From Terebella lapidaria (Eukaryota; Annelida; Polychaeta; Terebellida; Terebellidae): DNA of 64,000 nucleotides. A program made the translations under genes and the position numbers. The stretch is from assembly GCA_949152475.1 (NCBI GenBank), contig OX424568.1, positions 18,699,667-18,763,666 on the forward strand, in the 5' to 3' direction. Numbering within the stretch: the first letter of the stretch is position 1; every line of letters starts with the position of its first letter. Shown piece by piece: positions 1 through 64,000 of the stretch. Under the pieces are notes generated by a model, which saw only the letters and a program-made list of their open reading frames with translations, had not been told where the DNA came from and searched no databases.

Positions 1-1875
1 CCGATTTTTTTACCATATTTTTTTTTCGATATTGCCGTAGAACCACATTTTTGACCCCATATGTGTCTCTTGCCGTTTGATCGATTGCAGTCCATCATAT
101 AAATGTGTTTTATAAATAAATTTCATACAGCACATAAATTAGTCCCCTGTACAAGGCACCTATGTGACCTAATGTCGGTGATCTCTGGCTTACAGAAACC
201 ATATTTTCAACAAATTGTCTACGTTTTTGTGTTTTGTCAAGATTAAAACCTTGGAATTTTTGCTTAATTTAGAAATATACTATATTGAGAGTGTGGTGGT
301 AGCATTTTGCGACATTTGAATACTATTGGTGTAGACAGCAGTATGGTAGAAAGTGTTTGGTGCTAAGCAGCGGGGTAGGACTACCAACTCTTTTAAAATT
401 TTGACATATTTAGTCCAAGGGGAATCAAACTGATGGTAATATATGGGTGAATAATACATTTATCTGAAACAAACCCCAAATTGTCCTTGAGCATGTTTGA
501 TCGGGCGTCAAATCAAAATTTCCAAAGAAAATCTCACTTTTTTGTTCAAAATATTTCCTTTCTTAAGTGCAAAAATCACTGTTTTATTTCTTCTCTACAA
601 GTCTTCCTTTTTCACATAAGAGCTCAATAATTGGGGATTATCACCTCTGTATGTGGGGTGTTATAATTGTAAAATGTGAAGAAAATTGCCATTATTTAAA
701 CCGAGGACATGGAATTTTGTGTATTATAGATTTTTAGCAGGTTTTGTGGCATTTCTTTAATTTGTGTGTGGATAGTGTGCGATATTCATGAATTTTTCAC
801 CATTGCAACCATAGTTTTCGTTCACGTGGATTTTTATTACATATGTAGGATTATATCTACATGCTGCTAGCGGCGGTGTTTATCCCTCCCCCCCCTTGAA
901 TGCTAAAGACATGGAGTTAGTGCCTTTTTATTTTCTTTATTTTCATATAGTAACCAATATTTCAAATCACTGTAAAATATTATACACTTTCACTGAGGAC
1001 TACTGGACTCAGACACAGCCTAACCGAAAAAGGTGTCGAAATGGCCACCAAAAATTGAACGGTGGATAATACTAGGTGTCTCTGAAATTCATCACCACAA
1101 CCTATATAGTCGATCATAAATAAGCTAGGTTAGGCATTGCAGAATGCATTTGGTATATTATTTGCAATTTTGGCACCATATCTGGTCAAGTACGCATTTT
1201 TCCGATTTTTTTACCATATTTTTTTTTCGATATTGCCGTAGAACCACATTTTTGACCCCATATGTGTCTCTTGCCGTTTGATCGATTGCAGTCCATCATA
1301 TAAATGTGTTTTATAAATAAATTTCATACAGCACATAAATTAGTCCCCTGTACAAGGCACCTATGTGACCTAATGTCGGTGATCTCTGGCTTACAGAAAC
1401 CATATTTTCAACAAATTGTCTACGTTTTTGTGTTTTGTCAAGATTAAAACCTTGGAATTTTTGCTTAATTTAGAAATATACTATATTGAGAGTGTGGTGG
1501 TAGCATTTTGCGACATTTGAATACTATTGGTGTAGACAGCAGTATGGTAGAAAGTGTTTGGTGCTAAGCAGCGGGGTAGGACTACCAACTCTTTTAAAAT
1601 TTTGACATATTTAGTCCAAGGGGAATCAAACTGATGGTAATATATGGGTGAATAATACATTTATCTGAAACAAACCCCAAATTGTCCTTGAGCATGTTTG
1701 ATCGGGCGTCAAATCAAAATTTCCAAAGAAAATCTCACTTTTTTGTTCAAAATATTTCCTTTCTTAAGTGCAAAAATCACTGTTTTATTTCTTCTCTACA
1801 AGTCTTCCTTTTTCACATAAGAGCTCAATAATTGGGGATTATCACCTCTGTATGTGGGGTGTTATAATTGTAATT
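1..1875. repeat. Tandem duplication, 1,201-bp unit (1.5 copies)
   Basis: The sequence from base 1 reappears from base 1202 and stays essentially identical by eye until about 675/1875, where the copies part. The unit is therefore 1,201 bp; the first copy may extend left of the window. Near-absence of differences implies a recent duplication, or an assembly duplicate. No gene was recognised in the unit. Bases 676-1201 are present only once here. Confidence 0.92.
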
Positions 1876-2110
1876 GTGAATTTTCATGTTGATTGGAGCT
1901 GTTACTGTGCGCATGAATACATACAAACAAACCGGCCCTTTCTGGGAGTTTGCTTTCTGAGGAATTCGCCAGGTGTCAGCAGCTAACTGAAATTTTATGA
2001 AAATTGAAACATTTTGAAAGTGATTTCTCTCATAAAACGTTATAATGGAGTTAAATGGCAATCCTATATGTGTTCGTATACCTTGTGTTGTATTGTGTTA
2101 TATTATTATA

Positions 2111-2201
2111 AAATATGATCTTTTCGATTTTGAAGTCATCTGAACGAATACGCACATGGAGTATTCATTCAGATGACTTCAAAATCGAAAAGATCATATT
2201 T
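2111..2201. repeat. Near-perfect hairpin, 41-bp arms
   Basis: Left arm 2111-2151 and right arm 2161-2201 are reverse complements with one mismatch, around a 9-base spacer. It resembles the folded-back end of a DNA transposon or a short MITE. It lies just after the tandem duplication. Confidence 0.93.
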
Positions 2202-2392
2202 TTAAAACTACTATATCGAATGTAAAATCGAAAAGAAACTGAACTAGCCGGCCATGCCCTCCAACTGGGGAGAATGAATGAGTCAAAACGATGACGTCAT
2301 TGTTTTGATGATGCCTCGGGCAACGAATCACTCCCAGCATATTTGGTTCCAATGGTAATCTTTCATTGGAATGCCCTGGTAGATATGGGAGT

Positions 2393-2405
2393 GGGGGGGG
2401 GGGGG
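2393..2405 (+). repeat. Poly-G run (13 G)
   Basis: An uninterrupted run of 13 G. A similar run occurs at 31140-31152. No gene was recognised around it. Confidence 0.9.
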
Positions 2406-2636
2406 CTTGACTTTGACTTTCTTCTCTCGCACAAAATATACGCAGAGTCTGATACATGTTTGTTTTGAATTTCTAAATTGGTTTAATAAGTTGTTGAGCA
2501 GATGTGCACTTACTCCATCTGGTGTACAGTAGAAACAAATATAATTACACACTGACTGCTCCTGATGACGCCAGTGTGGCTTCAGATATGAATGTTTGGT
2601 CGGGCTTTGTTTCTATTCTGAAGGTGTTTGATGTAA

Positions 2637-2802
2637 GGTTTTTATTGGTATCATCCAAATCTGGCTATAAGCGGTAATAGGTTGATAGATACATTACACT
2701 TAATAATGATGACATCTACTCGATCCACTCTGGGGGCTAATGTAAGTATCAACCTATCACGAACAACCCAACCAGATTTTGATGATGACAATATAAAACT
2801 TT
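2637..2802. mobile_element. MITE with imperfect ~50-bp inverted ends
   Basis: The left end (about 2637-2688) and the reverse complement of the right end (about 2750-2802) align with several mismatches and small gaps. Shared blocks include TAGGTTGATA and AAATCTGG. There is no coding capacity, so this is an old non-autonomous DNA transposon. The superfamily is not determined. Confidence 0.6.
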
Positions 2803-3280
2803 ATTAAAAACTCTTAGTTAATTCATACAAACGACAAGATTCTGATTTTTTTTTGCTTTTATTATCAACGGAAAGGTATGTATGTTTTTGATAGGGGTCA
2901 CCATGTTGAGCATAGTATTGCTCAGATCATTACAACTTGTCCTCCTCTGTTGCTAATGCGCATGTAGACCTACAAGTATATCGCAGAGGCACACAAAACC
3001 AATATACACAATACCAGGGACAACTTTCACGCCAATAACATATTTTACTGTTGTCATTGCGTGTGCGTGCAATGTTGCAATGTATTGCTTGATCGTTTCT
3101 CCAGCGATATTGCAATAAATAAATAAAAATAAATAAATGAATTTTTAAATACATTTACTCAACTTGACCTGATTATCAATCTGCATGATTTCCACATCGT
3201 TATTCATTATAAACCTACATAGGCCCTAAGTATGGTCTCAGAACTCATTTTTAACACACGAAAAAGGACATCGCACTGAT

Positions 3281-3466
3281 CATGGTCGCTAAGGGCGTAA
3301 CTCACAGCCTAAAACTGTAATAAAAGTCCTCATAACTTTGGAACTAATTATGATAATTGCACGCCGTAAAAACCACAATGATCAATTATCTTCATTTATT
3401 TATCTCGTACAAAGCTTTATAAAACCAGTTCTGCTTTAGGCTGTGAGTTACGCTCTTAGCAACCAT
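3281..3466. mobile_element. MITE, 186 bp, 33-bp TIRs
   Basis: Left arm 3281-3313 and right arm 3434-3466 are inverted repeats with about two mismatches; the core TAACTCACAGCCTAAA is exact. The interior is AT-rich and non-coding. No convincing target-site duplication was found. Confidence 0.88.
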
Positions 3467-5236
3467 GGTTGCTAGAGGCAGTATCAAAGGAATGGTTGCT
3501 ATGATGGTGTACCACTCTATAACCATGGTATAAATTTATATAGCTACATCTTCCGATGATATACATTTGTGATACCATGCAAATCAACGTCAGAATGACA
3601 CTCTTAATCACTAATTAAAATCAGTATCCCGGTGTGACGTCATGAATACTAATTATAATAGCTAATGAGGCAAAATATCACAGTGAAAATATGGCCTATA
3701 TTGCCCACAAAAAGTTTCATATTTCGATAACTAATGAAGATAAATCGATTTTGTAAAAAAAAGAATCTGTTTATTTCAATGTGTTCTTCAATATAAAATA
3801 TAAAATTCGAACATCTATTTTGACTTTACTTAGGCTTTATCGTGAACAATTATTGTAGTATTACTAAACGCTTTGCCCATAATGCAATCCTTTTGTAATA
3901 CAGTATAGTATTCCCATACAGTATTCGTCGGTTGAATTACCACTATAGTTTTCACTCATTTCGCTTCGTCTTGCTTTCGTCTGTACCCCCAAGAGATTCC
4001 GAAGATGATCACCATCCAAAAAATACAAACCGCAATTTACCAGAGCTCTGTGTATATTAGTTTTTAATTTAGTTTTGGTTTCATTTCGTACCTTCGCTTC
4101 GTCTTCGCCTGCACCAGTGCACTTCGCCCATTAGACAAAGCTAATCGCCAGATAGGCTAAGGTCACAGAAGAATCATTTTCGGTTCTTCTCTCCACACTG
4201 TATATTTTATGATTTTGCCAAATTTCTATGTGCACTCTTGTACACGTCTTTGTTGGTGTAGACAGCCGTTTTATTATGAACTTCGTGCGTGGACTTCAGC
4301 CAAAGTTGCCAAACTTAATGTCTGTCATGTGGTGAACTTGTACCTAAAATCTGCTAGTTGGCGCGACGCGCGGCGCGACGCGCTTTTTCGGCCAAGCCGG
4401 GTCGGAGGTGGTGTAGTCAGGAGGAAATTTCACACAGGGTGGAAACGTAGTACAGACTTTTTCTGTCGATTGATACGGCTTCATAATGGTCTAAGACAAC
4501 CTTTTTCAGAGGGTGTGTAAAATTTTCTCCTGGGCTAACTTTTTTTATGGCCTTTTTCAAAATGGCCGACATCGAAAATTTGGTATTTCAGGAAAAAATT
4601 AAAATTATCCTCCTGGCATGATGCTTTTGGTTTAATAAGATGACATGTAGTTATATGGAGATATGTTCTTCATAACAATACTAATAATACCGATTCAAAC
4701 GCCCCGAAAATGGAAAAAAATCCAAGATGGCCGCCAAATTCTCGCCATTTTTACACAAATGCTCATAACTTTCTGCCAAATTGAGACAGGAAGCCAATTT
4801 TGGTGTCTAACCCTGGGTTTTGGGGTATGGGGATTTCACATATATAACCAGTTTTGTGATTGGATGGTTTGAAGCTGCTCAGAATCCAAGATGGTGCCAA
4901 ATTCTAGCCCGATTTCGCAAATAAGCACCAATGACTGTCATATATATCAATAACAGGCCAACTCTGGTGGCCAGTCCTGGGCTTTGTGGTATGAGGGTGC
5001 TACCTGAAGAAATGCTCTTGTGTGTAGATGGTGGCCAATTTAGAGGTGTTCAAAGGCGAAGATAACCATTAATTAATGTGAAACATGTAAACGAACCCGT
5101 CTAATAGCACCCACTCGCACAAAATCAACAGAATCAACCACTATCAGACAGCAACAAAAACTTTCTGAGCCAACTCTGCGGGAGGTCTGTTGGTGATAAG
5201 GCACGGGTATTGATGCCAAATTGGTCATTGTCAAAT

Positions 5237-6000
5237 CTAACACACACATTGTGGTTCGATGATCCTCAAGACCGTTCCCATGATGCCACTCACCAGACCA
5301 TCCTCCACATTGGGATTGTTTATCATAGTCACCATGGAGCCCTCACAGAGTGTAAGTTCAGCAGAAATGTTGCATTCAATGGGTACAGGTGTTGTATTCT
5401 TCTTCAAGCCAGATCTATTCTCGATAACATTCACAGCCACAATCTTTAATTTCTGTCTGTTCAAAGAATCAGTCATCTTTACATTGTGTGCAGCAGAATT
5501 TTGGGAAGGAAACACGTGAAGTACATCTGCTCGTATCTGTGAACCTTAAGCATCTCCTAATTTTCAGAGCTCTATGATTCAATATCTTCGAAAACGATTC
5601 GTCATTTTTTTTGTCATTATGTCGGTCAAAGTAGTAACCTTGAAGTCGTCCCAAGGCTCTGCAAGGGCAGCTGGGTCTCAGTATTTGTCCTCTTACATGC
5701 GGCAGTGGATAAAATCACTGACTGCCAGAATCATGAAGAACTCTTGTTTCTCTTGAGTTGATCCAGACGACCTCTGGTGACATTCAGCATGCCTCTGCTG
5801 AGATCTCATCAATGATTATCAGCTCGAGGTTTTGATACCTAACCTTTGGGGGCAGTGATGAGCTCTTCAGCGAGTGGTATGTACTTTTGTCCCAAACCCC
5901 TTTGCATGGAAGCATGGTTCGGTCACTGATGGTAAATGCTGCTTTGCCAGTTGGAGCCACACATCAGAGCTTTGATGATATAAAACTTTCCTCTACCAAT
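5237..6000 (-). pseudogene. Pif1-like (superfamily 1) helicase remnant
   Basis: Minus-strand pieces resemble the Pif1/Helitron helicase family. One has the pattern VTMINNPNVEDGLVSGIMGT (compare the family's 'N-DGL-NG--G-V' motif). Another, around 5780-5840, reads like the family's II(I)DEIS Walker B region. The order in the minus direction agrees with a helicase. It lies between the inverted ends of the 4.1-kb element and is broken, so it is a fossil. A nucleotide-binding-loop-like piece may lie further upstream near 7163-7381, less surely. Confidence 0.6.
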
Positions 6001-7860
6001 ATATTGAAAGTCCCCTAACATATTCCATTCATCTTATCGATGCACCTCTAGTGAGTATGAATGTAGAATTTCCCTTGCATATTGTTCATGCACTGCATGA
6101 GAACTTTAGCATGGTTCTATGGGATTGCCAAGATGCTGTGTTCTACTGACAACTGAGCCCATCTTGGTGTTGGAGCTCCTAGGCTGGCCACTCGATCTGC
6201 CAGGTCTTCGAGACTGATGTCCTCGGAGTAAGCGTCATCTAGGTTGGCTTTTGTTTCCAAGCGTCCAGCCGCCACTTTCTGAGGCAATGTGTGCCAAGGC
6301 ATCTTCTGCAAGATGATTTTCTTGGATCTCTTCATGGCTACTTCAACCTCTTTGATTTTTTTCTGATTAGCGCTTGCTTTTCTCTGATAATGTTGCTGAT
6401 GCTTGTTCTTTTGCCATAGTAGGAAATGCTCCCACTCATTTAAATCCATTTCAAAGTGGTGAAGAAAAAAAAAACCATGAGATTCTGATAATGTTTCTCA
6501 CTGTCCCTACAGATGTGCAAGCTTTGATCGAAGATTTCCGTCTTGAGATCTATCCTTTTTTCCCAGCCAACTTCAATGAAGCATATGGAACATTGGACCG
6601 GTTGTCATTGTTATGGGTAGTATTTTCTTCAGATGGTTCATAATCTCTATCTGGTTTACTATCAACCTTGAAGAGGGATACAATTTCAAACAGACAGGTC
6701 TTTAAGAATATCTACAGGAGGGCGTACATGGTACATGTACCTGTACCTGTCTAGTTCAGATGTACAGTGTAGCCACACGTCTTCAATGCCTGGATCTCAG
6801 TGGCCCAGCAGTAAGGGTAGAAGTGTCAGTCTGGTACTTGTCGGATCCGCAAGTATCCAAACAACATCCCGACTACAGTTTTTGAGAGGTGTGCCTGTGG
6901 CCTCGTAAATAGCCTCCGTGACACTCATCTACTGTTGGTCAGGTATGTTTTGCCGAGTCATTGTAGCTTATCGTCTGTCTTATCCCAGCATATTGTGCTC
7001 TGCATGATTCTTCATGGAGGAGCTGACCATCCTCACTCTGCTTCTTACTGCATTAATATGACACAATATATCGAATGCAGGCGTATGCATCAACAACATA
7101 TTGTGTAGTCAAAATTAGGATTCCAGGCTTTCAAAGGGTTTTGATTTGTACTGACTTACCCATCAGTCTTTGTGTTTATGCTTATGTACAACCATTTTCG
7201 TGGAGGCTATAATGTTCCAGGCTTGTTCCTCAGCAGCGTTTTTTCGCTCATCTGGATCAGTGTCTGTTGGGATGGCACATAAAGGTCTGACAAGAAGGTG
7301 GACGGGATAACCTGAACCTGTAGGTCCTGTTACCCTTCTTGCATGACCTTGTATAATTCTTGGAATGAAGCTGAACATCATTTATAATGTCATGTAACTT
7401 GTTGCATCTCGTCTAATCACGTCTTCTGTGTTGATATATTTGTTAATAACGTCAACAACTTCCTCATCAAGTTATATATATATGTCCAGCTTAGGACTCA
7501 GAAAAGGCAGTGAATGTAAGTACCAATGTGAGGGCAATCTCCTTGTAGAAATTCAATTGAAACAAAGTAGTCACAGACATTGCCAATTTGATTTGATGGT
7601 GAAGTGATCATCAATTTCAGAGTTTTTTTACTATCTGATCAAACATTCTGACAGCTGTTATATGGTTTTAAATACCTAATATAATATACTCAGTATTGAT
7701 ATGCCTAATATAATATACTTGGGTTTGATTGCTAGGAAAAAAATTATGCCTGGTAGTGGTACTGTTTATTTTGAAGTGCGAGTGAGTGTTATTAAACATA
7801 TTTGTTTGCATGTGTTTAATTAATTGGTCCTTATTTTGGCTTTTGGACAGTTGGATAGCT
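6001..7860. other. Interior of the 4.1-kb element, mostly unrecognised
   Basis: The minus strand of 6117-6449 can encode a charged 110-residue stretch that I do not recognise, rich in Lys and Glu at its N-terminal half. It may be an exon or remnant of the same element. The rest shows no recognisable protein and no clear repeat. Confidence 0.4.
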
Positions 7861-8600
7861 TCAAACTGGCCAATCACCATCTACACACCAAAGTATTTCT
7901 TCAGGTAGCACCCTCATGCCCCAAACCCCAGGACTGGCCACCAAAATTGCCTCTTATTTTGAATATGTGACGGTTATTGGTGCTTATTTGCAAAATTGAG
8001 CTATAATTTGGCAGCCATCTTGGATTCTGAGCAGCTTCGAACCATCAAATAATGAAACTGGTTATTCTAATCCTCATACCCAAAAACCCAGGTTTAGACA
8101 CCAAAATTGGCTTCCTATCTCAATTTGGCAGGAAGTAATGAGTATTTGTGTAAAAACGGCGAGAATTTGGTGGCCATCTTGTTTTTTTTTTCATTTTTGG
8201 GGGTCTGAATCGGTATTATTAGTATTGTTAGGAAGAATATATTTACATATAACTAATATGTATCATATTAGACTGATAGCATCATGACAGGAGGATAATT
8301 TTGCTTTTTTCCTAAAATACCAAATTGTCCGTGGCGGCCATTTTGAAAAAGGCCATAAAAAAGTTAGCCCAGGAGAAAATTTTACACACCCTCTGAAAAA
8401 GGTTGTCTTACACCATTATGAAGCCATATCAATTGATAGAAAAAGTCTGTACTACATTTCCACCCTGAGTGCCATATGCTCAATATTCCTCTTGACTAGT
8501 GGCGGTTCCAACGCAACGGTTTCATCAAGAAACATTTCTCAGAGTCCACTGACTCAGTCGTATTTGGTCAAGAAACTTTCATGAATGACAAGACTCTTAA

Positions 8601-8935
8601 GGCTTGATAGCTCAATTGGTTAAGGCGTCAGGGTTGAGTGCGGGAGGTACCGGGTTCAATCCTTGGCGCCGGCGCTGAAAGACTTTCATTGGGGGATCTG
8701 TTTCACCCATCAGTAAAATGGGTACCTGGCTATAGACAGAGATGGCAATGTGTATGAATACTGTATGTGCACCAGAGATGGTTGCCTAAGTTACAGCTGT
8801 ATGCCTCCCGGGAGGTTGAAAATGTGTCGGAATGAACAGGTCTGCCAGGGGTAATAATTGTAAAGCGCTTTGAGCATGTTGTACATGGAAAAGCGCTATA
8901 TAAAAGCTTGCAATTAATTAAAACTTGCAATTAAG
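8601..8935 (+). mobile_element. tRNA-derived SINE
   Basis: The head is tRNA-like, with box A-like TAGCTCAATTGG at 8608-8619 and box B GGTTCAATCC at 8653-8662, spaced as in a tRNA. A unique body follows. The tail has TAAAGCGCTTTGAGCATG then AAAAGCGCTATATAAA, and ends in short AT-rich repeats. This AAAGCGCTTT/AAGCGCTATATAA tail recurs in SINEs of several marine invertebrates (recalled knowledge). The tRNA head does not look like a working tRNA gene: it runs straight into the SINE body. Confidence 0.85.
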
Positions 8936-9255
8936 GGCATAGAACGACGAGTTTGAGAGTTTGCCATTGGAAAAATTACTGGTATGATTACCTGCTTATT
9001 TTGGAGCCAGTTAAGGTTACGGTACCCAAAGTGTTTATTATAGAGGTTAAAGTGTGAATATAATTATAATAGGTACATTCACGTATTATTTCTGACCAGT
9101 GGTTTTACCAGTGAATTTGGCAACGATACATCATAGATACATCAAAGTCCTCTTAGTAGACACTCCACTCCATCTGGTTAACAGTTGAAACAGCATAGGA
9201 CATATACAAACAGCCTTCATTTTCTGTTTCAACTGGAAATGGCTCATGAATATTT
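8936..9255. other. No recognisable feature
   Basis: AT-rich sequence between the SINE and the next element. No ORF, repeat or motif stands out. Confidence 0.5.
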
Positions 9256-10612
9256 TTAGGTTACCGCACCTATGGTCCGTAACCTATTGGCATGGCGATG
9301 CGTCCGGCGTCGTCGTCGTCGTCGTCCGTCGTCGTCCGTCAACAATTTTATCTTTAAAGTTTACGATCGAATTTTTCTGAAATTTTGCACAAAAATGCCT
9401 AAAAATATTTCGAGAGGGAGGTATTTTTTATGTTTTTTGATTTTCGCATTTTCTTCAAAATGGCGGCCGTTTTCGTCGAAAAATGGCCAATTTTGGACTT
9501 TGGCGGTCGTTTTCTCAAAATCTGTTCAGTAACTTTTTTTTTATTGATGCATAACACTCCTCATATATACCCCTGTGACATGTATAAATTTCGTTGCCCT
9601 TGAATCGCTCGAAGTGGGCCATTTTGGGCCCAAACTCGGCCCAAATGGGACTTTCCCATGTTAAATTCTCCTATGCTTTATAATGGGACACATTAAAGCC
9701 TAATATCTCACTTATTATCGACTTTACAGCTTAGGAATCAATTGTGAACATATAGGAAATGATATATGCAGAATATTCTCGTGACCTTGAATTTGACCTT
9801 TGACCTCATTTTCAAGGTCACATAACAAAATGGCTAATATCTCGCTTATTATCGACTTTACAGTTTAGGAATCAATTGTGAACATATAGGAAAGGATATA
9901 TGCTGAATATTTTCGTGACCTTGAATTTGACCTTTGACCTCATTTCCAAGGTCACAGGACAAAATTGCTAATATCTCGCTTATTGTCGACTTTACAGCTT
10001 AGGAATCAATTGTGAACATATAGGAAATGATATATGCTGAAAATTCTCATGACCTTGAATTTGACCTTTGACCTCATTTTCAAGGTCAACAGGACAAAAT
10101 TGCCAATATCTTGCTTATTAGCTACTTTACAGCTTAGGAATCAATTGTGAACATATAGGAAATGATATATGCTGAAAATTCTCATGACCTTGAATTTGAC
10201 TTTTGACCTCATTTTCAAGGTCACATGACAAAATGGCTAATATCTCGCTTATTATCGACTTTACAGCTTAGGAATCAATTGTGAACATATAGGAAATGAG
10301 ATATTCTGAATATTTTAATCATATTGAGTTTGACCTTTGACCTAAATTTCAAGGTCAGTCATTTTATTTTCAAAGTCAGATTACAAAATGGCCTATATCT
10401 CGCTTATTATCAAATTTACAGCTTAGGGGTCCATAGTGAACATATAGGAAATGATGTATGCTGAATAGTTTGGTGATCTAGAATTTAACCTTTGATCCCA
10501 TTTTCAAGGTTAGAGATATGGCGATTTCAGTGGTCACCTTGAATTTGACCTTCAACTTTCTCGGCTTAACTCTGTATATTTCTCCGGTAACATTTCTAGC
10601 ACATTGGGCTAA
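9256..10612 (-). mobile_element. Family-2 hairpin/CTAA element, reverse orientation
   Basis: The first ~280 bases are the reverse complement of the right end of the elements at 19277-20803 and 21456-22968: a terminal hairpin, a GTC/GTCC-rich microsatellite, then the block with TGCACAAAAATGCCTAAAAA. The far end (about 10580-10612) matches a degraded left end, GGTAACATTTCTAGCACATTG. The middle is replaced by a 134-bp tandem array. It is non-coding and non-autonomous. Confidence 0.75.
9670..10560. repeat. 134-bp tandem repeat array (~6 units)
   Basis: The block TTGAATTTGACC (variants) starts at 9787, 9921, 10055, 10190 and 10324, giving a 134-135-bp period. Each unit also carries TCAAGGTCA, CAATTGTGAACATATAGGAAA and ATCTCGCTTATT. 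The array lies inside the family-2 element. Confidence 0.92.
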
Positions 10613-11080
10613 TTTTTTAGCTAGCTGGAAATGGCTCAACACTACGGAATCATATTAGAGCCACATGAGTTTTTTTTGAAAAAAAATTTGTCGACCAGTA
10701 ACCATTATCTTGATAAATTGAGTTAGTTAACTTAATAACTCGAGATTCATCTCATTAAAGTCAGTTATCTTGGCCAAAAAAAAACTTCCAGAAATTTGTT
10801 ATCACAATTGATAGACTAACATGTATTATCTGGATAAATCGACTTGAGACTTAGACATTTCAGTACAAGCAGTGACATCATTTTGGACCAAAAAATTATG
10901 CCAACCAGGCAGAAAATCCAAAACCACGTGGTGCCAACTGATGATTCAAGGGCAAGAGAGCTTATACAGGTCATACTCTCCTGCACAAAAGTGACCAGAC
11001 AGATTTCATATACCAGTAGCCATTTCACATCAGATGGCCCAAAATGGACCATCAAACTGGCTCGAGTGATCAACAAATTT
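10613..11080. other. Possible divergent family-2 remnant
   Basis: Short blocks such as AGCTGGAAATGGCTCAA (near 10620) and GATTCAAGGGCAAGAGAGCT (near 10942) resemble blocks of the family-2 elements at 20830-21311 and 19980-20020. The match is patchy, so this may be an old relative or chance. Confidence 0.35.
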
Positions 11081-11122
11081 CAAGATATTTTGTGCTATCC
11101 ACATGTCAACTGACAATACATG

Positions 11123-11425
11123 TACCGTATTGGTCCTAAAATTGGCACGTGCCCTAATAGTAGAGCGCCCCCCTCTTTTCTCCAAAAATGTAAAAATTTT
11201 GTAACCTTGTAATTCACTGCATATCTTTCCAATAAAATCTTGCCAAGATTTTGAGATGTGTTGTTCCAATCCACACATTTATGTTATTTGAATCATAATA
11301 AAGGGAATTGAGGGTTATAGGTATAGTATTCAGTGATTTTTTGAAAATTTGACCTCGAGTTTGACCACATTTTTGAACGCGTTGCTGCAAGAGGTCTTGC
11401 TTTGGCTATTAGGACCAATACGGTA
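11123..11425. mobile_element. MITE with TACCGTATTGGTCCTA ends
   Basis: The left end at 11123 and right end at 11425 are perfect 16-bp inverted repeats, TACCGTATTGGTCCTA. The outer TA on each side could be a TA target duplication, as in Tc1/mariner-type elements. It is 303 bp and non-coding, and lies just downstream of the candidate GFM1 poly(A) site. Confidence 0.85.
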
Positions 11426-11508
11426 TACATTTAAGCTCATCTGGTCAGATAAGCTGAAAAGCAGTTTTTCCTTCTCAAAGAATAAAAATGGTTAATATTC
11501 ACATACTG

Positions 11509-11514
11509 TTTATT
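11509..11514 (-). promoter_or_regulatory. Candidate GFM1 poly(A) signal
   Basis: Minus-strand AATAAA, 535 bases past the GFM1 stop codon. It is the first exact AATAAA I found in that direction. It predicts a 3'UTR of about 0.55 kb. Confidence 0.55.
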
Positions 11515-12048
11515 TATCTAATACACCACAAAACACAATCACACAGCATGTACCTCATTTCATCCTATAAATACATGTAAATCTGTGAATTTTATGCCAC
11601 ATTTTTCATGGGAATTTCTCACGGCACCTTCAAAAATTTGGATAATAATAGGAGATTTAAATGTTAGAAACAAAGCCTTACATCTGTCAGTTAACATTCT
11701 GTAGTGTATATATTATACCAAAATGAGTGAAGTTGGGAAATCCATGTTCATAATTTCACAGAGAATTTGACCATAAATCAGTATCCTATATTTTTGAAAC
11801 AGTCAAAAAAATATTTGACAATCACTTTGAGCATGTTAAACACGAGGAAGTGCAATATAAAAACTACAATTATTGATAATCATTCTGATTATTCTTCAAA
11901 AATAATTGCGAATAAATATTCCACATTTTCATACACATACCACATGACAGATACCGGTAGCAAAAACTCACAATTTACTCCACATGTGTACAACATATCA
12001 CATTTCACAAATATTCACAAAAACAATTTCCTATGCAGCGGACTATTG

Positions 12049-15000
12049 TTAGTTCCGTTTTTTCTTCTTTGTTTGCATAGTTCCAACGTTTTTCTGTTCC
12101 TCGTGAAGTCGTACAAGTTCGTCTTGTGTATCGGGCAGGGCGGGGCAGTATTTACTGTACTCCATTGTGAACTCTCCCTTGCCTTGCGTACAAGACCGCA
12201 GGTCAGTCGAATATCCAAACATCTCATTGAGTGGGACCTATTGTTTTAAAAGATATTTCTAAGATGAAAAAATGGCGACGTGCACAACGCTACTGGGAAT
12301 CACAGCCGAGAATTTGAAGGTCCATATTTCAAACTTAGGTTCAGAAAATATTATTCATAAAATTAATGAACTTTTTATAGAGAATATAGAAATGTGATAA
12401 AAATAAATTAATTATAAGAGTAGAGTAGTAACTAGACGTGAAGGCCTAGAGGCCTTGGGGCATTTCGATACACAACACAATCACAGGTGTTAATTACTGA
12501 CAACTCTGCAACCAAAATGATTATGTAGATACATCCATTTCAATCCAAGACGACGGTTTCTGAGATATAAATGAAAATAAACGAGATATGGCCGAAAATG
12601 AAATATGCCGACTCAGCAGAAAAAAAAAATTTGGCCCAGGCACAATTTCACCCAACATACCCCTAAGATATCTTTGTCTAGTACCACGAGTCCAAAAATA
12701 ACATAGATTTCATTCAACGATGTATCGTTTCCGAGATATGGCCAAAAATGAAAAAGCAAAAACGATTGGCCCAGGATCAATTTGACCCAACATACCCCTA
12801 AGACATATTTGCATAGTGTCACGAGTCCGTAAATAACGTCTGTTTCGCTCTACGATGCACTGTTTCCGAGATATGGCTGAAAACGAAAAATGCCGACTCG
12901 GCAAAAAAATTTCGGGTCAAGGTCGAAGTTCATCCATAATACCCCTAAGAGTCCGAAAATAACGTCCGTTTCGCTCTACGACGCACCGTTTCCGAGATAT
13001 CGAAGATAACGAAAAATTCCGACTCGGCAAAAAATGTTCGGGTCAAGGTCAAAGGTTATCCATAATACCCATAAGAGATGTTTGTCTAGGTCGACGAGTC
13101 CAAAAATAACGTCCGTTTCGCTCTACGACGCACCGTTTCCGAGATATCGAAGAAAACGAAAAATGCCGACTCGGCAAAAAAATTTCGGGTCAAGGTCAAA
13201 GTTCATCCATAATACCCTTTAGACATGTTTGTCTAGGGTGAGGAGTCCGAAAATAACGTCCGTTTCACTCTACGACGCACCGTTTCCGAGATATCGAAGA
13301 AAACGAAAAATGCCGACTCGGCAAAAAAAATTTGGGTCAAGGTCAAAGTTCATCCATAATACCCTTTAGACATATTTGTCTAGGAGGACGAGTCCGAAAA
13401 TAACGTCCGTTTCGCTCTACGACGCACCGTTTCCGAGATATCGAAGAAAACGAACAATGCCGATTCGGCAAAAAAAATTCGGGTCAAGGTCAAAGTTCAT
13501 CCATAATACCCTTTAGACATGTTTGTCTAGGTTGAGGAGTCCGAAAATAACGTCCGTTTCACTCTACGACGCACCGTTTCCGAGATATCGAAGAAAACGA
13601 AAAATGCCGACTCGGCAAAAAAAATTTGGGTCAAGGTCAAAGTTCATCCATAATACCCTTTAGACATATTTGTCTAGGGTGACGAGTCCGAAAATAACGT
13701 CCGTTTCGTTCTACGACACACCGTTTCCGAGATATGCAATGAGCCTCAAGGATGACTCATCAAAATTGTTTTTGGCCCCTGGGTCAAAGGTTGTTTGAGG
13801 GATTGACCCCGTAATCGATAGGGCTCCTCTGCGACACTATATCAACATTAATGTCAAGTTTCAGAATGGTAGCACAAGTACTTTTCGAGTTATCATCCGG
13901 AAACCATTTGACACGAAATTCATCCTCACGGACTATCCGGACCTCGGAGCCGGCTCCAAAACAATAGGGTTCATCTATGTAATATATGTGATAACTGGTG
14001 AAAATTTCTCGAAGATTCGTCAAGGCGTTCTTGAGTTATCGTCCGGAAACCGAAAAGTGAAAGAAAAAAAAAAAAAAAAAAAAATTCTGACAAAACCATA
14101 AGGGCATTTCGTGCCGAAATGCCCTAATTATAAGTCTTCCTGCAGCAATAGAACACCACACATGTGATGCATACATACATTGACTGCTATATGGTATACA
14201 TATAACTAACCTCGCAGATAACAGTGAAGTAGTTTTCCGTGGAGTCCTGTCCTATGATGATAGCGTGACGTTTGTTCAGCCCGGCTAGCACGGATCCTTG
14301 GTACTCCGACGGAGCATTGACCTCCACCGTCATCACAGGCTCCAGGATCTGCCAGTCCCCGAACTCAAATACTGACAGACGGGAGGGAGATAGGTCTTAG
14401 TGTATTGCAGATATTCATGTGTGGTACATGTATGGGAGGTTTATGTGTATGGCTGGCAATATTTTTGTTGATGATTTTAATTGATATTTGTATTGATTTT
14501 ATCAGATTTGGCTTCATAACTGAGGATATTTTGAGTGAAATTTCAATTCTCAGAGATTTTTCATAGATTTTTCTATTACATTCGTCTTTCAATCTTAAAA
14601 TTGATGTTAAGGATGACTGACATCAATGGTTCATTTGATCATGTTGATGTATTATATTTCCCAAACGTTTTATAATAGCAATCCCTGAGTTATCCTCAAC
14701 TGCAAGTTTCGACTTGTAACTGAGTATGGAGACTCAAATATGCCTACTAGTACATCGTTCATGCATTCTTTTCTTATTTGTGCAAAGAGAGGATCTTTTC
14801 AGAAAAGAACGCATGGCATCATTAAACGTTAATACATCATAAATATTAGAGATTTCGAATGGCATAATAACTATACGCCACCACACGAATGAGCAGAATC
14901 TTGTAACTCACAACATTGTTGTGTTGTGTTGACTTGCAAGATGAACTTTGCCAAAAGTAAGTGTTGAACTTTTGGGAATGAAAGAATATAAATTGCAACT

Positions 15001-18000
15001 CGCAGTGCGGCAAGGGGCTATATTTAAGGGAATATCCAAGGAGGCAACAAAATTCTGTGACACATACCTTGTTTGACAGCGCCCTCTGTCGCCAACTGGA
15101 AGGAATAATCCGATGAATCAACGGCGTGATGCGCTCCTGAAATTCATGTTTTTGTACATTTCAAATGACATCTATACATAACCTGAAACAAGGAGAGTTT
15201 ATTTCTACATAGCAAGAGGCAAGCGATTAGGAATTCAGTCATAAGTTGTTTTGTTTCATATTTATGTATGTTCCCGTTCATTCACCATCCATCAGGATGA
15301 ATTCTACGCCAGTGATGATGCTGCCAACAAGACCTCCCTTCTCACACGCATTGCGGAATCCCTGTAAAATCATTCAAATATACCATTAGTCACATACATG
15401 ACACATAACCATTTTGCAGGATATTCATTGCAACATTTCTGATAAGGGCAAGAAATATTTCACAAAACAAAACTATTTCACACATGAAAGACTTTACGCT
15501 AGATGTGGATATGAACAAGGACCTTTTCTATTGCTGGCACGAATGTTTTCGGTATGTTAGTTCCAGTCGTTCTATCCTCGAAGACGACTTTGGTGTAGTC
15601 CTCTGGAGGCAAGGCCTGGAACGGACAGGAAAAATTTCAGATAATACAATGAAGTAAGCAGTATTTTGAAATATTTTCATGTCTAAATTTGTCGTTATAC
15701 AACACAAAGATGATTTAACAGAATTAAAAGATTCTACGATACATCCCAACAGAATTTTCAGCCCTTTTACAATGCAAACTGATACCATCAAGACCTTGTT
15801 TCCAACAACCATAGAATATAATTGTACATTACTCACATCCCATGCCCCTTTACTAACAATTATATATAAATTCATTCCAAACAAAAGTCCATCATCAGTG
15901 AGCATTTAGATTGTTGCCTCTATATACTTATGTATCGTACCCTCATGTAACCTTCGACTCGACCGTATTGCCCCTGGCCCCCGGACTGTTTCTTGTGCTG
16001 ATAATCAAAGCTGCAAATATAGTTCAGACAACATTTATCTCCACTCTACTTGTTGTCTTTGATATTACACAAATTGTTATTTTTGATGGTCTGTGCAGTA
16101 ATTTTATATCAAAAGTGCAAGTTCTGAGAATCAGTGCAGAACATATTCCGAGAATACAATAATAATAGTATTGACAAAGAACAAATATTCTAAAAAAAAG
16201 TATTTTCTTTGATAAATTATTATCATCCAAAGTTATCCCAAAAGGAAACAGAAACATATGAAACAAATGCACAAGATATCAATGTCATAATCTGACTTGT
16301 TACAATTTTAACAAGTCAGATTGTTACAACAACATACTCGCATTTTCCCATCAAAGTTTCCCGGAAAGCGACCTTGGGTTTTCCCAGAACACATTTGGCA
16401 TTGTACTCCCTCTCCAGTCTCTGTGGTGAATAGGTCATGAATATTCATAAATGCTTGATACATATGTAGATATCACTACAGGTCACTAAGAATGATTATA
16501 TTTCCAACGATCAGTTTATATTAGGTCAAACAATTCTTCTGCAGAAAATTCCGTATGTTTTGATACATGTTAGCTCAAATTCACCCTGAACTCAATTGAA
16601 TCAAACTTGTATTTGTGTATTTGTAATTTCTGTTTCAAAGGCATATATTCCTCATATGCAGTCACATGCATTACCGGTAAGAAAATATTCACAAGAATTT
16701 ATTATGTCTGGTCATCATTAACATTAAAGTAATTTTAAGAGTACAAGATGATGTTCCTCAAAACCAAAAAGCCTAAAATACCAAGAGGGGGCACTACAAT
16801 TTGACCACACGGTGATAAAACAAAAGACCAACATCACCAAGGAAGGCGTGACCTACTCATCAACTGCTCATGTCTTCACCAGCGGTCAGTTGAACACACA
16901 AAAATGAAAAAATCTGACCGAGTGACCCCTTTATAATCCCTTTTGGTATTTTAGGCTCTTTCTCAAGTTGAATCACTCGATGAACCCACCTGCGCATAGA
17001 TCTCGAGATGCAGCTCTCCCATCCCCGATACTATACTCTCCTTGCTCTCCAGGTCATAATTCATCCGGAACGTTGGGTCTTCTCTCGTGAAACGCTGGAT
17101 TCCCTTCGAGAAATTGTCTATGCTCTGTTTGTCGACAGGTTTGATTGACATCGAGATGACCGGCTCAGGAACGTGAATGGATTCCTGTAGGGAGATTCAT
17201 AGTTAATTTTGGTAGGTCATGATTTAAACACGTCAAGTCAAGTACCAAAGTGAAACCCATGATAAAGTTGCCCCATGCATCGTATCAAATGACAAATCAA
17301 TAGAATAATGACAAACATATATACGAGTATTATGAAGACCACAATTGAGTGTCCTTAAGAGTGATTCTAAAACAGAGGATTTCAGGTACTTAGTATTATA
17401 GGGAAAATCAACATAAACTTAGAGGACATGATGCATTTTCAACAACAAAAGCAAAATACTTCATGACAAATCATACACACAAAACAGTAATAATATATTA
17501 AATTTTTCAAAACCAGAATCCAATTGGCAATATACTATACCATCGATAAGTTGGTGACGCCTTTTGTAGTGAATGTGTCGCCACTCGCACAGTCAATTCC
17601 GAACATTGCACAGATGTCTCCCGCGAACACTTCCTGGACGTCCTGAACAAAATATCTACATTTGTTACCATGGTAACAAGCTATTGGCATTACCCTTGAC
17701 TTTCTAAAGTGAGATAGCACATACAGTAATGAATTGATGAGGAATATTCCCCAGAATTTTCAATCTAAAGCATTTTCAATCATTGAAAATCCAGATACAC
17801 ATACATACCTCCATGTTTTCAGCATGCATTCTCGCCAAGCGAGCTGTGCGGACCCTTTTGCCTGTTCTTGTGTTGTATATGGTATCTCCCCTTTTCAGTT
17901 TACCCTGGTATACCCTAACGTAAGTCAACTGTCCGAATCGACCAGCCTCCAACTTGAAAGCCAGGCCGACGAATGGGTGATTGTCTGATCGTTCTGGGTT

Positions 18001-21000
18001 CATCATAATTTTCTCACTGGTGCCGCTGAAATTTGAGATATTCTTACTTACAATTCAAATATCTCTGAGAATTTAAGAAGGATTACCAGGGAGTTTGTGC
18101 AAAGTGGAGTCCTACTGAAACTCACTATTTATGAACATACAGAGCACTTACTCTTTTTCATCCAGAGCGAAGTTTTCCACTTCATTGGGTTTGGGTAGAT
18201 ACTGTAAGATAGCGTCACAGAGAGGCTGAACTCCTTTGTTCTTTAGTGCGGAGCCCACTAGAACTGGGGTGAATGCTCGCTTCAGGGTGGCTCGACGAAT
18301 GGCAGCCTTTATGGGAAAGATCACCGACTTTTTACGATACATTGTCTTTGGCAACATGAAAATATGACTGTGATCAAAAATGTTCGCATGTTATTTTGCA
18401 AAAATTATCGAAACGTTTTCTCATGCCTTGATGTCGTCTTCATTCGGAGTTTTCTCTTCAAGGAACATTTCCCCGAGTGTATCGTCCGCATTCGCTACAC
18501 ATTCTACAATAACACCATAACACCTCACTGTTAGCTGGGTCACGAGTTCAAATCATTAAAACTACGCAATAATACTGCTATGTTTGTATTGTGTAGATTA
18601 CTAATCTGTGCTAGGGCGGATGTAACTTTAATACCGATCACCTATCAATTCCTGCCGTTTGTCCTCTGACTCTGCTCGGTGGTCCTGGGGTATTTCCTCC
18701 TCTCGGATTGACAACCTGAAATATATGATCAAATCTACGTTCAAATCTGAAGTTTGTTCAGCCTTGAATTACTGAGGATGTATACATAATCTTGGTCTAC
18801 ATACAGTCTGCATACTAATTAAAAGCTCAAGAATTTTCTATTTCAACATAGACCAAATCTCATTCAGACAACAGACATTCCGACACATTTTTAAAAACAA
18901 ACCCCATTGGTTCGTCGAAGTACACGGCCTTTCTGTCGATAAGATCTATGATTCCTTTGTTGTTGGCCTCGAGACCTATTGGAATCTGCATGAACGCAGC
19001 ATTGTGTCCTAACTTGTCTCTACAATGAACAGTGCAAGAGATATTTTGTTAGATTCTTTATTTGAATAATTGAGGCTATCCGAATTTAATTTATCCAATA
19101 AATTGAAACACAAAGGATTCCTTAGAAGTACAGATATACATGGTATATTATTATGAATCTCAACTTTAATGAAAAATAGTCAGTTGCTCACCAAAAGTTT
19201 TAAAAAGTGATTATTTTGTGAGAATTAAGTACAATAATGTATTATTTAACCAACATCAATCACCTAAAATGATAAATTAGCCCAAAGGCTAAGATAGGTT
19301 ACCGGACAATTTTGGTTTGGCCATGGCAGCATTGGCAGGTAACAGACCTTGAGATTTACCAATCAAGGTTCGCAGTGTAAACATATGACCTTGGGATTTA
19401 CCAATCAAGGTCATCCGTATGAACTTCGATGTAACCATTACATGTATGTGTGCGGCATTTGATATTCTATATGTTGGGTGGAATCGTTTAGGCCGCTCAG
19501 GTCAATTTACACATTCCAAGTCAGACATTTGGCACTCAAGGTCATCTGACGTCAAGTTCAAGGTCATCATTAGTTGTGCCATATATGTCTTCCTATATGT
19601 TCATAATGCAAACATGAGCTCTATCTGCAAGCATTTCATCTACAAGGGCAAATCTGGGCATTTTTTGACCCCAAAATGGCTGTTTTGACCTTTCAAGGTC
19701 ATCCAAGGTCAAATTCAAGGTCACCACACAAGTCGCCATATATGACTTCCCATTTGAAAGTGCCAATTTCTAAGCTCTATCTTCAAGCGTTCTATGAGTG
19801 CAGTCCTGACAGCTCCCATTATGAAGGAAAAAAGTGCCGAAAATTTTCCAAGTCCAAAATTTTTTTCAAAGGGTGAAAATTTTTTTTTGCCTAGAAATGG
19901 CCCAAAATGGATAGTAATGTTATTTGGGGCGAAAAATTTTTTTTTCGCCGACTCGTCAAAAATTCAAAATGGCCGCCACACTGAGATCGGCGATTCAAGG
20001 GCAACAAAACTTATACACGTCACAGAGGTATATAAGAGGAATCTTTTTAAGCAAAAATCTCAAAACTGATCAGAGAGTTTTTGAGAAAATACAGACCAGG
20101 TGCAAATTTGAGCGTTTTTCGACCCAAAAATGGCTGTTTTGACCTTTCAAGGTCATCCAAGGTCAAATTCAAGGTCACCACACTAGTCGCCATATATGAC
20201 TTCCCATTTGAAAGTGCCAATTTCTAAGCTCTATCTTCAAGCGTTCTATGAGTACAGTCCGGACAGCTCCCATTATGAAGGGAAAAAGTGCCGAAAATTT
20301 TCTAAGTCCAAAATTTTTTTCAAAGGGTGAAAATTTTTTTTTGCTCTAGAAATGGCCCAAAATGGATAGTAATGCGATCTGGGGCGAAAAAAAATTTTTT
20401 CGCCGACCCGCCAAAAATTCAAAATGGCCGCCACACGGAAACCGGCAGATTTAGGGCAACCAAACTTATACATATCACAGAGGTATATGAGGGGAATCTT
20501 TTGAAACCAAAAACTCAAAACTGATCAGACAGTTTTTGAGAAAATGGCCGTCAAAGTCCAAAATTGATCGTTTTTCGAGAAAAACGGCCGTCATTTTGAA
20601 AAAAATGCGAAAATCAAAAAACAAAAAAATACCTCCTTCTCAAAATATTTTTAGGCATTTTTGTGCAAAATTTCAGAAAGATTCGATCGTTAACTTTAAA
20701 GATAAAAATGTTAACGCCGGACGGACGGACGGACGGACGGACGGACGACGGACGCAACGCCATGCCAATAGGTTATCGGACCAAAGGTCCGGTAACCTAA
20801 CAATATTTCGTATTTCTGCAGAAATACAGAAAATGGTAGTTCTGCAGAAATACGCTTCTGCTATATTGTCCGGACTATGAAGGAAAATTGGGTGAAATTT
20901 TCGAAGTCCAAAAAATTTTTCAATGGCCAAAAAAAAAAATTTTTTTTTTGCTGGAAATGGCTCAAAACGAATGGTGACTTGATTTGGGCCAAAAAAACCC

Positions 21001-24000
21001 GTCAAAAAATCAAAATGCCCGCCACAAGCAGACCGGCGATTCAACATGTGTTCAAGGGAAACGAAACTTATACACGTCATAAAGGTACATGAGAGGAATG
21101 TTTTGAAAGAAAAATCTCAAAACTGATCAGACAGTTTTTGAGAAAATCGCCTCCAAAGTCCAAAATTGGCTTTAGAAACTGGCCCAAGGTATGTTCTGAC
21201 AAATTTATGGGGAAATTCATCATATCAAAAAAAAGTTACAGACCCGGACGGACGACGGACGGACGAAATACCACGACAATAACTTATCGGCCCAAAGGGC
21301 CGGTGAGCTAAAAACATTCAAATTTAGTGTTTTTCCCCCAAAATAAATCGAATATTCTTATGTTGCACAATCAGACTTTCTGAATACCTGATGTTATTTG
21401 TGCTCACATACATGGGAGTGACTGAAAGACCAAATAACAGATAACTTCGATAAAATTAGCCCAAAGGCTAAGATAGGTTACCGGACAATTTTGGTTTGGC
21501 CATGGCAGCATTGGCAGGTAACAGACCTTGAGATTTACCAATCAAGGTTCGCAGTGTAAACATATGACCTTGGGATTTACCAATCAAGGTCATCCGTATG
21601 AACTTCGATGTAACCATTACATGTATGTGTGCGGCATTTGATATTCTATATGTTGGGTGGAATCGTTTAGGCCGCTCAGGTCAATTTACACATTCCAAGT
21701 CAGACATTTGGCACTCAAGGTCATCTGACGTCAAGTTCAAGGTCATCATTAGTTGTGCCATATATGTCTTCCTATATGTTCATAATGCAAACAGGAGCTC
21801 TATCTGCAAGCATTTCATCTACAAAGGCAAATCTGGGCATTTTTTGACCCCAAAATGGCTGTTTTGACCTTTCAATGTCATCCAAGGTCAAATTCAAGGT
21901 CACCACACAAGTCGCCATATATGACTTCCGATTTGAAAGTGCCAATTTCTAAGCTCTATCTTCAAGCGTTCTATGAGTACAGTCCTGACAGCTCCCATTA
22001 TGAAGGAAAAAAGTCCAAAATTTTTTTCAAAGGGTGATAAAATTTTTTTGCCTAGAAATGGGCCAAAATGGATAGTAATGTTATTTGGGGCGAAAAAAAA
22101 TTTTTTCGCCGACTCGTCAAAAATTCAAAATGGCCGCCACACTGAGATCGGCGATTCAAGGGCAACAAAACTTATACACGTCGCAGAGGTATATAAGAGG
22201 AATCTTTTTAAGCAAAAATCTCAAAACTGATCAGAGAGTTTTTGAGAAAATACAGACCAGGTGCAAATTTGAGCGTTTTTCGACCCAAAAATGGCTGTTT
22301 TGACCTTTCAAGGTCATCCAAGGTCAAATTCAAGGTCACCACACAAGTCGCCATATATGACTTCCCATTTGAAAGTGCCAATTTCTAAGCTCTATCTTCA
22401 AGCGTTCTATGAGTACAGTCCAGACAGCTCCCATTATGAAGGGAAAAAGTGCCGAAAATTTTATAAGTCCAAAATTTTTTTCAAAGGGTGAAAATTTTTT
22501 TTTGCTCTAGAAATGGCCCAAAATGGATAGTAATGCGATCTGGGGGGAAAAATTTTTTTTTCGCCGACCCGCCAAAAATTCAAAATGGCCGCCACACGAA
22601 AACCGGCAGATTTAGGGCAACCAAACTTATACATATCACAGAGGTATATGAGGGGAATCTTTTGAAACCAAAAACTCAAAACTGATCAGACAGTTTTTGA
22701 GAAAATGGCCGTCAAAGTCCAAAATTCAGCGTTTTTCGACAAAAACGGCCGCCATTTTGAAAAAAATGCGAAAATCAAAAAACAAAAAAATACCTCCTTC
22801 TCAAAATATTTTTAGGCATTTTTGTGCAAAATTTCAGAAAGATTCGATCGTTAACTTTAAAGATAAAAATGTTAACGCCGGACGGACGGACGGACGGCTA
22901 GACGGACGGACGGACGACGGACGCAACGCCATGCCAATAGGTTATCGGACCAAAGGTCCGGTAACCTAATAAAACCGAACCTGATTTGGTGAAGGACGCG
23001 AGTGGGATCTGACCCCATGCGGTCAAGTTTGTTGATAAACGCGAGACAGGGTACATTATAGCGCATCATCTGTCTGTTAACAGTAAATGTCTGACTCTGT
23101 ACGCCACCGACAGCGCATAAAACAAGCACAGCTCCGTCCAACACACGCAGGGCTCGTTCCACTTCTATAGTGAAGTCCACATGACCTGGAAATAGTGAAT
23201 TTTCAAATGAAGTTCATGGTAAGTGTTACGGTATTTGTGCTCGTCGAATAAATTTAAATTTTTCGCGTTGAACTACTATAACATCATGAAAATCGAGCAA
23301 AAGAATAAGACACAGGATAGTTGCAACACTATAATATATTAATTACTGTGACTGAAACCGCAAACTCGAATGATTATCATCATGATCTGTTGAGGATTAT
23401 CGAGTATCCATGGAGAATCATTCCACAGTCGTACTGACCAGGTGTATCGATGATGTTGATGTTCGTCCCTCGCCACTCCGTGTACGTAGCGGCAGACTGG
23501 ATCGTGATCCCGCGCTGTCTTTCCAGCTCCATGAAATCCATCGTAGCTCCGACCCCATCCTTCCCTCGAACCTGTCCACAATTGCAACAGCTCAAGTCAT
23601 CAACAAACATGGTTAATGTGTATAAAATTGTGTACTAGTACAAGAATATGCTACAGAGGTATTGAAACAATAAATGTATAATTTCAAGGCATGAGGCTCA
23701 TGAGAACCATAACAAATTCATCTGCATGCATCCGTAGTCAACAAAACCCCGGCATGAATATTATACTAAATGGAACAGATATAGTTTTTGTTTTGACAGA
23801 AATAAATAAATTTTTGAGCATAACAGTACCTCATGCATTTCATCCACCCGACCGGTGTAGAAAAGAATTCTCTCGGTCAGCGTGGTTTTTCCCGAGTCGA
23901 TGTGAGCGGAAATTCCAATATTCCTGATGTGGTCGACATCTTTGAATTCCTGTAAACATAGGTACCGGCATTAGCATTCTATCTTTTTATACTTTGGTCA

Positions 24001-26655
24001 GCAAGACATGCCTAATATGCTATATCCATCTGATCATGCTGATTTTCTAAAATCCATCGAAATGTTGATGTATTTTGATGACAATGCTTACCGAGACAGG
24101 TTTCTTCGAGTAATGCAGGATTGAGATTGCCGGATGAGTCTGCAAGACAAGACAGAGATTTTATATTGTAATAATGAAACAACTTTGTGGTCATCTCACC
24201 TCAATAAGTAGACTTTTTTTCTGAGCAATATTTTGTGAGACAATCATCATACCCCCTGTATACACACTATGTTTTTTCTTTGGCCCTAAGTCGAATTTTG
24301 TAAAGTAGGTGTTTCTGTCAATTTTTCAAAACAGATTTTCAACTGAGCAAGCATGAATAAACTGCAGGACAATATTTCACATTTTTCAACATTTAAAATT
24401 TGATTAATGGTATATTTTAATCGCCGAAAAACATTCAAGATCTATTGAAGTCTTATCCGTCATTGAGACACATGTAGATTATATAATTGTATGCCAGATG
24501 TGAGCTGGTAAGGAAAGGTACTCATAGCCAGTGACAGAGTGAGTACTATATAAAATAGAGTCAGCTAGCACTCGAATGAAGACACTGTATGACAGTATGA
24601 TTCCTAATTCATTAACACTCAGGACTAGTGGCAAGGGAGCCGGGGCAGAGTATCAGGGCATTATAGTGTTATCATGGTTATGAGTGGGATGAACTTATAT
24701 TGTTGTCAACTAGTTGAGATCACATACACAATACAGTGGGCAATTATGAATCACCATGTTATTACATACAAGGTAACCAAATCATAATGTACCCAATAAG
24801 GCACATGTAATAGACCCCAAAACTATGTGTGTGTGGCTATTTTACAGTGAAAACTTCACACAGAACATATTTTAGCAGTTGTTCACTGTTCATTTCCTAA
24901 TGACGACACAAGAATATCTTCCATGGAGGATAAATTTGTCCTGGAAAACCAATTCTAAGCGAGTGAGCTTTTGATTAGTTGGAACGACGCCATAAGGTGG
25001 GTGCTACTATATGCCTATCACTCACTAAATCTCACTCAGTATATAAGTGAGTATATAAGTGTAGTGTATTACAATACTAGTCAAAAGTGGGAGAAAATAA
25101 ATTTGGCTTCGACTATGTTTCCCAGAGTTACTGGTAGTCATTGTAATGATTGCTGAACTCAGTGTGTCACAGCACTCAGTGACTCATTTATGTCAGTGCA
25201 TGTCACCAGCTCACTGTCGCTGTTGTGGTCATTCTTGGAAAGTTGAACAATCTACGAGAAGGTCCAGGGCAAACTTGGACATTCCAAAATGGTCCTGGAC
25301 TGTTTTGGAAGGGTACTTTACCATGATGATTTTGATTTATCTCTTGACAATATGTCAAATAAATATTGATGTTATTTATGTTTATTGAAGAAGTTGGTCT
25401 CTACAAAGCTAATTATCAGATTATATGCCAGAAAATTGATGAGCAGGGAACATGGGGAAGCAGGCTGTATTTGACTACTATGCGTGGACTGATCAGATGT
25501 GGACATCTATCCGATCAGTTCATGCATAGTACTTTAGTGCTATATTTGACTGAAATATATTCAAATGGAACAAACCTCCCTATTAGTGGTCCCACGATTA
25601 GAGAAAACTGTAATCGATTAATCGATGCCTTCTAACCGAACCGAAACCAATTAATCGTTACTGATGCCAAATTTTTTTAAAGCCAGATACTGACTGATTG
25701 ATGAAGTCTAAACTGACAGGTTGACCAGCTACTATTGATAAACACTGATGATAAGTTTGAGGCATCATGTTCTGTATTGTTCGGACTTGTGTTGAAATTT
25801 CAAGCCCGATTAATCGTTGTGAAAAACGAACCATGATCAAGCACGCTCGAGCTTTACAACCACAGATGCCAGTGTGAAAATAAACGATCCCTCAATGATT
25901 TAGCCTGACAGCCTGACTGTGACTGCTAGATCATAGATCTAGAACTATACTCTGATTTTTCTAACTCGTTTACACCGTTTTTTGCCTTTGTTTCAGTCAA
26001 ATTACTTCACGCGAACTATCAAATGAATATCACATGTCTATGATGCAAACGGCAATAGATTTTCACAAACCTGGCTTCCAAAACGCTACATATGTTTCTT
26101 TCAAAACACGAAATTTCGATTTAAACGAGGATTTTCACTGCTGTGGGGCGCTGCCATATTGCCTTACTCATTACGTAATTCAAGTGCACAAGTTTAAGTT
26201 AGGTACTATGGGGGCGTACGCTGCAGTATATATACCAATTACATGCTGGGACGGTCCCATTCCTACCCCGCGCTCCCTGTGTTAATCATCCGAATAGACT
26301 CTTCCGTCACGCGCTCAAAATATACATATGTTGACATGCAAACCAAAAGTTTTCAGGGAGAATTTATCATTACAATAAATTACTAGACTAACTTTATCAG
26401 TTTCATGGGTAGAAGTCTTAAAGTTGCCGTTTGGTCACAAGGTGAGCTGTGTCAAGTTATAACTGATAACACGATACGATACAGCATCGTAAAAATATCA
26501 ACAACAACAAAATAGCATAGTGACAAAGTAGATCTACAAACTTATCAGTCACACGTACGAGCGCCGATTTCAGAACTTACAATTCTACTTCGCTGGCATA
26601 ACAATACTCCACGATTCAGCACTGAAACGTGCTTGATTAAGCGTGTTAGATGCAT
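12049..26655 (-). CDS. GFM1: Mitochondrial elongation factor G1 (EF-G1mt), complete, 19 exons
   Basis: GTPase that drives tRNA-mRNA translocation on the mitochondrial ribosome. Complement-strand CDS: join(12049..12237, 14211..14371, 15068..15136, 15286..15361, 15523..15615, 15941..16010, 16338..16420, 16990..17184, 17541..17642, 17809..18025, 18152..18306, 18427..18503, 18642..18715, 18903..19019, 22981..23185, 23439..23571, 23830..23949, 24092..24139, 26581..26655). The sum is 2,259 nt, or 752 residues against 751 in human, with every phase closing. Exon 1 encodes a 25-residue basic, serine-containing presequence ([12 protein letters not shown]...), a plausible mitochondrial targeting peptide. 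G-domain motifs: AHIDSGKTT ~56-64, RGITI ~101-105, DTPGHVD ~123-129, NKLD ~177-180. Later landmarks: [12 protein letters not shown]-like region, [37 protein letters not shown]. The C-terminus is a Lys-rich tail like the human one. Seventeen introns look GT-AG; the one starting at 18426 appears GC-AG. The introns host several transposons. Confidence 0.96.
12431..14128 (+). mobile_element. Family-1 HINE-like element with 147-bp satellite core (copy a)
   Basis: The 5' end ACTAGACGTGAAGGCCTAG contains a short hairpin (AAGGCCTAGAGGCCTT). The 3' end is a hairpin GGGCATTTCG..CGAAATGCCC followed at once by CTAAT. Between them lies a 147-bp tandem array, then a unique block with CGTCCGGAAACC and a poly-A run. 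Hairpin plus CTRR-T is the classic Helitron 3' signature, and central tandem repeats with subterminal hairpins are typical of Helentron-derived HINE/DINE-1 and molluscan 'pearl' elements (established knowledge; assignment here is inference). It is non-coding and sits in the last GFM1 intron. Confidence 0.75.
12590..13740. repeat. 147-bp satellite array (copy a)
   Basis: The block CATNTTTGTCTAGG (variants) starts at 13077, 13224, 13371, 13518 and 13665: exactly 147 bp each time. More divergent units extend left to about 12590. Each unit has GCCGACTCGGCAAAAAAA, GGGTCAAGGTCAAAGTTCAT and CGTTTCCGAGATAT. Confidence 0.93.
16770..16957. mobile_element. MITE, 188 bp, AGCCTAAAATACCAA ends
   Basis: The ends are AGCCTAAAATACCAA at 16770 and its inverted copy ending at 16957, continuing imperfectly inward (AGAGGG/AAAGGG). 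Non-coding. It lies in a GFM1 intron, 32 bp from the donor-side edge of exon 16990-17184. Confidence 0.87.
18424..18430 (-). other. Non-canonical GC donor of a GFM1 intron
   Basis: The exon ending at 18427 reads ..GACGACATCAAG on the minus strand, followed by GCATGA. There is no GT within reach that keeps phase and homology (human ..SDLK then LAIRRAT; here ..DDIK then AAIRRAT). The intron closes with AAAG before exon 18152..18306. A GC-AG intron is the simplest reading. Confidence 0.75.
19277..20803 (+). mobile_element. Family-2 hairpin/CTAA element (copy ii)
   Basis: It begins TTAGCCCAAAGGCTAA (hairpin), then GATAGGTTACCGG. It ends in a hairpin of GGTTATCGGACC / GGTCCGGTAACC followed by CTAA. 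It holds two direct internal subrepeats (from ~19676 and ~20130, 454 bp apart), many TCAAGGTCA motifs and a (GGAC)n microsatellite near the right end. ORFs in it are not conserved proteins. It lies in the GFM1 intron between 19019 and 22981. Confidence 0.8.
20717..20756 (+). repeat. (GGAC)n microsatellite
   Basis: About seven GGAC units near the right end of copy ii. The same array lies at about 22879-22918 in copy iv, interrupted once. An inverted, more GTC-rich version is at 9300-9340. Confidence 0.9.
20810..20827. repeat. Perfect 18-bp palindrome
   Basis: GTATTTCTGCAGAAATAC is its own reverse complement; a half copy (TTCTGCAGAAATAC) follows at about 20841. It is located between two family-2 elements. 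Confidence 0.9.
20830..21311 (+). mobile_element. Family-2 relative, partial and divergent (copy iii)
   Basis: It shares order and wording with the right half of copies ii and iv: AAAATTTTTC-rich block, CCGGCGATTCAA, ACTTATACACGTCA, CAGTTTTTGAGAAAAT, a (GGAC)-type microsatellite and a terminal hairpin CGGCCCAAAGGGCCG followed by GTGAGCTAAA. The left half is missing. It appears older than its neighbours. Confidence 0.7.
21456..22968 (+). mobile_element. Family-2 hairpin/CTAA element (copy iv)
   Basis: Nearly identical to copy ii at a constant offset of 2,179 bp over the left half, with only scattered substitutions and short indels. It has the same end hairpins, two internal subrepeats (~21855 and ~22291) and a (GGAC)n array. 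Flanks outside the element do not match those of copy ii, suggesting separate insertions rather than a segmental duplication. Its right end lies only about 6 bp from the splice donor of GFM1 exon 22981-23185. Confidence 0.82.
25220..25470 (+). repeat. Dispersed repeat, copy 1 (second copy at 30430)
   Basis: GTTGTGGTCATTCTTGGAAA, CCAGGGCAA, CATTCCAAAATGG and GATGATTTTGATTTAT recur in the same order at 30430-30690. The second copy carries an extra ~40 bases. No coding capacity and no clear ends; the family is unknown. It sits in GFM1 intron 1. Confidence 0.8.
25477..25530. repeat. 54-bp hairpin
   Basis: ACTATGCGTGGACTGATC at the left pairs with GATCAGTTCATGCATAGT at the right (two mismatches). 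The loop also pairs (AGATGT / ACATCT), so almost the whole 54 bp folds. It is directly downstream of the dispersed repeat. Confidence 0.85.
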
Positions 26656-26728
26656 GATTCGAATATTTGACATTCGACTCAACAAAATACACAAATGTCA
26701 CATCGTTGCGTCTGCTACCGGCACATGG

Positions 26729-26756
26729 CCGGAAGTAGTATTCTGCGCATGTGTGC
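26729..26756. promoter_or_regulatory. GFM1 promoter motifs: GABP/ETS and NRF-1-like
   Basis: CCGGAAGT at 26729-26736 is an ETS/GABP (NRF-2) core. TGCGCATGTGTGC at 26744-26756 resembles the NRF-1 palindrome (TGCGCATGCGCA) with a changed right half. Both lie 74-101 bp upstream of the GFM1 start codon on the minus strand. This pair of motifs is typical of nuclear genes for mitochondrial proteins (established for vertebrates; inferred here). Confidence 0.6.
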
Positions 26757-27677
26757 ACGGTATTTTACGACTTCAAGACTATCATCATTTTGTGATATTT
26801 ATGTTAAATATTTTTCGCGTGAATAATATTTTAGATTCATCACGAATATGGCAATAGAAACTTATTTATTGCGTTTTGTTGATACGCGAAAGCCGCAACT
26901 TATACTAGGGTCAAGGTCACAAAATTGGCTGTAAAACTTAGATACAAATACGACCCGGACCAATTTCATAGCCAAGAAATATATATCTAATAAATTCAAC
27001 TTCATCTATCAGTGAAACACGCTTTTTGGCCATAGTTTGGTTTTGGATCATCGTGTGTCCTAATCATGTACAAGCTACAGAATAGTAGGAATGGAAGTGT
27101 TTAGAATATGTCCGGAGGAAATGTTTTGCTGTTTTTTTTATTTATGAATTAAATTAATATCTCGCCTATTATTTCCCAGTGCTCGAGTCTTCACTCCAGG
27201 TTTTTTCAGGCGCATATGCCTATATCCTATTCTAAGTGCGACTCTAATATGATTCTATCACATCAGCGTTATATCAGCGCATGCAAAAATCACTGCCCGG
27301 GCAAACAGAGTGACAATATTTGTGACCCCCGCGCTGTACCACACAAACATCCCTGACATGAGACACTGTGAACCACAGTTCACAGCATGGTAAACTGGCG
27401 AAGCCCGCACAATAGCGCGCAACGTATGTCCACCGTGGAATCACTCCCTGCCCATCACTGCGGGGGACCTCGCAAAACGGAACCAGCTGAAATTAGTGCG
27501 TTTTTAGTATATCCGGGCCCGGGGCCCGGACAATCATGCTGTAATTCTTCACTAAATTTCAGAATTTCATCCAAGAAAATTGGAGAATTTTGAGTCTTAA
27601 GAATTATTTGAACGTATTAAACATTGGTGACATGACAACATTAGGTTCGTGTAAAAAACAAAAACCGTAAAACTTCT
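26757..27677. other. Upstream region, no gene recognised
   Basis: Sequence between the GFM1 promoter and the next mobile element. It holds short GC-rich palindromes, notably GGGCCCGGGGCCC near 27510. No conserved ORF was seen. Confidence 0.5.
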
Positions 27678-27699
27678 AATAGACGCCCGGGCGTCTATT
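27678..27699. repeat. Perfect 22-bp palindrome
   Basis: Two 11-base halves, AATAGACGCCC and its reverse complement, adjoin exactly, immediately outside the 3' end of the family-1 element at 27703. Related wording (CGTCTTTTAGAACCCGGCG, GCGTTTATTAGAACCC) appears on the other side of that element at 29230-29275, so the element may have landed in an older repeat. Confidence 0.85.
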
Positions 27700-27702
27700 A
27701 AT

Positions 27703-29211
27703 TAAGGCATTTCGGATGCCTTTATGGTTTTAGCAGAATTTTTTTTTCTTTTCCGTCATTTTGGTTTCCGACCGATAACTTTAGTTTGCCTCGATGTATC
27801 TTCGCCAAATTTTCAGCATTGGTCAGACATATTATGTGGAAGAACCCTATTGTTTTTCAGCCAGATCCGAGGTCCGTGAGGGCTGTGAGAATGAAATCAA
27901 AGTTGTTTTTTGGACTTTGTTTCCACGCGATAACTCAAAAAGTATGTAGGCAATGGCTGCAGAACTTTGCACGGAGGTTCATATATCAATAGGGAAGAAC
28001 CTCTCACGACCTCTGACCTAGATGTTGGAAGAGTTTTCGCCCAGTCATCCCTGAGGTTTCCTGCATATCTTGGAAACGGTGTGTTGTAGAGCGAAACGGA
28101 CGTTATTTTCGGACTCGTCGCCCTAGACAAACATGTCTAAGGGGTATTAAAGGTGACCTTCGACCTTGACCCTGAAATTTTCTGCCGAGTCGGCATTTTT
28201 CGTTTTCGTCGATATATCGGAAATGGTGCGTCGTAGAGCGAAACGGACGTTATTTTCAGACTCGTCGCCCTAGACAAACATGTCTAAGGGGTATTAAGGA
28301 TGACCTTCGACCTGGACCTTGAATTTTTCTGCCGAGTCGGCATTTTTCGTTTTCGTCGAAACGGACGTTATTTTCGGGCTCGTGGCACTAGACAAACATG
28401 TCGAAGGGGTATTATGGATGAACTTTGACCTTGACCTAAAATTTTTTCGCCGACTCGGCATTTTTCGTTTTCGTCGATATCTCAGAAACGGTGCGTCGTA
28501 GAGCGAAACGGACGTTATTTTCAGACTCGTTGCCCTAGACAACCATGTCTAAGGGGTATTAAGGATGACCTTCGACCTCGACCTTGAATTTTTCTGCCGA
28601 GTCGCCATTTTTTTCGTTTTCGTCGATATCTCGGAGCGGTACGACGTAGAACGAAACGGATGTTATTTTCGGACTCGTGACACTAGACAAACATGTCTAA
28701 GGGGGTATTATAGATGAACTTTGACCTTCGCCGAGTCGGCGTTTTTTTGCCGACCTGAAAATTTTTCGCCGAGTCGGCATTTTTCGTTTTCGTCGATATC
28801 TCGGAAACGGTGCGTCGTAGAGTGAAACGGACATTAATTTTGGACTCGTGGCACTAGACAAACATGTCTAAGGGGTATTATGGATAAACTTTGACCTTGA
28901 CCTGAAAGTTTTTCGCCGAGTCTGCATTTTTCGTTTTCGTCGATATCTCGGAAACAGTGCGTCGTAGAGCGAAACGGACGTTATTATCGCACTTGTGGCA
29001 CTAGACAAACATGTCTAAAGGGTATTTATGGATAAACTTTGACCGTGACCTGAAATTTTTTCGCCGAGTCGCATTTTTTCGTTTTCGTCGATATCTTGGA
29101 AACAGTGTGTCGAAGAGCATTGTAGAGCCCATGGTAAACATGTTATAAATATTACAAATTAGTCTTAGCACCGAAATGCCTCCAAGGCATCTTTAGGCCT
29201 TGACGTCTAGT
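27703..29211 (-). mobile_element. Family-1 HINE-like element (copy b)
   Basis: On the minus strand it starts CTAGACGTCAAGGCCTAAAG (29211 leftwards) and ends with a hairpin AAGGCAT/ATGCCTT followed by AAT at 27703. It has the same plan as copy a: 147-bp satellite core (about 28085-29130) and a 3' unique block with the GATAACT-type TCCGG/CCGGAAACC words. The last intact spacings are 147 bp (28131 to 28278). Non-coding. Confidence 0.75.
28085..29130. repeat. 147-bp satellite array (copy b)
   Basis: About seven units in the orientation opposite to copy a, recognised by ACATGTCTAAGGGGTATT, CCGAGTCGGCATTTTTCG and GCGTCGTAGAGCGAAACGG. Some units carry small deletions or duplicated words (near 28345 and 28730). 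Confidence 0.9.
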
Positions 29212-30429
29212 TTAATTTACACTCAGACCCAGCGTCTTTTAGAACCCGGCGTTTATTAGAACCCGGCGTTTATTGATTTCAGTCATTGTCTGGACCTGGC
29301 GTTCATCGGAATTGCCAACGGGCGAGGCCTGTGTTATGATGACTAATTGGACGGCAGTCTAGATTTTGAAAGCTGGAAATTCCTAATTGGGACGCATTGA
29401 CGTTGTTGATTCAGGGCGTTTTGGGCGTGCTCTTCCAAAATGGACATACATGTAACCTCGAGACAGTGCATTTGATCTGTTTCGTTGTCTCCAGATTAGC
29501 CAGGCATTCCTATTGGATTTACGCGAATTACTATGGTAACGGGAAAAAATCTTTTCATCTCGGATCCGGGAAATGGGCGAAAATGCATTTTTCACGGCCA
29601 TCTTGTATTAAATGCAAATTGATTATGTTGTATATTAGATGGTTTCCAGGAGATATCATAAGACAGATTGTAGATGGAAATACATTACCTTGCATCTAAT
29701 TCCAAGTGGACCATCAGTTTGCCAGGACTACATAATATAGGTTGAATTCTGAAGTTAAACTTCTGTGTTTTGGTGGGTCATATGGGGAATTGGCACCTTG
29801 TAGTTCACTGTATGTAGAATCTGAATGTCTATTTGGCTTCCCCATGTAACAAAACATAAGAATAGACCCCTTATTTGTCTTCGTATGTTAAATATCAAAG
29901 AAGTTATGACCGTTTCCGTATTTTGACATGAGTGATGGCGGCCATTTTGGATTTTTGGCCATATTTCTAGGTTCGGGAAAAATCTGGCTTGGTATTGTAG
30001 CTAAAATCAATATATATATATATGTACTCAGCCTGATTTGTACCAATGTTGGTGCTTTTACCACCAAACCCACAATTATTCCACATATCTGCTGCACTAA
30101 ATTGCTAGTTCGCCCGCGCGGTGTCGAATTACATTTTTTGTGTCATGTCGCCAATACGCTCCCGTAGAAAAAAGTGGGATATAACACAAAAAAGACTAAA
30201 CAGGCACACCTGAGCACTAAGCATGGAATAATTTTACTTTTAACTTGAACCTTTTCAAATTGGAGTTGATCTTGAACATGTTGGACGTCAATCCTCAGTG
30301 GCCGAGGAAGAGTGTTTTTATGGGTTATTGATATTTCCGACTTTTATGTGATCACTTATCGCTCGGCTTTTGCTGGTGAGGGAAGTTCGAAGTTCGTCCT
30401 GGTTAAAATAACGATAAAAGTGTGACAGT
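29212..30429. other. Intergenic, no gene recognised
   Basis: It contains CCCGGCGTTTATTAG direct repeats (29240-29275), AATGGCGGCCATTTTGG-like palindromic words near 29937 and a short (TA)n at about 30010. No conserved ORF was found. Confidence 0.5.
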
Positions 30430-30690
30430 GTTGTGGTCATTCTTGGAAATTTGGACAATCTCGAGAAGGTCCAGGGCAATCTTGAGCATTCCAAAATGGC
30501 CCTGGACCATTTTGGAACGGTGCTTTACTTTCACTGTCCCCGGGGCGGGATCAAACAAGTGCTTTACTAAGATGATTTTGATTTATTTCTTGACAATATG
30601 GAAGAAAATATTAATGTAACTTATGTTTTATAACCAAGTTGGATTATACAAACCTAATTAAATGACAGAAAATTGACAAGCAGGGAAACA
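30430..30690 (+). repeat. Dispersed repeat, copy 2
   Basis: Same family and orientation as 25220-25470, with scattered substitutions and an insertion rich in C and G near 30530-30560. Confidence 0.8.
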
Positions 30691-32103
30691 CTGTGAATTT
30701 CACGGATAATTTTAAATAAAACAAACTTCCATATAATTGTATTTAATCATTGAATAAACATGTGGGAAAATTTTATGAATTTATATTCATCGATTTTAAT
30801 TGGAAGGAAAATTGTGTAAATATTTTTTGCTGTTTACATCCAATATTTAATAACATTTTATATTCCAAGATTGTCCTGGGCACACTGGGCATCCCCGAGA
30901 ATGTCCAAATGCCCAAGAATGAGCACGACAACAGTAACCAGCTGTTAACACAGATTCTTATTATTTATATAGATCTTGCTATTCGAGGCGAGCTCTCAGA
31001 TTAATGTTTTTATATATCTAGTCGTAGTTTTTTGCAACGCAAACGGATAGAATCTACTCGTACACGGTACAGGCCTACACAGGCTACAGATCCCCACACT
31101 CAGTCACACCAGTGGCAGTGGTGCCTGGTCGTGGTGGTAGGGGGGGGGGGGGTTCTTTATATAATGTAGCCCCACCCGACACACTCGTGCCCTCTCCTGA
31201 GACAAATGCCCGTGGTCGTGGATCACGATGGATTAAATCCATGTTGAATTCAACTTTTGAAAGCCATGATGGGGGGCAATGGGCAGTCATTGGTCAAAAA
31301 ATGAAATGGGGGCAGATAATCGTGATCAATCGGAGACAAACTCACATAGGTTGTTTTGGCACTGATTGGTGGAGCGGCAACACTTGTACCATCAAACGTG
31401 TGTTTATATTCATGTGTGGTTTTCACTGCCTTGTAATCACATTATTTCCATTTTTCATGTTTTTCAGGTGCATGAGGAAAACTAGCCAAATCTGAGAGAA
31501 CACCAGCGACTCGCTGGAGCTCTGTGACGATTCCTTGGTTCCTTGAAGCGTAAACAAATCATTCAACTGCATTCTCCGGCCAAATCACACTGCATCTCAT
31601 TGATCACGCAACCATCAAAAGTCATCACATTCATTGACTTTCCCCCTCATCCCTTCACATGGGCTATGATGACCAATGGTTTTTCAGAGAGATATATGTT
31701 CCCTTTCTCCTTTGCTGGGGAAGGTTGAGCATACATGTCTTCTTAATCACCTCTGAGCTCATAAGGATATTTTTCTCAGATCTCTACACACAAAATTTTA
31801 AAGCTCGTATAATTAAAATGTAATCTGTAGCATTATTTACTGATCCTTACTATATTTTTCTCTGTACCACACACAATTTTAAAGCTAGTACAAGTACTTA
31901 AAATGCTATTTGTGATCTTATCTACCAATCTTAATATATTTCACAAAGGAATGCATTAGGTCTACTCGTATCCAAATATTCTGGGATATACATGTACATG
32001 TATAATTATGTATTTGATATAACCAATATGTCACTGCTACATTTGCAGAATCAATGTATCGTGCATATCCAGAAAACTGTTTTTCCGATGACATTCTAGC
32101 CAA
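30691..32103. other. Region upstream of the ASB-like gene
   Basis: Contains a 13-G run (31140-31152) and (near 31080-31500) an open frame of 127 codons beginning in that G-rich stretch. It shows no family resemblance, so I do not call it a gene. Promoter elements for the downstream gene could lie here but none is clear. Confidence 0.45.
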
Positions 32104-32303
32104 TACTGTAAACCCAGAAAGTATTAGGGTCCATTTATTCAGCGTTTTGAAAAAAATCGCTAATATTTATGGATGCTAAATGATAAAAAACGGGTTGCTT
32201 TTCTTTTTCTGTCATCCACCTGCTATATTAAATGGCCGCTAATATGTCCACTTTGGTAAAAACGCTAAACTTAACGGATGCTAATATATCTGGGTTTACA
32301 GTA
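32104..32303. mobile_element. MITE (TACTGTAAACCCAGA ends) abutting a start codon
   Basis: The 15-bp inverted ends TACTGTAAACCCAGA lie at 32104 and 32303, with outer TA as the likely target duplication. It is 200 bp and non-coding. Its right edge is 4 bp before the ATG of the ASB-like gene, so it must supply most or all of the proximal 5' leader unless the true first exon is further upstream. Confidence 0.85.
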
Positions 32304-32307
32304 AACA

Positions 32308-34491
32308 ATGGGAAATGCTATTTGGTCGGTTCTGGCTCATCAGCCAGAAAGCTCGCTTCCAAGCCCTGATGATATCTACTGCACCTTGGCCAGTCAACAC
32401 ATCGAGACTGGAGACACGGCGGCCGCTATACGCTTGCTGAATAATGCGCGAGGTTTGTGGTTGTAGCTTGTCAGAATTGATTGTTGATTCTGGTGTGTAT
32501 TTGTCTTTCTGTTTGCACTTTTGCATATTGTAATACATGTATAGTGCATATAATTTAGCTGATTTCGTTCAAGTACAGTACTCAAAACTAGATATGTCCG
32601 ATGCCTGTCAGGCTTTCTCATGTTCAATCATCATTCTGTCCGATTATTTTGATGTCAGCAGGGTTCTGATAAGCCTAATGATTTCTTGAGGGGGTACAAC
32701 CTTGTTACCAGTAACAGTCAGAACTTCTACTATAGCTGATTCACCAAATCATATATAAATGTACTATAAATGTAGAAGTTAGAACATTTGGATACATCAG
32801 AGAAGGTTCTGCCTTGCATGAATAATAATCATAACACCAAATATCTTATTTCTGATATATCCGAATTCACTTGTCCTTAGATACTCCTTTATATGCAATA
32901 ACATTCTTCGCGTTTCAGATGTGAACAGACTGAGTGAATACTGTCGTCTTGCGCCTCTGCATCTTAGTGTTGCCCGCGGCAACGACCAGTGTGTGCAGCA
33001 TCTCATCAAAAGAGGAGCAAACATCAACGTGACCGACTGTCGAATGTTCACACCTTTACATGTGGCAGCCGAGGGTAACCATGGCAACAACAAAAATATC
33101 TAAGTGGGAAATTACACAATATAAAAAATATTTGATGAATTTCATCGTGAGAATATTTTCAAGAAGGCATATTGAAAAATATAAATTTGTAATTTGAAGA
33201 ACATATTATCATGACTACTGTAAAGCCACAAATTATTCGCGACCTCTTATTTTCGCAAATTTTGCGAATCCAGTAAATTTACGCGAGAAATTTCTGACAA
33301 CAACCCACATTGTTATGACAAAATTGTTCGAGATGACAAAACCGCAAAATTATATGGCCGCGTACATGGTCTGATCGCAAAAACGCGAAAATTTGCGCCA
33401 GCGAACTTAAAGGGTTTTACAGTAGCTTACACTTTGAACGTTAGTCTACTCTCCAAATCTGCTAACCAGATACAAAATATTGACGGTGGTTTATGATACA
33501 ATTGAATAAAAATCCTCTTGTTAAGTCTGATTGAAACATATACCGATAACTCACTGACATGTGTTTTCTCTCTTCAGGCGGTGAGTCGGTTGTGGACAGT
33601 TGTCAACTGCTGATAGACAATGGAGCCGACATCGATGCGCAGGACATCTGGGGCAAAACTCCGCTGCAGCGAGCAATAGCATACAACAACAGTGAACTGG
33701 CGAAGCTGCTTGTCCACTCTGGTTGTAACATCAACAAAACTGATCAGATGGGTCAATCAGCCATGGCTTATCTTGCCAACAATATCGCCTTGGTACAAAC
33801 AGACGCTTCACTCCTGGACGTGTTACTTCGGAATGGTGGGGATTTGACCTTGAAGGATGCCAAGGGCAAGAGTCCACTGTACCATGCTCTCTTGGTGAAA
33901 AACTTGGCTGTGTTGGAGAAGATCGGAGAAATCCCACGAGAAAAAGTTGACTTCACGGAGCTCGTTGACTTGGCCCTGTCTCGGTGTTATGTGGATTATC
34001 TCGAATTTCTACTAAAGCGTGGTGCTTCTTTTCCTAGCAGTATGGTGAATGACAAACTTCTGGGTATAATTTCTCACCCCCTGAATAAATTGGACCAAGT
34101 TTTCATCACTTTGAACACTCTACTACATGGCGTTGGGCAGCCTGGATCGAAGGAAATGGTGTTAGAGGTTGTCGCCTTGGTGGTATCGTGCTTAAGACGA
34201 CATCCTACCTTTGGAGTCCGAGAATCATTAGTGAAGCTTCTCTGCGCATTTATATCTATAAACTGTATGCCACTGGCTGTCATATGGCCTGTTTTGAGCA
34301 TTAATGCGTCAATCGCGGAAAATGTCAAATGTTCAATGGATTATGACAATATCCCGACTTTGACGGCAATCTGTCGCAAACATATTCGTGAGCTTCTCCT
34401 GCTAAAAGAACCAAATATCTTTGTAGGAGTTGATAAGTTGAACGTTCTGCCTCAGGCTCTGAGGAGTTTCTTGTTACTTGAAGAATTCTGA
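32308..34491 (+). CDS. Ankyrin-repeat and SOCS-box protein (ASB-like), 3 exons
   Basis: CDS join(32308..32452, 32919..33074, 33578..34491), 1,215 nt, 404 residues, phases consistent, GT-AG introns. It starts MGNAIWSV. About five ankyrin repeats span residues ~55-225, with hallmark TPLHVAAEGG, LLIDNGADIDAQD, KTPLQRAIAYNNSELAKLL and SPLYHALL. A helical region follows. The last ~45 residues match a SOCS box: PTLTAICRKHIRELL then a loop, then LPQALRSFLLLEEF (compare the L-LC---IR and LP-P--LK-YL consensus). ASB proteins are substrate adaptors of Elongin B/C-Cullin 5 ubiquitin ligases; the substrate here is unknown. I cannot place it in a specific ASB subfamily. The start is chosen as the first in-frame ATG of exon 1; an upstream exon is not excluded. 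Confidence 0.85.
33216..33425. mobile_element. MITE in intron 2 of the ASB-like gene
   Basis: The ends CTACTGTAAA(G)CC and its inverted copy GGGTTTTACAGTAG bracket ~210 bp, with abundant CGCAAATTTTGCG-like inner inverted words. It is related by its TACTGTAAA terminus to 32104-32303 and 48101-48272. Confidence 0.75.
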
Positions 34492-34838
34492 CTGACTGTG
34501 TCGAACATGGATGCTACTGAATGTAAATCCTGCTAAATCTTGGATCAAGATTTTGATTTTCAAGTTCATGGTAGTCTGGTGCTTACAAATATGACAGCTG
34601 TGATTTTCAGCAGATTTCTGTGGAAATGGAGTATATTCCACTTTCACACATGTGATACTCGTAACCTGTAGGCACACAATGAGAGAACAGGACTTTTTCA
34701 AAGTTTGGGTGGTTGACGAATATATGTTGGCCCTTGTTGGGGGGGAGGGGAGGGCAAATGATAAGGGTCGATTGCACATTGTAGTTACAAGACCAGTAAT
34801 ATGTTCTAGACCTGCTCAATATTACTACCAGTATTCAC

Positions 34839-34844
34839 AATAAA
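34839..34844 (+). promoter_or_regulatory. Candidate poly(A) signal of the ASB-like gene
   Basis: AATAAA 347 bases after the stop codon. Another AATAAA lies at about 35108, in a GT-rich context (TTGTTTGTGTTGTT follows), and may be the stronger site. Confidence 0.55.
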
Positions 34845-34849
34845 TGTAA

Positions 34850-35440
34850 TGACCTTGCAAATGAGATTTTACAATGTATATTATCTGGTGAATCGAATAC
34901 TAGATCATTTAGGTGCTTGAGTTTATGAAATATCGGCAAATGTACGTTGTTGCTATGCTGTCAAGGAAACAATATTCTATTTTTGGTCAAATTGGTAACT
35001 GGAATACTTCATCAAGACATGTTCTAGGTTCTAATATGCTTTCATGAATTTGTGATCATGTATAGAAAATCATGTTTTCTACAGTTACTTTTGTGCTGTT
35101 GTAATGACGAAATAAATTGTTTGTGTTGTTATGTTTATTTGGTTTGCTGGAGAACATGGGCCATAAAATATATGATATGGTGTCTTGATCATCAGTGAAC
35201 GAACTGGGGCCTAACTATCTTGTCTAAGTGTATCTCACACCCAACCTAGGATCTCCACTGAGGAATTAGTTAATTTTATACTGCTGTCTGAAATAATAAT
35301 TTCCTGTCCTTTTCAAGGCATGTTGAGCGCTGCATGATTATCATAAAAATCATTAGTTATTTTGGTACAGTCTAGATATTTTTCATTTAGCTTATTGTGT
35401 TAGATATGATATTTTGTACACGGCGAAAGTATCCATAAGC
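34850..35440. other. 3' flank of the ASB-like gene
   Basis: AT-rich, no gene seen. It includes the alternative poly(A) signal near 35108 and ends at the foldback element. Confidence 0.5.
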
Positions 35441-35749
35441 GCTTTCAGCGATGAAATGATGAAGACCCAATGAGAACCAATGTCTCGGCTGGGTCGAACG
35501 GGGTTACCACTGGGTCTGGCCGCAAACTGTACTTCGGGATCATACATTTTCACAATGTAATTTCCGGTTTACTATGGTGTGTCAGTAGCAGTGCCAGTGC
35601 CGTGGTGATCAATAAATTATTGACCCAACCCTAGTACTCTATACGGCCTACCCCCGTCCCCCTAATTTAAATTTAAAGGAATGACCATTGGCAAGAGGAA
35701 AGATTCATCGCTTAATCATTTGACATACCTACTGAGAATCTGACCCAGT

Positions 35750-37430
35750 GGGACACTCATCATTTCATCTTTTCAACTGACCCAGTGGGAACCTGACCCA
35801 ATCAGACATTCATCGCTTCATCATTTCACTTGACCTAGTGGGACACTGACCCAGTGGGACACTCATCATTTCATCTTTTCAACTGACCCAGTGGGAACCT
35901 GACCCAATCAGACATTCATCGCTTCATCATTTCACTTGACCAGAAATACATTGGTCTTATGTATTTCTGACTTGACCTAGTGGGACACTCATCATTTCAT
36001 CCTTTCAACTGACCCAGTGGGAACCTGACCCAGCCAGACATTCATCGCTTCATCATTTTACATGACCCAGTGGGACACTCATCATTTCATCCTTTCAACT
36101 GACCCAGTGGGAACCTGACCCAGCCAGACATTCATCGCTTCATCATTTTACATGACCCAGTGGGATACTCATCATTTCATCCTTTGAACTGACCGAGTGG
36201 GAACCTGACCCAGTCAGACATTCATCATTTTACATGACCCAGTGGGACACTCATCATTTCATCCTTTCAAATGACTCATATTGGGAACCTGACCCAGTCA
36301 GAAAATCATCGCTTCATCATTTTACCTGACACAGTGGGACACTCATCATTTCATCCTTTCAACTGACCCAGTGGGAACCTCCTCATTTCATCATTCCAAC
36401 TGACCCAGTGGGAACCTGACCCAGTCAAACATTCATTGCTTCATCACTTTACATGACCCAGTGGGACATTCATCATTTCATCCTTTTAACTGACCCAGTG
36501 GGAACCTGACCCAGCCAGACATTCATCGCTTCATCATTTTACCTGACCCAGTGGGACACTCATCATTTCATCCTTTCAAATGACTCATATTGGGAACCTG
36601 ACCCAGTCAGAAATTCATCGCTTCATCATTTTACATGACCCAGTGGGACATTCATCATTTCATCCTTTTAACTGACCCAGTGGGAACCTGACCCAGCCAG
36701 ACATTCATCGCTTCATCATTTTACCTGACCCAGTGGGATACTCATGATTTCATCCTTTCAACTGACCCAGTGGGAACCTCACCCAGCCAGACATTCATCG
36801 CTTCAACATTTAGCATGACCCAGTGGGACACTCATCATTTCATCATTTCAACCGACCCAGTGGGAACCTGACCCAGTGAGACATTCATCATTTCATCATT
36901 TTACATGGTCAAGTGGGACATTCATCATTTTACATAACCCGGTGGGACACTCATCATTTCATCCTTTCAACTGACCCAGTGGGAACCTCATCATTTCATC
37001 ATTCCAACTGACCCAGTGGGAACCTGACCCAGTCAGACATTCATCGCTTCATCATTTTACCTGACCCAGTGGGACACTCATCTTTTCATCCTTTCAACTG
37101 ACCCAGTGGGAACCTGACCCAGCCGGACATTCATCACTTCATCATTTAACATGACCCAGTGGGACACTCATCATTTCATCATTTCAACTGACCCAGTGGG
37201 AACCTGACCCAATGAGGCCTTTATCATTTCATCATTTTACCTGACCCAGTGGGATATTCATCTTTTCATCCTTTCAACTGACCCAGTGGAAACCTCATCA
37301 TTTCATCATTCCAACTGACCCAGCCAGACGTTCATTGCTTCATCATTTCACTTGACCTAGTAGGACACTCATCATTTCATCATTTCAACTGACCCAGTGG
37401 GAACCTGACGGAGTCAGTAATTTAACACTT
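35750..37430 (+). repeat. Left arm array, ~90-bp unit
   Basis: CATGACCCAGTGGGA starts at 36061 and 36151, a 90-bp spacing. Each unit has two subunits of about 37 and 53 bp that both start TGACCCAGTGGGA. There are roughly 18-20 units, with frequent deletions of one subunit. Confidence 0.9.
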
Positions 37431-37439
37431 CATTTTCAA

Positions 37440-38045
37440 GGCAGACACCAGTAATGCCTTTATGCTTTTGTCAAAAAGAATTCTCTTTTTCTTTCATTTT
37501 CTGGTTTCCGCACGATAATTTCAGTTTGCCCTGATATATCTGCCAAATTTCCACAGCTGGTCAGAAATGAGGTGTAGAAAGAGCTTATTGTTTTTGAGCT
37601 GGGTTCGGGGTCCGCAAGGTTCGTGAGGATGAAATCAACATTTCTGGTTCCACATGATAACTAAAAAAATATTATGGCAATGACTGTGGGACTTTGCTTA
37701 GAGGTCCATATATCACCAGGGAAGAAGACTGTTAATTTTGAGGGTGATCCGTCGAATGACGGTTGACCTAGGGCTTGAAATAATTTTAGCTGAGTCATCC
37801 TTGTGGCTCTCATGCATATCTCGGAAGCTGTGCGTCGTGGAGCGAAACAGACGTTATTTTCGGACTTGTGGCGGAGTGAAATATATTCAACGGGTACTGG
37901 GGATGAACTTTGACCTTGACCTGAATTTTTTTTGTCCAGTCGGAAAAATGCTGTGTCGGCATTTTTCACGAAAAATGCTGTGAAAGAAGAAAAAACGAAA
38001 AAAAAATTTTTTTTGACAAAACCGTAAAGGCGTATGTGCTGAAAT
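37440..38045. mobile_element. Core of the foldback: family-1 fragments with inverted 3' ends
   Basis: 37445-37930 reads as a reverse-oriented family-1 3' part (GATAATTTCAGTTTGCC, AGCGAAACAGACGTTATTTT, one satellite unit). 38005-38043 reads as a forward family-1 3' end (GACAAAACCGTAAAGGCG, ending ACCTTAAT). Two 3' ends therefore face outward at the centre of the palindrome. Confidence 0.65.
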
Positions 38046-40700
38046 ACCTTAATGATGAAGCAATCAATGTCTGACTGGCTGAGGTTCCCTCTGGGTCAGA
38101 TGGAAGGATGAAATGATCAGTGTCCCACTAGGTCAAGGGAAATGATGAAGCGATGAATATCTGACTGGTTCAGGTTCCCATTGGGTCATTTGAAAGGACG
38201 AAATGATGAATGTCTCAGTGGGCCATGTAAAGTGATGAAATGAATGTTTCACTGGGTCAGGTTCCCACTGGGTCAATTGAAATGATGAAATGATGAGTGT
38301 CCCACTGGGTCATGTGAAATGATGAAGCAATGAATGTCTGGCTGGGTGAGGTTCCCATTGGGTCAGTTGAAATGATGAGTGTCCCACTGGGTCAGGTAAA
38401 ATGATGAAGCGATGAATGTCTGGCTGGGTCAGGTTCCCACTGGGTCAGTTAAAAGGATGAAATGATGAATGTCCCACTGGGTCATGTAAAGTGATGAAGC
38501 GATGAATGTCTGACTGGGTCAGGTTCCCACTGGGTCAGTTGGAATGATGACATGATGAGGTTCCCACTGGGTCAATTGAAAGGATGAAATGATGAGTGTC
38601 CCACTGGGTCATGTAAAATGATGAAATGATGAATGTCTGACTGGATCAGGTTCCCACTGGGTCGATTGAAATGATGAAATGATGAGTGTCCCACTGGGTC
38701 AGTTGAAAGGATGAAATGATGAGTGTCCCACGGGGTTATGTAAAATGATGAAATGATGAATGTCCCACTTGGCCATGTAAAATGATGAATGTTTCACTGG
38801 GTCAGATTCCCACTGGGTCAGTTGAAAGGATGAAATGATGAGTGTCCCACTGGGTCAGGTAAAATGATGAAGCGATGAATTTTTGACTGGGTCAGGTTCC
38901 CAATATGAGTCATTCGAAAGGATGAAATGAGTGTCCCACTGGCTCATGTAAAATGATGAAGCGATGAATGTCTGGCTGGGTCAGGTTCCCACTGGGTCAG
39001 TTAAAAGGATGAAATGATGAATGTCCCACTGGGTCATGTAAAATGATGAAGCGATGAATGTCTGACTGGGTCAGGTTCCCACTGGGTCAGTTGAAATGAT
39101 GAGTGTCCCACTGGGTCGTGAAATGATGAAATGATGAATGTCTGACTGGGTCAGGTTCCCACTGGGTCGGTTGAAATGATGAAATGATGAGTGTCCCACT
39201 GGGTCATGTTAAATGATGAAGCGATGAATGTCTGGCTGGGTCAGGTTCCCACTGGGTCAGTTGAAAGGATGAAATGAGTGTCCCACTTATTCAGGTAAAA
39301 TGGTGAAGCAATGAATGTCTAACTGGGTGAGATTGCCACTGGGGCAGTTGAAAGGATGAAATAATGAGTGTCCCACTGTGTCAGGTAAAATGATGAAGCG
39401 ATGAATGTCTGACTGGGTCAGGTTCCCACTGGGTCAGTTGTAATGATGAAATGATGAGGTTCCCACTGGGTCAGTTGAAATGATGAGTGTCCCACTGGGT
39501 CATGTAAAATGATGAAATGATGAATGTCTGACTGGGTCAGGTTCCCACTGGGTCAGTTAAAAGGATGAAATGATGAATGTCCCACTGGGTCATGTAAAGT
39601 GATGAAGCGATGAATGTCTGACTGGGTCAGGTTCCCACTGGGTCAGTTGAAAGGATGAAATGATGAGTGTCCCACTGGGTCATGTAAAATGATGAAATGA
39701 TGAATTTCTGACTGGGTCAGGTTCCCACTGGGTCGGTTGAAATGATGAAATGATGAGTGTCCCACTGGGTCATGTTAAATGATGAAGCGATGAATGTGTG
39801 GCTGGGTCAGGTTCCCACTGGGTCAGTTGAAAGGATGAAATGAGTGTCCCACTTATTCAGGTAAAATGGTGAAGCGATGAATGTCTGACTGGGTCAGGTT
39901 CCCACTGGGTCAGTTGAAAGGATGAAATGATGAGGTTCCCACTGGGTCAGTTGAAAGGATGAAATGATGAGTGTCCCACGGGGTTATGTAAAATGATGAA
40001 ATGATGAATGTCCCACTTGGCCATGTAAAATGATGAATGATGAATGTTTCACTGGGTCAGGTTCCCACTGGGTCAGTTGAAAGGATGAAATGATGAGTGT
40101 CCCACTGGGTCAGGTAAAATGATGAAGCGATGAATTTTTGACTGGGTCAGGTTCCCAATATGAGTCATTCGAAAGGATGAAATGATGAGTGTCCCACTGG
40201 CTCATGTAAAATGATGAAGCGATGAATGTCTGGCTGGGTCAGGTTCCCACTGGGTCAGTTGAAAGGATGAAATGATGAATGTCCCACTAGGTCATGTAAA
40301 ATGATGAAGCGATGAATGTCTGACTGGGTCAGGTTCCCACTGGGTCAGTTGAAAGGATGAAATGATGAGTGTCCCACTGGGTCATGTAAAATGATGAAAT
40401 GATGAATGTCTGACTGGGTCAGGTTCCCACTGGGTCAGTTGAAATGATGAAATGATGAGTGTCCCACTGGGTCATGTTAAATGATGAAGCAATGAATGTC
40501 TGGCTGGGTCAGGTTCCCACTGGGTCCGTTGAAAGGATGAAATGAGTGTCCCACTTATTCAGGTAAAATGATGAAGCGATGAATGTCTGACTGGGTCAGG
40601 TTCCCACTGGGTCAGTTGGAAAGATGAAATGATGAGTGTCCCATTGGGTCACATGTAATGACAAAACAAATGCTCCTGGCTGTGCTCCGTTGGGTCTTTT
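38045..40700 (-). repeat. Right arm array, ~90-bp unit
   Basis: Same unit as the left arm in reverse complement (GGTTCCCACTGGGTCAGTTG, AAATGATGAAGCGATGAATG). There are about 28-30 units. Larger groups of several units also recur (for example around 38860-39060 and 40090-40290), pointing to higher-order duplication. Confidence 0.9.
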
Positions 40701-41347
40701 CGAGAGACCCAGCTGAGACCTGTTGGTTGTCATTGGGTCTTCATCATTTCATCGCTGAAACCCCCTCTCAAAATAAAATTCTATGTAACGGAGATTAAAA
40801 TTGCATATGATCCCTCTGGTGGAGATTAAAGCTAGAAATGAGTTCTAGACGCCATTGCTATGATAAATTCTTGGACTATTTTTCGTTTTATTAGAGTAAA
40901 TTCAATTGTTTGACCGAAATGTATTAAATTACAGCAAAGATTACGGCGAGGAACACGAGCTATTTATGTCGGTATGTACGTTCATCTGATTCTGTTGTTG
41001 ACTTTGGTACACCGTAAACAGTACAGCCCGTAGCCCCCACCATATGATGTCCATGGCCCCCACATTGTTGCCACGATTAGACCCTAGGCAGCTGCTAGAC
41101 AGTGGTTAGGGAGCACATGTACAATATATTGGGCAATCCTGTTTCTCCATGATAATAAATGACAATGATGAGTTAATCAGTGGCATGAAATGATAGATAC
41201 AGAAAAAAGAACATCTGATGTGTAATAAAGAACACTTTTCTATCATAACCAGTTGTCATTCCGGATCCTGAGTATGGGAAATTAGTTGGTAATAAATTTG
41301 CCCACGTTATTGTACATCCTAGCCGTGGTTAGGATCGAATCGTAACA

Positions 41348-42003
41348 ACCACACTGTCACGTACTGGGCCACATGCTGCGTTCCAATCACGTTGTGCAAA
41401 TGGTGCGCACGGGTTTCCGAGGAGTATTTTGCATTCTATTCATGACACAACTGTGAAATTCCCATTTGCACAACCTGTGAAGTTGAGGCAGTTGTTCAGA
41501 CTCAATGTGCACAAGTAGGAAAAACATGGCGTCAAATGGCATATTGTGTAAAAGTAATACAGAATACAAACATTTTGTTAGTTTTACCTAGTATCATACA
41601 TACAGTATATGAATGAAATGATTCGAGACTGAAATTTAAAGTGAAGATTTGACCTGTGAAGTTGAGGCAGTTGTTCAGACTCAATGTGCACAAGTAGGAA
41701 AAACATGGCGTCAAATGGCATATTGTGTAAAAGTAATACAGAATACAAACATTTTGTTAGTTTTACCTAGTATCATACATACAGTATATGAATGAAATGA
41801 TTCGAGACTGAAATTTAAAGTGAAGATTTGACTGAATTTTCAATTATTTTTGGCCTGAGTTAGTTCGAATTTTTATGCAATAATTAGGGTGTCAAAATGT
41901 GTGCCTTTTTCATTGGAACGCAACAACTTGTACTCTCCAACTTCCCGCTAGTGCACACCATTTGCACAACATGATTGGAACGCAGCAACAGTCACAGTGT
42001 GGT
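41348..42003. mobile_element. MITE ~656 bp with ~60-bp inverted ends
   Basis: The left end ACCACACTGTCAC... and TGCTGCGTTCCAATCACGTT continue to GCAAATGGTG. The right end is the inverted copy (CACCATTTGCACAACATGAT, GTCACAGTGTGGT), with a few mismatches and a gap. It contains a 179-bp tandem duplication. Non-coding. It lies about 435 bp upstream of the CEP19 start codon. Confidence 0.8.
41474..41831 (+). repeat. 179-bp direct duplication inside the MITE
   Basis: CCTGTGAAGTTGAGGCAGTT at 41474 recurs at 41653, and the copies appear identical to their ends (GTGAAGATTTGAC). The duplication is recent relative to the host element. Confidence 0.93.
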
Positions 42004-42409
42004 CAAAATGGGTCAGTCCAGTGACTGTTTGACAACGTGACACCTCGGGTCACCCTTGGCTTGAGTGAAAAACTAAATGAGCGTACGGCGCTATTAAAAT
42101 TGTAGTGTATGGCAGTGGCCTTTACCTGCTAGCGGGTATACAACCAACATATATACCTGGCGCACTAAACCTTGACGATCCACTTGATCGTCAAGCATCG
42201 AAGAAATGCCAGTAATTATATAAACAACTGGACCAGAATTGAATAGATCTAGCAACTTCGATCATCTCAGATCTAAGTTTTCTGTGCAAAAATATTGTGG
42301 ATAGATTGGGCTGCACGATGAGGTAGTTGTACTGGATGACAAATTTTCTACTGTTTATTTATTTATGTGCATTCAATTTTTTATGTGCATTACCGTAACT
42401 ACATTATTT

Positions 42410-42420
42410 TTTCCAGATCT
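42410..42420 (+). other. Probable 3' splice site in the CEP19 5'UTR
   Basis: ATTTTTTCCAG precedes the start codon by about 20 bases, implying a spliced non-coding first exon. A donor-like ATGAGGTAGT occurs near 42318-42327. Confidence 0.5.
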
Positions 42421-42438
42421 GATCTTCTACCAATAACT

Positions 42439-42942
42439 ATGGCTACTCAGCAGTTCACCGCTAAGCGTTGCGGGGTACGGTTCAACACCCCAGCAATCAT
42501 TATCGTCTACCAAATGAAGTCGACGACAAAACTACACCGTCGAACAATGCCACTTCGTCACTTCACGAAAAACTCCAGTGTGCAGCGCTTTGCCGAAGAG
42601 TTGAAAGCTTCTGCACGTCACAAGAAATACCTCGAGTCCGTTCCCCTGCACCAACTCGTCAAGCTGATTACCATCCTCAAAGACAAACTGAACGGGATCG
42701 AACTAAAAGATAGCGTCGAGAAGAACAAAACACTGGACGTTGTTGATCCGAACGAGGATTTGAATGTGGTCGACGAGGAGACATTGAAACGGAAGAAGGC
42801 GATTATGGACGAGACTTTTGAGAAGAATCGAAAGTTGCCGGGGGATGCAGACTTTCAGTACGATGTGGAGGTGGACTTTGAGAGCGGACCGATTGAATCT
42901 TGTGAATGGGACAGTGACAAGGATAGTGATGATGGTTTTTAG
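42439..42942 (+). CDS. CEP19: Centrosomal protein CEP19, single coding exon
   Basis: 167 residues, close to human (163-167). It matches remembered CEP19 along its length: TAKRCGVRFNTPAIIIVYQ (human TAKKCGIRFQPPAIILIYE), TMPLRHFTKNSSV, RHKKYLESVPLHQLVKLI, DPNEDLNVVDEETLKRKKAI, MDETFEKN, ADFQYDVEVDF, and an acidic tail ending DSDDGF. CEP19 sits at the mother centriole and helps recruit the RABL2-IFT-B machinery that starts ciliogenesis. I chose ATG 42439 rather than the in-frame ATG at 42367, because CEP19 homology begins there and a good acceptor (TTTTTTCCAG, ending 42418) lies between; the 5'UTR is probably spliced. It has no introns within the CDS. Confidence 0.96.
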   Translation: MATQQFTAKRCGVRFNTPAIIIVYQMKSTTKLHRRTMPLRHFTKNSSVQRFAEELKASARHKKYLESVPLHQLVKLITILKDKLNGIELKDSVEKNKTLDVVDPNEDLNVVDEETLKRKKAIMDETFEKNRKLPGDADFQYDVEVDFESGPIESCEWDSDKDSDDGF

Positions 42943-43529
42943 CCATTGATGATAACTTGAAATATTTGAAGGTGTACTGCTGGTCATGGCACATTGGCTA
43001 TAGTTGTATTTTGGGAGGAGATAGGGCTTTTGTCATATATTTATGTTATGACTGTAATATTATAAATGTTAAACATGTTAAACACATTCCATTTTTGATA
43101 TCAAATCTATGTGTACCGGGAATCACTTTACTCCATTTATTTAAAGTAAGTAATTGATGACTCTGAAGTTGGTTGGACAATTTAGGCTTAACACCATGCA
43201 ATGTAATTTATAAAATTCTGACATGTTATTCCCCCTACAACATGCACGGAAAATGTAAATGGAATCGAAGTGGAAGCTACGTTGTCATGATCATTAGCCA
43301 TGGCTTGAATCGATGTTGAAATGCAAATGACTGTGATATCATTTCTGGTCAGCTTTTTCGTCGTTTATTAATGTCTACTGCCAAATCTATATGACATCTA
43401 TGTAATTTCATTCATGTTTTACCATATATTGTAGCTTAATTTCCATTTTAATTAAACACGTTATATATCTGAATATTAACAGTGTGTTTTAATGTTGCCA
43501 TAGCTACCCTTAAATATGTAGAAGTTTTG

Positions 43530-43535
43530 AATAAA
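43530..43535 (+). promoter_or_regulatory. Candidate CEP19 poly(A) signal
   Basis: AATAAA 588 bases after the CEP19 stop; ATTAAA occurs earlier at 43451. Either would end the transcript before the opposing kinase 3'UTR. Confidence 0.5.
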
Positions 43536-43965
43536 AACATATTCAAGTTTTTAAAATATTACACAGCTGCTTTTCCATGGACACTTCACAATCTGTGCAA
43601 CCAACTGTATATATATGTGCGGTTAGCAGCACAAATATACATCCCATGTCTTGTGTTCAAACAACATTATTCCTGCACTAAACATAAATTTACCTGTCAA
43701 AATATACCGGTATTTGGAAACGGTCTTCATGATCATAATCGATAAATTTATCGATAAATGATCATAATCGATAGATAAATTCCACATAGCAGATATATTC
43801 ATTATATATTAATAATCTATTATATTTATTTCTGAACAGACCAATCATGGATATATATATTGAGCTATAGCACTCGATGTGGAAGTAAACCAGGAAAAGA
43901 TTGGAATGATCCCTCTAAATACATTTGTACAAGCACTCGAACAACAAAAACTTGGCGTAAGTGGC

Positions 43966-46952
43966 TTTATTTAAAGACACATAATATATAGCGCAGTCAC
44001 TTTCTTGACATATTACTACGATCACAGGAAAATACAAATGTACCAAATGATTAAGTGAAATATTAAATTCATGATTTCATATACATTTTTTTTCTTCTTT
44101 CAAATTCATGTTTAAGTACAAATTGCAGTACAAAGCTAATGTATACAAATTCTTTAGGATGCAAATGTAAAAATACATATTTTCAAAGTACACATACAGA
44201 ACATGATATCAAAAACTGACTGTTCTATCTATTCAGTTCACTCTTTTTGATGAACTAATATTGGTTATATCATGTATATTGAAGACTAAATGCCTAATTA
44301 TGAGGTATGATAATATATTTTTTATAAGTCTGAACAGTTACGAAAAACATTTTATGCACGTGAACATCAAAATGGAGAAAGATTCAGCAATTTAAAAACC
44401 AGGAATGTTGATTGTAGGACAGCAGATAACAAAGTGACCAGATAAAGGGTAGATCTTCTATTTTAGAGTACAATACAACAACAAAATGCGAGACAAATTC
44501 CCTTTGCACCCATATAAATAGTTAAAAACATACAAAATGCTGTATATCAATGACCAGTACAACAAAAATTCAAATGAGAAAGAGGAAAACAGATGCTAAA
44601 CCTGTTGAATAATGTTGAATACATTTCACAGATCTAAAATTATGAAAAGTCACAATATAAAAGGAATATCGATAGATATACAAAAATGCATGAAGATTGC
44701 ATGAAAACGATTCTTTGCATACACATCTGAAGAGTTTTAAGCATACATACAAAATACCATCTCGCCAATGATTTTGATATACGCAGATCGATAATATATG
44801 AATATCAAATTGAGAAATCTCCTAGCATTTTTTGTTTCTGAAAGATCACAATTCTTCACAACGAACATGATAGAATTATACGCACGTAATATCAGAAGAA
44901 AAGCCACCTAGTTTACTGCATGACGTCGGGACAACACAGCACCACATTAATGCACCAACCACGATATCAATCATAAGCTTATAACAAGGTGCAAATTTTG
45001 TACGTTTCCTAGCCCTAGAAAGTATATACATAGACACAAAACTGCATCACTGGTTTCAAACATGTTAAATGCAAATTAAGTTATATTCATACAATCCCAC
45101 ATAATCATAGTAATGAACTACAGAAACTAGTCATGCAAAAGCACCCAAAAATTTTCACACATATCAAGTCGCTCTATATATAATTGTACATGCCTAATGT
45201 GCCATAATACACATATACACAAACAATATGTAAAATACCCACAAGTCTTCCAATCAGCTTGAAAATACATATATCTGTTGTGCATCTCATGAATATCGTG
45301 CCGCTTTAGAGCGCAGCTGAAGATAATACTCAGGCAGTATATATATAATAGTACACACAGTCATAGAAATTGGCATAACGATGCAGGTATCAAAATAAGA
45401 TTTCTGTCGATTCTGCAGAAGTATTCGAGTATTTCCGCTGGATTTCGTTCGGCTATGTTTTGGATCCCCTGAGGAGTGACGACTCACTCATGTATCACTG
45501 AAATGCTGGGATTATGGAAATGATAACTGGAGAGAACTCGCAGTCAAGTCAGATACATTGACACAGCCATACCTCGAGCAAAACAAAAAAGAAAGAAAAA
45601 ACAAAAACCAGCTGAAAATTCAACTGTTTAAATAGATCGTATACAGACCGATTCTCACATTGGGGGCCTCAATTTATTAGAACATGAAGCCTCGCAAGTT
45701 CTAAGTACCGGGTGTATGCCCTTCCCTAATCACCCTGATTTTGTATATAGATACTGAATTCTAAATCTTCAACAATTGTATACTTACACTGTCATGCATT
45801 CGTACAAGTTTAACTGCTTGACTACCGGTAGAATAGACATCAAAATCCTAGTTTTAATCATTAATGCCTAATTTAAAATTAATATATATTTTATTACCCT
45901 GTTACTAGTCAATAACTAAGACTACTGTTTAAATGTTTATATGTTTGGAATCCAACCACACTGCAAAAGACCAACACTTTTTCAATCTCTATTAAAGAAT
46001 CTCACACCCAAATCATTCATAAATTTTCATACATATGAATAACGAATAGTCTGACTGGTCAGTAATTGATTTGACCAGTAACATGCCATTACCACAAGTA
46101 ACATTTTTCTTAGCAAGTAGCACCATGACATAAGATCTTTCAACGGACGCGCACAATAACATACAGTGAATATCATGAAAATAACAACATTACAGGGACC
46201 AGCCCCGATTCATTTATCATGTTAACCTTCACGTCAATATGTAACACAGCAAAATACGCAGAAATTATTAATGCCAGACTATTCCGAGATGAACGCCCAA
46301 CACTTAGATCATATTTTAACACCAACAATATTCAGCAAATTGAATATTTCACCTATTGATAGTAAAAAGAAAATCGTCATCTTATATAATTAGACCACAA
46401 TATAACCAGCAGTACATTGTTAACAATCACATATCAATGCTAGAATATGATAACATCAAAGACAACAAATAAAAGAATATAGATATTTCTTTTAAATGTA
46501 TAACATTTTGGATCACAACCATACGTTTGGAGAGCGCATGAAATAGACTGCAGTGAAAACTTTTATCTAGTGCGTTCAGTCACAGTTCACTTTTTATTTT
46601 GTTGTAATTTGCCTACAATTAAATACTGATCCACAAAGATCAGTAATACTTAACGAAGAACTGTTCACATCAAAACATACCGAGTTCACATCCAAAGACA
46701 TCAAATACCACAATATGTGACCACAATGCAAAGCAAAAAACTTGAATAGCAAATTTTTCCTAGAAAATATTCACACAAATTTTCATGGTAGAAAATAATT
46801 CTTAGCTTGACAACCACAGTTACCAAGCAACAGCTTGTTAATATTATTGCCTAGCAACAGCTTGTGATTGCCTAGCAACAGCTAATAGTTGCCTAGCAGC
46901 TGATAGGTGCCTAGCAATGACTGATGGTTGCCTAGCAACAGTTCTCGACAGC
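43966..46952 (-). other. Probable ~3-kb 3'UTR of the diacylglycerol kinase gene
   Basis: Minus-strand AATAAA at 43966-43971 is a candidate end for a 3'UTR starting after the stop codon at 46953. The stretch is AT-rich, free of transposons recognised elsewhere in the window and without conserved ORFs. No stronger 3' end is evident. Length is inferred, not proven. Confidence 0.45.
46819..46939. promoter_or_regulatory. Tandem array of six RFX X-box-like motifs
   Basis: GTTACCAAGCAAC at 46819 and GTTGCCTAGCAAC at 46927 fit the X-box GTNRCC-N(0-3)-RGYAAC exactly. ATTGCCTAGCAAC at 46846 and 46867, GTTGCCTAGCAGC at 46888 and GGTGCCTAGCAAT at 46906 fit with one or two mismatches. Starts are 27, 21, 21, 18 and 21 bp apart. 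The array lies 14-134 bp beyond the kinase stop codon. It could be an enhancer, or just a ~20-bp minisatellite. Confidence 0.6.
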
Positions 46953-49900
46953 CTAATGATGATGATGCTGACTCATGTGGTACAACTTCTCCTTGATATC
47001 TTTGATGGCGTGTTGTATTCGCTTCAAATGTCCGACCTTTGTCACTCCCATTTCCTGAAACAAAAGAATTATGCATTTAATCAAACTGATATAAGTGGTA
47101 CAGGTACAATGTGGGATCTGTTGATGAAGTACAATTCATTTATCATAACTGACAATCATATAATATCAGTGATCTTTGATTAGGCATGAGTTCATGTTTC
47201 ATATAATTTTTTTCACATTCATTTTGTTTTTGTATAAACTTTCCACTTTCGACATCTACCCAGGCTAATGAATGGGCTTATTTGGATGGTGCAAATAACC
47301 TAACATACATATAAGTCTACACTGACATTGCCCCAGTCAGCTACAAACCTTGAGGTCCGTGCGGCCGAGGTGAAGCAGCTCGGGACCCCGGATGTCGTTA
47401 CTGATGAACTTATCTCGGTACTCGCCCAGCCCGATGCAGACAAGCCACTGACCGACTTCCTCCGTGCCCCACTCCTGGATCCCTCGCACTGTAGAGGTAA
47501 TGGCAGAATTAGACAATGTCCGATTTCACAACATTTTCTGTCTTGAATTTTAAAACAATATTTTTGAAAAAAAAATCCTTATTTTTGGCAATTCTTTCAA
47601 TTTGAATGAACTCGTATGTTGACATGATGAGGAAGATACAAATCAAGCGACGAGGTGCTTTCAATTAAAAATATTTTGTAGAAAGTTTCTATAACGTTTG
47701 TTTGAAAATCAAGAATTTTTTCCACATGCTACAAGGTACATAATTATTCTGGTGAGAATCGTGGCAAATTCGTGAAAACAGGTACATGTCAGTTGATTCA
47801 CTAGTTGACTAACCGCTAGGTCCAGTGTATTCGTCCTTGCTCTTGTCCTTGCGGGCGCCTCGCATCAGTCGGCCCATCAACCGGAACCGGATCTTCTCCT
47901 TACGCTTCTGGTGCAGCTCAGATGCCTGTTTTTGAAGGGGAAAAAATGTCACAAATTTGGCCACATGAATCACATTTTTACAATATTTTTGGGGGAATAG
48001 TGAATAAGTATCCATATTTTTTCATTGATATTCACCTCAAGTACATTTATGTAAATGCATTTTGATATGGACAAACAAAACCACAAGTAGGTTACTATCT
48101 TTACTGTAAAGGAGGATTATTTAGTGGGGGTTTCAATTTCGCAAATTTCAAGATTTTTATAGTACGCAAGTATTAATTTAATATTCCTGTTGGGCCAAAT
48201 TCACGAAATTAAATGGTATACACCCAAATTCGTGATTTCCAACCCTTGCTATATAATCCTTTTTTACAGTAATTTTGCATTTTCCCATGTGATAATATTA
48301 AACATGGCCTGATAGATCACTAACCTCCTGTTCAATAGCTTGGAAGTGCGGCAGACCGCCGATCTCATAAACTTTACGCATCTCATTGTCCATGCCTTCT
48401 AGGGCAGACTGCAACTTCTCCTCGACCTCAGCTCGCATTTTCTGTTTCAACAAAAGATTTTATTTTATTTAAGTCCAGTAAAATAAAGCGATATATTTTT
48501 GATGAGTTTGAAAATGGAACAATACGCGTACATTTAATTAATTTTCGCAACAAATACATTGAATTCTGATATTTGACTACCATTTCATAAAGATGTGGAT
48601 TGTATTGCTTGTAAATGGATTTTTTCTTATAATTTTAGTATATTTGACTGTCAGCGGAATAGTTCTGTGACTCACCAGCGATGCAGCTTTGTCAACCATG
48701 AACAACTTTGTCTCGTTGTACAAAGTCCGAACACTGCTAACCAAGTCCGATACTTGTGTACGGATTGCCGGCTGAAATGAACAGGTTTGAAGGTTTTTAC
48801 TTATTTTTGGATTTGTACAAAAAGTTAAATCTCAATAATTTCTGTTCTGTTTTCTGAAGAGAAAAGATGGAAATTGTTATAGGGTTGCAACAATCAATAC
48901 ATTCCAAAACCACATAAACCAGTACACTGTAATGATTTGGACATCAAACAATATTGTAAATGAATCATGAAACTAAAACTAAACCAAGAAGATGGGAAAT
49001 ATTTAAACATTTAAACACAGTCATCATGGTCATGCAAGCTTGCACATTCATAAAACCACAAAAAAACTAGACATAAAAGCCTATAGGCTTTGTGGCATCC
49101 CCCAATTTTTCTTTTCTTTTCTAATGGTGAAACTTGACTGTTATTATAATACATATACCAGGATTATTGAACACAGGTGGGAGTGAGAGTTCAAATTATA
49201 GCAGTTGCTCACTAGACAAATGTCCATCAGATATTTGTTTTAATCTCAATAGGTATTAAATGTACAGACATGACAGACATTCATAATACAAGCAAAAAGG
49301 AAATTATTCTGGGTTCTGACTAAGTAAAACAATGATAATTTGGTCACTGCATGTGAAATACAGCTAGAAAACAAAACAATGCATGTAGTTTCATCCAGAT
49401 AAACACAGTGCTGTTTTAACTGAATACAATGAACAATTGACCGGCAAGCAAGGCCCAGGCAGACCTTCAAAGCTGTTATCTTCAGTTTGGGTCATCATTA
49501 TATAACCACCTATTGTTTTCTTTAGAAAGGGAAGGAGGGCATTGTTCCAACTTGTTGGTGTTAGTATAGTAAACTGGGGTGAGGGGACAGGAGAGGGGGG
49601 GGGGGGAGAGGGGCAGTGCATACAAGTCACTGATACATTGCTACATTCATATGCAGATTAGACTGGCTGACAGTGGAGGTGGGGGAGGGAGAGGGGGGGG
49701 GGGGGGGGTATTGCCTTATCACAGGCATTACTGAGCAGGGCTCTCATATACTGCACTGGCTGAGAGGGCAGAGCCTAGCCTCATGCTGGACATGCAGGCT
49801 GCAGTCAGTGAATACAGTAGCATGGCTCAGTCACAGTATTACATCTGCATGGGGGCAGGTGAGGGAAAAATTCTAAGTCCAAAAAAAAATACACCCAAAA

Positions 49901-50119
49901 AATTTTTTCCACCTGGAAATTGCCTGAATCAAATTATGACATTGACAGGAATCGCCCGATTTTTTTTTCCAAAATGGCCGCTGGCGGCCATCTTGGATTT
50001 CGGGTCTCGACGAAAAACAATAGGGGTTAGGAGCAAAGTATTTCGGATGAGCTGTGAAAATTTCGGAAAGATAGATTTAGGCGTTCAAGAGTTATGATCC
50101 GGAAACCGAACGGCGGAAG

Positions 50120-50167
<48 letters not shown>

Positions 50168-53100
50168 AAAAAAACAGACAAAAACATAAGGCCTCCCGAT
50201 TTTCAATCGGGATGCCTAATAATTATTGAAGACAACATCCAATCAAAATTGAAAACCGTCATAGAAGGAATTAAAAAAAACATATCCAAAACTATTCCGA
50301 AGAAATGAATGCCTGATCATCCTTGATATTATAATGTGTATCATATAAACCATCATAATTATATTGACATATGATACACAACACTAAAGGAAAGGCACAA
50401 CACAATATATCATACTATAAAATCAAATCAGTCGTTAATTTTCTAGACAATGTTTTCGACAGTTTAACTACACACCCAAGCATACTAGTACTCCAAAAAC
50501 ACTATACAACATAAACACATTCAACACACAACGCTATCTTGCACACCTCTTCACTGCTCGGTCCCGGCTCATCGGCGGACTGTCAAAATAAACCCAGAAA
50601 TTGGATAACTTGCTGATATTGGGCGAGTTTTGGAGACATTTCTTGGTATTAGCAGGAAACTAGACGTCAAGGCCTAAAGATGCCTTGGAGGCATTTCGGT
50701 GTGATGATTAATTTATAATATATACTAGATATCGACGAAAAAGAAAAATGCCGACTCGGCAAAAAAATTTCGGGTCAAGGTCAAAGTTCATCCATAATAC
50801 CAATTAAACATGTTTGTCTAGGGCGACGAGTCCAAAAATAACATCCGTTTCGCTCTACGAAGCATCGTTTCCGAGATATCGACGAAAACGAGAAATGCCG
50901 ACTCGGCAAAAAAATTTCGGGTCAAGGTCAAAGTTCATTCATAATACCCTTAAGACATGTTTGTCTAGGGCGACGAGTCCGAAAATAACGTCCGTTTCGC
51001 TCTACGAAGCACCGTTTCCGAGATATCGACGAAAACGAAAAATGCCGACTCGGCAAAAAAATTTCGGGTCAAGGTCAAAGTTCATCCATAAAACCCTATA
51101 GACATGTTTGTCTAGGGCGACGAGTCCGAAAATAACGTCCGTTTCGCTCTACGAAGCACCGTTTCCGAGATATCGCCGAAAACGAAAAATGCCGACTCGG
51201 CAAAAAAATTTCGGGTCAAGGTCAAAGTTCATCCATAATACCCCTTAGGCATGTTTGTCTAGGGCGACGAGTCCGAAAATAACGTCCGTTTCGCTCTACG
51301 ACACACCGTTTCCGAGATATCGCCGAAAACGAAAAATGCCGACTCAGCAAAAAAATTTCGGGTCAAGGTCAAAGTTCATTCATAATACCCCTCAGACATG
51401 TTTGTCTAGGGCGACGAGTCCGAAAATAACGTCCGTTTCGCTCTACGACACACCGTTTCCGAGATATCGACGAAAACGAAAAATGCCGACTCGGCAAAAA
51501 ATTTTCGGGTCAAGGTCAAAGTTCATCCATAATACCCCTTAGACATGTTTGTCTAGGGCAACGAGTCTGAAAATAACGTCCGTTTCGCTCTACGACGCAC
51601 CGTTTCCGAGATATCGACGAAAACGAAAAATGCCGACTCAGCAAAAAAATTCAAGGTCAAGGTCATGTTCATCCATAATACCCCTTAGACATGTTTGTCT
51701 AGGGCGACGAGTCCGAAAATAACGTCCGTTTCGCTCTACGACGCACCGTTTCCGAGATATGCAGGATGCCTCATGGATGACTCAGCAAAAAATTATTTTG
51801 ACCTCTAGGTCAAAGGTCGTTTGACGTATCGATCCCAAAATCAATAGGGTTCTTCCCTGTTGATATATAAACCTCCGTGCAAAATTCTGCAACTATTGCC
51901 TGAATATTTTTCGAGTTATCGTCCGGAAATCAAGTTTCAAGATCAGCCTCGATTTCATCCTCAAGGACCTCACGGACCTCGGAGCCGGATCAAAAAAAAT
52001 AATACACCCTAGAGATGTTTGTCTAGGGCGACGAGTCCGAAAATAACGTCCGTTTAGCTCTACGACGCACGGTTTCTGAGATATGCAGGAAGCCTCAAGG
52101 ATGAATCAGCAAAAAATTATTTCGACCTCTAGGTCAAAGGTCGTTTGACGGATCGATCCCAAAATCAATAGGGTTCTTCCCTGGTGGCATATGAACCTCC
52201 ATGCAGAGTTCTGCAACTATTGCGTAAATATTTTTCCAGTTATCGTCCGGAAACCAAGTCTCAAAATTAGCCTTGATTTCATCCTCACGGACCTCACGGA
52301 CCTCGGATCCGGCTCAAAAAGAATAGGGTTCTTCCACATATCATTTCTGACTTGTGGTGAAAATTTGACGAGGATCCGTCAAGGCAATCTAAAGTTATCG
52401 TCCGGAAACCAAAAGTGGCGGAAGAAGAAGAAAAAAAAAAAAAAAATCTGCTAAAACCATAAAGGCATTTCGGCAGACATGCACATGTAGATACAATTTG
52501 TATACATCTGTTTCGTCATGTTCATATCGCTTGTAATAATTGGCATAAAAAAAATGGCTTCACTCTGAACTTGATAAATCGATCAATATTTTGTAATATT
52601 AAAAATTTCACCATTTCCATGACAACAATGATATGAATGTATTCTGTCCCCATGGCTACCCTACTAACCACTGACTACCTACCGAAGCAAGTTTGCCCGC
52701 GGGGTACAGCCGGTCGAGAAATCCTGATGCCTGGGTGGCCAGATGGAACAGTTCTTGTTCCACAGAACTGTGACATATTGAAGCAACCTTGACGCTGCAA
52801 AATGAATATTTACGAATATTTCAGCAAAATATATAGATTTGAACAGAGTGACCCAGTCATACATTGGTTACCATGGTGATATTCACTGCGCCCCTACCTT
52901 TTGATGAGAAGTTCCGTAGCCTCCACAAAGGAGTGAAGTATTGACGTCTCTTCATCACTAAGCAGGTGATGCCGTGGGCTGATTGGTCGCTCAATCTTCT
53001 GTTTCTCGGTCCAAGTTTTCAGAGCTTCCTCGAATACCTGGAATCATTCAAGAAGTTTATTTTATAGCGGCCTTGTCTAGTATTTGAAAGTCAAAGTCAT

Positions 53101-56100
53101 TTTGAAAAGTATTGATGAAGTGATCTTAGTAATCGTCAGTCATCTATATGCATTCATTCTTTATTTAAATATTCACGTTTCATTCTTTTACTATATTTCA
53201 TAATAAAATCTATTCCTTTTATTCTGCAATATATTTTATACCTGGTTCATTTGTTCATATTATATAAATGAGGTCATTTTGATCTGATATCGACAATTTT
53301 ATTTTTGATCTGAAAACTATTACAAGTGACAATACCTTATCTCGTGTCAGCATCTGGGCGCGGTTCTTGTGTTTGATACGGACGTAGCCTGGAGGCTGGA
53401 CCCAGGCCTCGCCATCCACTTGTACAGGGACCCCCTCCTCTCCGTGGATTGTGATCTTTACACTTCGACACTGGAGATAGACAAAACAGCAGGTAACTTG
53501 TTGTAATTTAAGCCAGCTTGAAGCCCTCAACTCAGAATATTTCCAAAATTCATACAGTACAAGTTACCAAATGTTAAAAGTCAAAGTAATCGGTCACGAC
53601 GTCCAGAAAATTGCTACCAAGTACGTGTAAACCGAACTCTTTGGAACAGTTTTCCAATCTTTCACAAATTACAAGTAAAAGGTCATTGTTGAAGTTCATG
53701 ACTACAAACCTGGGCGATTCTGTGTCTCTGAAGGTTAAGAACACGAGAGATTCCAAGCTGTACGCTTCCGAACACTGCCACCACCTCCAAGATTTTGTCG
53801 TCAAAGGAGGGAGTTGTAAAATTCTGTAGAAGAAGAAACGAATGACTAAATCAGCAATATTTTCATATACATCGGACATCTTAGCGTGTAAATTGACTTG
53901 GTTGAATGTTCAAAATAAGTACCAATGTATTAATACAACTATTCGATGTTCACATATACAAGACATGAGAAACTTACATCTCCTTTTGTTGTGCCCCAAA
54001 AGTTTGTTCCACCCATGTAGCTGTAATATAAAATCACAACTTTCATATGATACACAAAACATAATATTACTCGGGGCCCACATAGATCCAGTAACATTAT
54101 GGAAAATGTTTTTTTCATTTTTATTAACATTTTTGCGAAAAGTTTGAATCTCCTTAACTCTCAAGCTGTACCTTTTCTATGATTACTAATATTAAGAATA
54201 AAATTTTCAGGGAGAACCACTCAATTTGCTGACCTGGTGATGTTAAGTACAACAAGCCCCTGTAAGTTAGGCAGTGGTATCCGTTGTCCATCGCACTCCA
54301 ACGTCACGCGCTGTTCCAAGTTCTTGAACGTCTTGTGAACCATCTCCTTGCTGCCGATGACCCCGTACCACATCATGTTTTTCGTGCGGCTCCGACACTT
54401 CTCGGGATGCTCCTCGCGCTTGTTATGGAAGTCCAGCGTGATTTTCGCATCAAGGCCGATGCCGAAGTAGTTGTTCATGACGCACTTTTCTCTGTAATCT
54501 CCACTGGAAGCCAACAGAGTAGAGCTTTATCATTTGGAATATTTTATTTCGGATAATAATTTCTTAGTATGTCCTCAATAGTTTTGGTTGTTTTAACTAA
54601 GAGTTAGTGAATACTGAAAAGTAGTTCACGGATTTCATCGTGAAATTTCTCTCAGAAATGTGACCAAAAATACCGAACAATCACAGTTGTATACATGTAC
54701 ATGAACGTACATTGTCTATTAACGAAAGATAGAAGAAACTATTACTATCAATGTAAATATCAAACTAATACATGTATGTACAATGTAGAACATACCTATT
54801 TATCTTAGCTACATTGTAAATTGTGAGATCAACTTACATATCAACATCCTCAGCGATGAAAGGTGTAGCGGCAGCACACAAAGCGTCGGCATTGGCCAGC
54901 AACACCTTGCTTATAAAGCTTTTACCAGTCGTCATGCCACCCAGTCCAGTGCTTGTTGCTGTCGTGGAAACACAATACGCCCGTCAAAAATACAATCAAA
55001 TAAAGCTAGACACTAGACAAACAATTTAGGATACAAATTTTCTGCATTTTGTGAAGAGATTCCAGCCAAATTTAGGAGTATATGAGCTGGTGAGTTGGAT
55101 GCTGAATTTTGTTACATATTATATCAGCACAAACATCATGAAATTCTTGATACAAACACCTGTGTTTCATTTGAAAATTTCTATTTTGAACAATAAATGG
55201 TTAACTGAAGCTTCAACTTGAACAATTCCTCAACCAGAATCAAAACGAAATTTTGTGTATGAGAACACCACTGACCAGGCGAGGATGACCGATGTGTCGC
55301 CAACAGTGGGAATGTCAACGTCTCCTTCGAGGGACTCTTGTCCTGACCAATCAAAAGCCCCAGGGACTTGTTGAACGTACTCATGCTGCTGATTCGCCGA
55401 GATGAAAGGTTCCGCGGAACGGCCGAAGAGGGGTCCAGCAGGCTTAGGGCCGGCGGGTTGTAGTCTGTAACCATGGTACCCCAGGAAGGACAAATGTACA
55501 TGTATAGATGATATTAGATGAGTTTGTGATGAATGAATATATTCATACTTTCATACATTCAGGAGCACAATTAATCCAATAAATTGTTAATCATGGCAAT
55601 TTTCGGTGAACAGTTATTCACAAGATGCATATAGATATTGTCGGAAACTCAGGAGCTTGAAGTGCTTTTTTTTTTTTTTTTGTATTTCAAAACCGTTCTG
55701 ATATCCCTATTGATTAACAATGAAAAGCGCTGACAGAAAAGACATTAGTCATAAGTATAAAAATCAATGTTTTTTCATCAATAAGAATATACCGGTGGTA
55801 CAACCTCTCACCTTTTCTGCCGAGTAGAGGGGAGTTCCCCGGTACGGGTGACGGGAGGGGCGAGGGTAGCGGTGACGGCATTGGCGACAGCGAGCCAGGT
55901 GTCGTACATGTACTACTCTCCCCATCGCTGAAGGTAAAGTGCGGCACTGTCAGATGCGCCATCGATGAGATCGGAGGTGACATGGCGCCTAGCAGTTCTT
56001 CCGCGGTCGTCTTCAGCCCAGCAAGATCAAGTTCGTCGTCGGGACTGGTAATTCGGATCTCCATGTCCGAGAAGTCCGGCATCGTTGGCGATAGAGGAGA

Positions 56101-59100
56101 CAGTGGCTCCACCGAGTGGCGCCGTAAGGTCGGTGATCCAGGAATTGGGCGTGGCAGTGAGAGCGATGGAATGGGGATTGTTTTTGGAGGCGCGGGCGAT
56201 AGTTCCGTGCGAAAACTGTGATCGTCCGCGAACGACGACGTGTCAATTTTGAGATCTTCAAAGGAATGCTGTATGTGGATGTCTGGGGTGATGATCGTGG
56301 GTGGGACAAGGAGCGATTTGGACTCCTTAGCGACGTTTTCGCCGTCCGTTTCGCTGGATGCTCGTAGTGCTGGGGGAGGCATCAGTGGGAAGGGAGTGAG
56401 TGTGGCTGATGCTTCTTTGTTGGCCTCTGTCTGTGCGTTCTGTTCGTCCACCGCTGATAAAAATACAATCACATTTTACACGGGGTAGAAATTCATGGTA
56501 AATTTAGTGAAAATTTTTCGACATGTAAAATGAAAAGACAGGAAGTTGAGAAAGACATATATATGGTAGTAAAACTTCAGCCTTCACCAATAGTCTTCGA
56601 ATTGTCCCTTACCATTCTCAGTTTGCTCAATTATTTGTCGTATTGCTTTCTTCAAGCTGTTTGCCCGAGACATCAGCTGATCTCGTGGTTTGTATAATGT
56701 CTGTAAATGACAAACATAATAGAGTTTATTGCATTCAATTCACTCCTTAACATCAAAACAATTGAATCAATTAATGTAAAAGTGATAGATCAAAAGTAAC
56801 AAGTGAATACCGATTTCATTTTCTTCGGTTTCCGCATCTTTTCATGAATAATCTGTTCTGGGATAACATCTTTCTCCGGCGGTGCACTGATGACAATTTC
56901 CACTTCCGCAGGTTCCGATTCCACAATATCCTTCTCGTTTTCTTTAGCGCGGAGCCTCTCTTTGGGACTACCCTCCTCCCCCTGGTTGTCCGTCTGCTCG
57001 TCTGTCATGGACTCGATGGCCGCAGCCACAGTAGCCGTAGTTTCTACCGTCACTTGAGGAATGTTGTCTTCTGGAGTCTGCATGTGCGATGGGATTGAAT
57101 AGGCAGTGACGATTTAGTGATATATTATACTAGCCTTTATGTGGGAATATTAGTTCCTTTGAAATTTTAAAATCAATGCCATCATGATTCTATCATAAAT
57201 ACATGCATTGGCAATAGTAGAATTCGAAAGATGCTTTAGTTCGACCAAGTAAACTGACCTTCCCTTTACAGCCAGCGGAATACAGATTAAAAATCACAAA
57301 TTCCCTGATTATACCTACCGTTTGTGTACTTGACGCTTCTGACTCCTCGTTGAGTGTTTTAAGCAAAGCGTCGAGTTTTTCATTGAGGACCGTGCACTTC
57401 CTCGCGAGGGAATGTTCACCCTCATCGTGGTCCTTGGCTCGTTCTCCGACCTTCACCAGAAACTCCTTCACCGTCTCACAGAGCACTCTAGAAATGATGT
57501 AAACATTGGAAAAGTTTCTAATCAATCATGCGTTTATCTATCTTGAATTTTATATAACTAGTACATTATGACCTATCGATTGAATATAGTCCATTCTTTG
57601 TTTTGGAATTGAAAGATTTTGTAATTCCGCATCACAATTTGACCCAATGTATTCCTTGTTTTCTGATCAACGGCATAATATTTGGAATTGAAAAATATGT
57701 ATATACACATGCCCATATATACCCTGCAATTGCCATAGTTACACAATTAACTGTCAGAAAACAAACCACAAATCGGAAAGCTAATCAGAAGAATTACTGA
57801 CTTGGCGGAGTTGATGACGACTCCGTGGTTGTCTGAGTTGAGTATATCAGAGAGATGATCTGCGACAGACATCTCATAAGCAGACATCGGGTCCGGCCGA
57901 GTGGGGATAGAGTGGGCCTCGTAAGTCAACACACTCCACCTGTATGCAGAAATAATTGTGTACCAGTCCATTTATTTGTATAATATGTAATACTACATAA
58001 TGTTTTTACTTTTTTTTTTATCTATACAAATTTCTTTTTCAATTATTTTCATAGCAAACAATATATTACAAATGTTACCATAAACAGGAGAGATTTCGAC
58101 AAAAAATATTGGGACAATAGATGTGTGCATTATGATAGGCACCATTCACAGAAGGTTGGAACGTTATGATCACACAAGAATTCTACATGAATGAAGCATT
58201 ATGACAGTTCAAATCATTATGATAGTTCCAGCTGTCTGCTTCGTTAAATATTTCTCATGAACTTGCACGATATTCAGAAGTTACGAGTACTTCACATATA
58301 TTTTTGGTCCTCTGAAACAGTATTGTTTATAACTACAAACGTGGAATTCACCTGTCAAGCATTTTGATTTGTGCGTGTTCTAGTTTTTCCAACACTGGCG
58401 ACAGCTGTGCGTCATCATCGAAGGCGGAACCCCAGCCAAGGACTCTCGCTAAATCGTTACCCGTTCCCATCGGTAACACACCCACTTGGCACTGAAAGAC
58501 AAGAAATTTTATCAGCTTTTTCCTCAAATTGGTGAAGTTACATGCATCCAAGTAATACAGTGAATTTTCTACAAGAATCTAAGTTCCCTAATTTTTTCGC
58601 AAATTGGCCTCGACTTTTCCGCAATTCATATACGAACATAATATCAGGTTTGGACTCTTTCAATTTTGACTGGAAATGTGCACATTCCATCTTTAGTGAA
58701 ACTTCATCATTGCCATAACAATATCAAGGTATGAAATTTTCCTCGATGTCGATGAAAATCTGGCCAAGATGCCGAAGTTGTAACTTTGCAAGGAGAAGAA
58801 TTTGAAAGTCCAAACACATCTGTCTTTCGAAAGCACATGGATATGTTATGCATGAAAAATATGCATAGACGAGTGCAAAGCATTAATTTTTATACAAATC
58901 TTTTTTGAGATTAACGTGATTGCAATTATTTTCAAAATTTATCATTACCTTGGTGCATAACATGCACAACAGGATTATATACTCCAATATTTTTTGTTAC
59001 ATATTCATAACAAAATACTAGTCACCATCTAGACACCATTTTTGAAACAAATTTCAAAAATAAACAAATCCCATCAAATTTGAATATTCACATGTACTGA

Positions 59101-62100
59101 AAAAAAAACAACAACAAATTAAACCAAAGCATATTATATACAAATCTGTGAAAATGATAAAACAAAAACCATACTTTTTTACAACATGAATTTGAAAAAA
59201 AAGTTCCCTTTACAGACACCATTGCAGTACAAGTTGCTTCATGCAGACCACTGCTTCATACCTTGTACCATACATTATGTACATGCATGATTTCCATTTG
59301 GGCTCATCCGAACAAAAACACTTTTTTTTCCTGCATTCCATTCAATATTTAATTGGCAAGTGTACCTGTTTGCACTAAAAATTCAAATTTGGTTTCAAAA
59401 GAGAGCATTGTTGAGCTTTTCAGTGCCTGAAGTTTGAACTTCCAACAAAAGCGTACAATCTGAAAACTTGAAAAAAAATTATAAAATATTCATAATGAAA
59501 TTTATCAGTTTAAATTCGAGGTAAATTTTGAATGGTAAAACAACAGGTCACTCTGTTTCATCGAATATTACGGTTCTTGAACTTGAACACTGTGGGGCAG
59601 TCATCAATTACATGATGAGGGGGTGTAGGATTCATGCGGAGCCCAAACTACCCGTAACCAAATAACATACTGGGGAATATATGTCGCTTCTTACCTGCTT
59701 CAAAAGCCCAAGTTTTTTTGAGTCATAATAATCCTAAAGAAAAGATAGTAGGTAATTCACTATCAGAAACCATCGGGAAAAGCAATGAGGAATCTGAGAA
59801 TATTGGTCAAAATGACATTGTATTGGGAATGTGTGCGCAAAATATAAAAAATTCTCACTTTGTAAATGATTTCTGATGTTCTCTCGAAAGTTGTTTCAGA
59901 GCAACATGAGAAACTGATGGGGTCAAATATGACTGTAAATGCAAGTAGTGTTTGAAAAAAATATGATTTCAGATAATATTAGAGATAATTTTTGATGAAA
60001 ATGAAATAATGATCAGAGTAGTTGAATCTGGTGAAATTTGTGAGCAAAGCCATTTCTGATTTTCAAAAGGTTTGGATGTGCATGTGTCTTTACATTAATA
60101 GATTTGAGAGTTGGGTTTTAGGTGAGAATACAAAGGGTATACATGTATACATATCGACACACATCGATATACACGAAAATGTGAACTTGAAGCGCATACA
60201 CTTTGAAAAATTCATTTTTGAAATAGATTTCACACCATATTTAGTCTTCATATTTTTTTACTACATGCAATATTACTCATTAATAGAATTTATCCTGTAT
60301 GTTAGATTAAACATGGTAGTGAACAATTATATGAAAGAAATGGCTCAAACTGCCAATACGACCATGAAAAAGAGAAACATGAGCAATAGAAACATATAAA
60401 ATCAAACTGATGATGTTTGAGCAATGGAACAGCACAGCAAAGAAAGGTTCTCGATTTGCGTGGAAGGAAACACAAAACAGGTGAAGAAAGAAACGATGTT
60501 TCAAGATGAATATTCAAAAACGAAAAATAAAACGGCCGTTAGGCAGGGCATGATAATAGGACGCACCATTTTATGTGAACACAGTTGGTCGACTTCATTC
60601 AGTACCCAGCCGATGCTGCCATCTCCACCACAGACCAACACACGGAACGACTCGAAGTTTTGAAACAGCCGCAGCCTGGAAATCGAGAAGAGAATTTCAA
60701 ATTCTCTTTGTCACAGATTTTGAGTTGACCAGCGAAAAATTCTACAGAAGGAACCTATATATATCGAGTGATGAGCTTTCAGAGGTTTTTTATCGGGTGT
60801 TTATTGCCCTGTGGTGTAGACTGAAAACAAGGAACTCACCCCATTTTGGGCCCTCCGTTCATGAGATCAAAAACTTGAGCAGGATTCAACATTTGCTTAA
60901 ATTTTCTGAGCATTTTCACACCCTGCAACAGAAGGGAACAGATTGATTAAAAATTAGGAACACTTTTTCGAGGAAAAAATACATATACCGGTATACTGAA
61001 AATGAAGTAATCATCTTTATATGGTCTCAGCAAATCTATAAATATTGCGATCCAGATATTTAAATCACACACACTCTGCTATACACGGTAATACACCCAA
61101 CAAATTTTATGCACTGACGATATTAAAAAGGAAATGCACCCAGATGTGCCATAAATATGACACACCGAATGACTTGCACTTCTGCCTAATATAGCCCAAC
61201 CCAAATACGCAATATAAAGCCACATATTCCAGTCACAAATAGACATTATAAGCACATTCCCCAGGATGCCCTCAATTACTATTCAGACCTGGTTGTCTCC
61301 ACTCTTGGAGTTGACGAACACCAGTAGCGGACTCGTGCCTGGCGGCTTGGTAGCTCGCCAGAAACCGTCCGAGTCCAAATTGCTGATTGCCGTCGGCGGC
61401 AGGATGGTTATGCGACTCTGCCCGAGCGAGCATTTTTTCGTGAATGCCTCTTTGCAGCCACTATGTACCTGGGTATGGACGAAATGGGTTTTTAGCGACA
61501 ATTTGTATTCATTGCATATAGTTTCTTGATACCCGTAGTCTTAGAAGGCGAAGAACAGACATGACTTTCGGTGTTTTTTGTACACTTTGCTTTGCAAGAA
61601 CTGCTAAAACACTGATGACATTTTCGATATGCATATCCTGCGTATATATGTTGACATTCCATAACCATTGTTAACGAAAGAAATAGTTATCTGGAAGAGG
61701 CCGCAAGAGGGCTGACCTCACACTAACAAGTAACAAAACAACCTCGTTATCACGAAGGACATTTCCGCTAACAAAGGCGCATCCCTCGAAGCAAAATCGT
61801 CGCTGGAATTATCACGTCCGTTTTTTACCCCTTTTTACCACAACTACATGAATACGATCTTCTCACCAAACAACCCCTCCTCGCTCCACCTCTACCAGCA
61901 TCTTTCAAGGAAGACACGCCCCCAATTACCACAGTTTTCCGCGAGTAACGAGACCATTACATGTACATTGTACCAACCATAGACTTGCACCAGAGACATC
62001 GCCAGTCCTGTAGTCGTAGCACGGACCCGCACGTCTTCTCACATACGACGCACTTGGCGCTTACGGGAAGGTTCCCCTCTAGCCATTGGTGCGGCATGGA

Positions 62101-62106
62101 TATCGT
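46953..62106 (-). CDS. Type II diacylglycerol kinase (delta/eta class), 5' end missing
   Basis: Phosphorylates diacylglycerol to phosphatidic acid. Complement-strand exons: join(46953..47054, 47349..47488, 47814..47925, 48325..48441, 48676..48771, 50547..50579, 52683..52794, 52898..53037, 53336..53470, 53710..53823, 53978..54020, 54234..54503, 54838..54958, 55276..55464, 55812..56453, 56613..56700, 56811..57077, 57319..57487, 57802..57939, 58352..58491, 59695..59733, 60567..60675, 60840..60922, 61289..61468, 61978..62106). That gives 1,235 residues; all phases close. In order: second C1 zinc finger (residues ~1-55, [20 protein letters not shown]), catalytic domain ([27 protein letters not shown] ~147-156, [16 protein letters not shown]), Ser/Pro-rich linker, accessory catalytic domain ([54 protein letters not shown]), coiled-coil-like region, C-terminal SAM domain ([10 protein letters not shown] ... 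[10 protein letters not shown]) and a tail of four His. PH and first C1 exons lie beyond 64 kb. DGKD versus DGKH cannot be decided; one ancestral gene is likely. Confidence 0.95.
48101..48272. mobile_element. MITE with TTACTGTAAA ends in a kinase intron
   Basis: TTACTGTAAAGGAGGATTA and its inverted copy (TAATCCTTTTTTACAGTAA) bracket 172 bp. Inner inverted words (CGCAAATTTC / AATTCGTGATTT) are present. It shares the terminus of the MITEs at 32104 and 33216. Confidence 0.8.
49595..49708 (+). repeat. Two long G runs (12 and 16 G)
   Basis: G12 at 49595-49606 and G16 at 49693-49708, with further GGGG/GGGGG blocks between and beside them. This is strong potential for G-quadruplexes on the plus strand, which is the non-template orientation relative to antisense of the kinase gene (C-rich in its pre-mRNA). 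Confidence 0.85.
50119..50174 (+). repeat. Poly-A tract (~55 bp)
   Basis: A-run with one G, immediately before the 3' hairpin of copy d. Copies a and e have shorter A-runs in the same place, so it belongs to the element rather than to a retroposed mRNA tail. Confidence 0.9.
50547..50579 (-). other. Kinase microexon, 33 nt (11 residues)
   Basis: Minus-strand TTTTGACAG acceptor, then codons for [11 protein letters not shown], then GTGTGC. It is phase 0 on both sides, so it can be included or skipped without a shift. Acidic and Ser/Pro-rich; no obvious human counterpart. It sits between the two family-1 elements, which leave it intact. Confidence 0.6.
50659..52478 (+). mobile_element. Family-1 HINE-like element (copy e)
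   Basis: It starts ACTAGACGTCAAGGCCTAAA, with a terminal hairpin region (GATGCCTTGGAGGCATT). A 147-bp satellite core (50740-51770) follows, then two copies of the 3' unique block (51770-52010 and 52070-52440), then AAAACCATAAAGGCATTTCG. The last hairpin arm and CTAAT are missing, so the 3' tip is truncated or diverged. It is in the kinase intron between exons 50547..50579 and 52683..52794. Confidence 0.75.
50740..51770. repeat. 147-bp satellite array (copy e), 7 units
   Basis: CATGTTTGTCTAGGGCGACG starts at 50809, 50956, 51103, 51250, 51397, 51544 and 51690: spacings of 147, 147, 147, 147, 147 and 146 bp. The units are very similar to each other, more so than in copies a and b. Confidence 0.95.
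55664..55681 (+). repeat. Poly-T run
   Basis: T18 in a kinase intron (poly-A on the coding strand). No retroposon body is recognisable beside it. Confidence 0.85.
59695..59733 (-). other. Kinase catalytic-domain microexon, 39 nt (13 residues)
   Basis: A minus-strand CTTTAG acceptor precedes codons for [13 protein letters not shown], followed by GTAAGA. Phase 0 on both sides. It falls between ..LCSHKM and CQVGVLPMG, right before the GTGNDLAR loop. Human delta/eta enzymes read ..LHKQCQLGV there, so the LLKQ ending is suggestive. Likely an alternative cassette exon. Confidence 0.55.
59734..60566. other. Kinase intron, nothing further recognised
   Basis: AT-rich intron. Open frames here (for example on the plus strand near 60022-60399) have no family resemblance and lie antisense inside the intron. 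Confidence 0.5.
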
Positions 62107-64000
62107 CTGAACGAGTGCGAGGAGAGAGGGCGAAAAAAAATTAAATATAGGGTGTGAATTTTTGTTATTCGCAACGTCTTCCATGCTGTTTTTCAGATAT
62201 TTATGTGGATATGATCAGTCAAAGTGTGGTGCATGAATCTTTTTGTGTGGTGAGATTTTTTGGTAGGTGTTAAATATTTTTTGCTGTATTTGTGTGTTGA
62301 CACAATCAGCATGATATTACACCAGCTCAGAAATGGTAATGATCAATCTGCTGACACATAAACTGAAACTGCAGCAATATCATCACCATTAGTCAGCCAG
62401 GATGAATGCTGGGTTAGTGAGTTTACACCAATCACTTTTTAAGCACAATAAGTGCATGCACAGATTGCCATGAAAGTTACTACTACAACCCTTCTGGAGC
62501 TCAGATATATTCAATAATGTTAAAAATTACTTTAAAGAACAGAGATTTGATCCCAAATAGTAGAAGCAAGTCGCAAGATAACCATGCCTTTTCTCATCTT
62601 TTGTTCCTGCGCGATTGCTCATTACACATAACGGCCGAACAAATTGTGTAACTGTTTTGCCACACAAGGCTCATTGCTTCACAAATGCCTGAAATATACC
62701 AAGACAAATCTAATTTCGAGAAAAATATACATATCCATTTCTCAAGTACAAAGTGTGAAAAGTTCACGTCGGATACAAGTTTCTTTCAAACTCTACTCCC
62801 CTTACGGCAAACAAACGGCAAAACAGACTTTATTGATCACACACGCACAGGAAAAAGACGCGCAACTACGCAACAGACAAATAGCTTGGAAAACATGAAT
62901 TGGGCGTGTGAGAGGAGGAAACCTTCAAGTCGAATAGTCGGCTAATTGTCCACGGCGCAAGCGGCAGCCATGTAAATGCGATGAATCAATTCGTAGCCGT
63001 TAATCAGCAAATGGACGAACGATGCTCATCTAGGAAGCGGCACGAATGACGAAAACTTCTGGGAACTCCCTTAAAAGGGGGATGAATAAAGTACGAGGAA
63101 CTGTCTGGCTAATTCAACATGCACTTTACTAAGGTGTGCATTCAGTCTTAGAGTTGGAAAGGTTGCAGACATTCAAGTGTGTTTTTTTTTAAAACTTTCT
63201 AGAGGGCATCACCGACATCACGTATTCGACGGAATTAATTCTAAGTGATCAGAATGAAAGCCTCCATATTGCAAACCTCCGGGATATATTTATATAGGTA
63301 GGACACGCAGTGGTGCCTGGAACTGGAAACTCATAAAACAAAATTTTAATCGAGCAAACTTTCATCCAAAAGAAAACATGTATAACACCCAGATGCAAAA
63401 TTGCATCCAAACTTTTAGATATACTTCCTGAAACTGGATCTAAAATTGATTGTCAGGCTTTCCATCCATAGCCATTAATGGAAGTGCTAATGGCGTTGTC
63501 ATATTTCCTGATTACTCCCAGTTTTGTTGGAAACCTGACCCAAGAGCAATTAAGCAATATGAAGCCGCAAGCCTGGGCTATCAATTGGTGTCTGGCATCT
63601 CTTTCGCGTGGATATTATGCTTGAGATATTGATCGAGCCGACACCGGATACATTTTCTGATTTCCTCGAGAGGGCCACGTACATTGTCGTAGTGCATTAG
63701 CACTCTCAATATCTAGATATATTTCTCATCTCGAAATAATATATCTTTCACATTCTGAGATTTATACAGAGTGTTACATGCATGCAATAACTAAAATCTA
63801 ATGGTTATATATACATAATATGACATTTTTGCCCTTCCTGAAGGTAAATCAGGAAACTCATGCAGAAATTCTGAATTTGTATTATATGTACAGGATCATC
63901 GGAACTCTTCTCTTCGATGTAGGCTACATCTGACATCGTCATCTGGTTTTCAGTTTAAGAATGTGAGAGGTTAATCTATTACCAGTATGGGACACAAAAG
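62107..64000. other. Upstream kinase intron, no exon recognised
   Basis: The exon at 62106 has a proper acceptor (CTCGTTCAG), so the gene continues to the right. I searched both strands by eye for the first C1 domain and PH domain and saw neither. No repeats with clear ends. Confidence 0.55.

Follow-up and report, generated by a model that had tools for sequence, protein, structure and literature searches.

The question raised by the locus at 35443-40760 of the window (the whole 64,000-nucleotide stretch of Terebella lapidaria DNA analysed here) is whether two long minisatellite arms, facing each other across a core of different sequence and closed off by inverted tips, represent a foldback-type DNA element or the product of some other rearrangement. 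The first-pass annotation had described a foldback layout with opposed arms, inverted tips and a different element at the centre, and this anatomy was confirmed: in the 5,318-bp block, arms of 1,731 and 2,605 bp are built from one 90-bp unit on opposite strands, and the core sequence between them is unlike the arms and HINE-like (Table 1). The inverted tips proposed at that stage are real, but their common boundary lies at 35443 and not at 35441, the first two bases (GC) being absent from the right tip. We interpret the block, with a probability of about 60%, as a single copy of a non-autonomous foldback-like DNA element that is old and rearranged and carries a HINE-like fragment in its middle.

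Table 1. Features of the foldback-like block and its HINE-like relatives (window coordinates)
Feature	Position	Strand	Remarks
Left tip	35443-35495	+	First 31 bp = right tip inverted; similarity runs on to 35495
Left subterminal stretch (tip-array gap, 207 bp)	35496-35702	.	Without detectable match to right side
Left arm	35703-37433	- (unit strand)	90-bp minisatellite, 37+37+16 bp blocks; 1,731 bp
HINE-type 5' end, core left end	37436-37472	+	Inward-pointing; 0/500 shuffles reach score against each of three HINE-like 5' ends
Core	37434-38050	+	~0.6 kb; HINE-like left part, one 147-bp-type unit at ~37816-37943
Second HINE-type 5' end, core right end	38018-38056	-	Inward-pointing; 0/500 shuffles reach score against each of three HINE-like 5' ends
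Right arm	38051-40655	+	90-bp minisatellite as in left arm; 2,605 bp; internal long-range duplications, offsets 702 and 1,251 bp
Right subterminal stretch (array-tip gap, 50 bp)	40656-40705	.	Without detectable match to left side
Right tip	40706-40760	-	Inverted partner of left tip
Three HINE-like elements with 147-bp tandem arrays	12430-14123; 27706-29213; 50657-52473	-; +; -	

The tips define the block most sharply. The sequence TTTCAGCGATGAAATGATGAAGACCCAATGA is found at 35443-35473 on the plus strand and at 40730-40760 on the minus strand with 0 mismatches in each case (31/31 identical); no match arose in any of 100 shuffles. In the BLAST alignment the similarity spans 55 columns at 90.9% identity, and outside the tips the flanks do not match. 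With up to three mismatches allowed, the tip sequence occurs within the window only as the two tips of this block. A target-site duplication, which measures 7-10 bp in Galileo, Tetris and Tm1, was not found by comparing the two 36-base end windows, for which exact strings were computed and near-matches judged by eye only; the longest exact strings common to both windows, three in number, measure 4 bp, and no one of them lies directly at both tips. The earlier proposal of a 5.3-kb block transposing as a whole is thus not supported by this comparison. A Spy-type insertion, characterized in the available part of its description (PMC4482050) by cut-and-paste transposition without duplication within AAATTT, was rejected on account of the flanking sequences (...AAGCGC on the left and CCCCCTC... 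on the right). Interpretation of the block itself as a Helitron-like element was rejected because, in contrast to subterminal repeats, the identical inverted tips extend right to its termini. The unlike flanks of the two tips would be compatible with a chimera of two foldback copies, generated by ectopic recombination and retaining at each tip half of a different target-site duplication; such a chimera might mark an inversion breakpoint. The different left and right subterminal stretches and the different arm lengths point in the same direction, but the units are not sorted by arm, as those of two long-separate copies might be. Even though conversion could erase such sorting, we consider a chimeric origin improbable.

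The tips had been regarded as distinct from the array, a statement that is only partly right. Distinct matching ends do exist, but they are partly array-like: GATGAAATGATGA, a 13-bp motif inside the tip, is present 44 times in the arms (27 copies in the right and 17 in the left), always oriented opposite to the adjacent tip, and has 0 occurrences elsewhere in the window (outside 35400-40800). Moreover, the left tip can be aligned with the array unit along most of its extent. In its 83-bp form, which includes the first part of the subterminal stretch to about 35516, it reaches a score of 37 against the unit, compared with a maximum of 35 in 500 dinucleotide shuffles, and the score of the opposite orientation was reached by 9 of 500 shuffles. 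The right tip scores 26, only just above the shuffle maximum of 24 (500 shuffles), and the link between the 31-bp common tip part alone and the unit is modest because 4 of 500 shuffles attain its score.

Cutting the array at ACTGGGTCA, with two errors allowed, resolves the 90-bp period into blocks of 37, 37 and 16 bp, each of which ends in a version of this motif. The longest inverted matches between the arms extend over 398 nt at 90% and 386 nt at 93% identity. A very long hairpin, as suggested in the first-pass annotation, was obtained as a predicted RNA fold: in the minimum-energy structure of the whole 5,318 nt, 1,533 left-arm bases are paired with the right arm, compared with 21 same-arm pairs within the left arm and 259 within the right, and the tips are also paired with each other. 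The symmetry of the block might alternatively reflect an assembly artefact, with one arm produced by an inverted misjoin or by a foldback artefact in the reads. Long tandem arrays do pose problems for assembly, and the accessible part of PMC12870357 describes foldback read artefacts; nevertheless, such an artefact is highly improbable here, given that the arms differ in length (1,731 versus 2,605 bp), that their arrays are about 91-97% alike in aligned pieces of at least 100 bp but not identical, that the stretches between tip and array differ, and that the core is asymmetrical apart from its ends.

The relationships among the units bear on how the arms arose. Of the 46 units, 32 (10 left and 22 right) were placed on a tree, the other 14, outside 78-95 bp, having been dropped; on this tree the arms are intermingled, with 9 label changes compared with a shuffled mean of 8.7; values as low as observed were found in 377 of 500 shuffles for the right and 386 of 500 for the left arm. 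Independent amplification of each arm was rejected, as the units are not sorted by arm on this tree. The nearest neighbour lies in the right arm for 11 of the 18 left units and in the left arm for 5, with 2 ties; for the 28 right units it lies in the same arm in 23 cases and in the left arm in 5. Two internal duplications in the right arm, one spanning 846 columns (93.4% identity) and the other 474 columns (96.2%), can explain why it is the longer arm. The mirrored order of left and right units is weak: in four settings the observed value was reached by 13, 5, 18 and 231 of 1000 permutations, and for the reversed unit order in the same settings by 46, 37, 97 and 748 of 1000. Permutation tests on the longest stretch common to both arms attained the observed value in 21 of 300 and 38 of 300 cases. 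A strict mirror order resulting from a single inversion was rejected on account of this weakness under permutation.

The core matches three loci in the 64-kb window, referred to as E52 (75% over 403 columns), E28 (69% over 505) and E14 (69% over 506), which are the three fuller copies of its repeat family there. Their 5' parts consist of a subterminal repeat GGCATTTCGG and its complement, followed by a T-run and then the array; at the 3' side CCGAAATGCC follows the array and is in turn followed by a palindrome. With at most one mismatch, the 5' subterminal repeat is recovered in two of the three relatives (E14, E28), the 10-bp 5' complement also in two (E14, E52) and the 3' subterminal repeat in all three, and the palindrome was recognized by eye in the three aligned 3' ends. 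Arrays of 147-bp units occur in all three relatives and one related unit in the core, where the 5' repeat and its complement are both degraded; a search for the 3' pattern gave no match in the core. Both core ends are of the HINE 5' type and point inward, each scoring higher than all 500 shuffles against each of the three relatives, and the right one overlaps the first bases of the right array. On these sequence features, the core is a member of a second repeat family, newly recognized here, and appears to represent a fragment of a HINE-like (non-autonomous, Helentron-associated) element. The relatives and, in part, the core are laid out like HINE and Cg_HINE elements, which, as far as they are described in the available text of PMC4067079 and PMC7492417, combine a subterminal inverted repeat, a complementary repeat, a T-run, a central tandem array, a 3' subterminal repeat and a palindrome; the core differs by lacking the 3' module and by having a 5'-type end at both ends. 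In the same excerpts, the flanks and repeats of the oyster HINE elements keep one orientation, reportedly without exception (PMC4067079, PMC7492417). Open-licence papers gave no literature match for a Helentron with terminal inverted repeats and head-to-head ends.

Comparisons of the two inner HINE-type ends disagree. The shuffle score puts the pair lowest (18 with each other versus 23-33 with the three other HINE-like ends), whereas MAFFT puts it in between, with 62% identity over 98 columns for the pair, 67-68% for the left inner end versus the relatives and 55-65% for the right; the pieces are short and T-rich. The similarity between the inner ends appears to be no more evident than their similarity to other copies, and their derivation as one recent inverted duplicate was set aside on this mixed evidence. 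Alternatively, the block could have originated by local rearrangement instead of insertion, a process such as foldback-primed repair having generated an inverted duplicate of a minisatellite and an adjoining HINE-like element, with the tips as the limits of the duplicated segment. The absence of a target-site duplication, the partly array-like tips and the arm units drawn from one mixed pool would be consistent with this origin, as would the nearly equal unit phase at which both arrays meet the core, which by a hand estimate is expected by chance in about 1 of 10 cases. However, a local inverted duplication should leave continuous homology from tip through array to core, and no such homology is detectable between tip and array, where the left and right subterminal stretches score 16 in inverted orientation (reached by 83 of 500 shuffles) and 14 in direct orientation (234 of 500). 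This patchy conservation, in which tips and arrays match and the stretches between them do not, would not be expected from a single clean inverted duplication and agrees with selective maintenance of the ends. The low mutual score of the inner ends also argues against local rearrangement, although the MAFFT values (62% versus 55-68%) make this point unclean. Altogether, we regard a local rearrangement as rather unlikely.

A single open reading frame of 110 aa or longer overlaps the block (37661-38095, 144 aa, in the core); it has no Pfam match. The Pfam scan covered 7 of the 24 window reading frames of this size, three of which matched. A reading frame with ankyrin-repeat matches ends about 950 bp left of the block and one matching CEP19 begins about 1.6 kb to its right. 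The Pfam matches point to an animal host. In addition, a 179-bp unit at 41473-41832, 0.7 kb right of the block, is duplicated head to tail with 100% identity, reflecting either a very recent duplication or an assembly effect. Farther away, a long inverted pair (4431-5150 and 7747-8471; 84% over 739 columns, 2.6 kb apart), whose arms are devoid of a tandem array, is possibly a second long-inverted-repeat element. A dispersed repeat is present at 19648-20134 and 22263-22749 (91% over 490 columns), with shorter pieces at 9253-9600, 20453-20807 and 22614-22972 (84% between them) and a CGGA microsatellite inside two copies. An Rfam scan of the window yielded 0 matches at the gathering threshold. 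When viral contigs were scanned for exact occurrences of a 29-base pattern from the array and a 27-base pattern from the tip, neither gave a match, which has little bearing on a eukaryotic repeat. One of the repeat strings occurs in the text of 27 papers; the 10 of these that were listed are, judged by title, unrelated biomedical or plant studies, and the strings in them are probably primers.

In favour of a foldback-like element we count the identical 31-bp inverted tips at the outer limits, the common composite unit, the 44 copies of GATGAAATGATGA and the unsorted units; against it, the absent target-site duplication, the single known copy, the weakly mirrored unit order and the fact that a perfect 31-bp tip identity is not far above expectation for arms 90-97% alike. 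An old insertion may be the likeliest origin, ahead of a recombinant of two copies and a local inverted duplication. In this putatively mobile foldback-like element each terminal inverted repeat would consist of a short conserved tip, a subterminal stretch and the 90-bp minisatellite, the subterminal stretches having diverged beyond recognition or been replaced. In analogy to Galileo, whose repeats are said in the available text to hold secondary binding sites, a transposase supplied in trans might bind primarily at the tip, with the GATGAAATGATGA repeats through the arms serving as secondary sites. Transposition would then proceed non-autonomously by cut-and-paste with a transposase made elsewhere, on the model of Tetris and Galileo. 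The arrays would have grown, shrunk and exchanged units by unequal exchange or conversion, and such exchange, probably including past conversion between the arms, together with the internal duplications is proposed to explain the mixing of units and the lengthening of the right arm. It is conceivable, though doubtful, that the block is a composite of two mobility systems, namely a cut-and-paste foldback whose inner domain is on both sides a Helentron-type rolling-circle 5' end, the foldback arms then lying immediately outside two HINE ends that face inward. If this composite structure were family-wide, foldbacks would lengthen their inverted repeats by taking in the ends of rolling-circle elements. 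The foldback/HINE-end junction is relevant to the growth of inverted repeats. Further copies, if they exist, would establish a foldback-plan family in an animal lineage whose tandem repeats are described, in the portion of the literature available, mainly inside Helitron/HINE elements, and would make the origin of a minisatellite from transposon tips traceable unit by unit. As a single copy, the block is mainly an annotation result.

Foldback elements such as FB of Drosophila and TU of the sea urchin consist of composite inverted repeats of tandem units around a variable middle, and the block, compared by plan, shares these properties. Both long inverted repeats made of tandem units and distinct matching inverted outer tips (31/31), though partly array-like ones, are present as in FB-like elements, so that the originally suggested FB plan holds for the anatomy of opposed tandem-unit arms, inverted tips and a different middle. 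The accessible description of Tetris from Drosophila virilis (PMC4079207) reveals an equivalent FD/OD/ID/M domain plan, with outer flanking, tandem-repeat and inner domains and a variable non-coding middle, a tip sequence partly common with the internal repeat (a 37-bp stretch, about 80%) and no transposase. Differences concern the repeats of ~220 bp and the flanking domain of up to 866 bp, compared with a 90-bp unit and a ~55-bp tip in the block, and the 8-9 bp target-site duplications of complete Tetris copies, none being found in the block, whose middle is HINE-like (PMC4079207). The Galileo F group (P superfamily, Drosophila), according to the available part of PMC3573991, likewise possesses long inverted repeats lengthened by internal tandem repeats, internal sequence recruited into the repeats and chimeric copies without matching duplications; it differs by a known transposase relative, 7-bp duplications and two or three repeats of ~210 bp versus tens of 90-bp units. 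Tm1 of the root-knot nematode, again compared by plan and from the accessible text (PMC3169594), has composite inverted repeats of tandem units around a variable middle but carries 8-10 bp duplications in most elements (45/53). A foldback with HINE-type ends inside its arms was not met in the limited open-licence literature, in the parts available, including the work on Tetris, Galileo, Tm1, DINE-1 and Cg_HINE as well as PMC5139131, PMC11136912 and PMC4482050. Owing to the missing target-site duplication we do not assign the block to FB, Galileo, Tetris or Tm1; its construction resembles theirs, and its plan matches that of Tetris, Galileo F and FB-type elements, a design already known from other species.
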